Assembly (NCBI GenBank): GCA_019054805.1 | Contig: JAHQIY010000016.1 | Location: forward strand, 682,001 to 746,000 | Direction: 5' to 3' | Source of the DNA: Brachionus manjavacas | Lineage: Eukaryota; Rotifera; Eurotatoria; Ploima; Brachionidae | DNA length: 64,000 bases | Shown: one piece after another, positions 1-64,000 of the stretch | Layout of the letters: each line of letters starts with the position of its first letter | Numbering within the stretch: the first letter of the stretch is position 1 | Position numbers and translations under genes: made by a program | The notes under the pieces: generated by a model | The model's database searches: none | Seen by the model: only the letters and a program-made list of their open reading frames with translations | What the model was told of the DNA's origin: nothing

Positions 1-339
1 ACATATAAGAAAAATTTAAAAGATTTTTTAAAGTCATATTCTGGGGTTTTGTATTAAATTTCACAGGATTTAATGGAATGCACTAATGATAAAAAATTAA
101 ATTATATAAAAAAAAAATTTAACTTAGAAATTTATTTTTAAAAATGTGAGAAAATTATTCTTCTAATTTTTTTAATATCTTTCCAAGTAATATTTTTTTT
201 AAAAAATTTTTTTAAAAAATAAATAAAAAAAAACTTAAAAAAGTAGTTTATTATTTTTAGATTTCTTTTTTTAGCTAAAATTTAAAATTTTTTTAAATAA
301 CTTTTGGAAAAATGAAGCTAAAAGCAAAAGATAAAAAGC

Positions 340-600
340 GACTTTGAAGATTGATACTAATCGTGAAAGTCTGCTAATGATGTCCAATATCTCTGCAAAA
401 TGCACTACGCTTGATTTTATTAAAATTTAATTTCTGCTTAACTCTGCAAAATTAGCAGACCTTGATATTTGATGTAACTTTGAATGCTGCACTATGTTGC
501 TTTCACAGAACTAATTTTGAAATTTTTAGAAAACACTCCTAAAACTCCTAAAACTTCATGATCTTATCAGTAAATTGAATTCCATCCCAGAAAAATCTCG
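340..600. repeat. Copy of a dispersed foldback repeat family
   Basis: This stretch resembles the foldback element at 54666-55222. Its right part (about 475-530, with CTTTGAATGCTGCA and TTTCACAGAA) matches 55115-55165. Its left part (about 388-435) matches 54774-54830 read in the opposite direction. No coding frame is seen. The match was made by eye, so the borders are rough. Confidence 0.5.
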
Positions 601-695
601 AGACCTAAAGTTGGAATTTGATCAAGATTTTTCAAATTGTCTTTGTTTTTGAGCTTAAATATTCAAAGCCTTATTTAAACAAAAAATTGTATTAC

Positions 696-1944
696 CATCG
701 TTGTAAGATCTGAAATAATGGGTACCAATTTCATGATCACATAGCGAAATTATGCCATCTTTTCTCAAAAATTGGTTCTCTTCTCCATCATTGATCCAAA
801 TAGAAAATTTCCTAGTCGATGGATCATTTTTGTTCAGCATGTAAGAAGTAATCCTTCCTGAACAAGTCAAACCTAAATTATAAATAAAATATTTGTATAA
901 TTAGTTAAAATATAAAATGTAGAAATGTTGTAGTTCTCTCAATAACTTCAACACCGACTGAAGCCAACCTGAATGTCTATAATTTCTCAGTGCAATACTA
1001 TGATCTCATGCGCTTAGCAAGTCGCTAGTATTTAACACTGTGTAAAACTAGACAAAGATCTCTTTTTTGATTACTATTGTTAGAATTATTATTTTGTATT
1101 ATTTTCTTTCTTTTCTTTATTATTTGTTTGGGCTAGAAGTGGCCATTTATTAATAAAGTTATTATTATTTAATTTATTTTCTTTATTATTTATGTTATAA
1201 CCGCGAACCATCAGATCCTAACAGATCCGGACAAGTTTACAATTATTTAAGGTTTATAACAGAAATATAAAAATTAATTTTTTATGTTATTAATTTTTAA
1301 AATAAAAAAATTCTAAAAATACCTGGTGCAAAGCTTATTGTCAGATCTCCACTTATTTTATTTTCACACAAGTATTTGCCGATCAGATCCACGCATTTAA
1401 TTGCGGTGACTTTTTGGCCAAAATTGACCTCGTAGTAGTTAATCAAATTGGGGTATTTGAATTTGACTGTATCAAGAATATTTTTAGCTTTAAAAAAATG
1501 CTCATAATTTGTCTTGCTATGTTTGTTTAAAATATTCTGCAGCGAACGCTCATCAGCCTTGAATTTAAAGACAGGAGGAATTTTGTGATCAATAAACTTT
1601 TTTTTGACTTCGTCTTGATTTGTGATATGTAGTGGTGGCATATGCTGAGCTGGAACACTGTTATACAATCTAATGGGAGTTTGATTTTTTAAATAGGTCT
1701 TTATTAGACTAGTGTCATCTATTAAGCGGTAGCTTTTAGATTTGAATAAACCCGAATTGGTTGAATCAGTGGAATCGTTGGAGCGAAGCTTAGATTCACT
1801 AGAGCTTCTCTTTAATTTTTGCTTTGCGGAGTTTTTTTTCTCCGATTTTCGTTTGAGGTTTAACTTTAGGTCTGATATTTCGGTTCTCACATTGCTTTCA
1901 AGCTTTACCAGAGACTCCTTACTAGCACCATCGATTTTGGTCAT
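696..1944 (-). CDS. MATCAP/KIAA0895-like zinc tyrosine carboxypeptidase, partial
   Basis: Two exons are visible, 1944-1323 and 872-696; the remaining 3' exons must lie left of the window. The family (DUF1704; MATCAP in vertebrates) removes the C-terminal tyrosine of alpha-tubulin. Exon 1 has a basic, Ser-rich N-terminus, then a helical region ending near KYLCENKISGDLTISFAPG. The splice (G|GTATTT to TTTAG|GT) joins this to LTCSGRIT, the family's usual block. Exon 2 carries the metalloprotease motif DHEIGTHYFRS, whose two His and Glu are the expected zinc ligands and catalytic base. A donor follows NDG at 696. The ATG at 1944 is chosen because a good acceptor (TTTGTTTTAG) lies about a dozen bases upstream. 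A coding upstream exon instead is possible. Confidence 0.8.
930..1170 (+). repeat. Possible retroposon tail in the MATCAP-like intron
   Basis: Within the intron of the MATCAP-like gene, about 930-1075 is richer in GC than its surroundings and has no useful frame. It is followed near 1130-1170 by a short A/T-rich tail with repeated TTA units and an AATAAAG-like string. This looks like the 3' end of a LINE or SINE, but no family is recognised. Confidence 0.3.
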
Positions 1945-2049
1945 TAATTTTCTGTCTAAAACAAATTTATATTCACATGACAAACATTTATTGGTAATTA
2001 GGTTTAAATTGGGAACAAAAAAACAAGCATGATTATATATGAAAATTTA

Positions 2050-2914
2050 TTTTATTTAAACAAGGTATTAGCCAACATCATTAGGAATTTCTAGTTGCCA
2101 TAGAACTTTGAATTTTTTCTATGGATTTGCACAATGAACTATATGAGGGGTTATTTTTAATCTACCAGCTTTTGGCTCATTATCAAAAAGTACATTTAAA
2201 ATATTTTTCTTATCATCATAACATCATACAAAAGCTAAACACAAATTAAGGAAATATTTTGATCCTAATCTTTAATTAGTTTTAATAATAATCTTTAAAA
2301 AAAGTATTTTGTTGGCTCTAGACTCGAGAAGAAAAATTGGCGTTTGAAACGAACTTTTATTAAATTGTTTAAAAAGGAAATTCACTTGATCTAATGTGAT
2401 TAGGCTAAAATAAAAATAAAATCTTGGGGAATTTTTTTATCGGAACTTAAAAATTGGAAGATGTTTGAACATTTTTTAAAATTTAAATGTGTTCGAGTAA
2501 ACAAGCAAAAAAAAGCATGTTTTGGATCCTTGGAAACTATCATTAGAGTAACAAATAGTTGACACATTTTGTAAAAAATCTGTTGTTAATGTTGAGCTTC
2601 CATTGCCAAAATATTGAGGTTAAATTCTTTATTTTTAGAGAAACCTGTAGAATAATAAAAATTTGAGCTAGTTGGTTATGCGTCTAAAAAATGGTATCAA
2701 GTGGGAAATTATTAAAAAAAAAAAGTCAAATTTTTTTTTATTTAGCAACCAAATCAGCAAACTTCAAATTTTCTAATTATTGATGTTTATTTAATGAAAA
2801 GCTTACGTAAGTTGATTAAATCCAAAATTTTGTTTTCAAATTAAAAAAACACACACACACACACACACATACAAGGTATCTTTTGATTTCATTAAATTCT
2901 TTTTTGAGTTGAGG
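2050..2914. other. Intergenic gap with CA microsatellite
   Basis: This lies between the 3' end of the ANKAR-like gene and the 5' side of the MATCAP-like gene. A CA dinucleotide run sits at about 2851-2869. I see no convincing exon. Confidence 0.6.
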
Positions 2915-5900
2915 CTAGATTTTAGCTCTTCTAGTTTTGTCCGTGTGAAATATCATCTCTTTTTTGGCAGCTTGGTCCATTTCTTTGAAATGCTTCCACT
3001 GCATCATCAGATCAGCATGCAGCTGTTCATTGAAAAAGGCCAGAATGTCCATTATTTGCGGATGTTCCCGGGCCATTCGAAGCAAAACTCTTCTAGCCTC
3101 GGCTTTTAAATTGGTAAAAAATCCAATTGTAATAGCGGCACAGCCCTTTTCCGTATTTCCCACCGAATGTATTTCATTTAGCTCTTGATTTTCGATCAGC
3201 GAATAAACTAAAATTTCAATAACATCAATGCTCAACAAGGACTCAATCAAACAATCATTGTAGCTTGCCAATCTCCCAATAAAGTCACAAGCAATTGATC
3301 TCAAATACGTGTTGTCACTTTTGGGCACAGTGTTTGCCAAAATTTGCATTCCTATCGCTCTGGGATCTTGATCTGCATCAGTAATTAAATTGTGCAATGC
3401 GGTGACAAAAAATCCATACAGACACTTGAGTCTTTGACATTCAAAGTAAAGCTCTTTATTCCTAAGATAACTTTTCTCCATACATTGGTCAAGATTTCGC
3501 AATATTTGCGCAAAAACATGCCATCTTATCCTTCCATTAGTCATTATTATTTTTCTTAAAAAATCATCATTTTTGAAGCTAAAGGTGCATATGGCCAGGC
3601 CACTGGTTATTTGCGTATCAAGAATTTCTATTTTTTGTGCCGAATTTTCCATATCCATTGAGACGCCTTCTATCAACAAAGAAATCAATTCTTGGACAAA
3701 TCTTTCCATTTTTGTGCCCAACAAAACCTTTAATGATTTTCTATTGTTCGAATTGGTAAAACACAGCGCTGCCAAGCTATTAAAAGCTTCGCTTTTGAGT
3801 CTATTGGTTGTGTTTTTTCTGGACAATACATCTACAATTTGGCTAATTGCGCCAAGTTTTTCCAGTTGAGATTGATTTCTGGTTGAACAGTGATAACCTA
3901 TAGAGACACACATGGCTGATATGGTGCGGAGACATGCGAACAAAACAGAGTTATTTTGTGTTTTTAATATTCTGATCAAAGCTGAGGCAGCATGTACTTG
4001 GGCCAAATCGTCCTGGGTATACACAAGTCTGTTCGAGTCTGTTTCTCTGTAAGGTGGCGAGTTGGAAATGCAGGTCAAAGCTTCTAGACAAATCAAAATC
4101 AATTGTTCATTTGAGTCGAAGAGAGTATCGACAAATTTTTGCGCACCTACAGCCCTGTAGATGATACTTTTGCGATCAAAACAGTCCTGGTAGTTTTTTT
4201 CGCCAGTCAAAGACCAAAGACACAGCAAAGCCGATGTGCGGATAGAAATATGGGAGCTTTTTCGCAAAAAATTGCGAAAATTGTTCACCAATGCCGAGCT
4301 GAATGCACTGTCGATGTGGATGAGACGGTTTTGCATGACTTGGTCATCATCCGTCAAATAGCGAATGAATCCTAGCACTTGCAGTTGATATTCTCTATCT
4401 ATAAATGTAATTGCATCAAGATATGAAATTAAAAATTTTATAAATCTAACTGTGCTAAGCACCCAAATGTTTATCTCTTCTTTTTGGGTATAATTGGCCT
4501 TGGTAAAATAGTAAACATTCGAGGGAAATATAAACTTTTTTTTAAGATCATCATTGTGATAGAATACTTTGCCAATGCACTCAATAATGGTCATTTTTAA
4601 ATTTTTTACCAACAAAGGAGTAATAATATCAATTACTTTGTTGATATAATTCAATTTGGAGCTGCTAGTTCCTTCGTTTGAAAGTATTGAATTTAAAATA
4701 GATTGGGTGTCTTCATTCACAATTGAATTTTGAACATTGGAACCGCTAGACTGGTCTGAATATTCATTAAATGACAACAATGAGCTATCTGATGAGAAAT
4801 AATTTAATTTGTAAATTTCATTTTTTCTATTCGAATTTTTCCTAGTTAATAAACTCACTTGGTTCCAAAAATTCAGTATCAACTCGAATAAATTGTTGGA
4901 TTGAATAATTTTTTTATTAGTTTTACTAAAATGAGCCAAATTGCCCAAACAGGACAAATAAGCTCCAATGAACTGCTCAAAGATTAGGCCACTTTCAGCC
5001 TTGTTCACAATTCCGGCCAGTTCTCCATAAATTGTTTCTTCACTATTCATTAGCTCTACATATCTGCTAAAATTGGTATAGTCAAACAAAACTTTGATAT
5101 ATTCTATTATTATTTGGTTAAAAGCGTTTTTATTTATTAACGTCAAACAATCTTCATGCTTGCACAGAGCATCGAGTGCTTGACCAATTGAGGCATAGTC
5201 GAGCCAAGTTGATCTAGGCTCACTATTCAGATCAAAAGTTTCCCTTGATTCTTCAAAATCATCAAAAGAATCATCCAGAAAAGTTTGCTTATTTTGTCTG
5301 CGCAAAATTCCCAAACAATAGCATAAAGTGTTCCTGAGATTTTTTTTATGATTATCAATAAAGTTGATTATATATTTGAGACCATGGGAGCTTAAAAATT
5401 GAGTTCTAATGGCACCATTTTCTGCTATATTTACCAAAGTAAGCATACAACTTGCTATTGCATCTTCATTGGTTTCGTTTAGACTCAAAAAAGTTGCCAA
5501 AGATGAACCAAAGTCAGCTAGATTGAAAAGTCTGTACGAAATTATTTTATCTTTTTCAAATAGATAGACCAGTCTACTTTCGTGTGTTTCTGGCTTAAAT
5601 TTTGAGAGTCTTTTAATGACAATTGAGTATCCACGGGATAAAGTTTCAACTGTTCTGCCAATTGAGGCTCTAGTTTGATTGTCAAACTTGGTGCATGACA
5701 ACAAATTTTTTATTCGGATCGCTATGTCCGGAATAAAGTCATACATGTAAACAAGCATATCAATATTCTGTCTGATACAGGCTACTTCGATTATTCCATG
5801 GCTTGATTCTTGGAATTTTAGTTGAGCATTGAAATTAGCGCCATTTTTAACCAAAAGTTCAACCACTTCTAGATGACCCCCCAGTGCTGCAATCATAATC

Positions 5901-6030
5901 GGAGTTGTTTCATAATCATCGATAGTTTGCTGTTCGATTAAATTTTTCCCTGTTTCTCGGGCATAATCCAAAAACCGGGTTATGGCATTTGTGTAGCCTT
6001 TGTAACAAGCCTCGTGCAATGCTGACCATC
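2915..6030 (-). CDS. ANKAR-like ankyrin and armadillo repeat protein
   Basis: One long open exon codes for about 1,040 residues and ends at TAA in 2915. The N-terminal part has ankyrin repeats (WSALHEACYKGY, then TTPIMIAALGGHLEVVELLV with NGANFNA). The rest is alpha-helical with armadillo-type repeats (for example ALLCLWSLTGEKN, AFNSLAALCF, ALICLEALTCIS). This order and length fit ANKAR, a little-studied cilium- and testis-associated protein; function is not shown by the sequence. A clear acceptor (TTATCTCAAG|GA) stands just before GWSALHEA, so the exon probably starts at 6030 in mid-codon. An earlier coding exon is then expected, but I could not find one in 6083-8300. Starting at the in-frame ATG at 6082 is the alternative. 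The C-terminus is short and basic (KTRRAKI). Confidence 0.8.
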
Positions 6031-6082
6031 CTTGAGATAAAAAAAATTTACTCAAAAATCTAAATGTAAATATTTTATTCAA

Positions 6083-8304
6083 GTTTTTGTACCATATATA
6101 TTATACTCTTCCATTTTTATTTAAAGTTAAAACTAAATTTTTTTCCATCATCGTTTTATTTTAGGATTTATAAAATTTAATATATTCCAGAAATCTATAA
6201 GGTATCCGAATTTATAATCCCTGTCATTGTCACAGTGAATCCGGCTACTGGAATAAGTCTAATGGATTTTATTTAATTAAAAAAATTACAGGTAACTTAG
6301 TCAATAAAATTAAAGAAGCTTCTTAAAGGCTTCTATTTGTATTGCTTAGCAATATAATTTCTACTTGATTTCGAGGAAAACCTTAATTGAAAAATTCTAA
6401 GTTGATAAAATCGAAAATTAAAACTAGATAATGATATTTTTATTAAACTTTAATTTATTAAGAATCTGATCTTAATATTAATCAGAATCATTGATTTAAA
6501 ATAAAATTTAACTTTTACGTTTAGAATTGATTTATTCAATCATTTATAAAAAAATAGTAAATATTAAGATTTTAATAAATGGTAAATGTTAGTGGCAAAT
6601 TTGTAACTAATAGTTTATTACTCTAATTTATAATTAAAAAAGTTTGATTTATAATTTATTTATGAGCATCGATCACAAATTTAACTCAAGGAAAATTTAT
6701 ATTTCTTGAACACCGGTCGCTTAATTTTAACCCAAAATTTTGTTGTGAAAATTTTATTTTATATTCAGGATCAAAAGGAAAATTGCCTGAATTTTTTCAA
6801 AATAAAATAAGGGAATAAAAGTTCAAAAAATATTTAAAATTTTGATACTAAAAATTATTTATAACAGTAGATTTTTAGGTTTTTTATAACAATTACATTT
6901 TTATTCATTTGTTTTAAAATTTTTCCTATAAAATGAGCTAAAATAGATCCAAATAAATTCATTGTCAAAAAATTTGAAAGCAAAACTAAAAAATTTTTTT
7001 TGATCATTTTTTTAGATAAATATTCTTTGCAAAATTTTTTGTTTATTCGAAATTACTCTTTTACTGAACTCTCTGTATTTTTATTAGATGGAAATTTTTT
7101 TCATTAAATTTTTTTTTTATTGCACAGTAATTTCAGATTTAATGAACAATCTACGTAAATTTAAAGTTGTACATTATTTATCTTCATATCTAAATCGAGT
7201 CTTAGCTCTTTCAGATTTAAAATAAATGAAAAAATGAGATTTTACAACACATAATTCACATAATTCATAAACGATGAGATAATGCAGAGTTGGTCCAAAA
7301 TGCGTAATTGGCATAACCAATTATTGAAAATTATTTTCTAAAAATGAGTATTTTTCAAAAAATTTATCAAAAATAATTTTTTTTAATTTAATTGCTTTCG
7401 TCCTATCTTATATATAATCCTTAAATCTTTTTATTTAATAATCAATCTTTTTTTTCTTGAACAGTCAAACATTCTTTGTATTTTTTTAAATGTAAATATT
7501 AAACTTAAAAAGCTTTGAGAAATATAACTAAAAAACTGAGAAGTTTTACATTTTACAAAGATCAATTTAAGAAAATTTATGAAAAAAAGATAAATCAAAT
7601 CTTTAGAATGCTATATTTTTTGGTAGAAAAAAGTTAGAAAAAAAATTAAAGATCTTTTAATTTCATAATTAAAACAAGTTTTAAAAAAATTTTTAAATTC
7701 AAATTTTTTCTTTTTTCTGTCAAAATAATTCTCTATTTTGATACTTAGTTTAATTTTTATGGCCTTTATTTTACCATATTTTGATTATTGCTTTAGTCTC
7801 CTATGCTATAAGTTAGCTAAAAGTTATTACATCTCTATCTTTAAACTGATTTAGACTTTTAAAAAGCTTTTTTAAATTTCAAATGGGAACAAACTGAATT
7901 TTTGACATCGAGGCTTTTTAAAATTATTCAGAGTTGTTTAAAAGTCACAAGTCTCAAGTCAAGTCCAAGTCCGGACTTTAAATTTTTGAATATTGCGAAG
8001 ACATTAATGCTAAAATTGCAAGAAAATTCTGTATCTGGCAAATCTATTGCATTAGATAACCCAAGAGTATAAAATTTTTTTGATATGAAGCCTTATCTAG
8101 CAAATTTAAAGAAAAAAGTCCGATCTTGGACTTTTTTTTGGGACTTAAAAACAGCTCTGAAAATATTTAAAATTTTTTTTAACAGTTAAAAATCTTTTTT
8201 CCATCAAATCAACTAAATAAAAGCCTCTCGAATTTTTAGAAGATTTTGAGTCAGTTTTAAAATTATTTATTAATAAATTTCAAAAAAAAAAATACTTCTC
8301 GAAA
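6083..8304. other. AT-rich gap, possible first exon(s) of ANKAR-like gene
   Basis: This is about 2.2 kb, mostly A/T tracts. A small island of normal base composition at about 6176-6276 is open on the plus strand for roughly 30 codons (with IIPVIVTVNPATG), without a recognisable match. Near 7935-8000 and 8115-8135 there are short runs based on AAGTCCAAGTCC, similar to 41150-41205. Confidence 0.5.
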
Positions 8305-9330
8305 TCAAATATAATTTGAATAGACAAAGTTTTCAAATATATTTGGCTGTGTTATCGGACTTATAAAATAAAAAAAAGAAAATAATCCAAAAAAGTACAT
8401 TATAACAATAAAAATTCTTGTCTTTCCATTTAACTCATTAATAAGGGCGTCAAAGTCCGGAAAACCCATTAGATTGCAAAATGAATGGGCCACGAACGAC
8501 GCAAAAAAGCTGCCAGTTCTCAAAAATAAATACGATGAATAGACACCAAAACTGTAGGTATAGCCAAATTGGAAGAAGTGTCGCATTATCAAAAATTTAA
8601 GACTCAATTCTTTGGCTTTGTAACCTTCGTATATGTGATGTAAATGAGCCGTGCCAAAAAATAAAGGTGTTATTAGAACGCTTTTTGACCATGTCATGTG
8701 CCCGACCAATAATGGAAGCATACAGCTACGAAAAACGAATTCCTCAGTTAGAGTACTCACTACATAGTTTCTTAAAAAATTCAAATCAAAAAATAAGTAT
8801 TTTAGACTAACTAATTTAAAATTTCTAACAAGTGAAGCAAAATTTTTTTTTAAAAAGTTTATAAAGTTCTTTAAAGAATTTAATTCATCAGTTGTCTTAA
8901 ATTTATATGATGCATTGGATTTTGTGGTATTTTCAAAATGTAAATCAGACAAATATTCGTGATATTCGATGAGTAAATTTTGGAATACAGGTCCTAAGAA
9001 CAAAAGTGTAGTCAGTCCAAGTGAAACCAGAATGGAAAAAAGCAGGTTAATCAAATCAAAGCGTAGACCAGTCCATTCGTGTATAGTGTAGCCATTTGTA
9101 TCACTGCTGGTCGTGGAAATCTCATAAAGAATTATAAAACTAATTACAGATGACAATATAACGCTGATAAAGCGACGTTTGATTACAGCTGGTTCGTTTC
9201 GTTTATAGCGATTTTCTCGGCTCCATAAATAGAGGCTAATCACGTAGAAAGAAGCCAAAAATAGACAGACTAGACAACTTGAAGTTAAACTTAAATCTTG
9301 GAAATTTATTTTTTCTTTAAAAAAAAACAT
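8305..9330 (-). CDS. RCE1: RCE1-type CAAX prenyl protease 2
   Basis: A single exon codes for 341 residues (human RCE1 has 329). RCE1 is an endoplasmic-reticulum membrane protease that removes the last three residues of farnesylated or geranylgeranylated CAAX proteins such as Ras. The family signature is clear: LRNYVVSTLTEEFVFR with the catalytic Glu pair, then FFGTAHLHH with a catalytic His. RTGSFFASFVAHSFCNLMGFP follows with the second essential His and Asn. Several hydrophobic segments flank these. The start is the ATG at 9330; the frame stays open upstream, but only through the end of mRpS24. The gene begins 59 bases after the mRpS24 stop on the same strand, which suggests a shared transcript or trans-spliced unit. 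Confidence 0.9.
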   Translation of the reverse strand: MFFFKEKINFQDLSLTSSCLVCLFLASFYVISLYLWSRENRYKRNEPAVIKRRFISVILSSVISFIILYEISTTSSDTNGYTIHEWTGLRFDLINLLFSILVSLGLTTLLFLGPVFQNLLIEYHEYLSDLHFENTTKSNASYKFKTTDELNSLKNFINFLKKNFASLVRNFKLVSLKYLFFDLNFLRNYVVSTLTEEFVFRSCMLPLLVGHMTWSKSVLITPLFFGTAHLHHIYEGYKAKELSLKFLIMRHFFQFGYTYSFGVYSSYLFLRTGSFFASFVAHSFCNLMGFPDFDALINELNGKTRIFIVIMYFFGLFSFFYFISPITQPNIFENFVYSNYI

Positions 9331-9389
9331 TTTTTGTTGAATAAAAATAAATAGTTGAAGCTTTTTTTTCTTTTTAATTTTAGATATGT

Positions 9390-11190
9390 CTACCAAGTTC
9401 TAAAAACAAGATCATTCTTATTGTAAATGGTTTGCACTTGGATCTTAACAACACACTTGAGCCAGCTTGAGAGGAGTTCTTCGGCGTAGCCGACTAGAAA
9501 ATAAACTTTTTGAGAATAATTTTGTTTTGGCAGTTTAACTAGAAATCCAATGTTAATTGTGTTGAATCTTCGCTTTATTAATATTTCCGATGCGAATAAA
9601 CCGTGAAATGTTCCGAATAAAAATTTTCGGATCAATGTGTCTTCGGCTGCACTCTCTGCTGGTCGTTTCCCATTCAAAAGATTGGCTAAATTAAATGTTT
9701 TAAATTTTTTTTGAGATAAATTTTAAAAAATTTTCAAAATCTCTAATGGAAACCGATTTTTGAACAAATTTTTCTAGTTACTTTATAAAGTTTACTTTAA
9801 TCAATAAAAAATTATAATTTTTTCATTATAAGAGTTAATATTCTTTTAAATAAAGTTATTTTTTTCAGTTATAAATTTGATTTCAAAATGCAATTAAGGG
9901 TTTATAAAAAATGTGATAAATTTCAAAATGATAAACAATTTTTGAACTTTTTGAACATGAAAATATAATACATGATCGCTTTTAGACAAATAAAAATCAA
10001 AAAGTCATTTAATTATTTATTTTTTAAATATCTTTATCATTTATTTTAATTTATCATTGAATTTCAATTGCAAGTTTATCCTATTAGCCTAAATTTCAGT
10101 ATCTGTATCTTCGCATAGATATTATCTGTGTTTTTAATTAAAAAATCAGTTCCATTTTAATATCTATGCGAACAACGATAAACATTGATATTTTTTAAAT
10201 TGTATTAAACATACATCAATATCAATGGAATATATTCTTTTTACATCATGTTTTTAAAAATAAAATTCACAAAAAAAAATAGATCTATCTATTTTATAAT
10301 TGTTAAAAAGAATGGTATACACCTGGATTGAATAATATAACCCGAAACGAATCAAGAATAATCTTATTGACTTTTCCTTTATCAATAAAAAATATTTATC
10401 TTTTATTTAATTTTTTTGTGAATTTTGATTTTTAAATATCAAATAAAAAGAAGATTTTTTAATTAAATTTTCACTAAAATTACAAAAAAATTTTTTTTTC
10501 AAACATTTCATCCATGCTCGAATTCATATAATCTATGTAAGCATACACATTGATGTATATTTAATAGAATTAAAAAAAAATCTTTATAAAAAAATAAATT
10601 TATATCTTCTTAAATATTTTTAAATCTCTAATTTTCATGTTAAATGAAGAGAATTTTTGCAAAATTTAAATTTTTCATATTTCAAAAATTTAATATTGCA
10701 AGAATATACAAAAGTTACAATGATTTGTTTAATTAATTTTAATGTTTAAAAATGCAATGTTACTACAAATGATGAATCAAAGCTTTTGATCAAATAAAGA
10801 TTAAAAAACCCTTAAAGCATTGAAATTTTTAAGAGTAATTAAAATTTTTAAATTTTCTTTTTCAATTAGTTCAGTTCAATTATTCAGAGCATGTTTTTAA
10901 TCAAATTTTTTATACTTACAAGTGTTCCACGAGTTCCAACTTTTAGTAACACCAATTTTCTCAGCAAATTGACTCTGTTCGTAATTGAGCAGTATTGAAT
11001 GATCAGTGGTTTTCTTGGGACGCGTAGCTCGTCTATACTTTACTAGCTTGCTGTTTAAATTAAAAGTATAATTGGTACGTATCGTACTATTGATTAAAAT
11101 TGGCTGCTTCAGAAAAGCATGGCTTATTTCGGTTTTGGGCCTAAAGAGCAAAGAACTCGGAATTTTACTGATTTTTAATAGTGTATTCAT
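9390..11190 (-). CDS. MRPS24: Mitochondrial ribosomal protein S24 (uS3m)
   Basis: Two exons, 11190-10920 and 9685-9390, give 188 residues. The junction (ACT T|GTAAGT to TTTAG|CC) restores the family block SWNSWNTSNL. The protein belongs to the small subunit of the mitochondrial ribosome. Exon 1 has a basic mitochondrial presequence and then LLNYEQSQFAEKIGVTKSWN. Exon 2 has DTLIRKFLFGTFHGLFASEI and YFLVGYAEELLSSWLKC, all matching animal mRpS24 in order. The intron of about 1.23 kb is A/T-rich. An acceptor-like TTAATTTTTTAG ends 8 bases before the ATG. The ATG lies 75 bases after the GTF3C6 stop. Confidence 0.92.
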
Positions 11191-11265
11191 TATTATACTA
11201 AAAAATTAATTTAAAAAATCCTAACAGTCTAAATTAATTTCCTTAGTTTATAAAAACACTCACGT

Positions 11266-11631
11266 CTAGTTTTGCTTCTCTTCCACAAATAAACGCGTTA
11301 GAACAAGCTTTTTAAATGATTTCCCAAAGTATTCGTGCTCAGTTTTTTGTTGCTGGGATTTTTTCTCTTCGAAATACAAAAAAGTTCCAATATTGTTAAG
11401 ATATTCTCCTTGATAAAGTCTATTTCCTATTTGAATTATTGGATTCGGCTTTGTGATCTCTATTGACTTAAACTGATTACTAAATTTTTCGCAATATTTT
11501 GCGTCGTCTAAATCTGTAAATTGAATGAGAACTAAATTTTCTTGTTCTATCTCTTCTTCCTCTGAGTCAACAACTTCCTGGTTATTTTCCTTTATTTCGT
11601 TTTCTAAATTTTGATTCAAATTTTGGTTCAT
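11266..11631 (-). CDS. GTF3C6: General transcription factor IIIC subunit 6 (TFIIIC35-like)
   Basis: An intronless frame of 121 residues starts at the ATG in 11631. It matches the small TFIIIC subunit GTF3C6/Tau55-type fold: an acidic N-terminal tail (VDSEEEEIEQE), then LVLIQFTDLDDAKYCEKF. IQIGNRLYQGEYLNNIGTFL and FKKLVLTRLFVEEK follow. In human GTF3C6 the same blocks appear in the same order. TFIIIC binds internal promoters of tRNA genes for RNA polymerase III. This is the first gene of the three-gene minus-strand group continued by mRpS24 and RCE1. Confidence 0.88.
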   Translation of the reverse strand: MNQNLNQNLENEIKENNQEVVDSEEEEIEQENLVLIQFTDLDDAKYCEKFSNQFKSIEITKPNPIIQIGNRLYQGEYLNNIGTFLYFEEKKSQQQKTEHEYFGKSFKKLVLTRLFVEEKQN

Positions 11632-11885
11632 TTAAAAACTTACAAAACACAGTTTATAAATTCAAGCATACATTTTTGAGCGTTGTTTTATGTTTTATAC
11701 CATTTTAATAACAAAATTTCAAATAATTTTTTCAATTCAATTTGCTCTCAAATTTGTCTTTATTATTTTTGAATTGAAACAAAATGGATAAAATTTTAAA
11801 ATAAATTATTATTCTTTTATTGAAAAAAAATGTATAATTAAGAAATTTCAGTTGTATTCAAAATGATTTTGTTCAATACAACAAG

Positions 11886-12474
11886 TTAAATATGAAAGTA
11901 TTCGATCAATTTAGACTGTGCGATCGCATCTTCATTTGATTCAACATGGTCATTTGATCTTTTCCCTCTTTTAAGAAAAATATTAAAAAAACAATAAAGG
12001 AGGAAAAAATTTAAATTTACATTTGGTCAAAATCGAATCTTCCATGGCCTGGTAGAGATTCTTGAAACCTTAAGATATAAAAATTTAAGAAAATATTTAA
12101 GCTGCAAAGAAATTGTACATTTTTTTTAGTAGAATTTTGGCCTGAATTTCCATCAATCTAGCATCAACATCGCTTCTTTTGTTTCTGTAGAAAAAATGAT
12201 TAAAATCTAATTAAAATAATAAATAATTAAAGTTTTTACACTCTTGAATGAGTCATTATTTCCAAAATTTTTTGGCTTAAAATAAGCAATTGAAAATGTG
12301 TATTTTAAATTTTTAAATCAATATTTACTCAAGATCTTTCTCGAACTCTCCTAATTCTTCCATGAACACTTGTTTTCTAATTTCTTTGGAGAGCTTTGGG
12401 AAGGCCATTGATCCATTTATTGCAAAAGCTGCCACTAAGACGACTAAAAATGCCAATTGAACTGAAGCTTTCAT
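11886..12474 (-). CDS. Amidated 35-residue neuropeptide precursor, copy A
   Basis: Five exons (12474-12329, 12275-12240, 12184-12119, 12068-12021, 11967-11886) join in frame to 125 residues. Residues 1-24 are a signal peptide (LAFLVVLVAAFA core, likely cut after SMA). A short acidic/helical spacer follows, then the cleavage site NKR at 62-64. The product spans residues 65-99: it begins SDVDARLMEIQAKILLKK and ends SLPGHGRFDFDQI. It is followed by GKR (100-102), where the Gly supplies a C-terminal amide. The last 23 residues are an acidic tail. Every junction is GT..AG, and three of them create the codon that matches copies B and C. Expected role: a secreted hormone or transmitter acting through a GPCR. 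The family is not recognised. The inner KK could be a second cleavage site. Confidence 0.85.
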
Positions 12475-12522
12475 ATTGATAGTTTCGAAATTTTTATTTA
12501 CTTAAATTTTGAAAATCAATCG

Positions 12523-12530
12523 TATTTATA
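12523..12530 (-). promoter_or_regulatory. TATA box of peptide gene copy A
   Basis: TATAAATA on the minus strand lies 49 bases before the ATG of copy A. At normal spacing this would leave a leader of about 20-25 bases. Copies B and C have the same motif about 80 bases before their ATGs. Confidence 0.5.
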
Positions 12531-13576
12531 TTGATTCCTAGCCATTCTGTAAAAGACAACTTTTATTTTGGTGAATATCAAAAACAAACTTTTGTTTTAA
12601 TGCAAATTTAAAATTTGTCTAAATTAAATTTTTATTCTTTTTTGCTTTTAATTAGCCATTCTAAGTGAATATATGAGCTTAAAATCGAGAATAAATTGAA
12701 TACTAAAAATTCGCCTTTTAACTTCTCTCACGAAATATGCGTCACAAATTCCCAATATTGAAGATAAGCATTCACATATAAATGCAAATTCTTACTTACC
12801 ATTACCTACTATAAAACATTCATTTTAATATTCATTTATTTAAATGAAATTTTATTTGAAAATATTGTAGAAGCTGTCTATTATTAGTAAAAAATTTATT
12901 ATACGAATGATTTTTGCTGATTCTTTATATTTATCTTAAAAAGATTATTTGATGCTTTTTTAATTTAAATTAAAGTAGAATAAAATTAATTGGATTTATG
13001 ATTTTTATTTTAAAATCTAAAATTTCATGATAGTTTACAAAATTAAAATACAAAAAATTTCATTTCTTGAAAAAAGCTGGTCAGTTTTCGGATTGATGCA
13101 TGAAAAATATGTTTGATATGTATATATTTATTAATGACATCAACTAATGTAAAAATGTAGCAATAGAATTGATGGTAGAAAAGGGCTCAGATATTCAACA
13201 TGTTAGGTGTCGCAGCATAACTCCTACAATTAATTGAAAGTAAAAATTAAAATTAAAATTAAATTAAAAAAAATTAAATGATTTTTTTTTTAATTTTAGT
13301 ATAAGTAATAAAACATACTACAACACTTTAGGAGCTGGTTAATTTTTTTTTTATAAAGTTAAAAATACGCATTTTAGCATTAAAATTACCAAAAAGAGTG
13401 AGATCATAACTGAATTGTAACATAAATCTTTTAAGGATCTAATATTTTGATTCATTAAAATTCTTTTTAAATAACAAACTTTTTTATTATTTATTAGGGT
13501 TTACAATAATTAACATTATATTTAGTAATTTAATTTTTTTTTCCAAAAATAATTATTTAAAATATGTATATTTTTG
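12531..13576. other. Intergenic gap between peptide genes A and B
   Basis: The stretch is mostly A/T. A strong acceptor near 13225 (minus) opens a very short frame ending SYAATPNMLNI before a stop near 13190. Without an upstream partner I do not call it a gene. Confidence 0.4.
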
Positions 13577-14154
13577 TCATTGACTCTGATTATTTTCCAA
13601 GTCATGAGAATAGCTTGAATCAACCGACCGTTTTCCTCTTAATAAACAAAAAAAATTAAATGATTATTAATAAAAATTAATTGGCCATACAACTCATCAA
13701 AATCAAATCTTCCATAACCTGCATAAAAAATTAAAATTGAATCTTGAAAGATAATAAATAAATATTAATTACCAACTGGCATTTCAGCTAGTCTAAAAAA
13801 AAATTATTTTTATTTAATAAAATTCAATCAAAATAGTCTTACGCTTTGGCTAACAAAATTTTTGCCTGTAACTCTAATAATCTTGCTTCAACATCGTTCC
13901 TTTTTTGTCTAAAAAAAATAAATATTGTACATATAATTTTTTTATTTTACCTATGCGGATCAAAATTAGAAGTCTTTCTTGTGTTGTATTTAACATTCTG
14001 ATTATCTTTATTTGAATTTCTTTTTTTTTAAAATTTAAAAAAAATTTTATTCTTGGATAATTTAAATAAACTACATTTTGAAAGTCGATATACTTTGGAA
14101 AACCATTCCGATCAGAACAACACTGATTATAATTTTTGTCAAAAACAATCTCAT
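13577..14154 (-). CDS. Amidated 35-residue neuropeptide precursor, copy B
   Basis: Six exons (14154-14075, 14019-13951, 13908-13843, 13792-13773, 13718-13691, 13637-13577) give 107 residues. Signal peptide at about 1-23 (LTKIIISVVLIGMVF). The spacer is rich in Asn and Lys, and the site QKR is at 51-53. The product (54-88) begins NDVEARLLELQAKILLAK and ends VGYGRFDFDEL; GKR at 89-91 supplies the amide. The tail is 16 residues. Length and order match copies A and C. Unlike A, the last part of the product is split by an extra intron: its 20- and 28-base exons together equal the 48-base exon of A. The leader intron acceptor (a run of A, then AG) is weak, so the 14019 border is the least certain. 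Confidence 0.83.
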
Positions 14155-14233
14155 TTTTTCCTAACTTCTTCTCTTTTTATTTTGATTTAATTGACAAAAT
14201 TTATGTTTGAGTCCCATGGATTCTTTTTAGCCA

Positions 14234-14240
14234 ATTTATA
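14234..14240 (-). promoter_or_regulatory. TATA-like box of peptide gene copy B
   Basis: TATAAAT on the minus strand lies about 80 bases before the ATG of copy B, in the same relative place as in copy C. Confidence 0.4.
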
Positions 14241-14610
14241 CCTAAATTTCTTAATATAAATTGATAAATATTTGAATTTTTATTTTTAAATTAACTTTTC
14301 TTAATAAACCAACGTCATGTTTTTGTAAAGAATATTTTTGATATTTTCAAATCAATTGGGCGACAAAATCACTCAGTAAATACTAAAAAAGAAGTCACTT
14401 GACTTAAACACAAACTATCACTCTTATTTGTTATAATATTTATTTTGGTATTGATTTTATAAATAATCGAACTTCTTTATTGTTATTCGCCTCTTTAGAA
14501 CTCATGATTATATAAACTTTTTTTTATAAAGACACGATTCTTCTAATTAGTTTTTATTTCGTTACTTCGTAATTATAATTTTTCCAAACTAAATATTGAT
14601 GTAATGGAAT

Positions 14611-14695
14611 TCAACACTTTGCACACATTTTTCTAGCTTCTTCGGACTTGAATATTTGCTTGAATCCATCCAAATCTCTTTTATTTCCCGATTTA
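14611..14695 (-). CDS. Candidate terminal exon of a small secreted peptide
   Basis: A strong acceptor (TTTGTTTTAG) is followed by 27 open codons and a stop: KSGNKRDLDGFKQI then FKSEEARKMCAKC. It has a basic cleavage site (NKR) and two Cys near the end. It lies between peptide genes B and C and is far richer in coding-like sequence than its surroundings. No upstream exon or signal peptide was found in 14700-14940. It could be the remains of another peptide gene, or a real gene with exons I missed. Confidence 0.3.
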
Positions 14696-14943
14696 CTAAA
14701 ACAAACTAAAAACTCTTTCAATCTTTTAGATAATCAAGCTTTCTTTTTTAACTTACAGTCAATTTTTTTTTAATAAAAAATTAGACAATTTAAAAAAGGA
14801 AAACATTTTTTTCAAAATTTTTTTATTAAGAATCATACATTAAACATATATAAAAATATATCTAAGTATAAATTGAAAAACTTTTCATCGGGTTGAATGC
14901 AAGGATATGATAACTTAAATCAGTGCAAACAGTTTATTTGTTT

Positions 14944-15519
14944 TCATGAAGATTCTTCTCCAAACTTTAATGGGTCTATAAACCTTTTTCCTCTTTAAAA
15001 ATAAAATTATTTGGTTTCAGTCAATTATACACAAAAAGAAGTAGATACATTTTTTCAAAATCAAATTGACCATGTCCAGCCGGCATTTGTTGATAAGCTA
15101 AAAAAAATCATTAAAAATTTTCTTGCCACCAAATGACTAGCAGACCTTTGAGAAGATCAATTTTAGCTTGAAGCTCCATTAGTCGAGAATCAATGTCACT
15201 TCGTTTATATCTTTAAAAAAAAATTAATAATTAAATATGTTTTTTCAAATAACACCTTTGATTGTTCAATATAGTGTTTATAATTTCTTCACTTTAAAAA
15301 AATTAGAAATCATTCAAATTTGTATTAAATTTTACTTCAATTTTTTATCAATTCTGTCAATTTCCATTAATAATTCCTGTCGTTTGATATTTTTTTGATC
15401 AACTCTTTTAACAATGTTAAGAAATATTTTATTTGCCATTAAATTAACTTTTACCTATCGATGTATATTGCCATCGAGCATGAAAACATAAAACAAAATA
15501 AAAGAACTTGTTTGAGCAT
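14944..15519 (-). CDS. Amidated 35-residue neuropeptide precursor, copy C
   Basis: Six exons (15519-15455, 15404-15336, 15291-15256, 15210-15146, 15097-15049, 14992-14944) give 110 residues. Signal peptide 1-17 (VLLFCFMFSCSMA). The helical spacer (RQELLMEIDRIDKKLNEEI) resembles that of copy A. The site YKR is at 58-60. The product (61-95) begins SDIDSRLMELQAKIDLLK and ends PAGHGQFDFEKI; GKR at 96-98 supplies the amide. The tail is 12 residues (FIDPLKFGEESS). The 36-base exon before the product has the same length as exon 2 of copy A. The intron inside the product sits one base earlier than in A and B (65+49 against 66+48 bases). Confidence 0.85.
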
Positions 15520-15597
15520 TTTAAACGCTTTTATCTAAAATAAAAACAACATTTTATTTAAATCAGCTTGATTTTGACAATTGAAAATAAAACCTTT

Positions 15598-15605
15598 TAT
15601 TTATA
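15598..15605 (-). promoter_or_regulatory. TATA box of peptide gene copy C
   Basis: TATAAATA on the minus strand lies 79 bases before the ATG of copy C. Separate TATA boxes argue for three separate transcripts rather than one operon. Confidence 0.45.
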
Positions 15606-18564
15606 ATTTTTAATTTCAATATAAAAGCTTTAAATTATAAATATTTTATTTTTAATTGTTTTTTAATTTATGGAGAAGAATTCTAGAGAAAAAAATTGTT
15701 TTTAAATTTCAACTCGATCTAAATTAAAACAAAAATTAAAAAAAAAGTCTATGTTTTTTTGATTTAAAATTCTATAAATTGATTTAACATTTTAGTATTT
15801 TTTTAATCCTGTTTTATTCTGAAATTGTAACATTTAACAAGTATCCATAAATTATTTTATAAAAACTATCAAGTATGCAAAAATTTGAAAAATCATTTAA
15901 AAATAATTTATTTTACTGACTATGTTTATACAAGTTGATGTTATGTTAACTACAAGGTACATGCTCACTGAATTGATTTCACAATTATAAAAACCTAACT
16001 AAAGGCAAATTTGGTATGCTTCTCACAGTTAATTTAAACACTAATTTAAACTCAATTAATTAAAAAAAATAACCTTATTTTTTAAGATTACTTACTACTT
16101 AAACAAAATAAGAATTGTGTGCACGATCTAATCGAATTATTTTATTAGATTAATCGAAGCATTTAATAAACGAATGCTTGTTAAATTTTGATGCATTTTG
16201 CTTTATCAGGAAATAAATTTATTTTTGATTTTTTTTTAATTTATGAGTCTGTTTAAACTTTATTTTTCCCATGTAATTGATTTTTTATGTCTAGATCAAT
16301 TCCTAAGTCTAAAACATGCTGACAAAAGATAAATGCTAAATTTAAATAATTTCTGTGAATATCTTATCTCAAATCTGGAGGAATACTGTATTTTTACTGA
16401 AAATGGAATAATAATGAATCTGGAAAATTCTTTCAAGTGAATTTTTTTTAAAGATCATTTTGCTTTTAACGAAAAAATTTTCCTACAAAATAAAGAAGTT
16501 TATTTTAGCTAAATTTAATTCTTATCACATATAAAGTAAATAAATTTTAAAAATATAAAATTAAATCCATACTTAACAAAATAAATTATACCTTTATATT
16601 AAAAAATTTAAATTAATTCAAATTAATCGATTTTTAAATTAAAAATAGCTTTAAACTTATTAACTTAAAATAAAAATAATTTAAAAAGATATATATATTC
16701 TTAATTTTGATACAGAATCAGATAAAAATTAGATTGATCGGCTTATTCACAGACCTAAAATTTCAACAAGCTTTCAAAATTTTTGAATTTAAAATTAAAA
16801 TTTTTTTAAAGTTGTTTAACAAAATGTTTTGTTCTTATCGTTACATTTGATTAACTTGATGAGCTTTGCATCTAGAAAAAAATATAAAATAAACGATGCA
16901 AATGAATAAGCAAATAAATTTTAATTAAATAATGTATATCGTACAAAATTTAAAATACAGGAATCTATCATCGGAAGAAAATCTTTCCATTAATTAATTT
17001 TATTGGCTTTAAATATTTATTTATAAAAAAATATCAAAAAAGAAAATTTTGCTATTAAATTTCTCAAAAATTGGAGACGCAAATTTTTAAAATAATTAAT
17101 ATTTATTGTTCCGAAAAATAATTAGACAATTAGAATGAATTCTGAGGAGATACAAATAATTAATTAAAAAATGTGTTTGCATTTCTCATTTTTTTCTCCT
17201 TAATTTAATTTATAAAAAATTTCAAAAAATTAAATAAATTCATAAAAAAATAATGATTTTTTCTAAATTGATTTTTTATGAGTAAATAAAGTAAGAAAAA
17301 TGAAACAGAATTATTTAAGCTTCAAAACTGCAAAACATCCAAATACTTTCTTATGATTCGATTTTATAGATCGAATTTGTAATCGGCATTTGTGAAAACC
17401 AAAATATTTGCCAAAGAGACCTATGGTTCTATGCAAATATATTAAATAAATATGATATTAAATATTATTTTGGAAAATGATAGCATCATGGGTCTCATTA
17501 AGTGTAGAAAGGCTCAAAAAATTTTTTTCTCAAATATAAGAATTTTTTTAAACTCATGGCCATGCACTGCTCAGAGATAAAGATATGGTCCGTTTTTTAT
17601 ATTCTAAAAGAAATAAATAACTAGAGTTTTATGAAAAATAGCCCAGCTTTCATTAATTTTTTGTTTTTTTTGCATCAAGTCCCAAAGTCCCGAATAATTT
17701 AAACAAATTTTAAAACAAGAGAAAATTTGGGAAAAATTGAATAAAAATTTTATTTTGCTTTAAATAATTGGTAAAAAAAATACATTTTAATTAAAAAAAA
17801 TAAAAAATATTTAAATTTAAAAACTTTAATTTTATGAAAATAAATATCGAAGATTTTGTAAAAAGTACTATTTAAAAGTTAAATATAAATAATTTTATTT
17901 TTAACAAATATTTTATACTAAGACGTTTTTAAATTAACGCTTAATACATTTTATCTATACTCTGTAAAGGAAACCTCTTTTTAAAAATAAAGTTTCTATT
18001 TGGGTTAAAGAATCTCGCAGTTACAAAGTGATCCAAGACAACAAAAAAATATTTTTACTATTTTTTCTTTTGGTTTATTATGGCTAATACCGTGATTTAT
18101 AAATCAAAAAATTTACAATTAAATGATTTGTTTTTTAATTATTTTCATTTCAGATTAAATTAAAATCAATTTTGTGACCAATTTAAAGCCATGCTATTAA
18201 GTTAAGCCTAATTAATCATACTAAAATTAGGATATAAAAATAAAAACTACAAAAATATTTTTTTTTTAATTTTAGTTTAGAATTTCTGCTTTATTTTCAT
18301 TAAAAATTCGTTTTTAAGTGTTTTATTACATTAACTAATGTTGGTGATAAAACAAAGAATTGAACTGTAATCCCCCTTAAAACTAGGGGTGGAGAACTGG
18401 TCAGGTTTAGGAAATGGTTTGAGGAACTGGTTCGAATTTGAAACCTGTCTTGTTTTATATCGGTTATAACAAAAAAATAAGATTTTTGAAAGTTTAACAA
18501 TTTTAGCTTTATTGATTATAAATTTTTTCAATAAAATGATTATTAAAAATTAAATTATGTTATA
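15606..18564. other. Long AT-rich intergenic gap
   Basis: This is nearly 3 kb of A/T tracts with many stops in all frames. I looked for further copies of the peptide family and found none. Nothing else can be supported. Confidence 0.5.
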
Positions 18565-19290
18565 AAAAGTCAAAAAAATTTTCGTCAAGTCGGGAGAACA
18601 GGCGAAGCGAGCAGTAGCAAGGGCCATGATGGTATCATGCAAAATCAAGAATAAATTTATCTTATTTTCTCGTAAGCTGGTACATTTGCTTTTCAAATCA
18701 TTTGTTAGACCCCATCTCGAGTTTGCAGCGGGCGTTTGGAATCCCTGCCGACGCGGATATGTTGATTTACTTGAGCGAGTCCAGAGGAAATTTGGTTTCT
18801 GAACTTAAGTCAAAGCCATATCTATAAAGAAGAGAGGCTCTTGGTTGGATAACACTCGGAAAAAGACGTAGGCATGGGGATCTAATCCAGCTACAAGTGA
18901 TTCAGCATTGCCATGATCGAGTTGAGCTTAAACATGGCAATTAAACAATCGCTTCAAATGGTTTGGACAGTCCAGCAGAGCGTATAAGAAGTCAAATGAC
19001 AATTGAACGACAGCTTGTAAGAAATTGTGGAGAAATTGTTATTTAAAGCATCAACAATGGTCAATGGCTGTTATAGCAGGGCGTTTACATGCAAATCTGC
19101 TCAGGATTTAGGTCCCTTCAGCATTCTTTTCTACTAATACAACTAACTTAAAGAATTGGATCGAGAACTTGGTTTTTTCAGACTTCCTATATCGCAATTA
19201 TACAGTTTTAAGTACTCTCGCCAAGAACCTTCTGTGTTTTCATCTGTAAAGGAAGGTTTTCGTTAAATTTTAAATTTTACCACTAATAGC
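18565..19290 (+). mobile_element. LINE reverse transcriptase C-terminal fragment, degraded
   Basis: The plus strand reads EQAKRAVARAMMVSCKIKNK, then LLFKSFVRPHLEFAAGVWNP and DLLERVQRKFG. This is the typical thumb region after the reverse transcriptase domain of jockey/CR1/L2-type LINEs. Further on, pieces of the usual tail (HGDLIQL-like, then RSQMTIERQLVRNC) appear in shifted frames, so several frameshifts have accumulated. The fragment fades into A/T-rich DNA after about 19290. It lies downstream of casein kinase 1. Confidence 0.75.
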
Positions 19291-19414
19291 TTATGATCTG
19301 AGCATCTTTGAAAAATAACAAGTGCTTTAGCAAAGTCTAGGAAGAAGATGACAATTTGTTGCCACTTGGTCATTGCATTGGCACGGAATTCTTAAGTTTC
19401 TAACGGATTTGTAG

Positions 19415-19465
19415 TTAAACACAATGAATTACAAATGAATTCATTGTGTAATTCATTGTGTTAAA
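19415..19465. repeat. Short hairpin-forming inverted repeat
   Basis: AACACAATGAATTAC and its complement GTAATTCATTGTGTT flank a centre that is itself palindromic (AATGAATTCATT). The whole can fold into a stem of about 20 base pairs. It sits at the 3' edge of the duplicated casein kinase exon copy. Confidence 0.7.
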
Positions 19466-19690
19466 CTGTTCCTTTCACAGGGATCAAGATGAGCTATCAA
19501 GCAATTTTTAACCACCTGATTCTGTTCGCCATTTGCCTCTTGGCTAGAAATTTTAGCCTTGATTAAATAAATTGATTTCATTCTGATAAAAAAAATAAAT
19601 TGTATGAAATTTTTGAAAAAGTATTTTTGTCCAAACTTTAATTTTGGTTTATAGGAATTATAAATTTGCAAATGTATTTTTAATTAATAA
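19453..19690 (-). pseudogene. Partial duplicate of the last casein kinase 1 exon
   Basis: About 100-150 bases here repeat the start of the last exon of the casein kinase 1 gene and the intron end before it (compare 21620-21790). Shared features are the acceptor region and codons for [10 protein letters not shown] (here [10 protein letters not shown]). The copy has lost a short stretch, then diverges and ends at a stop after NSLTQ. Its acceptor (TTTAATCAAG|GCT) is intact, so use as an alternative last exon cannot be excluded. It is more likely a broken tandem copy. Confidence 0.6.
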
Positions 19691-20059
19691 TATGGGAAAA
19701 ATTTAAAAGCAACAAATATTCGTTTCGAAAATAAAATTAAAAATTCTTTATTCATTTTAGAATTTTTACGCTCAAATAACATCTCAACTAAACAAAAATT
19801 TAATAAATATTTATACAGAAAAAAAATATATTTTAAAAATGAAAAATTATGACAAATTTTTGTTTTAAACTTTTCATTTTTATGCATCGATAAATTTTCG
19901 CATAATAATGTGATATTCACGTTTTTTTCACTTCAATATTTTTCGCTGGATATGAAAATGAGCTGCTGTACACAGTAATCTAAATGAAAGGACGCTTTTT
20001 CTGGGAATTTGTTTGGTTTTAAGAACAGGTCTTTTTTTTTAGTTTTGTTGTTAGTCCTA

Positions 20060-20420
20060 GCACTTAATAAGACATTGCTCTAGTTCGTTGGTGTTTATAT
20101 CTTATTTTCTGGGTTCCCTTTTTTGTTGTAAATGAAGAATGTAACTAGATAATCTGCGAAAAGAAGAGAGTATTCATTATGTTTTTTGATTCTTTTTGGG
20201 ATGTCATTAATATATATACTAAATAAAAGTAGACTAATTACTGAGCCTTGAGGTACACCTGCGGTTATTTGATATTATTCGCTCAGGTGATCATTTACAT
20301 TTACCTTAAATGTCCTAGAGACTAAAAAGGATCTAATCCAGAAAGTCAAGTAATGAGGTGGATTCATCGAAGAAGAGTTTTATCAAGTTAACTATCTTTG
20401 GTATAAGATCCTAATGTGAC
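20060..20420 (-). mobile_element. LINE reverse transcriptase palm fragment, degraded
   Basis: The minus strand reads RTFKVNVNDH, then ITAGVPQGSVISLLLFSIYI, NDIPKRI and YSLLFADYLVTFF. These are the core reverse transcriptase motifs of a non-LTR retrotransposon. The catalytic ADD box has become ADY, and stops interrupt the frame, so it is inactive. It lies in the 3' flank of casein kinase 1, opposite in orientation to the fragment at 18565-19290. Confidence 0.8.
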
Positions 20421-21468
20421 CCACAATGTTTCACTTTTGAATTAATTTTTTATTTTTTATTAAAATATTTTTTAGAACGAAAAAGTTAAGACTTTTTGGT
20501 CTTTAAAGTTCATTTTTTCTAAAACAATCAATTTTTAGCAAAATTTTAATTATATTTTTATGTCAAAAGAAGTCATAAAAACTTTTATATTGAGTGAAAA
20601 TTTTAATTGAAATAAAATTTTTTATTCATATAATTAATTTTCTATTTTTATGTAAAAAAATTTAATTTTGCCTAATAGGCTAAAATCAATAAATATCATA
20701 AAATAACAATCATGTCCCAAAACAGCTGAGTTTTTTTCTGAACTGGACAATTCAATTCCTCTCTGATTCATCTCTTAAAAGTATTTTATTCCCTAAAGGT
20801 ATGTGTGCTCAAATTTTCTAATTCTTTTTTGTTTAAGTCATTTTAATTAAAATTGAATTTTTTAAATTTTTATTTAAATGCTGAATTAATGAATGGTCGA
20901 TGATAAAACACAAAATATTAAATTATTTAATCTTGTTTTATTATGTCTTTAAATCAAACAAATAATAAAAAATTGTATATCTTCCCAGACAAAATGTAAA
21001 AATTCATTAAAAAATTAAATGACCATAATCACATGATAAATGATAAAAATAATACAATGCATGTGTTTGTAAGTCCAGGTACACTTGATCGAACTCTACC
21101 TATTTGGTGAGCATTCCGTGTGTGGAAAATGCTCTCCGATTAGACAAACAAAAAAAAACAAATTTACAAATTTCTAAATTTTACAATTCACATAAAATAT
21201 TGAAATTTTTCTTCATCAAAATAAAGCTGCTAGAAAGAAAGAAAAGACACAAAAAAACAATCAATAAAAAAACAATTTCCCTCATATAAATCGTTATAGG
21301 CCATCTAGAATGGGTCATACGGCGTTAAAAATTTAAGCAAGAAAAATTTCAATATTTCAGCAGGGAAAGAGAAAGTAATGCAAAAAAAGAGAGAAATTTT
21401 TTAATTTTTTTTTTAATCAGACAAAAATTGTCTTATATGAAATTAACTCAGATCGCGGAACAGTGTGC

Positions 21469-22831
21469 TCAAAATTTTCCCGGGTTAACTAGGTTATTAT
21501 TAGTGCTGATTAGATGCTGAGGTGCTATTTGTTGTATGGCCGATCCGGATGAGTTGTTCACCAGCGCTGTTTGCTGGCGAGCTGGGGCCAATGCGGCCGA
21601 ACTCGGCTGACGCTGAGCGGCCGCATTAATCGCCTGATTCTGTTCGCCATTTGCCTCTTGGTTAGACTTGTTCGCATTCGAGCTATTAGCCTTAATTAAA
21701 TAAATTGATTTCAATCTGTTAAAAAATTAGATTGCATTAAATTTTTGAATTTTTTTTTTTCTAATATTTAAAAAAATGTATTTTTAATTTATGAATAAAA
21801 ATGAAAAAAAAATTTTTTTCTACCTCTAATTAAATTAGAAAATTTTTTCTAAATCAAAAATGGAATAAAAAATTAAAAATTTTTTTTTTTCATTTTTGCC
21901 TAAAATTGACAAAAAAAAAAGAAAAAAAAAGAAAAAATGTAATTACAAATTTAAGGTTGTTCCAGTCGAACATAAAGTCGTAGGTGAAGCCTTGACGATG
22001 GAACAAATTTCGGAATAGTTGTCTAAGGTATTGGTAGTCAGGTCGATCGTCAAATCTTAGCGAACGGCAATAGCCGAGATAATTGCAGAATTCGGTGGGA
22101 AAGCCCTTGCACAGCTCTTCGACACTAGTGGCCATTTTTTTCTCGCTTATCCTCTCGTACTTTTGCCGCTTGGTCTGAGCCTTGAGACCCTGCCAGGGCA
22201 GCGAGCCCCGATTGAAGTACATGAACACGTAGCCGAGCGATTCGAGATCGTCTCGGCGGCTTTGCTCTACACCCATGTGCGTGTTGATGGACGCGTAGCG
22301 CGCAGTGCCGGTCAAATTTTTGTTTTCGCGGTACGCGATGTGCTGGTGAGTGCGCGGGTCGCGGAATTTTTTCGCCAAACCAAAGTCAATTATGTACACT
22401 AGGTTGCCTTTTTTGGCCAGACCCATCAGAAAGTTGTCGGGCTTAATGTCCCGGTGAATGAAGTTTTTCGAGTGGATGTATTCAATGCGGCTAATGGTCT
22501 GGTCCGCGAGCAGAAGTACTGTCTTTAGGCTGAATTTGCGCGAGCAAAAGTTGAACAGGTCCTCGAGACTGGGCCCGAGCAGCTCCATTACCATCACATT
22601 GTAGTCGCCCTCGCCTCCGCACCACTTCAGCGCCGGAATGCCCACTCCGCCCTGCAGCAGCCTGTATATCTTGCTCTCTATGTGCAACTGCGGGTGCTTG
22701 GTCTTGGTGCACTCGAGCTTGATGCCCACCTCCTCATTGGTCACTATGTTGTAGCCCAGATAGATGTCGCCGAATGAACCACTGCCGATCTTGCGACCTA
22801 AACGGTACTTTTGACCTACCCGAAGTTCCAT
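21469..22831 (-). CDS. CSNK1: Casein kinase 1 delta/epsilon
   Basis: Two exons (22831-21947 and 21690-21469) give 368 residues. CK1 delta/epsilon is a Ser/Thr kinase acting in Wnt signalling, the circadian clock and vesicle traffic. The first 295 residues are a full kinase domain, starting [20 protein letters not shown]. Lys38 is in [14 protein letters not shown] is the catalytic loop, DFGLAKK the metal-binding motif, and [12 protein letters not shown] the substrate-recognition segment. The domain ends at FDWNNLKF as in CK1 delta. The second exon, taken from the acceptor ATTTAATTAAG|GCT, codes for a Gln/Asn/Ala/Ser-rich tail ending NLVNPGKF. The tail is shorter than in vertebrates (about 120 residues there). 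The kinase exon is strikingly GC-rich compared with its flanks. Confidence 0.93.
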
Positions 22832-25736
22832 TTACAAAAAAAACCAAATCTAAAAATTTTTCCAAAAAAATAAAGCTCTTTTTTGGGCTTTTTTGTCCAA
22901 GCCGCACTCGCCTAGATGCACTCACAGACTTAGCTAAAATATTTGCCTACAATACTTGCTACTCCACTTTATCGATTGACTATCTTTGGATAAATTATTC
23001 GCAACAACTATCGCAAGGCATTTGATGAGAAATACACAGAGAAAAATAGAGAAAATATGCTCAAACAGGGTTAAGTATATCATATATTTATAATATATAT
23101 ATATTTTTATATTTATATGGATGTGTGTGTATGCATGCAGCTAGATGCACATACGCATACAATTGGAAATAATAGAGAAATTTTAATTTTAGGTTCTGTG
23201 TTCTATAGAACAAAAAATAAGCAAAAAAAAAAGCAAAAATAAATTTTTATTTCAAGCTCGTTTTATGCTAATAGCATTGAAACAAAATAAATAAATGATC
23301 ATTTTTAGCTTAGCTTTTTTGTCGAGTTTTGCTTTGTTTATTTTAATTAATGCAAACAAAATAAATTTAATGAGTCGACTTGATATTTGTCTTCAAGGTT
23401 TCCCTAGTAACAATTCATTGTCTCTTTCTTAAGAGCCTGAAAAAAACAATCACATACAAATTTTTTTATGAATTGATAAAGTATGAGTGCAAGTTTTAAG
23501 CAGCAATATCAAAAAAAAAAGATAATTTGAGAAAAATGGCTTTGAAAGACTTTTTTAATCGGTGAAAAAAATTAAGAATTAGCTCCTTCGAGAAACTTGC
23601 TGAGAAGTCCTACTGGGAGAACTTCTATGGTAGCTGATTACACCATCACTTACGAACTTAACCAAGAATCGGGACAAAAGTAATGTTATACAGAAATACC
23701 ATAATAAATGAACATTCATAAGACTTCCAAGAAAAAAAATAAAAAATTTAAATTTAAATAAAAAATTAGTCCATAATTAATTCATAATTTAATTCAGTCC
23801 AAATCACTAATTTCCTAGATCAGTTCAAAGAATTTAAAATGTTCAAAATTTAATTATCTTTCTTTTGTCTCTTTTCTGCTTTTTACTAGTTCAATAATCT
23901 AGTGGTACGATCCCTGGAAGGCTGCCATGATGAAGTATTAATGTCGCTTTATCATTCAGAGCTCTTTTTTATATGCTTAGAAATTAGTCTAAGAAAATTT
24001 TATTTTTTTATATCATTTTTAAACAACAACAAAAATAGGAGATAATTTTAAAAAAATGGGCTAAAGGCTTTTAAAGATAACACGCGTAGCTATGATACAG
24101 ACTTTTTTAATTTTTAAAAAAATTATTCTTAAATTTGAATCAGTTATGCTAATTGAGGAAAAAATAAGAGTCCCTTTGAACACATCTGTATTTAAATAAT
24201 GATCTATGTTGTTTCGCCCAGGTAAAACGACAAAAAATTTGGCAAAATTTCAGCTCTTGTCCGCTTGTCCACCCTTTCTAAATTGATTCTAAATAAAGTG
24301 TTTATTTTCAATTTGACACTGGGATGAAAAAGAAAAAAATCAAAACATCATAAATTTCTTATCTGACATTTAACGGTAAATGAAGATGAAAAATTCAATC
24401 TTTTCTTGAAAATAATTCAAATTTAAATTCCATTATTTAGATAAAAAATTTATGCTTGACCTAAAGTTGGCCAAAATTGACGTTTTTAAAACTAGATTAG
24501 CTTTTAAATGACGAATATAATTCAGCTCGAGATGAGAAAAAAGAATATACGAATCTATTTAAATAAAAAACATATTTTCCATGCACCTACATAAATTGAG
24601 TCTCAGAAAAAAAGAGCTCACCTTTTTCCATTTTATTTCGTTTTTTTTTGTCAGGGCAAAAATATTATCCGTTTGAAAAGCTTTCAAAAAAACTCGACTA
24701 AAAATACAATTTACTAGAAAAGAAAAAAAAAACAACATAAATTGTATCTGAATATTATTTTAATTTTTTGTCACTTTAAAGTATGGCGAATTGTTAGGGA
24801 ATCTATTATTAAACACAATAAAGTATGTTTGTAACTAAATAAAGCTTAATATTTTATTCAATTTTTTTCATATTTTTTTAGACAACTTGATTTTTTGCTA
24901 ATAAACAATGTTCAAGAGGTAATTACTTTTTTAATCTACGTCAGCAAAAAAAATGGAGTTTTTCAGAAAATATTTGCCAAAGTAAAGTGTGACTACAGCC
25001 ACAAAGCCTGTTGGCAATGCTCAAACTAAACGCTTCAGTTGCTTTAAAAAAGCAGATAAAATACCTTTGCTATCTGATCATCTAAAAAATGAATTAAATT
25101 TTACTAGAAAATTCTTTATTGTTAGAAGAGACATATAAATTCTGAGCCATTTTGTTGCCAAAAAATATGCTCAAAATAAAATAAAATAAAGGGTCTAATA
25201 TTCAAAGGTCTATTTAATCGAATCGAGTCTGTAGACAAAGTTTTAGGAACACAATTATATTAATGTAAAAAACAAAGCTATAAGCTTATTAAAAAAATTC
25301 GATTTTAGGATACTCAAAAGTGTTGAAGTGAATTTGTTTATTTTGAGTCGAATTTCTTAGAAAACGAGCCAAATTATCGCATAAAATTGCTTTTTTTTAT
25401 TTTTTTTAAATGGTTACCTAGGATTCAATGTAAAAATTTTAATTTTTTAGATTTTGTAAGAAAAAATGTGAATAAAAATTCGAAAGGTATTTGATTTGCA
25501 CGCTGAAATTGTGAATCAAAATAATCTTGCACAATCTATTAGAAATTATAGTACTTGAGTATATGCAGAGCCTTGTGAATTAGCAATGGCGCTTTTGATA
25601 GAAAGTTCTAAGAATAATTACTTAAAAACTAAGTTATCTAAAAATTTTATTTATTTAGATTGGTTTAGTGTAAAATTTCGACTTCGACTGTTGGTCAAGT
25701 TGTCTTTTTATAGAGCTAACTCCACAAACACACACA
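22832..25736. other. Intergenic gap with a LINE 3' relic
   Basis: This lies between casein kinase 1 and the SERF gene. A TA-rich run lies at 23085-23105. At about 23595-23650 a diverged copy of the LINE 3' end (compare 46430-46475) is recognisable by CTTGCTGAGAAG and ACTTCTATGGTAG. The rest is A/T-rich, with no supported gene. Confidence 0.5.
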
Positions 25737-25931
25737 ATGACTAGAGGTAATCAGCGTGAATTGGCCCGAGAGAAAAATCTCAAAAATCACAAAAGCACCA
25801 AACAGTCAGAAACTGACGCCAACAAGGGTCTTTCTTTGGAAGAGAGAAAGTTACGCGATGCGGAACGAATGAAGTTGAAACAAAAGCTAGCTGAGGAAAA
25901 GAAGGCAACTGCGGTTGCAGATAAAAAATAG
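25737..25931 (+). CDS. SERF: SERF/4F5-family small EDRK-rich protein
   Basis: A single exon codes for 64 residues. The first residues, MTRGNQRELAREKNLK, are the family signature (MTRGNQREzAR in SERF1/SERF2). The remainder is a highly charged, Lys/Glu-rich helix (LSLEERKLRDAERMKLKQK) ending in Lys. SERF proteins modify amyloid aggregation and may act with nucleic acids. The length is normal for the family (about 60 residues). The start is fixed by the conserved N-terminus. Confidence 0.92.
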   Translation: MTRGNQRELAREKNLKNHKSTKQSETDANKGLSLEERKLRDAERMKLKQKLAEEKKATAVADKK

Positions 25932-27953
25932 ATAATTTATGTTCTTTAAATTTTGGAAACTTAAAAAAAATTTGCTTAATTAATAAAAATTCGAAATAAA
26001 ATTCTTCAAAATTTTTTTATTTTGTTTATTTTATCTTAATTCTAAGCCAAATTTTCCATTTGAGAAATGTGCTTCAAATTAATTTCGTAGGAATTTTTAT
26101 TCAAGCCAAAATGAATAGAAAAAACTGCTTCTATATTTGTTCAAATGCAGCTTGAGGCTAAAAATTTAATTTTTTTCATACCAAGTGTTTAACAAATTAC
26201 TCAATTTATTTCAATAATTTTCTGACACAGTTTTTTGATAAAATATTCAAATTCAATAAATTACTGCTAATTCATAATTTTTCATTTTATTTCAAAAAAT
26301 CGTGCTCCAAAAAGCCCTCTTAATAAGTCTCTAGATATTTTTCAATAGAGTCATGTTACTTGAAAACCACTTGAATATTAAATTACCTTTCTGAACCGAA
26401 ACAAAAAAACTTCTTCAAATATCAACTTGATATCCTATGACTACTTAATGAAAAAATTACCACTCATCAGAGCAATAACCGGCTCTTTGACCTAAATAAC
26501 TCCTATCAATGAATAAAATTAAATTAAATTTTAATCAATTAAACAAAATTTAATTAAAAATTGTCTAGCGAAAAATATAAAAAACTTAACCCCGCTTGTC
26601 AAAAAGATAAAACCTTTATCTTTAATTAACTAAGCTAAAATCAATTTAAGAGTATTCTTTATCTGATTATGATCTTGCATATATAGAAAAACTAATCTAA
26701 AATTTTATAATAAACTTCTATTAATTTTCATAATATGCCATTATAATAATAATTAAAACAAAAATAATACCGAACACAATTTTGCTCTCTGTAGCAGAAG
26801 AACTGGATAAAAAAATTTTTTGTTTATATAAGGATTCTTTTTTTTTAAACTAAAAAAAATCCTTAAAAAAATAACCCGAATTGCACTATATAGTACAAAT
26901 AAAAACATAATTATTCTCTTTTTTGTTGAGTAAAAAATGCCTTCAAACTATCTTTAGTTACACAATGTAGATTAAAAATAATTTTGCTCTCGATACCATC
27001 AAATTTCAATCGAGCAGGAATTCATTAAATTTTTGAATGCACAAAATATTAAAAGGACAGATGCCAATTGAATAAAAAATTATTTTTAGAAGAACATTTA
27101 TTTTAAAATATTTTCAGTATTTAAAAAAAATAACAAAAAATTATTTACGAATTTTTAAATGGCTGTTTATGTGTGCGCTTTGTTTAAAATGTTTTTATCA
27201 ACTAAAATTTAAAGCTAAACAAAATATAAAATAAACAAACAAAAATAAGGTTAGAAAAAGAAAATAATAAGCCAAGTTTTATTGTTTTTAAACATCACAA
27301 ATTTTAAAAATTTATGTCATTCACCAAAAAATAATAAATAAATATTGAAGAAAAAAAAAGAAGAAGAAAATATTGGGCAACATCGAGGAAACACGCTACC
27401 ATCCCCGATCTGCCAGGCCACATTAACCACTCTAATGTCCTAAAAGTCAAAATTGGTGGAACACCGTCGTTTCCGGTCAAATATACGGCTAACAAACAAT
27501 ATTTAAATAAATATTTTTATTCGATAAAAATTTTAATTTAAAAGAGAACAAAAAAGAAAAAAGAAAAAGTAATGTGATTCAAACAAGTCGAAATAAAATA
27601 ACACTTATTAGCTTACTTGTTAAGCAACCTCAGGCTCATTTAGACGAGAACCATGAGAGAGAAAAAAAATCCCCAATTTACCACAAAAATGGAAATTTTG
27701 GTCATAAACTGCAAAAAGCTTGCAATTCTTTTCCTCTGGCACAAATAAATACTGAACAAAAAATCATCAATTTTTGTCGCCTGGTCTACTTCCCTATCTA
27801 TAAGACTTGACTGCGTCATTTTCAATGCTAGAATTCAATGCAGTCAATGGAATAGAAATAAAAAAAAACAAAAAAAAAAACAAAAAATATAAACATTTAC
27901 AAAAATAAAACCCCATTAAGATAGGAAACAAAGTTAGTTAGAATTTTATCAGT
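25932..27953. other. Intergenic gap
   Basis: The stretch is A/T-rich. One island of ordinary composition at about 27370-27490 contains TGCCAGGCCACATTAACC and is open in one frame on each strand, with no recognisable product. I saw no tRNA or other RNA gene. Confidence 0.45.
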
Positions 27954-30900
27954 TTAAGAAGAGCTTAGCTTTATTACGGCTTGATTTAGTGAATTGTAAT
28001 TGGGACTGTTGTTGATGACGCGAAATCTAGTGGGCACCTTGGCCACATTCGGCGCAGAGTTAATCACCCGAATGTTGTTCATTTGCTTGGGTATTTCGGC
28101 ACTCTGACTATTGCCCAAATTAAGTATGATCACTTGTCCGTCCTCATTTGTCTGGTTTACCACGAAATAGTCGCTTTGTGGTGCCGTCTGATTTGTCTGC
28201 CCAGGCATCTTGGAGATGATGGTGGAGCCTTTGGCTATAGTCGGCATCTTTCCAATAAATGGTCTCACTTTGGTCAGTTCAACAGTGGTGCCAGTTTTGC
28301 TGCGCGCAATCGAGCTATTCGAGCTTGCTTGACCATTTAGCTCGTCTTCATCGGGCAGCTTTCTTTTCAGATTGGGCGCCGCTTCCTCGTAAATTATTTG
28401 TCTTATTGACTGCTTGGGCTCTTCGGCCTGGTCGTCGGCTTTTAGAGAAGCGGTGGCCGCAGCCGCAGCTGTTGCCACGGCAACCACAGCCACCGACGAG
28501 CTTGTTGACTGAGATCGACTTAGGCCTGTGGCCACCGGCGCCGTCGAGCATGCGGCCGAGTTGGTCAACTGATCTTTGGTGATTATTGGCGACCAAATGC
28601 CAAAAACAACCGTGAAAAACAGGACCAACACAAGTAGCAATGTGCCAAATTGATTTGAGTTTGTTTGAGATTGATTGAGGTCAGTTATTGTCTGACTGAA
28701 CGTTTGAAGAGACTGGCTGGACGTGTCCGTATTGGACAAGTTGCACTTCATTTTTTCCAGTTGTAAAAGCAAATTTTTGTTGTTCAACTCCAAGGCGTCC
28801 AGCCGCTTTTTGAGCTCCAAATTTTCATTTATGTAATTTTCCATTTTGCGCTCCAGCGAGTCCACGTACTCCTTTTTCTTGCGTCTACTCTCTTGGGCCG
28901 ATATTTTGTTTTTGATTTTGCGCCGGATTTTTTTCAGGATTTTCTCCTCGCTCTTGGTCAAAGGCAATTGTGTGGGCACTTGGTGTCCCTCTTGGACCAG
29001 AGTGCGTTTTTCTTCTTCGGTGAGCAAAATGGGCCCGGACGACGGCAATTTCTAAACGCGCAAAAGTTAAATTTAGCAAAATGGGAGAAAACATTTCCGC
29101 CATTGTCAATTGTGCCACAAAGAGCAAAAATTTCAAATTCAATTAGCTTTTTTAGTTTTAGCATTTGTCCTCTTTCTCTGAGTTTGTCCTAGAGTTGGAA
29201 GACAAATTTTTGCTCATTTTGAAGCTCTTGAGGCAAAGATTAAAAAAATTTACTTTTTTTTATTTTTAAAGTTTGCCTTAGACCTTAAAAATGCTCCTAA
29301 AAGGGTTAGTACCATTGTAAAAGATCAATGGCAACCTTTAAATCAAAGAGCTGTACTTTTTTTTAATCTTTGCCTCAAGAGCTTCTAAATGAGCTTTAAT
29401 TTGTCTTCCAACTCTAGGACCAACTCCTTTAACATCTGCAAAATTCTGCAATTTGATGATTTTCTCAAATAGCTGTTTGCAGAGTTTTTGCAGAAATTTA
29501 GTTTGCTCAATTTAGTTTGAGCTAAAAAAGCAACTTCAATTTAAAATATTTTTTTTGTAAAATTCACATTGGCGCAAGTTTGCATGGTAGACTTACACTA
29601 AGACTGACAAAAAAAGGCCAGCAGTCGTCGTCCAAATTGTTCAGGCTTGACTTTGAGCTTGCCGTGCTCGACTTGCACCTGCTGGATGACTTCGAGTGAA
29701 ACGACTGACTTTTTGTCTGCTTCAAAAATGAACTCTTCGAAGAGTTCTTTGACTTGGTGGCATTAGCGCTGCTCTGCGCCTCGCTCTTGCACACAGATTG
29801 ACATGACTGATTGCTTTCGCTGTCCGAGCCGAAAGAACTGGGCGGACTGGGCGGCAAAAGTGCACTTTTGTTCTTGCTCTTGTCCATGCCGATTAGATCG
29901 GATGGCTTGGCCGAACTTTGAGCGTGCTGAATGTGATAAATTTGACCGGGTGTCTTTTGTTCAATGGGGTTTTGGGCTGGCGATGACAGAGCCGAGCTGG
30001 ACGCCGAACTAGGCGAACAAGACACCGTCTCCAAGTCGTACTTGACTGCTTGGTGGTCGAGGCCAACGCTGAGCATGCTGGAGCTCGACAAACCGACTGG
30101 TTCTTGCAGGAGGCAAGGAACAAAGTCAAATGACTGCGCGTGGTCCTCGGGCGAAACGGAAACAGACGAGTTGTAGTCGAAATTTTCCTCTTGGAAGTGG
30201 CTCTTCAAATTGGTCTCTAGGCTGTTTATCAGGTCGTTGGGGCATATGGACGAAAAGCAGCAGTCCATGTCCAAATTTTCTTCTTTGATGTCGTCCTTGA
30301 TTGAGGCAGTTAGGTTTTCGTCTGAGAAAAAATTGTAGCCATTCCACATGTCCATGTCGTTTGGCGACAATGTATCTATCAAAGCTGACGGGTCCATGTA
30401 GGGTTTAAACTGAAAAAAAAATTTTTTTTTAAATAAAAAATAATCAGCTTTATTAATTTTAATAGTTCAAGAGAAAGAAAAGAGAGAGAGAGAGATAAGA
30501 AATAGTAGAGTTTATGGCCGAGTGTGTAAAACAAGTGATTAAGGGCTACGGCGAGCTAGATTTCATTTATTATTATTAGCTGATATGAAAAAAGAGGTTA
30601 GAGCGAAGAAAACGTGCATGGGATATTCGAAACGAGAGATGGTCATCTATGTTTGTCCAAGGCAAATACGGAAATTTGGACTTAAACTAAATATTTTAGT
30701 ACATAAAATAAATTTTTTCTTTCTTTTTTTTTGTTGTTTATTCAAAGATTAACCTGGGCCTTAAATATTAGTAATTTTTGTTGTTGTTGTTGACCGGGCC
30801 TCATTCATTAGACTAATAAAAATTCCGTTCTAGTTTTTCTTTTGAACAAATGAGAAATCAATCAAATTTATGTTATCTTATCTTTTAGTTGTGATGCTCG

Positions 30901-31267
30901 ATTAGTGTTCCGTTTAAAGACAAACAAAAGCCAAGACCTCTGACTATCACATGATATTTTGAAAAAGGTTGATAAAAAACACCACTATCAGCGAGTGTGA
31001 GCGCGTCTAATTGTTCGCAAACTATTAAGCAAATTCAATTAGAATGGAAAAAGTAATTAAATTTTTGTTGATTAAAAATAGAAAATAATAATTTGCAAAT
31101 CTAATTTAAAACGTAAATTTGTGCCAAATTGGCGGGATATTTGCAAACATTTGCGGCTGTACTAATTGACCTAGAGAAACTATTTGGCCTAGCGGCATGA
31201 AGCCCTCGAAAAAAGCCAAAAAAGTTCTACTCACGTCCAAATCTTCGAAATCAGTGAAACCGGGCAT
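27954..31267 (-). CDS. CREB3L: CrebA/CREB3L membrane-bound bZIP transcription factor
   Basis: Three exons (31267-31235, 30409-29597, 29051-27954), all joined in phase 0, give 647 residues. The family sits in the ER membrane until cut by site-1/site-2 proteases; the freed N-terminal half then switches on secretory-pathway genes. The N-terminal half is acidic and Ser-rich, with the family motif [14 protein letters not shown].  After [16 protein letters not shown] and [13 protein letters not shown] come the basic region ([16 protein letters not shown], about 327-342) and a leucine zipper to about 383. A membrane segment lies at about 417-435 ([17 protein letters not shown]). The lumenal tail has IIYEE, as in CREB3L2. 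A clear site-1 RxxL site just after the membrane is not obvious. Exon 1 codes for only [11 protein letters not shown]. Confidence 0.92.
29183..29426. repeat. Foldback element in CREB3L intron 2
   Basis: Arms of about 70 bases at 29183-29254 and 29353-29426 are reverse complements with few mismatches (for example CCTAGAGTTGGAAGACAAAT against ATTTGTCTTCCAACTCTAGG). They are separated by about 98 bases. Part of the element (AGAGCTGTA..., GAGCATTTTTAAGG and its complement) also occurs at 40500-40690, so it is a dispersed family. Confidence 0.8.
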
Positions 31268-34200
31268 TCTTAAACACACTTGATTCAAGACAATTTTCTC
31301 AAAAATTCATAAGGTTGTACTCGGTTGAATAAAAATTTTGGATCAAATTTTTTACACAATTTTAAATTATTTTCTTTTCGCTAAAGCAAATATTTGCTTT
31401 ATCTAATCTAAAATTGAACAAATTTAAATTAAAAAAAAGGCCTTTTTTATTTCAAATAAAATTCTTTTGGTTTTTATTCTCCGAGGCCAATTACTGGACA
31501 CTCGGATCAGAGAGCAACAGAACATTTTCTCATTAAGCCATCTGTCCCAAAGCCGAGTCTAAAACAGCACCAGATTTAATACAAGTGCTCTCTCTCTCTC
31601 TTTCTCTCTGATTCCAAACTAAACTAGTCTGAAAAAATAATTCAAAGAAAAAAATTATAATTATTTCATAAATGCATGCAATGTACAGCACTCAAAGCTC
31701 GATTCATCTACTAGTCAAGGCTCTTGTTGAATGATGGCTCGTGCAAGTCATAATTTAAAGCGTATGCCAACATAATCTAAGCCATTTATCTTCATTCATT
31801 AGCCAATCTTTCCAATTAGAACTTTGATTCTGAACACGTAAGTCTTAGCGCTGTACTTGAGCTAGTATTCTCTCTTATCGCAAATATTTCAGATAGATAA
31901 AATTCAAGTGAATATTTTAGAATAATTTCTAGATTTTTATTTATAACCTAGACATGATAATCTTACATGAATGCCCTGCAGCCACGGATTTGTCTTGTTA
32001 GCTAAGTTAATTTGAACCAACGCTCCATATGAGAACACACTATGCTCCAATTAATCCAAATTAGATGCTATTCGGCATCGCACTCTAACAATTTATCCGG
32101 ACAATGGCCGAAATCGGTCAAGCACATTGTCCTAGCCTTGCGCTTCTTTTCTTTTTCAAATAACCTTAGAGAAAAAAATCCTACTAAATCTTGGAGAAGA
32201 GAAGATTCGAACGTGTGACATAATTTAACAATAATTTCATACCTTTAACAATGGCAACAATACAAAAAAGTAAAATATCGAAACCTAATAGTGTATTTTA
32301 AAACATGATTGTTGTTCTGTGCTAATTCTCATTTAAATTTTAGATTGACTCAATCTATTTCAAGGTGCTTCAATTTTCAACAAAAAAATGGAAAAAATGA
32401 TTTTAAAACTAACATAAAATTATATAATTTTTCATAATTGCTATTTAATTAAGTCATGAATTTCAAATTATTGTCGCTACCAAAAGCAACAATTTCCATT
32501 GAAGAAAAAAAACCTGTAATTGCTACCACAGCCGGCACACACTTTCAAAGTGAAAAAAATTTTTTTTTTTTTTTTTCTATGACAAAAATCTAGTTAAATC
32601 ATTTGAGTTGTTATAATCTGGGCTGAATGCTTCCCTTTGCAATTAAATTGAAATTTTTGTTCGAAAATTATTTGAGAAAGTTTTTCTAAAATAACTATTT
32701 TAAAATCTAGCTATATTAAAATTTTAAAATGATTTGCCTTAGGCCAATTAATTCAAAACTGGTTTTTAAAACTAAAAACAAAAGACAAAAGTCATTAGGT
32801 TCACCTGATTGTCTGCTAGAAGCTATCACGTGATTTCCAATTGAGAAATTCAATACTGCCACAGTTTATAAGGAATCGTACCATACAAATTTCAAATTGT
32901 TATTCTTTATATTCTATTTATTGACAAATAAATTAATACCCAAAGATAGCTAGAAAAACGAAATCAAATTTAGAAAAAAAAAAGAAACTTAATACTCTCT
33001 AAAATATCTACTTTTTATTTTAACTTTTATCATGAAGCAGAGTGTGTAGAATAATAGCTTTTTGATAATCGTTTTGATTCCGAAAATAAGAGAAGTGTAC
33101 TTTTTTCGGCTTGTTGTTATAGAAATAATTTATTTTTTAAATATTTTTGATCATCAAGTTGTAACAAAAAAAAAGGAACTTTGAAATTGTCATTGAAGCT
33201 TAAAATTTTTGTAACAATTAATAAAAATTAAATGCAATCTAATATCTTTGGGAAATATTTTTGATCCATAGCTTATGGTGAGTGTTTAGCATAAATTATC
33301 CAACACTCTATGAACCGAGCTGAGAATCCACTCAAAGGTTTCTTGTTCAGAATGAGCTAAGACTAGACAATGCATTTGGAATGGTACCCAAGGCAACAAT
33401 TTTGTTTAGAGCTTTTTTTAAAAATCATGGAATCTTATTTAAAAAATTCTATTCAAATAACTCTTTATTTTTGAGAATTCGCTATTGGCAATAATTGAGC
33501 CAACTTTTGTCACAAAAATCTCCAAGGTAAGTCATAGCTGAAACTAGAAATAAAGCTGTTTATGATTATTAGTCAATAAATTGACGTAAGCGCTTGAAAA
33601 ATATATTTTTTGTTAGCTGAGACAAAATGAATTTTGTTTAAAGATTGATGAAAATATAAAATTAGGACACCTACACATGGATAAATTCATAATGAGAAAA
33701 AATTTCATTCCTTTTTCTGATGTCGCCTCAGAACATTTGCCTTAAAATCGATTTCGTTTTTTTGATTATCATAAAAAATTTGAGAGTCGCGCACCAAGCT
33801 TATAGGAAATTAAATTTAAATTTTTTTTGTTTTTTGAGTGAACACAAATTCTTGCGTCATATGTAAACACTATTTTTTATCTTTTCAAACCTACCTATTA
33901 AATTACAACAAATACTTTCACTTGTATTTTATCTTCTTTAGATGAGAAATAAAAATATGGAAAAATGCATTACTATAATTGGGTGCGCTCTCTTTAATCA
34001 AAAATATATATCAACATAAAACAAAAAAAAATAAAGAAAAAAATTAAATTAAAATCATAAAATAAAATTTCTTATAATCTCAAGCAAAAAATTTGATACT
34101 TTACTTGTTATTCTATGCAGAGTCAACTTTATTTCTTTTATTTTTTAAATTAATTTATAATTCACTATTCAAAAAACAAATATTGAGCTGAACAAAAAAT

Positions 34201-35993
34201 CGATTCTTTATCCTTGGAGATTGAAGCCATTAAATGTTTCCTGAGCTAAAACTTTTTTGTTTATTAAATCAAATTAATATATCGTGTTGTATGTGTCGAG
34301 TGTAAATGAATCCTAAATTCCAATTTTGATTAAGACATTAACTTAAATGGCCCTAGTAAATCGTACCTGTTTTGAATCAAAGTAAAATTCGATAAAAAAG
34401 GAAAGTACCACAAAAAGTTGTACTCATTTGTCACTAGTTTAAATTTTTAATCGTTTTTTTAAGCACTTTTACTCAAAATATATAAAAAATTGTTCTTTTA
34501 TTTTGTTAATTGAAAATAGCTCTAAAATAGACAAGAAAATAATTAGAATATGTGAAAAAATTTTCGTTTAAAAAAAATAAAAAAATGCGAACTCTTAGAA
34601 AAGTCATTCAGATTTTGTTTATTTATTTTTTATTGAAAAACCTATTTTTTCCATTTGAAAAAATAAGGAAACTTTTTGAAGTATCGAAAAAGTGTGCTTT
34701 TAAATATTTAGCGTGACTTAATAATTTTCCAAGAAAAACTTTGCTTTTCTAATAGTCAAAAGCGGAAATTAGTTTCGGGCCTAACTACGCTAAATTATTA
34801 TTTTGTTTCCAACTTTAAGAAAAAATATTTTTCAAACCTTTTTAAATGATCAATTAAAAATACTAATTAAATGAAATGCTTGATATATTCTTGGCATCAC
34901 TATAGTTTAAATTTTTTTTCAAAATGGAAGTATTCAAATTAATTTCTATTAGATAAATTTTATTTTTCTAAATTTAAATATTGGGCTTCTAGTAATCATC
35001 AATGTTATGCCTGACTTCGTTTCTCATCTAAAATATTCAAATTTATCTAATGTTTAAGTGACTAAGATTTAAATAATTTATGATTTTCTATTCATATTAG
35101 AAAATCGATTATACTGAATAAAAGACTTGATTTTCCTGAATCATCTTTCCATCTAGGCTATGCAATTACTTTCATTTATTTTCTACTAAGAAACCTAATT
35201 CATTAATTGTCTATTTTACTTTTTTTAAGCATCAGCAGAATTTACGAAACACAAATACCTCAGCATCGATACACCTTATATGTTTTGAAGCCATTAGATT
35301 TTATTTGGATTTTAAAAAAATAAAATCTTCTTATATTTTTGAAAAAAATTTAGAAAAAAAAATTGCCGATTCTTGTTTTAGACATCTATTTCAATAGCAA
35401 ATTTTCACTGTCATTAGTGTAAAAATATTTTTCTATTCATTTATTCAAGAAAAATATTTTAATAAACGTTTTACCTTCAAAAAAATAACCAAATAAAAAT
35501 CCTTGTATTTAATTTTTAAATCAGTTTAAAATTTGAAAGCAAATTTTCGGAGATCCACTGTTAAATCATCTGTTCGAATAGGTAACATAAATTTAAATAA
35601 ACGAAAAAATTCTTAAAAATTTAATTATCTTTCTATAAAATATGTTCAGAGAAAAAAAAACTATTTATATTGCTTTATATATTGATTGTCTAATGTATTT
35701 AAAAAATATTAATTTAAATTATTCTGATTAGGAAATCATTTTTAAATAATGTAAATTTCTCATTAATTTCGTTCATGCTACATTTAAATTTATCATAAAA
35801 TAAAAAATTAAATCTTTGAAAAAAAAATTTATTTTTAAAACCAGAATTTATTCATTCATTTTTATTCAAATTGACTGCCTATTAGGTCTAATCGGGTTCA
35901 CTTTTTCTAAATATTTTTTGATTCTTTGCTCACGATTTCTTAAAAATATAAAAATATAAATAAAAAGATACTTAAATTTTTTGTGAATTCAAG
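31268..35993. other. Long upstream region of CREB3L, gene-poor
   Basis: This is the 5' side of CREB3L. A CT-repeat tract lies at about 31588-31615. Apart from the candidate exon at 32068-32164, I see only A/T-rich DNA with no supported gene. Confidence 0.45.
32068..32164 (-). CDS. Candidate Cys-containing terminal exon
   Basis: A very good acceptor (GGATTTTTTTCTCTAAG) opens 31 codons before a stop: LFEKEKKRKART, then MCLTDFGHCPDKLLECDAE. The three Cys are evenly spaced (C-x6-C-x6-C) and follow a basic stretch, as in a processed secreted peptide. No upstream exon was found. It may be a real small gene or chance. Confidence 0.25.
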
Positions 35994-36723
35994 TTACGCT
36001 CTTCTGAATATAATCGGATGCTCATTGAACGTTTTTGCTAAACGAATAGCGTCCACCCAGTGATTGCGGGGACTCATTGCCGGTCTATTGTCAAATCTTT
36101 TTATATAAAGATTCGAATACTCTTCTTTTAATACTGAATCATTCTTAATCAAAAAAATTTGAAAAAAAATAAATTCAAATTTTGAGTAATCATACCTCGA
36201 TTTTTCTTTCAATCGGCTTTCAAAAATGTTTTTATAATTAAAAAATTATTTAAATTTAAAAAAGTCAATGCTCTTTAAATGTTCAAATATTTAATTCAAT
36301 TTTTATCATTTTGTTTTTATATAAATTTAAATTTTGTCTAGACGTTTTTAAATTAGGAAAATGACAAAATTTTTTTTCAAATATTTTTTTCGCTATCTTA
36401 TTAAGTGCCATTATTTTTCTTAAAAAAAACATGCAGACATCATAATTTGTCTATTTTCTAATTCTAGAATTATCAAGCATTAACTCTCAATTAATGAATT
36501 AAAATACTTTGGTGAATTCATATGGATGTTCTGGTTCAGGATGATAACACAAAACATGTTTTGAGTCATTACACATTACAATGGTCGGATTTGGCAACCC
36601 ACTTAAATAAAAATAAATTTAAGCAAAAAATTCACTCTAAAACGACTACCTGTTTGAAGCATTTCTTCTTATCAACGGATAAATATTCCCAAAAAATTTT
36701 AAATTGCCTGAAATTTTAAACAT
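35994..36723 (-). CDS. MRPL42: Mitochondrial ribosomal protein L42 (mL42)
   Basis: Four exons (36723-36650, 36601-36508, 36216-36196, 36143-35994) give 112 residues. Exon 1 is a basic mitochondrial presequence (MFKISGNLKFFGNIYPLIRR). Exon 2 has the family core VLCYHPEPEHPYEFTK, equal to CYHPxxxxPYExTKP in human MRPL42. The third exon is only 21 bases (PIERKIE), and its inclusion restores the TKPI motif. Exon 4 completes the protein. The C-terminal part (SPRNHWVDAIRLAKTF) is less conserved than the human one, where TTKHRWYP is found. Without the small exon the frame breaks. The gene is divergent from the galactosyltransferase. Confidence 0.85.
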
Positions 36724-37076
36724 TCTTTTTAAAAATTTTTAATTTATTTTTAAAAATAAAATTTTTGATTTAGTACATGAAACTCTTTGCTAAATAAGCT
36801 TCCAAAAGTATTTACCGAGCCAATTTTTTGTCTCATTTTAAACTTTGAAAAATTCAAGCATAAATTTTATATACGAAATAAACCTTCATCAGCATTAATA
36901 AATTTTAAGTTTTTCTTAATTAAAAATAAGACAAAATTTAAAGCAATTTTAATCGACAACAATTTAGTTTAATAGAATTCGATTTTAAAATTTTCAACTA
37001 AATTAGTCTAAATAATTTATGCTCAAATTATATTTTGTATATAAAAAAATTTATTTTTGTACAGCCTGTTTAAAAA
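36724..37076. promoter_or_regulatory. Divergent promoter between mL42 and galactosyltransferase
   Basis: These 353 bases separate two start codons on opposite strands, so they must hold both promoters. An acceptor-like TTTTTGTACAG lies 15 bases before the galactosyltransferase ATG, suggesting a leader intron or trans-splice site. A plus-strand open frame at 36787-36972 lacks an ATG and is not called. Confidence 0.45.
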
Positions 37077-40071
37077 ATGGTTCGAAAGTCAAGAATAAAA
37101 TATTTGCTGATTAAGGAAATAACTAAATTCACCTTATTTTCATTGATAACGATACTAATTATAAGCATATTGCAAAGCCGATCTGAAAAAATAGCAAATC
37201 AGTTTGATTTGAGTGAAGAAACTCAGCTTTTTTATAAAAAAAATTTTAGCTACATCAAAAATAAACAAGACGAGATATGTTCTTTGTACCCGAAAGAATT
37301 AGGTAAGATTTAATAATTGACAAGACTTTTAAACATTAAGAGAATAGTTTTTCATTTAATTTTGATGAGAGTTGAACAATAATTAAATTTTTCGACTGGC
37401 TTTTAAAAAATTTGGATTAATATTTTTTAATAACTAATTCAAATTTTATGGCAAAATTTAAGAATTGATAATTTATTGCATTTAATGAAATCCATTTGTA
37501 ATATTTTAATAAATTTCTAGAGGGCTTATTTAATGTTGATTTATCAATAATTCCTTCACTGGAAGATTTGAAAAAGCAAATACCTAATTTAGAAGAAGGT
37601 AAAGTTAGTCATTTAAATGATTTTGATTTAAAATTTAATTTTAATTTTCAAGATGGATCATTTAAACCTAGATCTTGCATCCCAAGAGAAAAATTGGCAG
37701 TCATAATTCCCTATCGAAACAGACTGACCAATTTAGTCTTTCTTTTGAAGTATTTGCATCCAATGCTTCAAAAACAATCCAGGTATTATAGAGTTTTTCT
37801 GGTTGAACAAGTAGGCAATTGAATATCTAAAAAAGCCTAAAAATAAATTATCTATTTAAGTATGGAGATGATGTTTTTAACAAAGGGCGTATAATGAATA
37901 TTGCCGTAAGTGAAGCCCTAAAGATGGATAATTTTGATTGTTTTATTTTTCATGATGTTGACTTGATACCAGAAAATGACAGAAATATATACGAATGCTA
38001 CATTCATCCGCGACATTTGAGCATTGCCATAGATGAATTGAGATACAAGTATTTTCATACAATCTTTAAAAAATTAATAAGACTTGTAAACAATGTTTAG
38101 TTTAATGTATTTTAACTTGGTTGGTGGGGTGCTTGCTTTAAACCTAGATCAGTTAAATAAAACAAATGGGTATTCAAATTTGTATTGGGGCTGGGGTGCT
38201 GAAGATGATGATATGAGTATGAGGTAGTTCAATTTTTTAATAAAAAAATTAAAATAATCATCTGGTTTAATATTTTGCGTTTGAATTACAAAATGTATCC
38301 AATGTTGAAATAACATTGAAACAGTGCGATGTTTCAAATAAAAAAAATAATTTTTAAGTAATAATTTTTAATGCAAGCATGAAAAACTTGGTGTTTTTTA
38401 TGAATTTTGACTTAAGGTTTGTGATATGATTATCCTTAAGATAATATTTGTAGTTTAAAAAATTATCTACGCTCTGTTTTCCATTTTTTATCAATTGAGT
38501 ATTTGTTAAAAAGCACCAAACGAAAGTAAACCGGACCGATCACTTATGTCAAAATTTTATAAGAAGAAAACAAAATTTTTCCTGTGTAGTCCGTTAGATA
38601 AACTTTAGTTTACCTGTTACTGGAACGATTCTTGTTCTCAGGTTTTTTGAACTATTAGTTCACCTAAAAAAAAAGCTAATGTAATGATAAAAAATAAGAT
38701 AGAAAAGATAATTACATAGAAAATTTAAAGTTGGGCGGAGTAGGAAAATTTTGCAAAATAGATGAATCTATATTCCCCAAAGTCAAACTCTTAAAGGGTG
38801 AACATTGGAATTTTGTTACCATAAATCATTCATCGAGCCTTGCTTTAAAAGAGTTTAACTTGAGATCCTTCAGAAATCTTGACTTCGTTAAATCAAGGTT
38901 TCGCAATATCAAAATTTCCTTAGATCAAATAATAAATTTATTTTAATATTCTTTAAATTTTATTATTTATGCTGAAAGGCAAAGATTTAAGAAGAGAGCG
39001 CATTTAGGTATTTGGGATTATGGAAATAGTAATACCAAGTCAACCAGATCATAGCAAATGATATTTCTAAAGCTCCTCCAAAAAATAAACCTAAAAAACT
39101 TATAACTAATTTTTATATCAGTTTCGAGAATAAGGCATTCTATTAAATTTTGAGATTTATTCAATTTGTTCGCATAATCTAAAAATCTTTCGTCTAATTC
39201 TATTTTGAACAAAAAAATTTGGTGAATCAATAGTTCATAAAACCTGATAACAAAATATTTCGGATGATAAGTGAACTATGGTTCACCCAACCGACTAGAT
39301 CAAGCCCTTTAATGATTAAAAATTTAATCAAAATGAATTATTTATCTATTTTTTTTTTACTTTTTAATGCTCATTTTTATTCTTTTTATTTATTTAATTT
39401 TTTATTATTCAATTATATTTTTAGTTTTTTCATTAGTTTCTAGTCTTGATGAGCATTTGCTCGGGAAAAAATAAATAAATGAATTATTCAAAAATTAATT
39501 AGATTTTAAAATAAAAATTAAACTCATTCTATTTCACTAAAGAGTTTAATTTCAAATATGAAAAATGCTTGCATTATTAACTTAAAATTATTTTTTTATT
39601 TTTATTATTTGAGACTGAAAAATAATTTGAAACATCGCACTTTTTTAATGTTATCTCAACATTGGATACATTTTGTAATTCAAACACAAAAAATTAAACC
39701 ATCTTAATTTTAATATATATTTTTTTTCAAAAAAAGAATTTTAGATAATGGATATGAAATAATGCGCCCGACAAATCAGGTGGGACGATATAAAATGATA
39801 TTACACGGAAAGCGTACTAGAGCAATTAACAGGTTATTTACATTTTTCCTTTAATTTCAATTAGTTACTCTTTTATTTTAGATTTGAATTATTAGAATAT
39901 TGGAAAAGGTACAGGAAAGACGGCCTAAATTCACTCAAAGATTTAAAATATGAGATAAAATCAGTAAAAAACAATTACCTATATACAAACATAACTGTGG
40001 ATATTGGTCCGTCCGTATTCGAGTTTGTTGATAAAAAACAAATTATACATTCCAAATTCAAATTTTTTTAA
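37077..40071 (+). CDS. B4GALT: Beta-1,4-galactosyltransferase family glycosyltransferase
   Basis: Six exons (37077-37302, 37521-37810, 37861-38048, 38101-38223, 39737-39832, 39882-40071) give 370 residues. These are Golgi type II membrane enzymes that transfer Gal or GalNAc from a UDP-sugar to GlcNAc, xylose or glucose. Basic N-terminus, membrane segment about 18-32. AVIIPYRNRLTNLVFLLKYL is the first family block. DVD (204-206) in FIFHDVDLIPEND binds the metal. FNLVGGVLALN follows, and WGWGAEDDDM (264-273) is the acceptor and catalytic block. VGRYKMILH and DGLNSLKDLKY then YTNITVDIG end the domain. The fifth exon must start at AAAAAAG|AATTTTAG; the nearer AG would give a stop. The exact member is undecided. 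Confidence 0.9.
38587..39297. mobile_element. Inner inverted-repeat unit with Merlin/ISXO2-like remnant
   Basis: A second pair of inverted repeats of about 75 bases lies at 38587-38664 and 39218-39297 (ends TAGTCxGTT; shared TTTTxTGAACTATT). No target duplication was seen around it. It may be a Merlin-type transposon nested in the outer element, or the outer element's own sub-terminal repeats. Confidence 0.6.
38731..38946 (+). pseudogene. Fragment of ISXO2-like (Merlin) transposase
   Basis: An open stretch of about 70 codons begins GGVGKFCKIDESIFPKVKLL, then KGEHWNF. This matches the start of the ISXO2-like DDE transposase domain (GGxGKxVEIDESxFGKRKYxKGH) used by Merlin elements. It has no ATG and soon ends, so it is a truncated remnant. 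The first catalytic Asp of IDES is present. Confidence 0.65.
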
Positions 40072-40499
40072 AAATTATTTAAATTTTTTTAATAGTATTA
40101 GACTTCTTTTATATTCGTTAGTAAATATTTAATAAAGATTATGTTTATTTTAAAATTTTTAAATCGAAGGATAAATTATTAGTAAAAGTAATCAATATTC
40201 CAAAGAATTGAATAAAATAAAAGGTGAAAATAGATTAAATTTCTGCTCAATGTTTACATTGATTCCCTTGGCTCCATCTACCTAATCTTTTCATTAGAAG
40301 CTTTTGAATTGATCAAGAGAAAAAGTCAATTTGATCATTTAAGTTAGCAGATCGTTAACAAAAATATGAATTGAAAGGAGAGAGAAAAATAAAAAAATGA
40401 TTTTTTTAACTGTAATTTCCAAAAAAAATATCAATGGCAAGTTTAAAAAATGTCAAAGCTTATGTTCTAAGGGACCAAAACATTTTCCGTAACACAGTT

Positions 40500-40700
40500 T
40501 TTTAAATATCAAATTTTTCCTCTGACCTTTAAAAATGGTACAAAACTTTATTTTTGACAACTTTACGAGCATTTTTAAGGTCAAAGACCAATTTTGGTAT
40601 TACAGAGCTGTAGATTTTTTTGACCTTTGTCTTAAGAGTTATGAAATGAGCTCAAATTCGTCTTTAAAATTTAGGGCAAATTTCGAGCAAGAAACAAAAT
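40500..40700. repeat. Second copy of the CREB3L-intron foldback family
   Basis: Blocks such as AGAGCTGTA, ATTTTTTTGACCTTTG and GAAATGAGCTCAAATT match 29345-29405. The copy is diverged. It is interrupted on its right by the element at 40720-41060. Confidence 0.5.
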
Positions 40701-40719
40701 TGGTTCTTCTCCGACTTAA

Positions 40720-41060
40720 GGCATTGTGAATTTTGAAGCAAAAAACAAAAACAATAATCTTAAAATGAAATAACTTTTTTACTAAAAGTCTAAAAATAGT
40801 TCTGCAAAATGTATCAGCTGGTACAAACTTTGTACCACCCAAATTTAGTTTCTGCAAAAACTCTGCAAGTTTGCAAAGCACTAAAAGTATTAGAAAATCA
40901 TTAAAATTAAATTGCAGAGTTATTGCAGAAACTAAATTTGGGTGGTACAAAGTTTGTACCAGCTGATACATTTTGCAGAACTATTTTTAGACTTTTAGTA
41001 AAAAAGTTATTTCATTTTAAGATTATTGTTTTTGTTTTTTGCTTCAAAATTCACAGTGCC
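40720..41060. mobile_element. MITE: near-perfect palindrome with 9-base target duplication
   Basis: Arms of about 147 bases (40720-40866 and 40913-41060) are almost exact reverse complements around a 46-base centre. The ends are GGCATTGTGAATTTTGAAGC and GCTTCAAAATTCACAGTGCC. CCGACTTAA stands directly outside both ends (40711-40719 and 41061-41069). There is no coding capacity. A 9-base duplication fits Merlin or Mutator-like elements. High arm identity means a recent insertion. Confidence 0.88.
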
Positions 41061-41552
41061 CCGACTTAACTCTTTCTGAAAAATATTTCTAACTCTTTTT
41101 TAATATTATGCTTTATTTAGAATTTTTTTTCATTAAAAAAAAAATTTAAGTCATTGACTTGACTTGACTTAAGACTTGTGACTTAAAAACAAGTCTGCTT
41201 ATTCTGTCGCCTCCGATTGTTTTGTTTGGCTTTGATTTGGCTAGAAAGCTCTAAATTGGGGTATGCCATATTTAATGATACAAACTGCATTATCCGTTCT
41301 AGATGGATAATATGACTAAGTTTAACCTACAACGAAAATATTAAATTATTTTTACTATTAATTTATTATGTTTTACTATTAATTAATAAATATTTCAAAA
41401 GTTAGGAAAATGCAAGGTCAGAATCTTAATAGTTAAAAAATTCCATAAATAAAAAAGTTCAATTGTTTTTTTTAATTCAAAATCTTAACTTTGGAGAATT
41501 CTTTCAAGAAAATATCTCTTTTTACATTGTGCATTAACTTTGGAAGTCGTGT

Positions 41553-42037
41553 TTTGACAACAAAAAATCTGCTTTCTACACCCAAAAAAAAGATTATCAC
41601 AACCAAACCGTAAAAAAAAAATTTGGGTTGTGATAATCTTTTTTTTGGGTGTTTTGCTCTTTTTCAGAAGAACTCTATTTTTGTGATTATTTTATTTTTA
41701 CATTACGATGAATATAATTCCTATGCTGTTTTTCAGCACCCAATTTCGTACCCAAAATCAGAACTGGTAGCTTTTACAATTTGTAAACGAACAGTTAATC
41801 ACAAAAAGGGCGTCAAGTATGGTTTTTGTGCTTTTAAAAATTTTTTAGGAGTAGAAAGGAGATTTTTTGTTGTCAAAAAGTTTTTGCCTTTTTTTTTGAG
41901 TGTAAAAATCATTTTTTATTTAATTTATAAATAAATTTATTCATTTTTCAAAAATTGAGTACTTTTGATCAGGAATTTTTTTTGGTTGTGAAAATCTTGT
42001 TTTTGGGTGTAGAAAGCAGATTTTTTGTTGTAGGTTA
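41553..42037. mobile_element. Compound cluster of short inverted-repeat element ends
   Basis: The end motif ACAACAAAAAATCTGCTTTC occurs at 41557. Its inverted form (GTAGAAAGxAGATTTTTTGTTG) occurs at 41855-41882 and again at 42010-42031. Inside, 41578-41604 and 41625-41652 form a hairpin (ACACCCAAAAAAAAGATTAT and its complement). This looks like two short non-autonomous elements sharing ends. No gene is called; the open frame at 41623-41934 lies wholly within it. Confidence 0.65.
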
Positions 42038-42189
42038 AGAAGAATTGTTTTGTATTGCAAAAACAGAAAAAGAATCTTAAAAAGAATTTCTGATTGTTAG
42101 ATGAACAGCCATTATCAAAAGAAAATGAGTCAACAACCTACAATGTTTTAACTGAATAGATCCAAGTTCATATCGGCAAAAGAAGCCCT

Positions 42190-42560
42190 AAGGAAAAAGC
42201 TTGGCACATGTTATTTTAGACCACATCTGGGATTTTCAAGCTCCGTGAGTATATACAATGAGAAAGATATTTAACAGCAGAAAAGTACAACACAAAGCCA
42301 CAAAATCATTCATGCAAAATCCTAACATACGAAGATCGATGTTACAAACTCAGACACTTAGACGTATCCAGGTAGACATAATTAAAAAATTCAAATTCTA
42401 ATCAAATATAAAGCTAAATTTTTCAGAGCCATACCGTAGTTACAGGATCATTTAAAGCGTGAAATTGGTAAATGCTGTAATCCAAGGCATAATTTTCAAA
42501 AATTTAACAAAATTTTTAAACGTTTGGAACGGTATGTGGAATGAAAAGTGCTTAAAATCT
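42190..42560 (+). mobile_element. LINE C-terminal fragment, heavily degraded
   Basis: Plus-strand pieces read FRPHLGFSSSV, then IYNEKDI and, further on, HLKREIGKCCNPRHNF. They follow the order of the region after the reverse transcriptase in jockey/CR1-like LINEs (compare 61990-62480). Several stops and frameshifts interrupt them. Confidence 0.55.
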
Positions 42561-42816
42561 GTTTTAAATCTAAAACTTAAAAAAAAAATTTAAATATGCT
42601 TAAACAAAACATGAATCTTAAATGTTATTTCAAATGCTTATTTTATTTTGCTTTTGTTATCAATTTGAAACGATAACAAAACTTTATTTATAATATTATA
42701 TTTTAATCTGGCGATGGGATTTAAACTTTGATTAAATAAATAAATAAATTAAAACATACCTGCTTCAGATTGTTTTCTAACAAACTCCTTAAAATTGGAT
42801 TATTAAAAGTAAAAAT

Positions 42817-43092
42817 TTAGTAATCAGTGCAAACAAAATCCTCAAAGAATGGCCCGGGCTTAGCAGATAATAAAAGGAAGTGCAAAAATAGATTCAAACC
42901 AGGAATTGTCCAAGAAATTAATCCAAATAAAAAGACTTTATTAGTAGAAGATCTGTATGGTTCGAAAAGCAAAAATATAGCACTCTTTTGCTCTTGAAAA
43001 CTTTCAAGGATCGCACAATTCAAAGGAATTTTCATAACAAAATCAATATTGCTTTTTTTTATCTGGCTCGGGTAGCTGGAGTCATTTTCCTT
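42817..43092 (-). CDS. Unrecognised possible exon with hydrophobic segment
   Basis: After an acceptor (GATAATTAG|AAG) 91 codons stay open to a stop. The reading begins KENDSSYPSQIKKSNIDFVM and continues KIPLNCAILESFQEQKS. A hydrophobic stretch follows (KVFLFGLISWTIPGLNLFLH), and the end is FFEDFVCTDY. An ATG at 43035 could also be a start. No family is recognised and no neighbouring exon was found. Confidence 0.28.
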   Translation of the reverse strand, partial: KENDSSYPSQIKKSNIDFVMKIPLNCAILESFQEQKSAIFLLFEPYRSSTNKVFLFGLISWTIPGLNLFLHFLLLSAKPGPFFEDFVCTDY

Positions 43093-44329
43093 CTAATTAT
43101 CAAGAACATTTTTTTTCAACCTATTAAAAAAATAAAGTTCCTTAATTACCTTTGATATTTTTGAAAATTTTTAATTTTTTAATAATTCAAAATACAAAAA
43201 TTAATAATTTGAATTTTTTCTAATAGAAAACCATAAAACTTATCTAATTTTCTACTGAAAGCATTTTTTTAAAAATTGAATCGGTTTTCATTTAACTTTT
43301 ACTTCTGTGAAAGTTAGAAGGACAAAGCATGAAAAGACCGATTAGGTTCTCTTCACATTATAATAAAAAGAACATTTTGGGTCATTTTCTTCCAAAAAAA
43401 AGTGGATAAAAAATTAAAAATTCTTCATTTTTCTCGATCAATTTAGAAACAGTTTGAAATTAAAAGAAAAGAAGAGCGATTAAGCGCACTAGCATACACC
43501 TATTGATTCATATAATTTATTTTTATTTAAAATATATAATAGTTAAATTTGACAAACAATTCTTAAAATCAAATAAATTGAATTTTAAAAACTATGAAAA
43601 AACTTGTTGATTTTGTTAGTGTTTTTATTTTGACAAAAAAAAAGTAAAAGAAAACTCAACACTCTAAAAAAAATCTACAAGTTTTGAAAAAAAAATTAAT
43701 AATTAGAAAATAGCGCTGTTGTTTTTTTTATAAGATTTAATTGCTTCAAAAACGATTTAGTAGATTTTGTTGTTCATTTCGAATAAAACCAATGATATTG
43801 GAACTGTATTGGCAGGAATAGAAAAAACAGCACACAAAATTCCGATCGGGTCATTTTATATAACAATTGTCACTTTTTTATCCTAATGGATAATGGGGAG
43901 GCGCTCATCTCCTTTTCAAGTACCTTTTTGAGCTTCGATTTGACACAAGGGCTACTGCATCGAGTTGATCATCAATTCGGGTCATTTTACCCGTTTTACA
44001 TAATCTAAGTGCCTAAAATACGAAAAAATTAAGATTTTTTATAATCAATAGCTTATTTTAATTTTATAAAATATTTAGAAAAAATATTGAAAAAAAGTGT
44101 TTTTTTTATTAAATCATCATCGCCAAATCTGGCGTAATTAAGAAAAAAAAATAATTTTAATAATAACCTTTTATTTAAAACTTAAACCAACTTTTCATTT
44201 TGTTCAAAATTTTGCTTTCATCTGGTTTGGAATTATTTATTTTGAGTAAGAAGATGAAGCAGACTCAAGGTGTTCAATAAGAATACTAAATTGGGTTCTT
44301 TATGGCTCATTTATGGGTCGTTTGACTTT

Positions 44330-44605
44330 TTTCGTTTTTTTTCTATCTTCCTTTTTTTTCACTCCACAAGGAGTGAAAAAATTGATTTCCACTCAAGTCG
44401 ATCTTTTGCTTGATCTTTTACCCTTGCTTCTCCCTATGTCATTTCTATTTCGATGAGCTCATTCGTGATTGTTGACCTCCATGTTACTTCTGATCGTCCT
44501 AACTTACGTCGTCATTGAGGTGTCCATTGAAGGGCTCTTTTTGGTATCCGTGTTTCTTTAATTCTAAGTACATGCCCGAGCCATCGCAGTCTTTTGTTCT
44601 TAATG
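44330..44605 (-). mobile_element. LINE C-terminal (GHVLR-type) fragment
   Basis: The minus strand reads RLRWLGHVLRIKETRIPKRA, LQWTPQ, and later NELIEIEMT and DQAKDRLEWKS. This is the end of the endonuclease-reverse transcriptase protein of non-LTR elements, where RWxGHVLR and KRALxWxPQGKRxxGRP are usual. At least two stops interrupt it. A sister copy lies at 54842-55078. Confidence 0.75.
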
Positions 44606-44929
44606 CATTGACTTACAGAAATGAATTTGTTCTTCTGTATAGGTCAGCATTCGACAATTTCTCAGACCATTTGACTTAATAAATTAAAAATATTGAAAAT
44701 TGATTTGTTATAAAAAATTCATCAATGATTAAATTATCAATCTTACAACTTGATGAATAATTTTTTATTTTTTAATTTAATTTTAAAGTTTAAAAATGAA
44801 TTTTCAATATTTTTTTTTGATTTTTCAAAAAACATTAAACTTAATCAATTTCACTAAAAATACAATTTCAAATAAAATTATATTTTTAGTTAAATTATAT
44901 TATAAAATTATATATAATTTTAAACTGTA

Positions 44930-45183
44930 ATCTTTTATTATGTAATTCTAGTTCTGTATTCTTGCATATTTTTCCTTTGTAAAATTCTTGTACATAATAC
45001 TTACTTAATTCCACACAATACTTTCTTAGATTAAATTAAACAAAAACTCTTACTGAACTGAAAAAAATAATGTATTTGTTTGTTATTTTCCATCTTTTCT
45101 GCGCAATTTCGGCTACCATAGATGTCCTCCTAGTAGGTCATCTCCGCAAGCTTGCTTACTGTAGTTTATTCTTATTATTATTA
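44930..45183 (+). mobile_element. LINE 3' end, inverted partner of 46413-46665
   Basis: About 250 bases are nearly identical to the complement of 46413-46665, including TAATCTTTTATTATGTAATT and GATGTCCTCCTAGTAGGTCA. The copy ends in TTATTATTATT, the usual simple tail. The coding part is missing, as in a 5'-truncated LINE insertion. Confidence 0.8.
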
Positions 45184-45204
45184 AATACAAAAATGAATGC
45201 AATA

Positions 45205-45305
45205 TGCACTTGATTTTTTTTTTATTTGAAACTGAAAAAACATTTCAATGTTATTCAATAGTTGATACATTTTGTAATTAATTTCACAAGCAATTAAACC
45301 AAGTA
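45205..45305. repeat. Solo terminal repeat of the intron-4 transposon family
   Basis: This matches the right terminal repeat at 39622-39700 (TTGATACATTTTGTAATT, then AATTAAACC). No partner end is seen nearby. It directly follows the LINE tail at 45183. Confidence 0.55.
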
Positions 45306-46412
45306 TTTTTGAACATATCTAATAAAAAATCTAATAGTAAAAAGATAAAAATATTAAATTTAGTTATTTTATGTGCAAATTAACATTTAATTTAGTTTGT
45401 CCTTTAAATGAAAAGTTGAGAATACTTTGTAAAAAACTTCAAATTTAAAATAATGTCACCGCTAATTATTATTTTTTTTTAAATTATTTAAAAAATAGTT
45501 TAGGCAATGCCTTGGCCGGTTGGAATGGAGACTTAGTCCTTTCTTTCAGCCAATTGATAGTATATTTTGAAAAAATAAAGAAAAAACAAAATTTTGATGA
45601 AATGTTAGTAAAATTGAATTTTTTTATAGATTTGAAAGAACTTGTGGGTGATTATACTAACAAAATTTTTAAATAATTAGCATTTTATCTAAATAAAAAT
45701 TATTTATGAAAGTTTCAATAAGCAAACTTTTATATCTTGAATAGATTTGATTCTTCCTAAAAAAAAAATCAAAAAAAACCGCTAATTAAATAATCTTGAA
45801 ATCGATGGTTTTAAATTTAAAAACACATCTTAAAATTTAAGTTATATTTTTTTATTTTTGAGCTGAATTAAAAATTAATTGTTAATTGAAGATATAAAAA
45901 AAATAGTTTAAAAACAATCAATTGATTGAAAAATTTGTTTCATATCTTTTATTCCGCCTTTAGAAGACTACGAGAAAAATAAAAAACCAATATATTAGAT
46001 TCAATGAGCTGATTTAATTTTAAATGCATTTTTGCTTCAAATATTTCAAATTTATTTTGTTTTAAATTTATTTTCTTTTAACATAAAAGTTTCGTTTTGA
46101 CGGCTTTTGGAATATTCGAATATAAAACATGAATTTGAAATCAACAGAAAAATCTGAAATTCTTCCAATTTCATTTTAAAATTAAACCAACTTTGAAAAA
46201 TGACTCAAGAAACTTAAAATATAATTTAAGCAACATCAATAACTTAAGTGATTGAATGGCCGAATCAAAAAGTAGAGAAAAAACCTTTATTTATATTCAA
46301 GATTGATCTAAAATTTCAGCATTTAAGCTTTCAATTTGCAATGGCATTAATTTAATAATAAAGATTTTGTTTCCAAATTTAAATTATTTAACTTGAATAT
46401 AGTAATAATAAG

Positions 46413-46985
46413 AATAAACTACAGTAAGCAAGCTTGCGGAGATGACCTACTAGGAGGACATCTATGGTAGTCGAAATTGCGCAGAAAAGATGGAAAATAG
46501 CAAACAAATAAATAATTTTTTTTTTTTAGTTCAGTAAGAGTTATTGTTTAATATAATCTAAGAAAGTATTGTGTGGAATTAAGTAAGTATTATGTACAAG
46601 AATTTTACAAAGGAAAAATATGCAAGAATACAGAACTAGAATTACATAATAAAAGATTACAGTTTAAATACCAGTACAAATCAATTAAAATTACAATTTA
46701 AATAGAATTACAATGAAAAATTAAAATAGAGGAAGTATACAAAAAAAAAGGGTGGAAGGAACTAGTGCGCGTTGGTGAAATCATATGCTAGACTTGAAGG
46801 CGTCGTACTTATTCTTGAACTGGTTGATTGATTGAGAGTCGGTTACTTCGGCTGGCAGGGCATTCCAATGGTTAACAACTCTGTTCGTGAAAAAGTTGGA
46901 CCTCTGCATACATTTAGTTGAAGGCTGCCCGGAGAGTCTTCTCTTAAGTGTTGTGTTGCTATTTTTATAAGTGTAAAAATCAAAC
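46413..46985 (-). mobile_element. LINE C-terminus with 3' untranslated region
   Basis: The minus strand codes, from about 46985 to 46780, for LKRRLSGQPSTKCMQRSNFF, then TNRVVNHWNALPAEVTDSQS and INQFKNKYDAF before a stop. This is the standard C-terminal end of a jockey/CR1-like LINE protein. The 3' untranslated part continues to a TTATTATTAC tail near 46413. The frame is intact here, so the copy is fairly young. It is 5'-truncated. Confidence 0.85.
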
Positions 46986-47399
46986 AGCTTATTTTTATCT
47001 AATTATTTTCATTTTTTTTATAACATATTTTATATTTTATAAAGAATTAAAATAAATTGAGTGCAAATCGGTCTCTAATGACTTGAGAGCACTAGCTTTT
47101 TGATTAACCTTGATATTTGATATAATATAAACCTTGATATAAACCTTATTGACTTGTAAATTTAATAAATTTCCTAATAATTCAAGGATTATTAGGTTAT
47201 TTAAAAAAATAATTAAGGGCTTAGTATGACCATTTAGTTTTCGTGATATTCTTGATTAAAACCTTAGTCGATAAATCCTTGAAAATAAATCACACAGCTA
47301 AAAGAATAAATTTCAAAGTTTTAACAAAAAATTATGTAACCAAAGTAATCTAAATCCCAAAGCTAGCTTGCCATTGGAACTCTAATCTCTACATTTGGA

Positions 47400-47940
47400 A
47401 AATATCTAGATTCATTTTGCTTGTTGTATTCGACAAACTCGGACAAACAAAACAAGCCAAGATTGTTATTTAGGTGAAAAGTTTGCCGTGTGTATTTAAT
47501 CCGGCACTTTTCACAAGCCACTGTTCTATTTCATATTGGGCCATATATCTACTCATTTTGTGTTAGATAACCAGCTGAAAACTACGTCAAAAAGCAAACA
47601 AACAATATGTGACTTACTGAATTGAAGAGAGCAAATATTTGGTCTAAAACGGAACAGAACTTTTCTTAATGTTCTTAAAATGTTTAGTGAAGGAAAGAAA
47701 TTAACTACCTTTCGTAACACAGTCATTTCCTAAGCCAAACATTCTAATTGACTTGGCTAATGGACAAATATTTAGGAAAATCATCCAAGAGGAAAGATAT
47801 CTTTTTTTAAAGTAGTTAAAATCTACGAGAGCAAACACTGTGAGGTAAACGACATGATTTTGGCGACGTTTGTCTAAATCCACTGATTGTTTGAACAAGT
47901 CGAAGCCAATGGAAAATTCTAGCAAAATATGAGCTTTTTA
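47400..47940 (-). pseudogene. Possible piggyBac-like transposase relic
   Basis: Two minus-strand pieces are open. About 47940-47705 reads KAHILLEFSIGFDLFKQSVD, then YLTVFALVDFNYFKK, reminiscent of the GGVDLxDQ block of piggyBac transposases. About 47535-47375 reads TVACEKCRIKYTRQTF, then GLFCLSEFVEYNKQ, resembling the Cys-rich C-terminal domain with several Cys lost. The pieces do not join in one frame. The assignment is tentative. Confidence 0.3.
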
Positions 47941-48019
47941 AGAAATTGATTAATCAAAATATTTATTAGTTTGGTAAATTTAGAAAAAAATTCAGTTGGC
48001 TGATGGGACTAGATCGTAG

Positions 48020-51000
48020 AGGTATACCTACTCCCCGATTAAGCCTTTAATTACAAATATTAAATCGATTTGTTTCTCATTTACTCATGTTCTGCACACA
48101 CAAATCAATTATTTGGTTTTGGTATTTTTAGCTTTCGAACAATTAGTAAGAAATTAAATAAGCATTTTGGTTTTTGCTAAGCATAAAGTAAAATAAAGCA
48201 TCGGTCAATCGATATTGTGTTCAAAGTTTAGAAAACATTCTAAAACAAAATATTTTAAATAAAAACCAAACGACCATAGGTGCATTTTAGTTTTATTCTA
48301 TGTTTCTTCTTTTTGTAGTCTTTTTGTTGGGAATTTTTCAACATGACAATTTAACTTAGAATATTTGATTTTCGTCGACTGCGACATTATTTAGTTGTTT
48401 AGCTATCATTGACAGCAGTATTGAATTAAAAAAAAAAACAAAAATTTATTAAATTATTTTACTTTTTTTTCTTTTATGTTAAGCGCGCACTCATGACAAA
48501 ATTGTAAATTCATCTTACCGCTTGATAAATATTTTAATCAATAAATAACTTCCTTTTGAAACTCTTTTTTTTTTAATTTTTTTTCCTATTGACTTAAGTC
48601 TCAGAAGTTGCATACAGGTAAAGCAAAATTTATCTATCCATTTCTTGTATTTTGGTTTAGGAGCGAAATGGATAATATTATCTGATAGTTTATTAAAAAA
48701 GAATTTTTTTCTCTAAGAGAATGAACAGGATTTTTTTGTTTTGATTTGGTAAAGAACTAAAAAAAAGAACCAAACATGGTATTTAGCTTTAATTGATTCA
48801 TATCTTATGGTATTGATAATTTTTTAAGTTACAAAAATAGATAAAAAAAAGACTTTATAGTTTATTAATCTTTTCAAAAATTTAGCGGAATTTTAGTGCC
48901 TGAACAGCCATTAAATAAATCATCCAAGGTCGATTGGGATTTAGATAAAAATCGACCGAAGCTTGGACGATTATTAAGCTGCTTTTATGGCTGCAGCGAA
49001 AGAGTGTATCGCATATTCAGAAATTTAAAATTTAAATTTTTTTTTAAAGTCTTCACTTAAATAAATAGTATTGAGTATATTGATTGTATTGAGGTTACTT
49101 AATCTAAAAAGGAAACATATAAAGATAGCCCTAGAAGCAAATGTCAATTATTATGATCAATAAATTAAAGAAAAAAAACTATTTACGAATAATTTAGATA
49201 ATTTTTTATTTAATTTTACATATTTAAAGTGAGAGTGTTTATTGTTGATGAATCAAATAGACTCTAAGTCACATTTTAATTTAAGAACATGGACCCTCGG
49301 GTTAAATTAAAGTCCAAATGAGCTTAATTTTTTTTCAAGTAATTAAATTAGAATTAAATTACTCAAATTCAAAGTTTCAAAAAATTATCCAAGGATATTT
49401 TGGCTAATTCTCACATGGTACAAAATATTAAGAGAAACGTATTGAGGACCATTTTAGAAGTCGTTTATTAAACACTCTAAATAAAATTTAAATTAATAGA
49501 ATGTTGCTTCAAGTGTTAAATAAGAGCTACATGATGAGTTAAAAGACTGGATTGTGATTTTTGTTCTTCCTATCTGAGGAAAAAATCTTTTTCCAAAAGT
49601 CATCTGCTTGCAGCTAGAACTTCCTTATTTGGAAGAAGATATTTTGGTTTGGAAAGATTTAATTAAATTTTGTAATTTATTTTTTCAGTGTTGGGATTAT
49701 TTATTATTCATTTATTAATATAGTTTATAGTTGTTTGGATAATTTAAAGAGAAAAGTAATTGATTGAGGTTGATGTTATATGCGTTGGATTTCTTCTTTT
49801 GCTTTCTGGAAGAGGTCAAAAGAGGTTACAAAAGGTGTTGGAATTAAATTTAGTCATTTTGGAGAATCAGACAAAACTTGTGCATAAAGGATACTGATAT
49901 AATGCGAGAAAGTTGTTCAAGGAGTTGGAAAAAATGTCAAAGATTCTCTGAAGATTAGTGATTGAGTTTGGTTTGATTGTTTCTATTGTGTTTTTCAGGT
50001 GAAGTACAAATAATGATTATGTTATCTAGCATCAAAGAATAATAATTTGATTATGTTAAATATTGGAATAAGGGCTTAGTTTGAAAAAAGATACAATTTT
50101 TGTGACAATAATTCTAGAAGAAGATTATGTGCTATCTAATTTCATCTGTTTAAAAACAAAAGTTACAATGTATGGTAAAAAAGACCATGATTGAAAGCAT
50201 CATCGATGCATCGCCAAATAGCTTTCGGCTCGTTCAATAAGGAACCAAATATTTTCGTAAGCCTAAGCCAAATTGTCTACCAAATTAAAATATTTTCGTT
50301 TTTTTTTTCTTCTTTTTTTATTGTTCTATTCAACAAATTGACTTGGAAATATAATGAAATAAACATGTTTACTTTACATGACAATAAAAGTAAATTTTTC
50401 TTTCTATTTATCGGAATTTTAGAAAATTTATAAAAAATTAACGAGTACAAATTACTGATATCAACAAATATAAAATTTCATTTTTGTTTTGGATTTTTTG
50501 CGACTAAAAAATAAATGAAAATTTATCTTTACTCAACTTTCGACTAATCAAAATTTCTAAACTCAACAATTTCAAACCAATCAATTTATTTTCTAAATTG
50601 ACTTTATATTTTTATTTTATTTTTATTTTTTCTCCTCCTAATTAAGCCAACGTGATTGCTTTAGCTCAAAGAGTAAACAATGCCATTTGATAATCACTTT
50701 AGGTTAGATAAAAATTCAGGTTTTTGATTCTAGTGCAAAGATTAGGATAATACCTGCTGTTCAGCTTATTCTACAACTAGCACAAGCCATGTCTTTAATC
50801 GATTGTGTGCTAATTTAGGCACATAACAAGCAAAGGTCTATCTATACTCACGCACTATGTTAGATAAGAAAATCAAAAAAAATTATAAATTTATTCTGAA
50901 TGGTACCATCAGTTTCATTGTGAAAAAAATTATTTTTTTCAGTCCGTCTAAAATAATTGAAAATCTGATTAAAATTTAGACTTGAATTATTATTTAGAGC

Positions 51001-52200
51001 ATTTTTCAATTAAATAAAGTAATAAATTCGCACTGATCACTCATGGGCAAAAATTCAAAAAAATTTTGAAAATTAGCCATTAATTCTTGTTTATCAGACT
51101 GTCCCGTAGCACCTTCAATTGTCTTTTTAATTTATTCTGATTCATAAAAATTAGTGTTCAACAAAGTTCCGAACTGCAGTGCCTTTTTTCCTATAAAGCT
51201 TTTTAAAATAATTAAAAAGATATTTTAGGCTTTTTTTTTTCAAATTTTCTTCAAACTTCTTAGAAATTTTAAAGGTGAGCAGTGCCACTTAAAACTGTCG
51301 CGTAGAATCCCAATTTTTATTTTTCATTTTTATGTAATTAAAAAAAGTTGAAAGAAAATGTCCAAAAAATGGTTAAACAGCGCCAGGATTTTCTCTTACA
51401 CAATTTTCAAATAATAAATATAAAAATAACCACTAGAAAAAACAGTATTTTTTTTGATCAAAATTAGCATTAAGATATAACTTTCAATAAGGGTCTCAGG
51501 AGCCATGTTTTAAAATAGCTTTAATTGTTTTCTCGAATTTTCTACAACTTCTTCTTCATTCAACAGAACGAATGAACTTTTTATTTAATTACGGTAAAAA
51601 AAAATCACTTTAGCAGAGAATTTATAAAAAAAAAATTTTTTTTGTCGCTTTCTTACAATTGTTAAAATTTATAATTTTAACAATTTTTTTTACTCAATAT
51701 TCTTAAAGAATGCAGACTGAAAACAGGGTCCTTAGCCGCTCCTATAAGCCTGTGGAGGTTCTCTCCTAAATTAATCAACAATCAATTAATACAACCTCTT
51801 ATTTGCCAAATAATAAGACAGAAAAGAGATCAGTGCCTTTTGAAATTCTGCGCGAGTACATCCATAGTTTTTTTGTTGCCTAGGTCCTCTTTTTTCATGA
51901 TTTATCCCTTTGCATTCGAGGGTTTTTTTGTTGTCAACTAAATCAACTAATTTAATAATTAAAGAGCTTAATTGCAATTTGAGTCAATACTTTTATTAGT
52001 TAGTTTTTAGAAGGGAGAAATAGTTAAATAGAGATTGATGCAAAGGGTCGCGTCTATGCTCTTTTTTATTTTTCTGAATGGGCGAGTGTTTAGCTTTGAA
52101 AGACTGCTTGACTTTCATGTAAAAATTAAGAAAAAATCATTTTTTATTTTTTGATGATGCAACTTTTGAATTTTGAATTTTGATTTTGAAGGCCTCTGCT
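48020..52200. other. Gene-poor region with a possible isolated exon
   Basis: The region is A/T-rich. At about 48903-49060 (plus) an acceptor is followed by more than 50 open codons containing SSKVDWDLDKNRPKLGRLLS and CFYGCSERVYRIFRN. At 50185-50250 about 20 codons end at a donor (FGSFNKEPNIF|GTAAGC). These, with 52253-52494, might be exons of one large gene, but no family is recognised. Confidence 0.3.
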
Positions 52201-52252
52201 CAGAGAAGCTCGCGACTCATCTAGAATTAAACAAATCAATTATTGAGTGCAT

Positions 52253-52494
52253 TAGGGGAAAAAAGTGGATTCAAGAAGAGTTGTGCTGGTCGCACGCTAA
52301 TTGAATCATTTTTAATTAATGGCTCGGGATATTCGATATCTCATACATGCCAAATGAATATTATTGGCAAAATAGCTGATTCTATTCGAATCGAGCGATT
52401 TAAAAAGGAAAAAGCCAAACTATTACTTTGGATATTTGTTTGCATTGTAATTTGTATCTTTTGTATATATTTGATAAACGTGCCTGTAGAATGA
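52253..52494 (+). CDS. Possible terminal exon of a membrane protein
   Basis: After an acceptor (GAGTGCATTAG|GG) about 80 codons stay open to a stop. The reading includes EKSGFKKSCAGRTLIESFLI and SISHTCQMNIIGKIADS. It ends with a basic stretch (IRIERFKKEKAK), a membrane-spanning segment (LLLWIFVCIVICIFCIYLI) and NVPVE. The charged-then-hydrophobic end looks like a tail anchor or last membrane helix. The protein is unknown. Confidence 0.35.
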
Positions 52495-54665
52495 TTGCTA
52501 AATGTAGGGTCACTTCTTTGTCTGTACATAGCATCTTTCACCAAAGCTAATAGATTCGATTATTGGCTCAATTTTGAGCTTGCATTTATCTCTAGTTTTC
52601 ATTTTTAATAAAGCGAAAGGGAAAAAGAAAAAAAAAGAAATAAATAACGAGTGCAAGAACATGCTTTATTGCTAACAAGGCTAAATTAATTAAGAACCTT
52701 ATTGCTTGTCTTTCAGATAATACAACAACAACAACAACAAGACTTTATTTGGTTTATAATGATCGAAAAAACTTGGATGAATTCAATTGTGTGATTTTCG
52801 CAAAAGAAAAAGCAACCAGAAAGCTGTTTCAAAAGAGAAATAACTGAGAGAGAGAGAGAGTCTTAAAGCGAACGCGATCCATTACTCTAAATCCCGAGGC
52901 AATACAAACAAGACGCGTCTTAAACCGCCAAAGTCGATTTTTTGCACGCAAATCAATAATGATGCTGATTGGAAACTCTAGCTCGGCCGAACAAACAAAA
53001 GACGACTTCGACAGGTTTTCATTTTATTCTTCTTTTTTTCTATTATTCTAAAGTCGAGATTTCGAGTGGTTCAGAAATCTTAGTGAATAGCAAAGGCAAA
53101 ACAAAGCAGTGAAAACTTTTATCTAATCTTTACCTTTACCTTTACAACAACAACAAGAACAAAAGCAACAATAGCACAATATTTGCTCTAGCCACCGAAC
53201 AAACTCCAATTCTCATGAGCAACTCTGTTCTGCATACAAAAAGAGCCGCACGATCTTTATTAAATTTTAGGACCTCCACCCTGCACCAAACTTGCTCATG
53301 AAACAAAAACACCTTTTTGTTTTGCTAAAATAAATTGCTAAATCAATGTTTAACTTTGAAATACGAAACCGACAACAAAACTTTTGCACCGCTTGTGCAC
53401 CATATAAAAATTGAGCTAATTATCTTAATTATAAAAATTGAAAAATTTTAATAGGCAACATGATTGGAATATTTTTCTCCCTTTTTGTTTCTCTGTTGAG
53501 CAAATTGCAGCAAAAAGTCATAGTCACGCAGTTCCAATTAGATCGACAACGACAAAAAATCGATTCAAGCCAGAGAGATTGAGGGAAAATTGAATGGCAC
53601 AATTCGACAACGCTTCTTGTTATTTAAATTTAACCTTTAGAATTTTGGTCTAAATGGCTCATTTGAGAAGATAAGATAGCGTTGTCGGCGAGGGAGCGGG
53701 TCGGTGCAGCGCCGCTCAAGCGTGTCTAATTAGGCAAGCGTCGATCTAAAAATTTAGAAACAAAAAAAGCAAAAATTTTCTACCTTTTACCAATTGTGTT
53801 TTTTTCTAGGCTAATAACTTAATAGATAAGATAAACATTTTAATTTTTTTTATATACAGTTGAAATTCAGTTTTAAAATCCGATTGTAAATAAACTGAAC
53901 AAAGTATACGATTAAAACTATCTTTCTGAATAATTCTTTTTTTTTTTACTTTTTGAAAAAAATTATTCACCTAAAAGAGAATTATCATTTATTTAACCTT
54001 AATTTTGACGAAAAAAAATTTAAATTTTAAAGGTGTTAAATAGTTTTCATTGTCTCTCTCTCTATGTGTGTGTGTGTGTGTCTATCGCTGTCAATCACAT
54101 AGTTGCAGCTTTGTTTGAACAGAGATTTTCTCTCGTGTAGATCAATCGATCGATTTAAAAATTCAATATTAAATTTCTTGAACATTATCATCAAGAGTAG
54201 TCTATGCTCAGAACTGGCCAAAGACATTTGATAAGCTTGATAGCTAGATTAGTTTCTTCTAATTCAATTTTCAATTCACTTTAAACACTTTTAAATAGGG
54301 ATTTAGTGCGCGGCAACACACAAACCGTTTTGTGTTTGCGCCTTCTTATCTTTCAAAAGCCAGCCTGTCAACTCTTGGTCACTCTTGTTTTCGCTAGAAG
54401 AACGCAAAGTTAACTTCATTTCTTACTCATCTACTTATCGGTAAATCTGTAGCGAGCCATAGCGCTCTCAGAGCAAAATATGACAAGAAAGTGAGTGATC
54501 AAGTGAGCTCCCCGCTCAGAGGTATCCTTAATTTCTTTGGGATTAAAGAAACAACACAGATTGAATTAGTGCAGGAAAGGAATTATGAACATAAAGCATT
54601 AGAGAGAGAGGGACTCAGAGGTAGACCGGATTTATTTGATCAACTTTATTCTTTTTAAGAATTTG

Positions 54666-55222
54666 ACCAAGGGTAGTTTGTGAAATTCAGTACAAAGTGA
54701 TACTAAGAACAGAAAAAAATGTAAAAAAATTGAATAATTTTTTTTCTAAAGGCTAAAGCCTAGTTCTGTGAATGCAAATTAAATTTCAATGTAGTCAAGC
54801 GAAGTGCATTTTTCAGAGACTTTGCACACAATTTTTTTTCCTTATTCACTCCTGGTGGAGCATAGGGTCATTACTTTTGGTTTCCGCTCAAGTCGATCTT
54901 TTGCTTGATCTTTTACCCTTGCTTCTCCTCATGTCATTCCCATTTCGATGAGCTCTGTCGTGATTGTTGTCCTCTATGTTGGTGGTCCTATCTTAGGTCG
55001 CCCTTGAGGCGTCCATTGAAGGGCTCTTTTTGGTATCCGTGTTTCTTTAATTCTAAGTACATGCCCGAGCCATCGCAGTTGCACACCATTAGCAGACTTT
55101 TATTGTTGGTGCAACTTTGAATGTTCTACCATGCTGCATTCACAGAATTTCTTTTAAACTTTTCAGAAAAAAATTTACACTTTGTTCTGTTCTTTTGTAC
55201 TGAACTTCACAAAACCACCAAG
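54666..55222. repeat. Foldback repeat interrupted by a LINE fragment
   Basis: The left arm (54666-54777) and right arm (55133-55222) are diverged reverse complements (left CCAAGGGTAGTTTGTGAAAT, TCAGTACAAA, TTCTGTGAATGC). The LINE piece at 54842-55078 lies between them. A related copy is at 340-600. Confidence 0.6.
54842..55078 (-). mobile_element. LINE C-terminal (GHVLR-type) fragment, second copy
   Basis: The minus strand reads RWLGHVLRIKETRIPKRALQ, WTPQGRPKIGPP, then TELIEMGMT, GEARVKDQAKDRLE and VMTLCSTRSE. It is the sister of 44330-44605 and keeps the end of the protein better (LCSTRSE is close to the usual LCPTGS-type end). Stops interrupt it. Confidence 0.75.
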
Positions 55223-56743
55223 GGTCTACTGCTTGAAGAATGACTTAGCTATCTACTTACTTTGTTTTTTTTTCATTATTTAAAATTACATTTAGTTCAC
55301 TTTAACACTGATTTCGTGTTGATCCAAAATATTAAAAAGAGATTTAAAGCAATTTTGCCAAGCTAGATATTTTTTAAAGAAAAGATAAATTTATAACAAA
55401 AAAATTTAGATTTATTGATTTGAAAAATGTACGAGCATTAAAAATTTTTGAGAAGCTTTTTTAGATTTACAACAAATAAATAATGCTGAAAAGATAAAGG
55501 AGTAAAGAAGCTAAATTGCTGGTTGTAGTGTAATATGTTTCTCTGTGTTCCACTTAGCAGTCTGGCGACTAAGAGGATCTGAGCTCTGATTGAATGTGCA
55601 ATTTAGTAAGGGGCCATAAAATGCTACAGGTCGTAAAATTTTGCACGGCTCATACGACATCAATCGAATTAGTAATGATGCAACTCTTTGATCAGGCCAA
55701 TAGAGCTAAATTTGAAGGATAATTAACCACAAAATTTCTACTATTTGTATTAAGTAATGATGATAAGCTTTTTCTTGATTTCGAGACCAAGATTACTATC
55801 TAAATGAATATGCATATAAATATTTTAGCTCTATTTACGAAGGTAATATTTCTAGGTATTTAGAAAGAAACACAAGGGATTACCAAGATTAGCCGAGCAA
55901 AATGAAATAGTCTTTATCGAAAAAAAAATTTTTTTTTTCAAATTTAGATTGAAACATATTCTAAAATATTTGGTCTAGGTTATCTAATATGCTTAAGCTT
56001 CGACTAGTCCTAATTGTTGTGCGTATATAAATTTGTTTTTGTGTGTTGGCCTTGAGAGCTTGGACTAGGCCGTGGAGCAGCATGGCGAGTGGCACATGTT
56101 CTAACATATAGTTAATAAAATTTTTGCAGGATGTTTTGCTTGATTATAAAAGTTCCATTTGTTTGACGATGAGCTCAGAGAACTTGGCCCCACACAAAAA
56201 TGCTCATTAAAAGTCAAAGAATCCAAAAGTCAAATAGAAAATATTACAATTTACCGTCATAGTATTCTAAATCAGTGAATCCGGTCTGTCGTCTCTAGCT
56301 GAATGAAAATATTTTTCTTTAATTAAAATTTGTCCAATCGAACAAATTCTAATCAATAGAATCCAATTAAGTCCAGAGTAGTGGAAAGGCCAATAAAAAA
56401 TTTCTTCTAATTATTTATTCACATTTTGTTGAGTCGTTCTATATTAGAATAAATATTTCGTAAATAGATGCTAAATTTTATCTCAAATCACTCTTGGACA
56501 TTTTGCTATCTCTCTCTCTCTCTCTGAATTCGTTGTCTCACTGTTTATGCTTATTTCCAAATTTAATCACACTCTTTTGATTATCGCTCAGAGCTCGTGC
56601 AAATTATTTGACAAGATTAGATAAAAATAAAGACTTTTTGTTTTGTATAAATTCTGTTCCTTTTTTTCTTTTCTTTTTTGTGTTATGCTGTTGTTAGAAT
56701 AAAATAAATTAATTTTTTTTAATTTTAAAGTAAATTAGAAGCG

Positions 56744-59700
56744 ATGAAAGAGAAGTCGAAGAACGCTGCTCGCACTCGACGAGAAAAAGAGAACGCCGAG
56801 TTCTACGAGCTGGCGCGATTGCTGCCCCTGCCTAGTGCCATCACTACCCAGCTGGACAAGGCGTCAGTAATACGCTTGACAACGAGCTATTTGCGCATGA
56901 GATACGTATTCCCAGAAGGTAATTGCTTCACTTATTGAATTTCACTTCCTCCCTTTCCAACAGACCTAAGTCACGTAGATCAAACAAGCAGAATACTTAG
57001 GAAAATAAAAAATTTGTCGAACATGCTCAAGTTGAGGTGACGTACGTAAATTCCACTGTTGTTTGTTTAGCATGGTTTTCCAAAATCAATTAATCGATCA
57101 CATTTTGTACTATTAAGAAAAGCCGATTAGTAGGAAACAGGAAGTTCTCTTCTTCTTTTTCGTTTTTTTTTCTTAGGACGTTTGAACTTTATTGCGTAAG
57201 AGAAAAGTCAAAAAAAGTCAAACATCCTTTTCAAATAGACCGTCGTCTCTTTGAAATACTATTAAGATATGGCTACTCTAATAAATAAATATTATCTATA
57301 TAATTTTAGGATTTTTTTTCTATATTTTAGAAATTGTTTCCGACCATTGGCACTTCTTGTGTTTAAAATTTTTACATCAACTTAAATTCAGTTAAACTAA
57401 TTATGTTATTAACTACTTTTATTGAATATTTAATGAAAATTGTTTCAAAAAAATAAAAAAAGCTAAAATAGAAAAAAAATTGCATGCGAAAAAATATAAC
57501 TCAAAAAATTTCACATCTTATAAGCATGAAATTTTTATTTTAAGAATTTTGTTTTTTGAAAAATATTTGGGAGTAATCTCCCGCACAGTTTCGACTACCA
57601 TACTAAACCCATAATACCTTCTTTTCAGTGTATGTGTTTCCAAGTTTTAAAATGATTTAAAATTCAGCAACCATATCTATCATAAATAAAGACAAAAGCC
57701 TTTTTCAATCAGAAATTTTTTAATTGCATGTTTAATTGACCGAAAATATTAAAAAACTCTAATAAATAAATAGTAAAGATATTTCGTTTTTTTTTAAAAA
57801 AATTGGAGAGCCAGTATTTTATATTAATTTCAAATTAAAAAAAATTTTGAAAATTAATAATTTTATTTAAAGACATTATCGGCCAGAAAAATATTCAAAA
57901 AAAAACATTTTCAAATAAAATAAATTTTATCTAAACAATTTTTAAATTAACGACTTTTGCATCCCTCCATTTCTACATTTTATATGAATTTAAATTCAGC
58001 ATTAATAATTTTTATTTTTTAATAATAATTTGGTTTGTAAGACAAAACCACTTTTTCAGTTTAGTTTTTATTTTATTTAAATTTAAAAGATAATTTAGGA
58101 AAGGGGAATTTCCAGGGCAGCTCCGAATAGCATAGCCTTCTTTTCAGCCCTCTTGTTAGCAATTTTAATCTTACAAAATTTAGATTATAAAAAAAAATAA
58201 AAATAAATTAGGAATGTTTTTTTTTTAATTTTATAATTTGTATTTACATTGTTAAGTAGATTCAGCTATGTACTTGGCAGGGAAGGTGTAGTATCGAATG
58301 GAGTTTTGTATTTTGAGTTGTTTCTGTTAGTGCTATGAACCAGATAGTCCTTTTTCAATTTAATGTTAACAAGTATTTTTTTGAATGTTAAATGGCCAAG
58401 CGAAAATATTTACAGTTTGTCTGAAAAAAAAGTTTCTAATAAAACCCTATATTATTAATTAGATTGAAATTTTGATAATAAAAATAACAAAAAATAATTT
58501 TTATTTCCTTTAAACAACAACAACAACAAACCGGTTGAGTACAATTTTTCATTTCTCTTGAATTTAATTTTTTCGGAAAATCCAATACTAACTTGATAAA
58601 AACATAAATAAATCTGTCCTAATTATTTGGTCCAAAAATTTTCAAAAAAAAAAAACAAAATTGTAACATTTTCTATTCATTTTAGGTCTAGGTGAAACAT
58701 GGGGAACCATGAACAACACGTTGACTCCAATTGAACGCGAGATTGGGTCCCATTTACTTCAAGTAATTAGCAATTTGTTTCTGTTAATCAAATAAATAAG
58801 AGTCTAATTTGATGTTTAATTGTAGACTTTGGACGGCTTTTTATTTGTAATTGATAAAGATGGCAAAATAATGTACATATCAGAAACTGCTTCGGTTCAC
58901 TTGGGGCTGTCTCAAGTGGAGCTAACTGGCAACAGTGTGTACGAGTATGTTCATCCGGCCGACCACGAAGAGCTCAATCAGCTGCTTAACTTAGCGCCAC
59001 CTCCCCAATACCTGAATCCGAATTTGAGACAAGATGTAGAGATTGAAAAATCATTTTTCATGCGGATGAAGTGTGTGCTGGCCAAAAGAAACGCCGGACT
59101 GACTAACGCCGGCTACAAGGTCATCCACTGCAGCGGCTATTACAAAGTGCCCTTTCAGAGTTTAGACCAATCTTCTTACGAAACCGGCTATTCAACGCCC
59201 TATCTAGTCGCGTTCGGTCACTCGCTACCTTCTAGTTCAATAACCGAAGTCAAAATGAACAACAACATGTTCATGTTCAGATCTAGTCTTGACTTAAAGC
59301 TCATATTTCTTGACTCCAGGGTTTATCAACTGACCGGTTACGAGCCACAAGACCTGATCGAAAAGACGCTTTACCAATACATACACATTCAAGATTTGCC
59401 AAGTATTAAGCTTGCTCATCAAACACGTAAGCATCTATTTTCTCATATTTTCTATTTTAAAAAAAAAAAACCTGATTTTATTTTTCTTTAAAATTGAACA
59501 AAAATTGAAATCTAAAATACTTAAAGTTTTATGCAACCTTATTTTTAAAGTGCTGTCAAAAGGCCAAGTAACAACCAAATACTACAGATTCATGACCAAA
59601 GATGGCGGATGGATATGGATGCAGAGTTGTGCAACAATTGTTCACAATAGCCGCTCATCACGTCCCCATTGCATAGTCAGTGTAAATTATGTCATTACTG

Positions 59701-60977
59701 ATACGGAAGCAAATAGTTTGCTGCTTTCAGTCGAACAGACAATGACTAGGGAGTCGATATTGGCAAGTAGAAAGAGCGACGATGACATGGACGAGCGTAG
59801 CTCGAAGCGGATCAAGACCAGCTATGAGTACGAGGAGGACAATGATGACGACTATTACAACTCGGATCAAGAGGACCAACAAACCGAACTGAACAACTAT
59901 CCAGCTGAATACTACAACTTCGACCCGAACAACTTCAAAACATTTTCCAGCTCTTCCTCATCGTCGGACACATCAATAACAAAAATGGGCAAAAATTTGT
60001 CCCTGTCTTCATCTTCATCGTCACTGTCGTCAAGTTTCATAGACAATTCGGCCAAAAAACTAGACACATGCAAAACAGAGCCGATTATACTCAAGCCCGA
60101 GTCAAAGCTCAAAGCTTGTGATTTGAATAAAAAAATGGAAAATTCCAAAAATTTAAAAGCCACCAAACTAGATCTGAAACAAAAACGAAAATTGTCCTCT
60201 AATGAAATTAAAACCGGTATTAAAACAAATTCAAAAAGTTCAATTAGCGAAAACAAAAGCAAAGACAAGCTGAAACGCAACAAAAGCGACATGTCGTGTG
60301 GCGGAGAGGCCAGCTCTAATTTTGTCCTGCCAAACGATGCCTACAATTTTGCTGGCGCATCCTATCCGGACTCGTATCAACCGGCGGCATACCTGAATTC
60401 AGACTACTATCAATCGAATAGCCATTTGATCGGACACTCTCAATTTAGTGCATACAATTACCAATCGGCCTATGCCGGACACCTAAATCCATACACTACC
60501 TCAAGTAGTTATAACTACAATCAACAATTTGCAGCCAGTGACACGAATAGCTTAAGTGCAGATTATCAAACAAATGGATATGGTTCTACATCATCTGCGG
60601 TGGCAGCGGCTGCAGTGGCCGCCGCAGCGGCCGCAGCCTTGGCCAACAATAACGCTTCTTACGACCAAGGATATCAATCAAGCTCCGGCTTCAAATCAAA
60701 CTTGTACCCCAATGAGCCAAATTTGTCTTACTACTACAATGCCAATGGCTCAGCTAATTCAACCTTTTACAATCTAAATAATTCTAATTTAAATTCTGCA
60801 TACTACTTGTCCACATCGTCATCCACATCACCATCCGCTATTTCATCCGTTTCATCTACATCGTCCTCTACTACGACTATTTCACCGCTATCAAATGAAT
60901 CGACTTCTAATCAGACTTTTCTGACCAACAACAACTCAACCAAACATCCACAATACCAGCATCAAGTTGTGTGTTAG
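56744..60977 (+). CDS. SIM: Single-minded bHLH-PAS transcription factor
   Basis: Four exons (56744-56918, 58686-58762, 58826-59426, 59551-60977) give 759 residues. Single-minded pairs with ARNT/Tango and directs midline nervous-system fate in insects. The bHLH domain ([20 protein letters not shown], then [20 protein letters not shown]) is nearly identical to vertebrate SIM. PAS-A starts near 85 ([20 protein letters not shown]). PAS-B follows ([19 protein letters not shown], then [12 protein letters not shown]) and the block [20 protein letters not shown]. The C-terminal 400 residues are species-specific: an acidic stretch ([11 protein letters not shown]), Ser runs, a Tyr/Ser/Asn-rich region and an Ala run ([16 protein letters not shown]). 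The second intron is 63 bases; the first is nearly 1.8 kb. Confidence 0.95.
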
Positions 60978-61414
60978 AATTCGATGCTTGCATTCGGTTC
61001 CGAAGCATTCAGAGCCTCAATTAGTCAAATATAAATGTACTTTTTTCTTTTTAAATTTATAAATATATAAATATTTAGGATATTTATTTCGTTGAGTGTT
61101 TTTTTGTTTAATTTTTTTCATCTTCTTCTTCTATTTGTAAGTTAATCTCAAAGAATTTTTATAAATAAATTTTTTTAATTTTTGAATTTTTCAACCTTAT
61201 TTTTTTTGTTGTTGCTGTTGTTGAAATTTTTTATTTTTTCTCAATAAACCACATATTTAATTTGTATTAATAATATTAGAAAGTGATTTGAATAAAATTT
61301 TACAGCAAAATAAAAAAAATAGAAAATTTATTCTTTTATTTGTTGATAGCAAGCTTACAAAGTGCAATTTCAATGAGGCTTTATCACGTTTTAGTCAAAG
61401 ATTTAATTAAGGAT

Positions 61415-61600
61415 TTAATTTTTTATTAATTTAGACTCACACATTTTAATAAATGCCAACTCTTTTAAACTTAACTTTAGATCTGTCTGGGACTGTTTGT
61501 CACAAGTAACTTGAATTGAATCAGTTGAATTTATCGAATATTCGACTCCAGTGTTTCTAATTGCTACTTTTTTAAACTTCTTCTTTATTTCTTTAACCAT
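61415..61600 (-). CDS. Small unrecognised open frame
   Basis: The ATG at 61600 starts 61 codons: MVKEIKKKFKKVAIRNTGVE, then VTCDKQSQTDLKLSLKEL and IKMCESKLIKN. The composition looks more like protein than the surrounding A/T-rich DNA. The preceding bases (GTGAGTTAC) look like a donor on this strand. There is no family match. It could be an exon or chance. Confidence 0.25.
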   Translation of the reverse strand: MVKEIKKKFKKVAIRNTGVEYSINSTDSIQVTCDKQSQTDLKLSLKELAFIKMCESKLIKN

Positions 61601-61989
61601 AAAATTTATAAACACTTTGTAACTCACAATCTATCTATTTAAATTTTCATTATTTCTTTTTTATACCAGTATACTTTAACTGTTTTTCTTAATAAAAATC
61701 GTAAAAAACGAAGATCACAAGTTCAATATTAATAAAGTAAAAAATAAAAGATTAGAAAAAAATGCGATTGCCGTATCGAAAAAATTTTACTTAAAAAACT
61801 CTAAGAAGAAAAAAAGATACAAATAATACAAGTCCTTTCAAAAGCTTTATATTTCCGTCAACCATTGACAAATAGAATATTTCAATTTCAATTCCATTGC
61901 AGTTAATTTTTATGATTATTAAAATAAAAAAATAAATGAGAAAAAGAGAGGTAAAGAAACAATAATTCCATTATCCGAATAAACTTCAT

Positions 61990-62540
61990 ACATTCGGCCC
62001 CAAATCGAATTCGCTATCTCAGCCTGGTTACCTTACACCAAATCAGACATTGTAATTCTAGAGAAAGTCCAGCATAAAGAAACAAAAGTCTCACACGAGC
62101 TCAGACATCTTCATTAAAATACAAGATGCGAAAGATTAGGCTTATCAACACTTTTGGAGAGAAGAATTCGAGGTGACCTAATCCAAAAATTCAAAATTGA
62201 AAAAGGACTAGAGGAGATAAACTGGCACACATCTCCTCAATGCGGAGAGTCTCGCAGAGGCCACAGAGGGTACTTTAGACGCGAAATAAAAGCGAAAGAA
62301 GTGAGATACTGCAATCAAAGACACGAATTCTTTAACAACAGGATAGCAAACATTTGGAATGCATTCCCTAACAAAATAACAGAATCCAAATCTGTCAACT
62401 CATTCAAAAACAATCTAGACAAACACGTTAGAAACTGCAACAGGGCGTCAGTCACACGGCTGATGCGCTCCGCGTGATTGATCACGCTGCAGTTATAAAT
62501 ACTACTACTACTATTTGAATAAATTGAAATAAAAATACTA
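61990..62540 (+). mobile_element. LINE C-terminal fragment, fairly well kept
   Basis: The plus strand reads RPQIEFAISAWLPYTKSDIV, then LEKVQHKETK, and after a frame break LGLSTLLERRIRGDLIQKFK. FFNNRIANIWNAFPNKITES and SVNSFKNNLDKHV follow, with a stop at 62477. The order is that of the reverse transcriptase thumb and C-terminus of a jockey/CR1-like LINE. The 3' end has TACTACTACTACTA and then an A-rich tail near 62540. The last 107 codons are uninterrupted, so this is one of the younger LINE copies here. Confidence 0.85.
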
Positions 62541-63035
62541 TTTTTGGAACAAGTGTTACATTTGTCCTTTTATTATTCATATGTTTGAAAATTTTAAATT
62601 AAAATAAAATATTTTTTAAACGTCATATTTACACAAAAGTTAAAATTAGACTTCTAAAAATCGCCACAAGAAAGGCATTTATGTGGCATATTAATATATT
62701 ATAGGCAAAGACATATTTTTTTTCCTGAAAAAAATTTTACATTATTTTTTTCAAACCCTTTAGTTGTACAATTCTTATTATTAAAAATCAGTGATAGCAT
62801 TTTTAGATATAATATTTACTTTCTTTATATTCAAAGCAAACAAATCAAAAACCTAGAAAAAAATTCAAAAATATAATTTAAAAAACATTTTATCAAAATT
62901 TAAATGTTAAGCAACTTTTGCAAGTAGAAAATTAAACCACATATCGGACTTAAATTTCGAATGAATAAATTTCAACTTGTGTTTCTTTAAACTTTTTAAA
63001 TTTATAATTTTACAAATTAAAAAACTAAAAATAAA

Positions 63036-63936
63036 ATGAATTTCAGTGATTTTCCCAAATTAAATGACTTTTCGCTAGACAAGAGAAAAGCATTGATTTG
63101 TTTGACCGTAGCCTCATCAATAACCCTGATTTATATTTATAAAAAAAGAAATAAAAATTCCTTCAAAAATAGTAAAAAAATTTAAATAAAAATTTCATGC
63201 ATTATTTTTTTATAATCTAGATAATGAAGAAGACAGCGTCATAAGAGGAAAACAAACAATTGTTGAAATAAAGGTCCCGAGCGAATGCACTGGACAATTG
63301 ATCGGACCTCAAGGACAGAATATAAAAGAAGTAAAAACTTTACTTCTTATTACTTGGTTGTTAAAATCGTTGAAATCAAGCTTCAAAAGAAAACTAACAC
63401 TAGAATGAATTTTAGAGACAAAATTTGCACCATTGATCCCCTGATGTCAGAGGCTGATAAAGATTCAAGTGAAAATATTTTGGAAAATCCAGATCGTATT
63501 TTAGTTATAAGAGGCTCAAATAAAAACGTCCAAAATGCAGAATTTGAAATTAAAAAAATGATTCTTGAATATCCTATATCTATTACAAAGGAATTCTTTG
63601 TTCCCCAATATGCGTGTGGAAGAATAATTGGTAAAGGAGGCTCTACAATAAAAGAATTGTCTAGAGCATCAAATTGTAAGATTTCTCTGATAGAAAGCAG
63701 AGAAATCTCTAATAAAGATAATTTGGACCAGCAGAATGTTACATCGAAAGATCTGCTTAAAATTGTTCGAATTAAGGGATCAATTGATAAGATTTCATTT
63801 GCCGAAGTAATTCAAGAAATTATTTAAAAAATAAATATTAAAATTTTTTAAATTAAATCTAAAGGAGTTAATAAGATCCAAAATAAAAGAAGAAGAAGCA
63901 TCAAGAGAAAGAAAACAGAAAGGAAAATTTTACTAA
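63036..63936 (+). CDS. TDRKH: TDRKH/Papi-like tandem KH-domain protein
   Basis: Four exons (63036-63171, 63221-63330, 63381-63806, 63865-63936) give 247 residues. TDRKH/Papi sits on the mitochondrial surface and takes part in piRNA 3'-end trimming. A short N-terminus is followed by a membrane segment (ALICLTVASSITLIYIY) and basic KKRNKN, as in TDRKH. KH1: VEIKVPSECTGQLIGPQGQN with the GPQG loop. KH2: FFVPQYACGRIIGKGG, STIKEL, with the GKGG loop. The last exon (ELIRSKIKEEEASRERKQKG) fits the linker after KH2. The reading then stops at 63936, and no tudor domain is seen. It may lie in exons past the window, or the protein may be KH-only. Confidence 0.82.
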
Positions 63937-64000
63937 ATTAAAAATGAGTAAAAATTTAAACTTTACCTAAAGTCATCAAAAAATTGATATTTAATAAATT

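Follow-up and report, generated by a model that had tools for sequence, protein, structure and literature searches.

The insect parathyroid hormone (iPTH) of Tribolium, as described in PMC7224569, belongs to a protostome family whose precursors are laid out as signal peptide, KR site, peptide, GRR or GKR site and C-terminal extension, and its C-terminus reads TMPVGGGRIDPGRI-amide. According to the same account, Ser-Asp near the N-terminus is highly conserved in the family (alignment positions 7-8 in insects), the proline at -4 from the amide is only mildly conserved, and the Tribolium peptide activates iPTHR1 and iPTHR2 with EC50 values of 63 and 413 nM. The family precursor described for Tenebrio is 110 aa long. 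Identity between iPTH and the vertebrate ligands is given in PMC7224569 as below 12%. Arguments for kinship between protostome iPTH and vertebrate PTH have so far drawn only on receptors. Activation of PTH-type receptors by spiralian QSamide-type peptides is presented in PMC8557429 as lacking receptor-assay confirmation in Lophotrochozoa as of 2021.

We explored a 64-kb window of the rotifer Brachionus manjavacas (contig JAHQIY010000016.1), the whole stretch of DNA analysed here. Genes rebuilt from the raw sequence confirmed the presence of three tandem peptide genes, all on the minus strand and in head-to-tail order (gene A, 11886-12474, four exons, 113 aa; gene B, 13577-14154, six exons, 107 aa; gene C, 14944-15519, six exons, 110 aa), and the span of 11886-15519 proposed in the initial annotation was exact. 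All 13 introns in the models have GT...AG ends and measure 42-144 nt; splice junctions and expression are predictions. The genome of this animal is AT-rich.

In copy A, exon 1 (12329-12474) encodes the leader peptide and propeptide, exon 2 (12119-12184) an NKR site and the N-terminal half of the 35-residue product, which starts at 12174, exon 3 (12021-12068) the C-terminal half FQESLPGHGRFDFDQ, and exon 4 (11886-11967) the final base of the Ile codon, the GKR amidation/cleavage site, a 23-residue tail and the stop. Copy B has its leader peptide in exon 1 (14075-14154) and its propeptide in exon 2 (13951-14019, 69 nt, both ends in phase 2); exon 3 (13843-13908) carries a QKR site and the N-terminal half of the product (start at 13898), followed by two micro-exons, exon 4 (13773-13792, 20 nt, LAEMPV) and exon 5 (13691-13718, 28 nt, YGRFDFDE), which together make up 48 nt, the length of exon 3 of copy A, and by exon 6 (13577-13637) with the end of the Leu codon, GKR, a 16-residue tail and the stop. 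In copy C, the leader peptide (exon 1, 15455-15519) precedes two propeptide exons with both ends in phase 2, exon 2 (15336-15404, 69 nt), which is the least certain exon of this model, and exon 3 (15256-15291, 36 nt); exon 4 (15146-15210) encodes a YKR site and the N-terminal half of the product (start at 15200), exon 5 (15049-15097) the C-terminal half YQQMPAGHGQFDFEK, and exon 6 (14944-14992) the final base of the Ile codon, GKR, a 12-residue tail and the stop. The intron within the peptide of copy C is shifted by 1 nt with respect to its site in A and B, and its donor, GTCTGC, is unusual.

As first annotated, the three precursors share one order. A hydrophobic leader is followed by a KR site and by a product that is exactly 35 residues long in every copy, and each precursor closes with GKR and a short tail. 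The leaders were judged to be signal peptides by hydrophobicity alone (top hydrophobic 10-mer means of 3.29 in A, 3.09 in B and 2.63 in C on the Kyte-Doolittle scale). The predicted mature products are SDVDARLMEIQAKILLKKMFQESLPGHGRFDFDQI (A), NDVEARLLELQAKILLAKALAEMPVGYGRFDFDEL (B) and SDIDSRLMELQAKIDLLKAYQQMPAGHGQFDFEKI (C), and identity over 38 columns (GKR counted) is 63% for A vs B and 63% for A vs C. The P-x-G-x-G pattern that had been ascribed to all the products holds for B and C; copy A has L-P-G-H-G. As a helix, residues 1-22 were no more amphipathic than shuffled sequences, a point against the family reading given below: 3,155 (A), 4,588 (B) and 4,784 (C) of 5,000 shuffles reached the values of the real peptides. 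In all three pairs of copies, pS (0.74-0.82) was well above pN (0.22-0.27), and this combination of synonymous change near saturation with low protein change makes the three copies look like old, maintained coding genes. That they are chance open frames or pseudogenes is thus scarcely credible: the gene models are predictions from DNA, the donor in C is unusual and B needs micro-exons, but the splice layout is common to the three copies, the product length is identical and the substitution pattern holds in every pair.

Profiles of each half of the peptide, searched against the six-frame translation of the window, placed only these three loci above the inclusion threshold (1e-13 to 2e-14 for the N-terminal half, next best match 0.81; 3e-6 to 4e-7 for the C-terminal half, next best 1.4). 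Since the profiles were made from A, B and C themselves, only the gap to the next match is informative. No fourth copy was found in the window with these profiles.

We then compared the C-termini with that of Tribolium iPTH, using ungapped, amide-anchored BLOSUM62 scores against the last 14 Tribolium residues and 1,000,000 shuffles of that 14-mer. Counted back from the amide, the ends of copy B, EMPVGYGRFDFDEL-amide, and of copy C, QMPAGHGQFDFEKI-amide, are in register with the Tribolium one. Copy B has 7 of 14 residues identical to Tribolium (score 32, reached by none of the shuffles) and copy C 6 of 14 (score 28, reached by four), while copy A has 5 of 14 (score 14, reached by 1,651); the summed score of 74 was reached by a single shuffle. 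When the Tribolium 14-mer was scanned against 47,319 stop-free 14-mers of the window, copy C came top, with 25 vs 16 for the runner-up; unspliced B ranked 9 and unspliced A 28, and the score of 14 for copy A lies below that of three unrelated window stretches scoring 16. As controls we took the 15 amidated scallop peptides with at least 14 residues whose sequences are given in section 40 of PMC5996578, the set excluding shorter peptides and two non-amidated ones of at least 14 residues (elevenin and one LRF peptide). Their summed scores ranged from +2 (pleurin) down to -84, vs +74 for iPTH.

The precursors point the same way, as all three have the family layout of one long peptide, a dibasic GXX amidation site and a C-terminal extension, and their lengths (107-113 aa) compare with that of the Tenebrio precursor. 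Ser-Asp occupies residues 1-2 of A and C, and Asn-Asp those of B; the insect motif lies at alignment positions 7-8. Position -4 from the amide is Phe in the three copies, without the eponymous Pro, which we did not take as disqualifying because the authors of the family found Pro not strictly kept. We therefore consider it highly probable that A, B and C belong, as tandem paralogues, to the iPTH/PXXXamide/QSamide family of protostomes, the residue comparison covering the last 14 residues of one member. Copy A is weak by itself, and would belong to the family through its paralogy with B and C.

The initial annotation had proposed a new peptide family, and a lineage-specific origin, with the iPTH-like C-terminus arising by chance or convergence, has some points in its favour. 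Searches of Pfam with the three precursors and the three mature peptides returned no family above the curated cut-off and no match for the mature peptides; the PDB gave no match for the profile; Pro at -4 is absent; and the iPTH comparison covers the C-terminal 14 residues of the products. For short neuropeptides, however, a lack of Pfam or PDB matches carries little weight, and the anchored match of B and C stands far above the shuffles and all 15 control peptides, in agreement with the precursor layout and perhaps with the Ser-Asp of A and C, so that a new family appears unlikely. On this evidence the products thus do clearly match an already named peptide family, through 14 residues of the Tribolium member and written descriptions of the others, and the claim of novelty is not supported.

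Other searches yielded candidates that we discarded. Sub-threshold Pfam matches to DUF3496 (E 0.0037), NB glycoprotein (0.0097), DUF3793 (0.035) and FliT (0.044) were read as composition, because they lie mostly in the leader, the propeptide or the Leu/Lys-rich N-terminal half, and the seven PDB matches of copy C (best E 0.42, proteasome subunits) were taken as chance; copy A by itself had none in the PDB. Pattern searches gave 141 stretches in viral contigs, with no relative among them, and 144 in prokaryote genome contigs, including one locus of an Acidobacteriaceae MAG, within a 137-aa bacterial ORF with PAGHGRFDFEHVGDR, which was also taken as chance; copy B as query had no match in phages. 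In the open-access literature, motif strings of the three peptides had no match, the Tribolium C-terminus strings led beyond PMC7224569 just to one unrelated paper on energy, and no rotifer family member was found; the supplements of PMC7224569 (iPTH sequence table) and of PMC8557429 may list one.

The three precursors would enter the secretory pathway through the predicted signal peptide. Cleavage is expected after KR and at GKR, both sites being present in the sequence, and the glycine so exposed would be converted into an amide, yielding the 35-residue product. If expressed, these amides may have PTH-type GPCRs of class B (the secretin type) as their receptors, as Tribolium iPTH does, in whatever physiological role they have. 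Our best reading is that they are paralogues serving as ligands of the PTH-type class B receptor of protostomes, a pairing that we infer for this animal, and by this family analogy the earlier guess of a class B GPCR ligand would be right.

PDF is about 18 residues long and, like the predicted products, is amidated and a presumed class B ligand. Membership of PDF/cerebrin or of another class B family (CRH, calcitonin/DH31, glucagon/PACAP or vertebrate PTH) would agree with the length and amidation of the products, which suit class B ligands generally, and with an EKI-amide end resembling cerebrin, but it is very improbable given that no Pfam model matched any mature peptide and given the C-terminal scores. 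Scallop cerebrin/PDF reached at best -5 with the three copies (sum -27, vs +74 for iPTH), and the resemblance that had been called faint is weak indeed; four scallop calcitonin-type peptides summed to -51, -59, -74 and -84, and calcitonin/DH31 peptides end in Pro-amide, unlike the Ile or Leu amide here. At the N-terminus, nine class B ligands were compared, and none fell below 4.5% of shuffles before allowing for nine tests: the score of anchored human PTH was reached by 904 of 20,000 shuffles and that of PTHrP by 2,676, and similarity of the products to either is not significant. A further reading is a long shot: that this is a lineage-specific iPTH expansion in a spiralian branch that has been little sampled, that its C-terminus exchanged the Pro motif for Phe-Asp-Phe, and that the N-terminal S-D-x-[DE]-x-R-L-[ML]-...-K still preserves something of the PTH(1-14) activation segment of vertebrates, making kinship with vertebrate PTH visible at the ligand level.

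If placement in the iPTH family is right, a protostome PTH-type ligand occurs as three diverged tandem copies in a genome unlike the usual mollusc, annelid and insect sources, and the family would reach Gnathifera (rotifer), called under-sampled in the account of PMC8557429. Defined peptides would then be at hand for testing QSamide-type action on PTH-type receptors, and the PXXXamide name motif would be unreliable for finding members, for which M-P-x-G-x-G-[RQ]-x-D may serve better.

Compared with known systems, the Brachionus genes resemble Tribolium iPTH, as portrayed in PMC7224569, in their signal peptide, KR site, long amidated peptide, dibasic amidation site and C-terminal extension, in the C-terminal M-P-V-G-x-G-R-x-D pattern of copy B, in the Ile or Leu amide and, if the register agrees, in the Ser-Asp of A and C; they differ in that Phe takes the place of Pro at -4, the amidation site is GKR and not GRR, and there are three tandem genes. 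With vertebrate PTH, PTHrP and TIP39 they would share a receptor class presumed orthologous (PMC7224569). The QSamide/QSGamide and PXXXamide precursors of molluscs, annelids, nemerteans and brachiopods, compared by their descriptions in PMC8398477 and PMC8557429, have a similar organisation, but Pro at -4 is lost in the Brachionus copies. The oyster PXXXamide peptides are several products of a spliced gene, in contrast to one amidated peptide per gene here; the oyster too has several genes of the family, and, going by their names, its PYKIamide and PIKIamide share the K-I-amide end of copy C (PMC8398477, PMC8557429).

When the exon models were rebuilt base by base, three genes in the same orientation were obtained on the minus strand between 11886 and 15519, namely copy A (11886-12474; four exons, 113-residue precursor), copy B (13577-14154; six exons, 107 residues) and copy C (14944-15519; six exons, 110 residues). 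All 13 predicted introns were GT-AG, 42-144 nt long and low in GC (10-29%, vs 30-35% in the coding exons). Each precursor had a hydrophobic leader, whose best 10-residue mean was 3.29 in A, 3.09 in B and 2.63 in C; after it came a KR site, then a product that was exactly 35 residues long, then GKR and finally a tail (23 residues in A, 16 in B and 12 in C). All three copies had a phase-2 intron ahead of the KR site and another interrupting the peptide's last codon directly ahead of GKR; the intra-peptide intron fell at the identical nucleotide in A and B and was offset by 1 nt in C, and B alone carried an extra intron, cutting its C-terminal half into 20-nt and 28-nt exons. The intra-peptide intron of C (15098-15145, minus strand) had the donor GTCTGC and a GC fraction (0.29) above that of the 12 other introns.

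The propeptide of C (15256-15404, minus strand) contained a second KR-flanked stretch, beginning after NIKR and ending in LLMEIDRIDKKLNEEIINTILNNQRY before KR. It lay on two exons, one of 69 nt and one of 36 nt; since each starts and ends in phase 2, skipping of either one would preserve the reading frame. In copy A, the exon at 12119-12184 (minus strand) encoded a KK internal to the 35-residue peptide; this may serve as an additional, weak site of cleavage.

GC content of the window, in 4-kb steps, was 22-39%, a low range that fits a rotifer without being evidence of one. Other minus-strand genes encoded an ankyrin-repeat protein (2915-6100), an Rce1-like CAAX protease (8308-9399) and a protein with a TFIIIC subunit 6 domain (11266-11631, immediately downstream of copy A), all identified with Pfam, as well as a casein-kinase-1-like protein kinase (21893-22831, subtype assigned by eye) and a bZIP factor (27957-29051). 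An NPAS-type PAS-domain protein (58826-60974) and a KH-domain protein (63267-63824) were on the plus strand; since the nearest PDB sequences to the former were NPAS3 (E = 6.1e-42) and HIF-type proteins, the window is animal DNA.

The window, translated in six frames, gave 4,794 stop-free segments; when profiles of the N- and C-terminal peptide halves were run over them, the three loci were the sole matches above the inclusion threshold. As the profiles derive from A, B and C themselves, only the gap to the next match is informative: 2e-14 to 1e-13 against 0.81 for the N half, and 4e-7 to 3e-6 against 1.4 for the C half. Copy A was 63% identical to B and 63% to C. Across the 38 codons of product and GKR, pairwise pS was 0.81 (A-B), 0.82 (A-C) and 0.74 (B-C), with pN of 0.24, 0.22 and 0.27, respectively. 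Synonymous sites near or beyond saturation together with a retained protein are the pattern of maintained old paralogues, and the copies look like such paralogues, predicted to have been kept as coding genes. The gene models, the profile gap and pS vs pN thus bear out the initial annotation of three real tandem genes with 35-residue products bounded by KR and GKR.

Its proposal of a new peptide family was not supported; the peptides appear instead to be of a known kind, the iPTH/PXXXamide/QSamide family. The methods of PMC7224569 give the antigen as Cys plus the C-terminal 14 residues of Tribolium iPTH, TMPVGGGRIDPGRI-amide. In ungapped comparisons of 14-mers anchored at the amide, B (EMPVGYGRFDFDEL) shared seven identical residues with TMPVGGGRIDPGRI (score 32), C (QMPAGHGQFDFEKI) six (score 28) and A (ESLPGHGRFDFDQI) five (score 14). 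When the Tribolium 14-mer was shuffled 1,000,000 times, the score of B was never reached, that of C was reached four times and that of A 1,651 times, and the summed score of 74 was reached once; summed scores for a control set of 15 amidated scallop peptides were +2 to -84. These shuffle counts need discounting because the family was chosen after several others had been considered, and a tens-fold discount leaves the outcome for B and C unchanged. When the unspliced window was scanned blind (47,319 stop-free 14-mers), C came top with 25 (runner-up, 16), and the intron-cut B and A ranked 9 and 28; the spliced score of A was below those of three unrelated window stretches. The match therefore rests on B and C, each individually strong, and A, which is weak, is included via paralogy. 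The comparison with the C-terminal 14 residues of this one member suggests that all three are iPTH/QSamide-type genes.

The Tribolium precursor consists of a signal peptide, KR, the conserved peptide, GRR and a C-terminal extension, according to PMC7224569, which describes amidation as strict, Pro at -4 as mildly conserved and Ser-Asp near the N-terminus as highly conserved. All three copies had Phe, not Pro, at -4, and the N-terminus of B was Asn-Asp; the insect Ser-Asp occupies alignment positions 7-8 and may not be in register with our N-termini. Amphipathicity of residues 1-22 was no higher than in shuffles for any copy, and none of nine class B hormones was significantly like the N-terminus, human PTH being nearest (904 of 20,000 shuffles). 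No relative was detected in Pfam, the PDB (queried with the profile, A and C), viral contigs, prokaryote genomes or, with copy B as the only query, phages. A bacterial ORF on an Acidobacteriaceae contig (L001:3719-3802) contained PAGHGRFDFEHVGDR, strikingly like the peptide C-terminus; it was rejected as a chance likeness, the host being an unrelated 137-aa protein.

Most likely, each gene would give rise to one amide of 35 residues, a secreted neuropeptide or hormone whose targets would be one or several PTH-type class B receptors. PMC8557429 names QSGamide/iPTH as likely ligands of spiralian PTH-type receptors, a pairing that it treats as unproven; the value of the copies would lie in a new, diverged, triplicated ligand set for this system. 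We found no report of rotifer iPTH/QSamide among the matches listed from open-access papers, supplements excluded. The survey PMC6425005 did not recover PXXXamide and, for three Rotaria species, turned up few families, a scarcity on which PMC8557429 likewise comments. PMC10730642, which describes an APGW/AKH precursor from Brachionus plicatilis, contains in the passages covered neither "QSamide" nor "parathyroid".

In Tribolium, iPTH activates two class B receptors (EC50 63 and 413 nM), and the system influences cuticle maturation and fecundity (PMC7224569). In the oyster, according to PMC8398477, the nervous system, digestive gland and gonad express the peptides, and a receptor of PTH type is reported as specific to the female gonad; by analogy, a reproductive or digestive role for the B. 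manjavacas peptides would be a guess. Like the B. manjavacas window, the oyster has several family genes, one of which is complexly spliced (PMC8398477); comparable variation would be possible through the symmetric propeptide exons (69 and 36 nt) of B and C.
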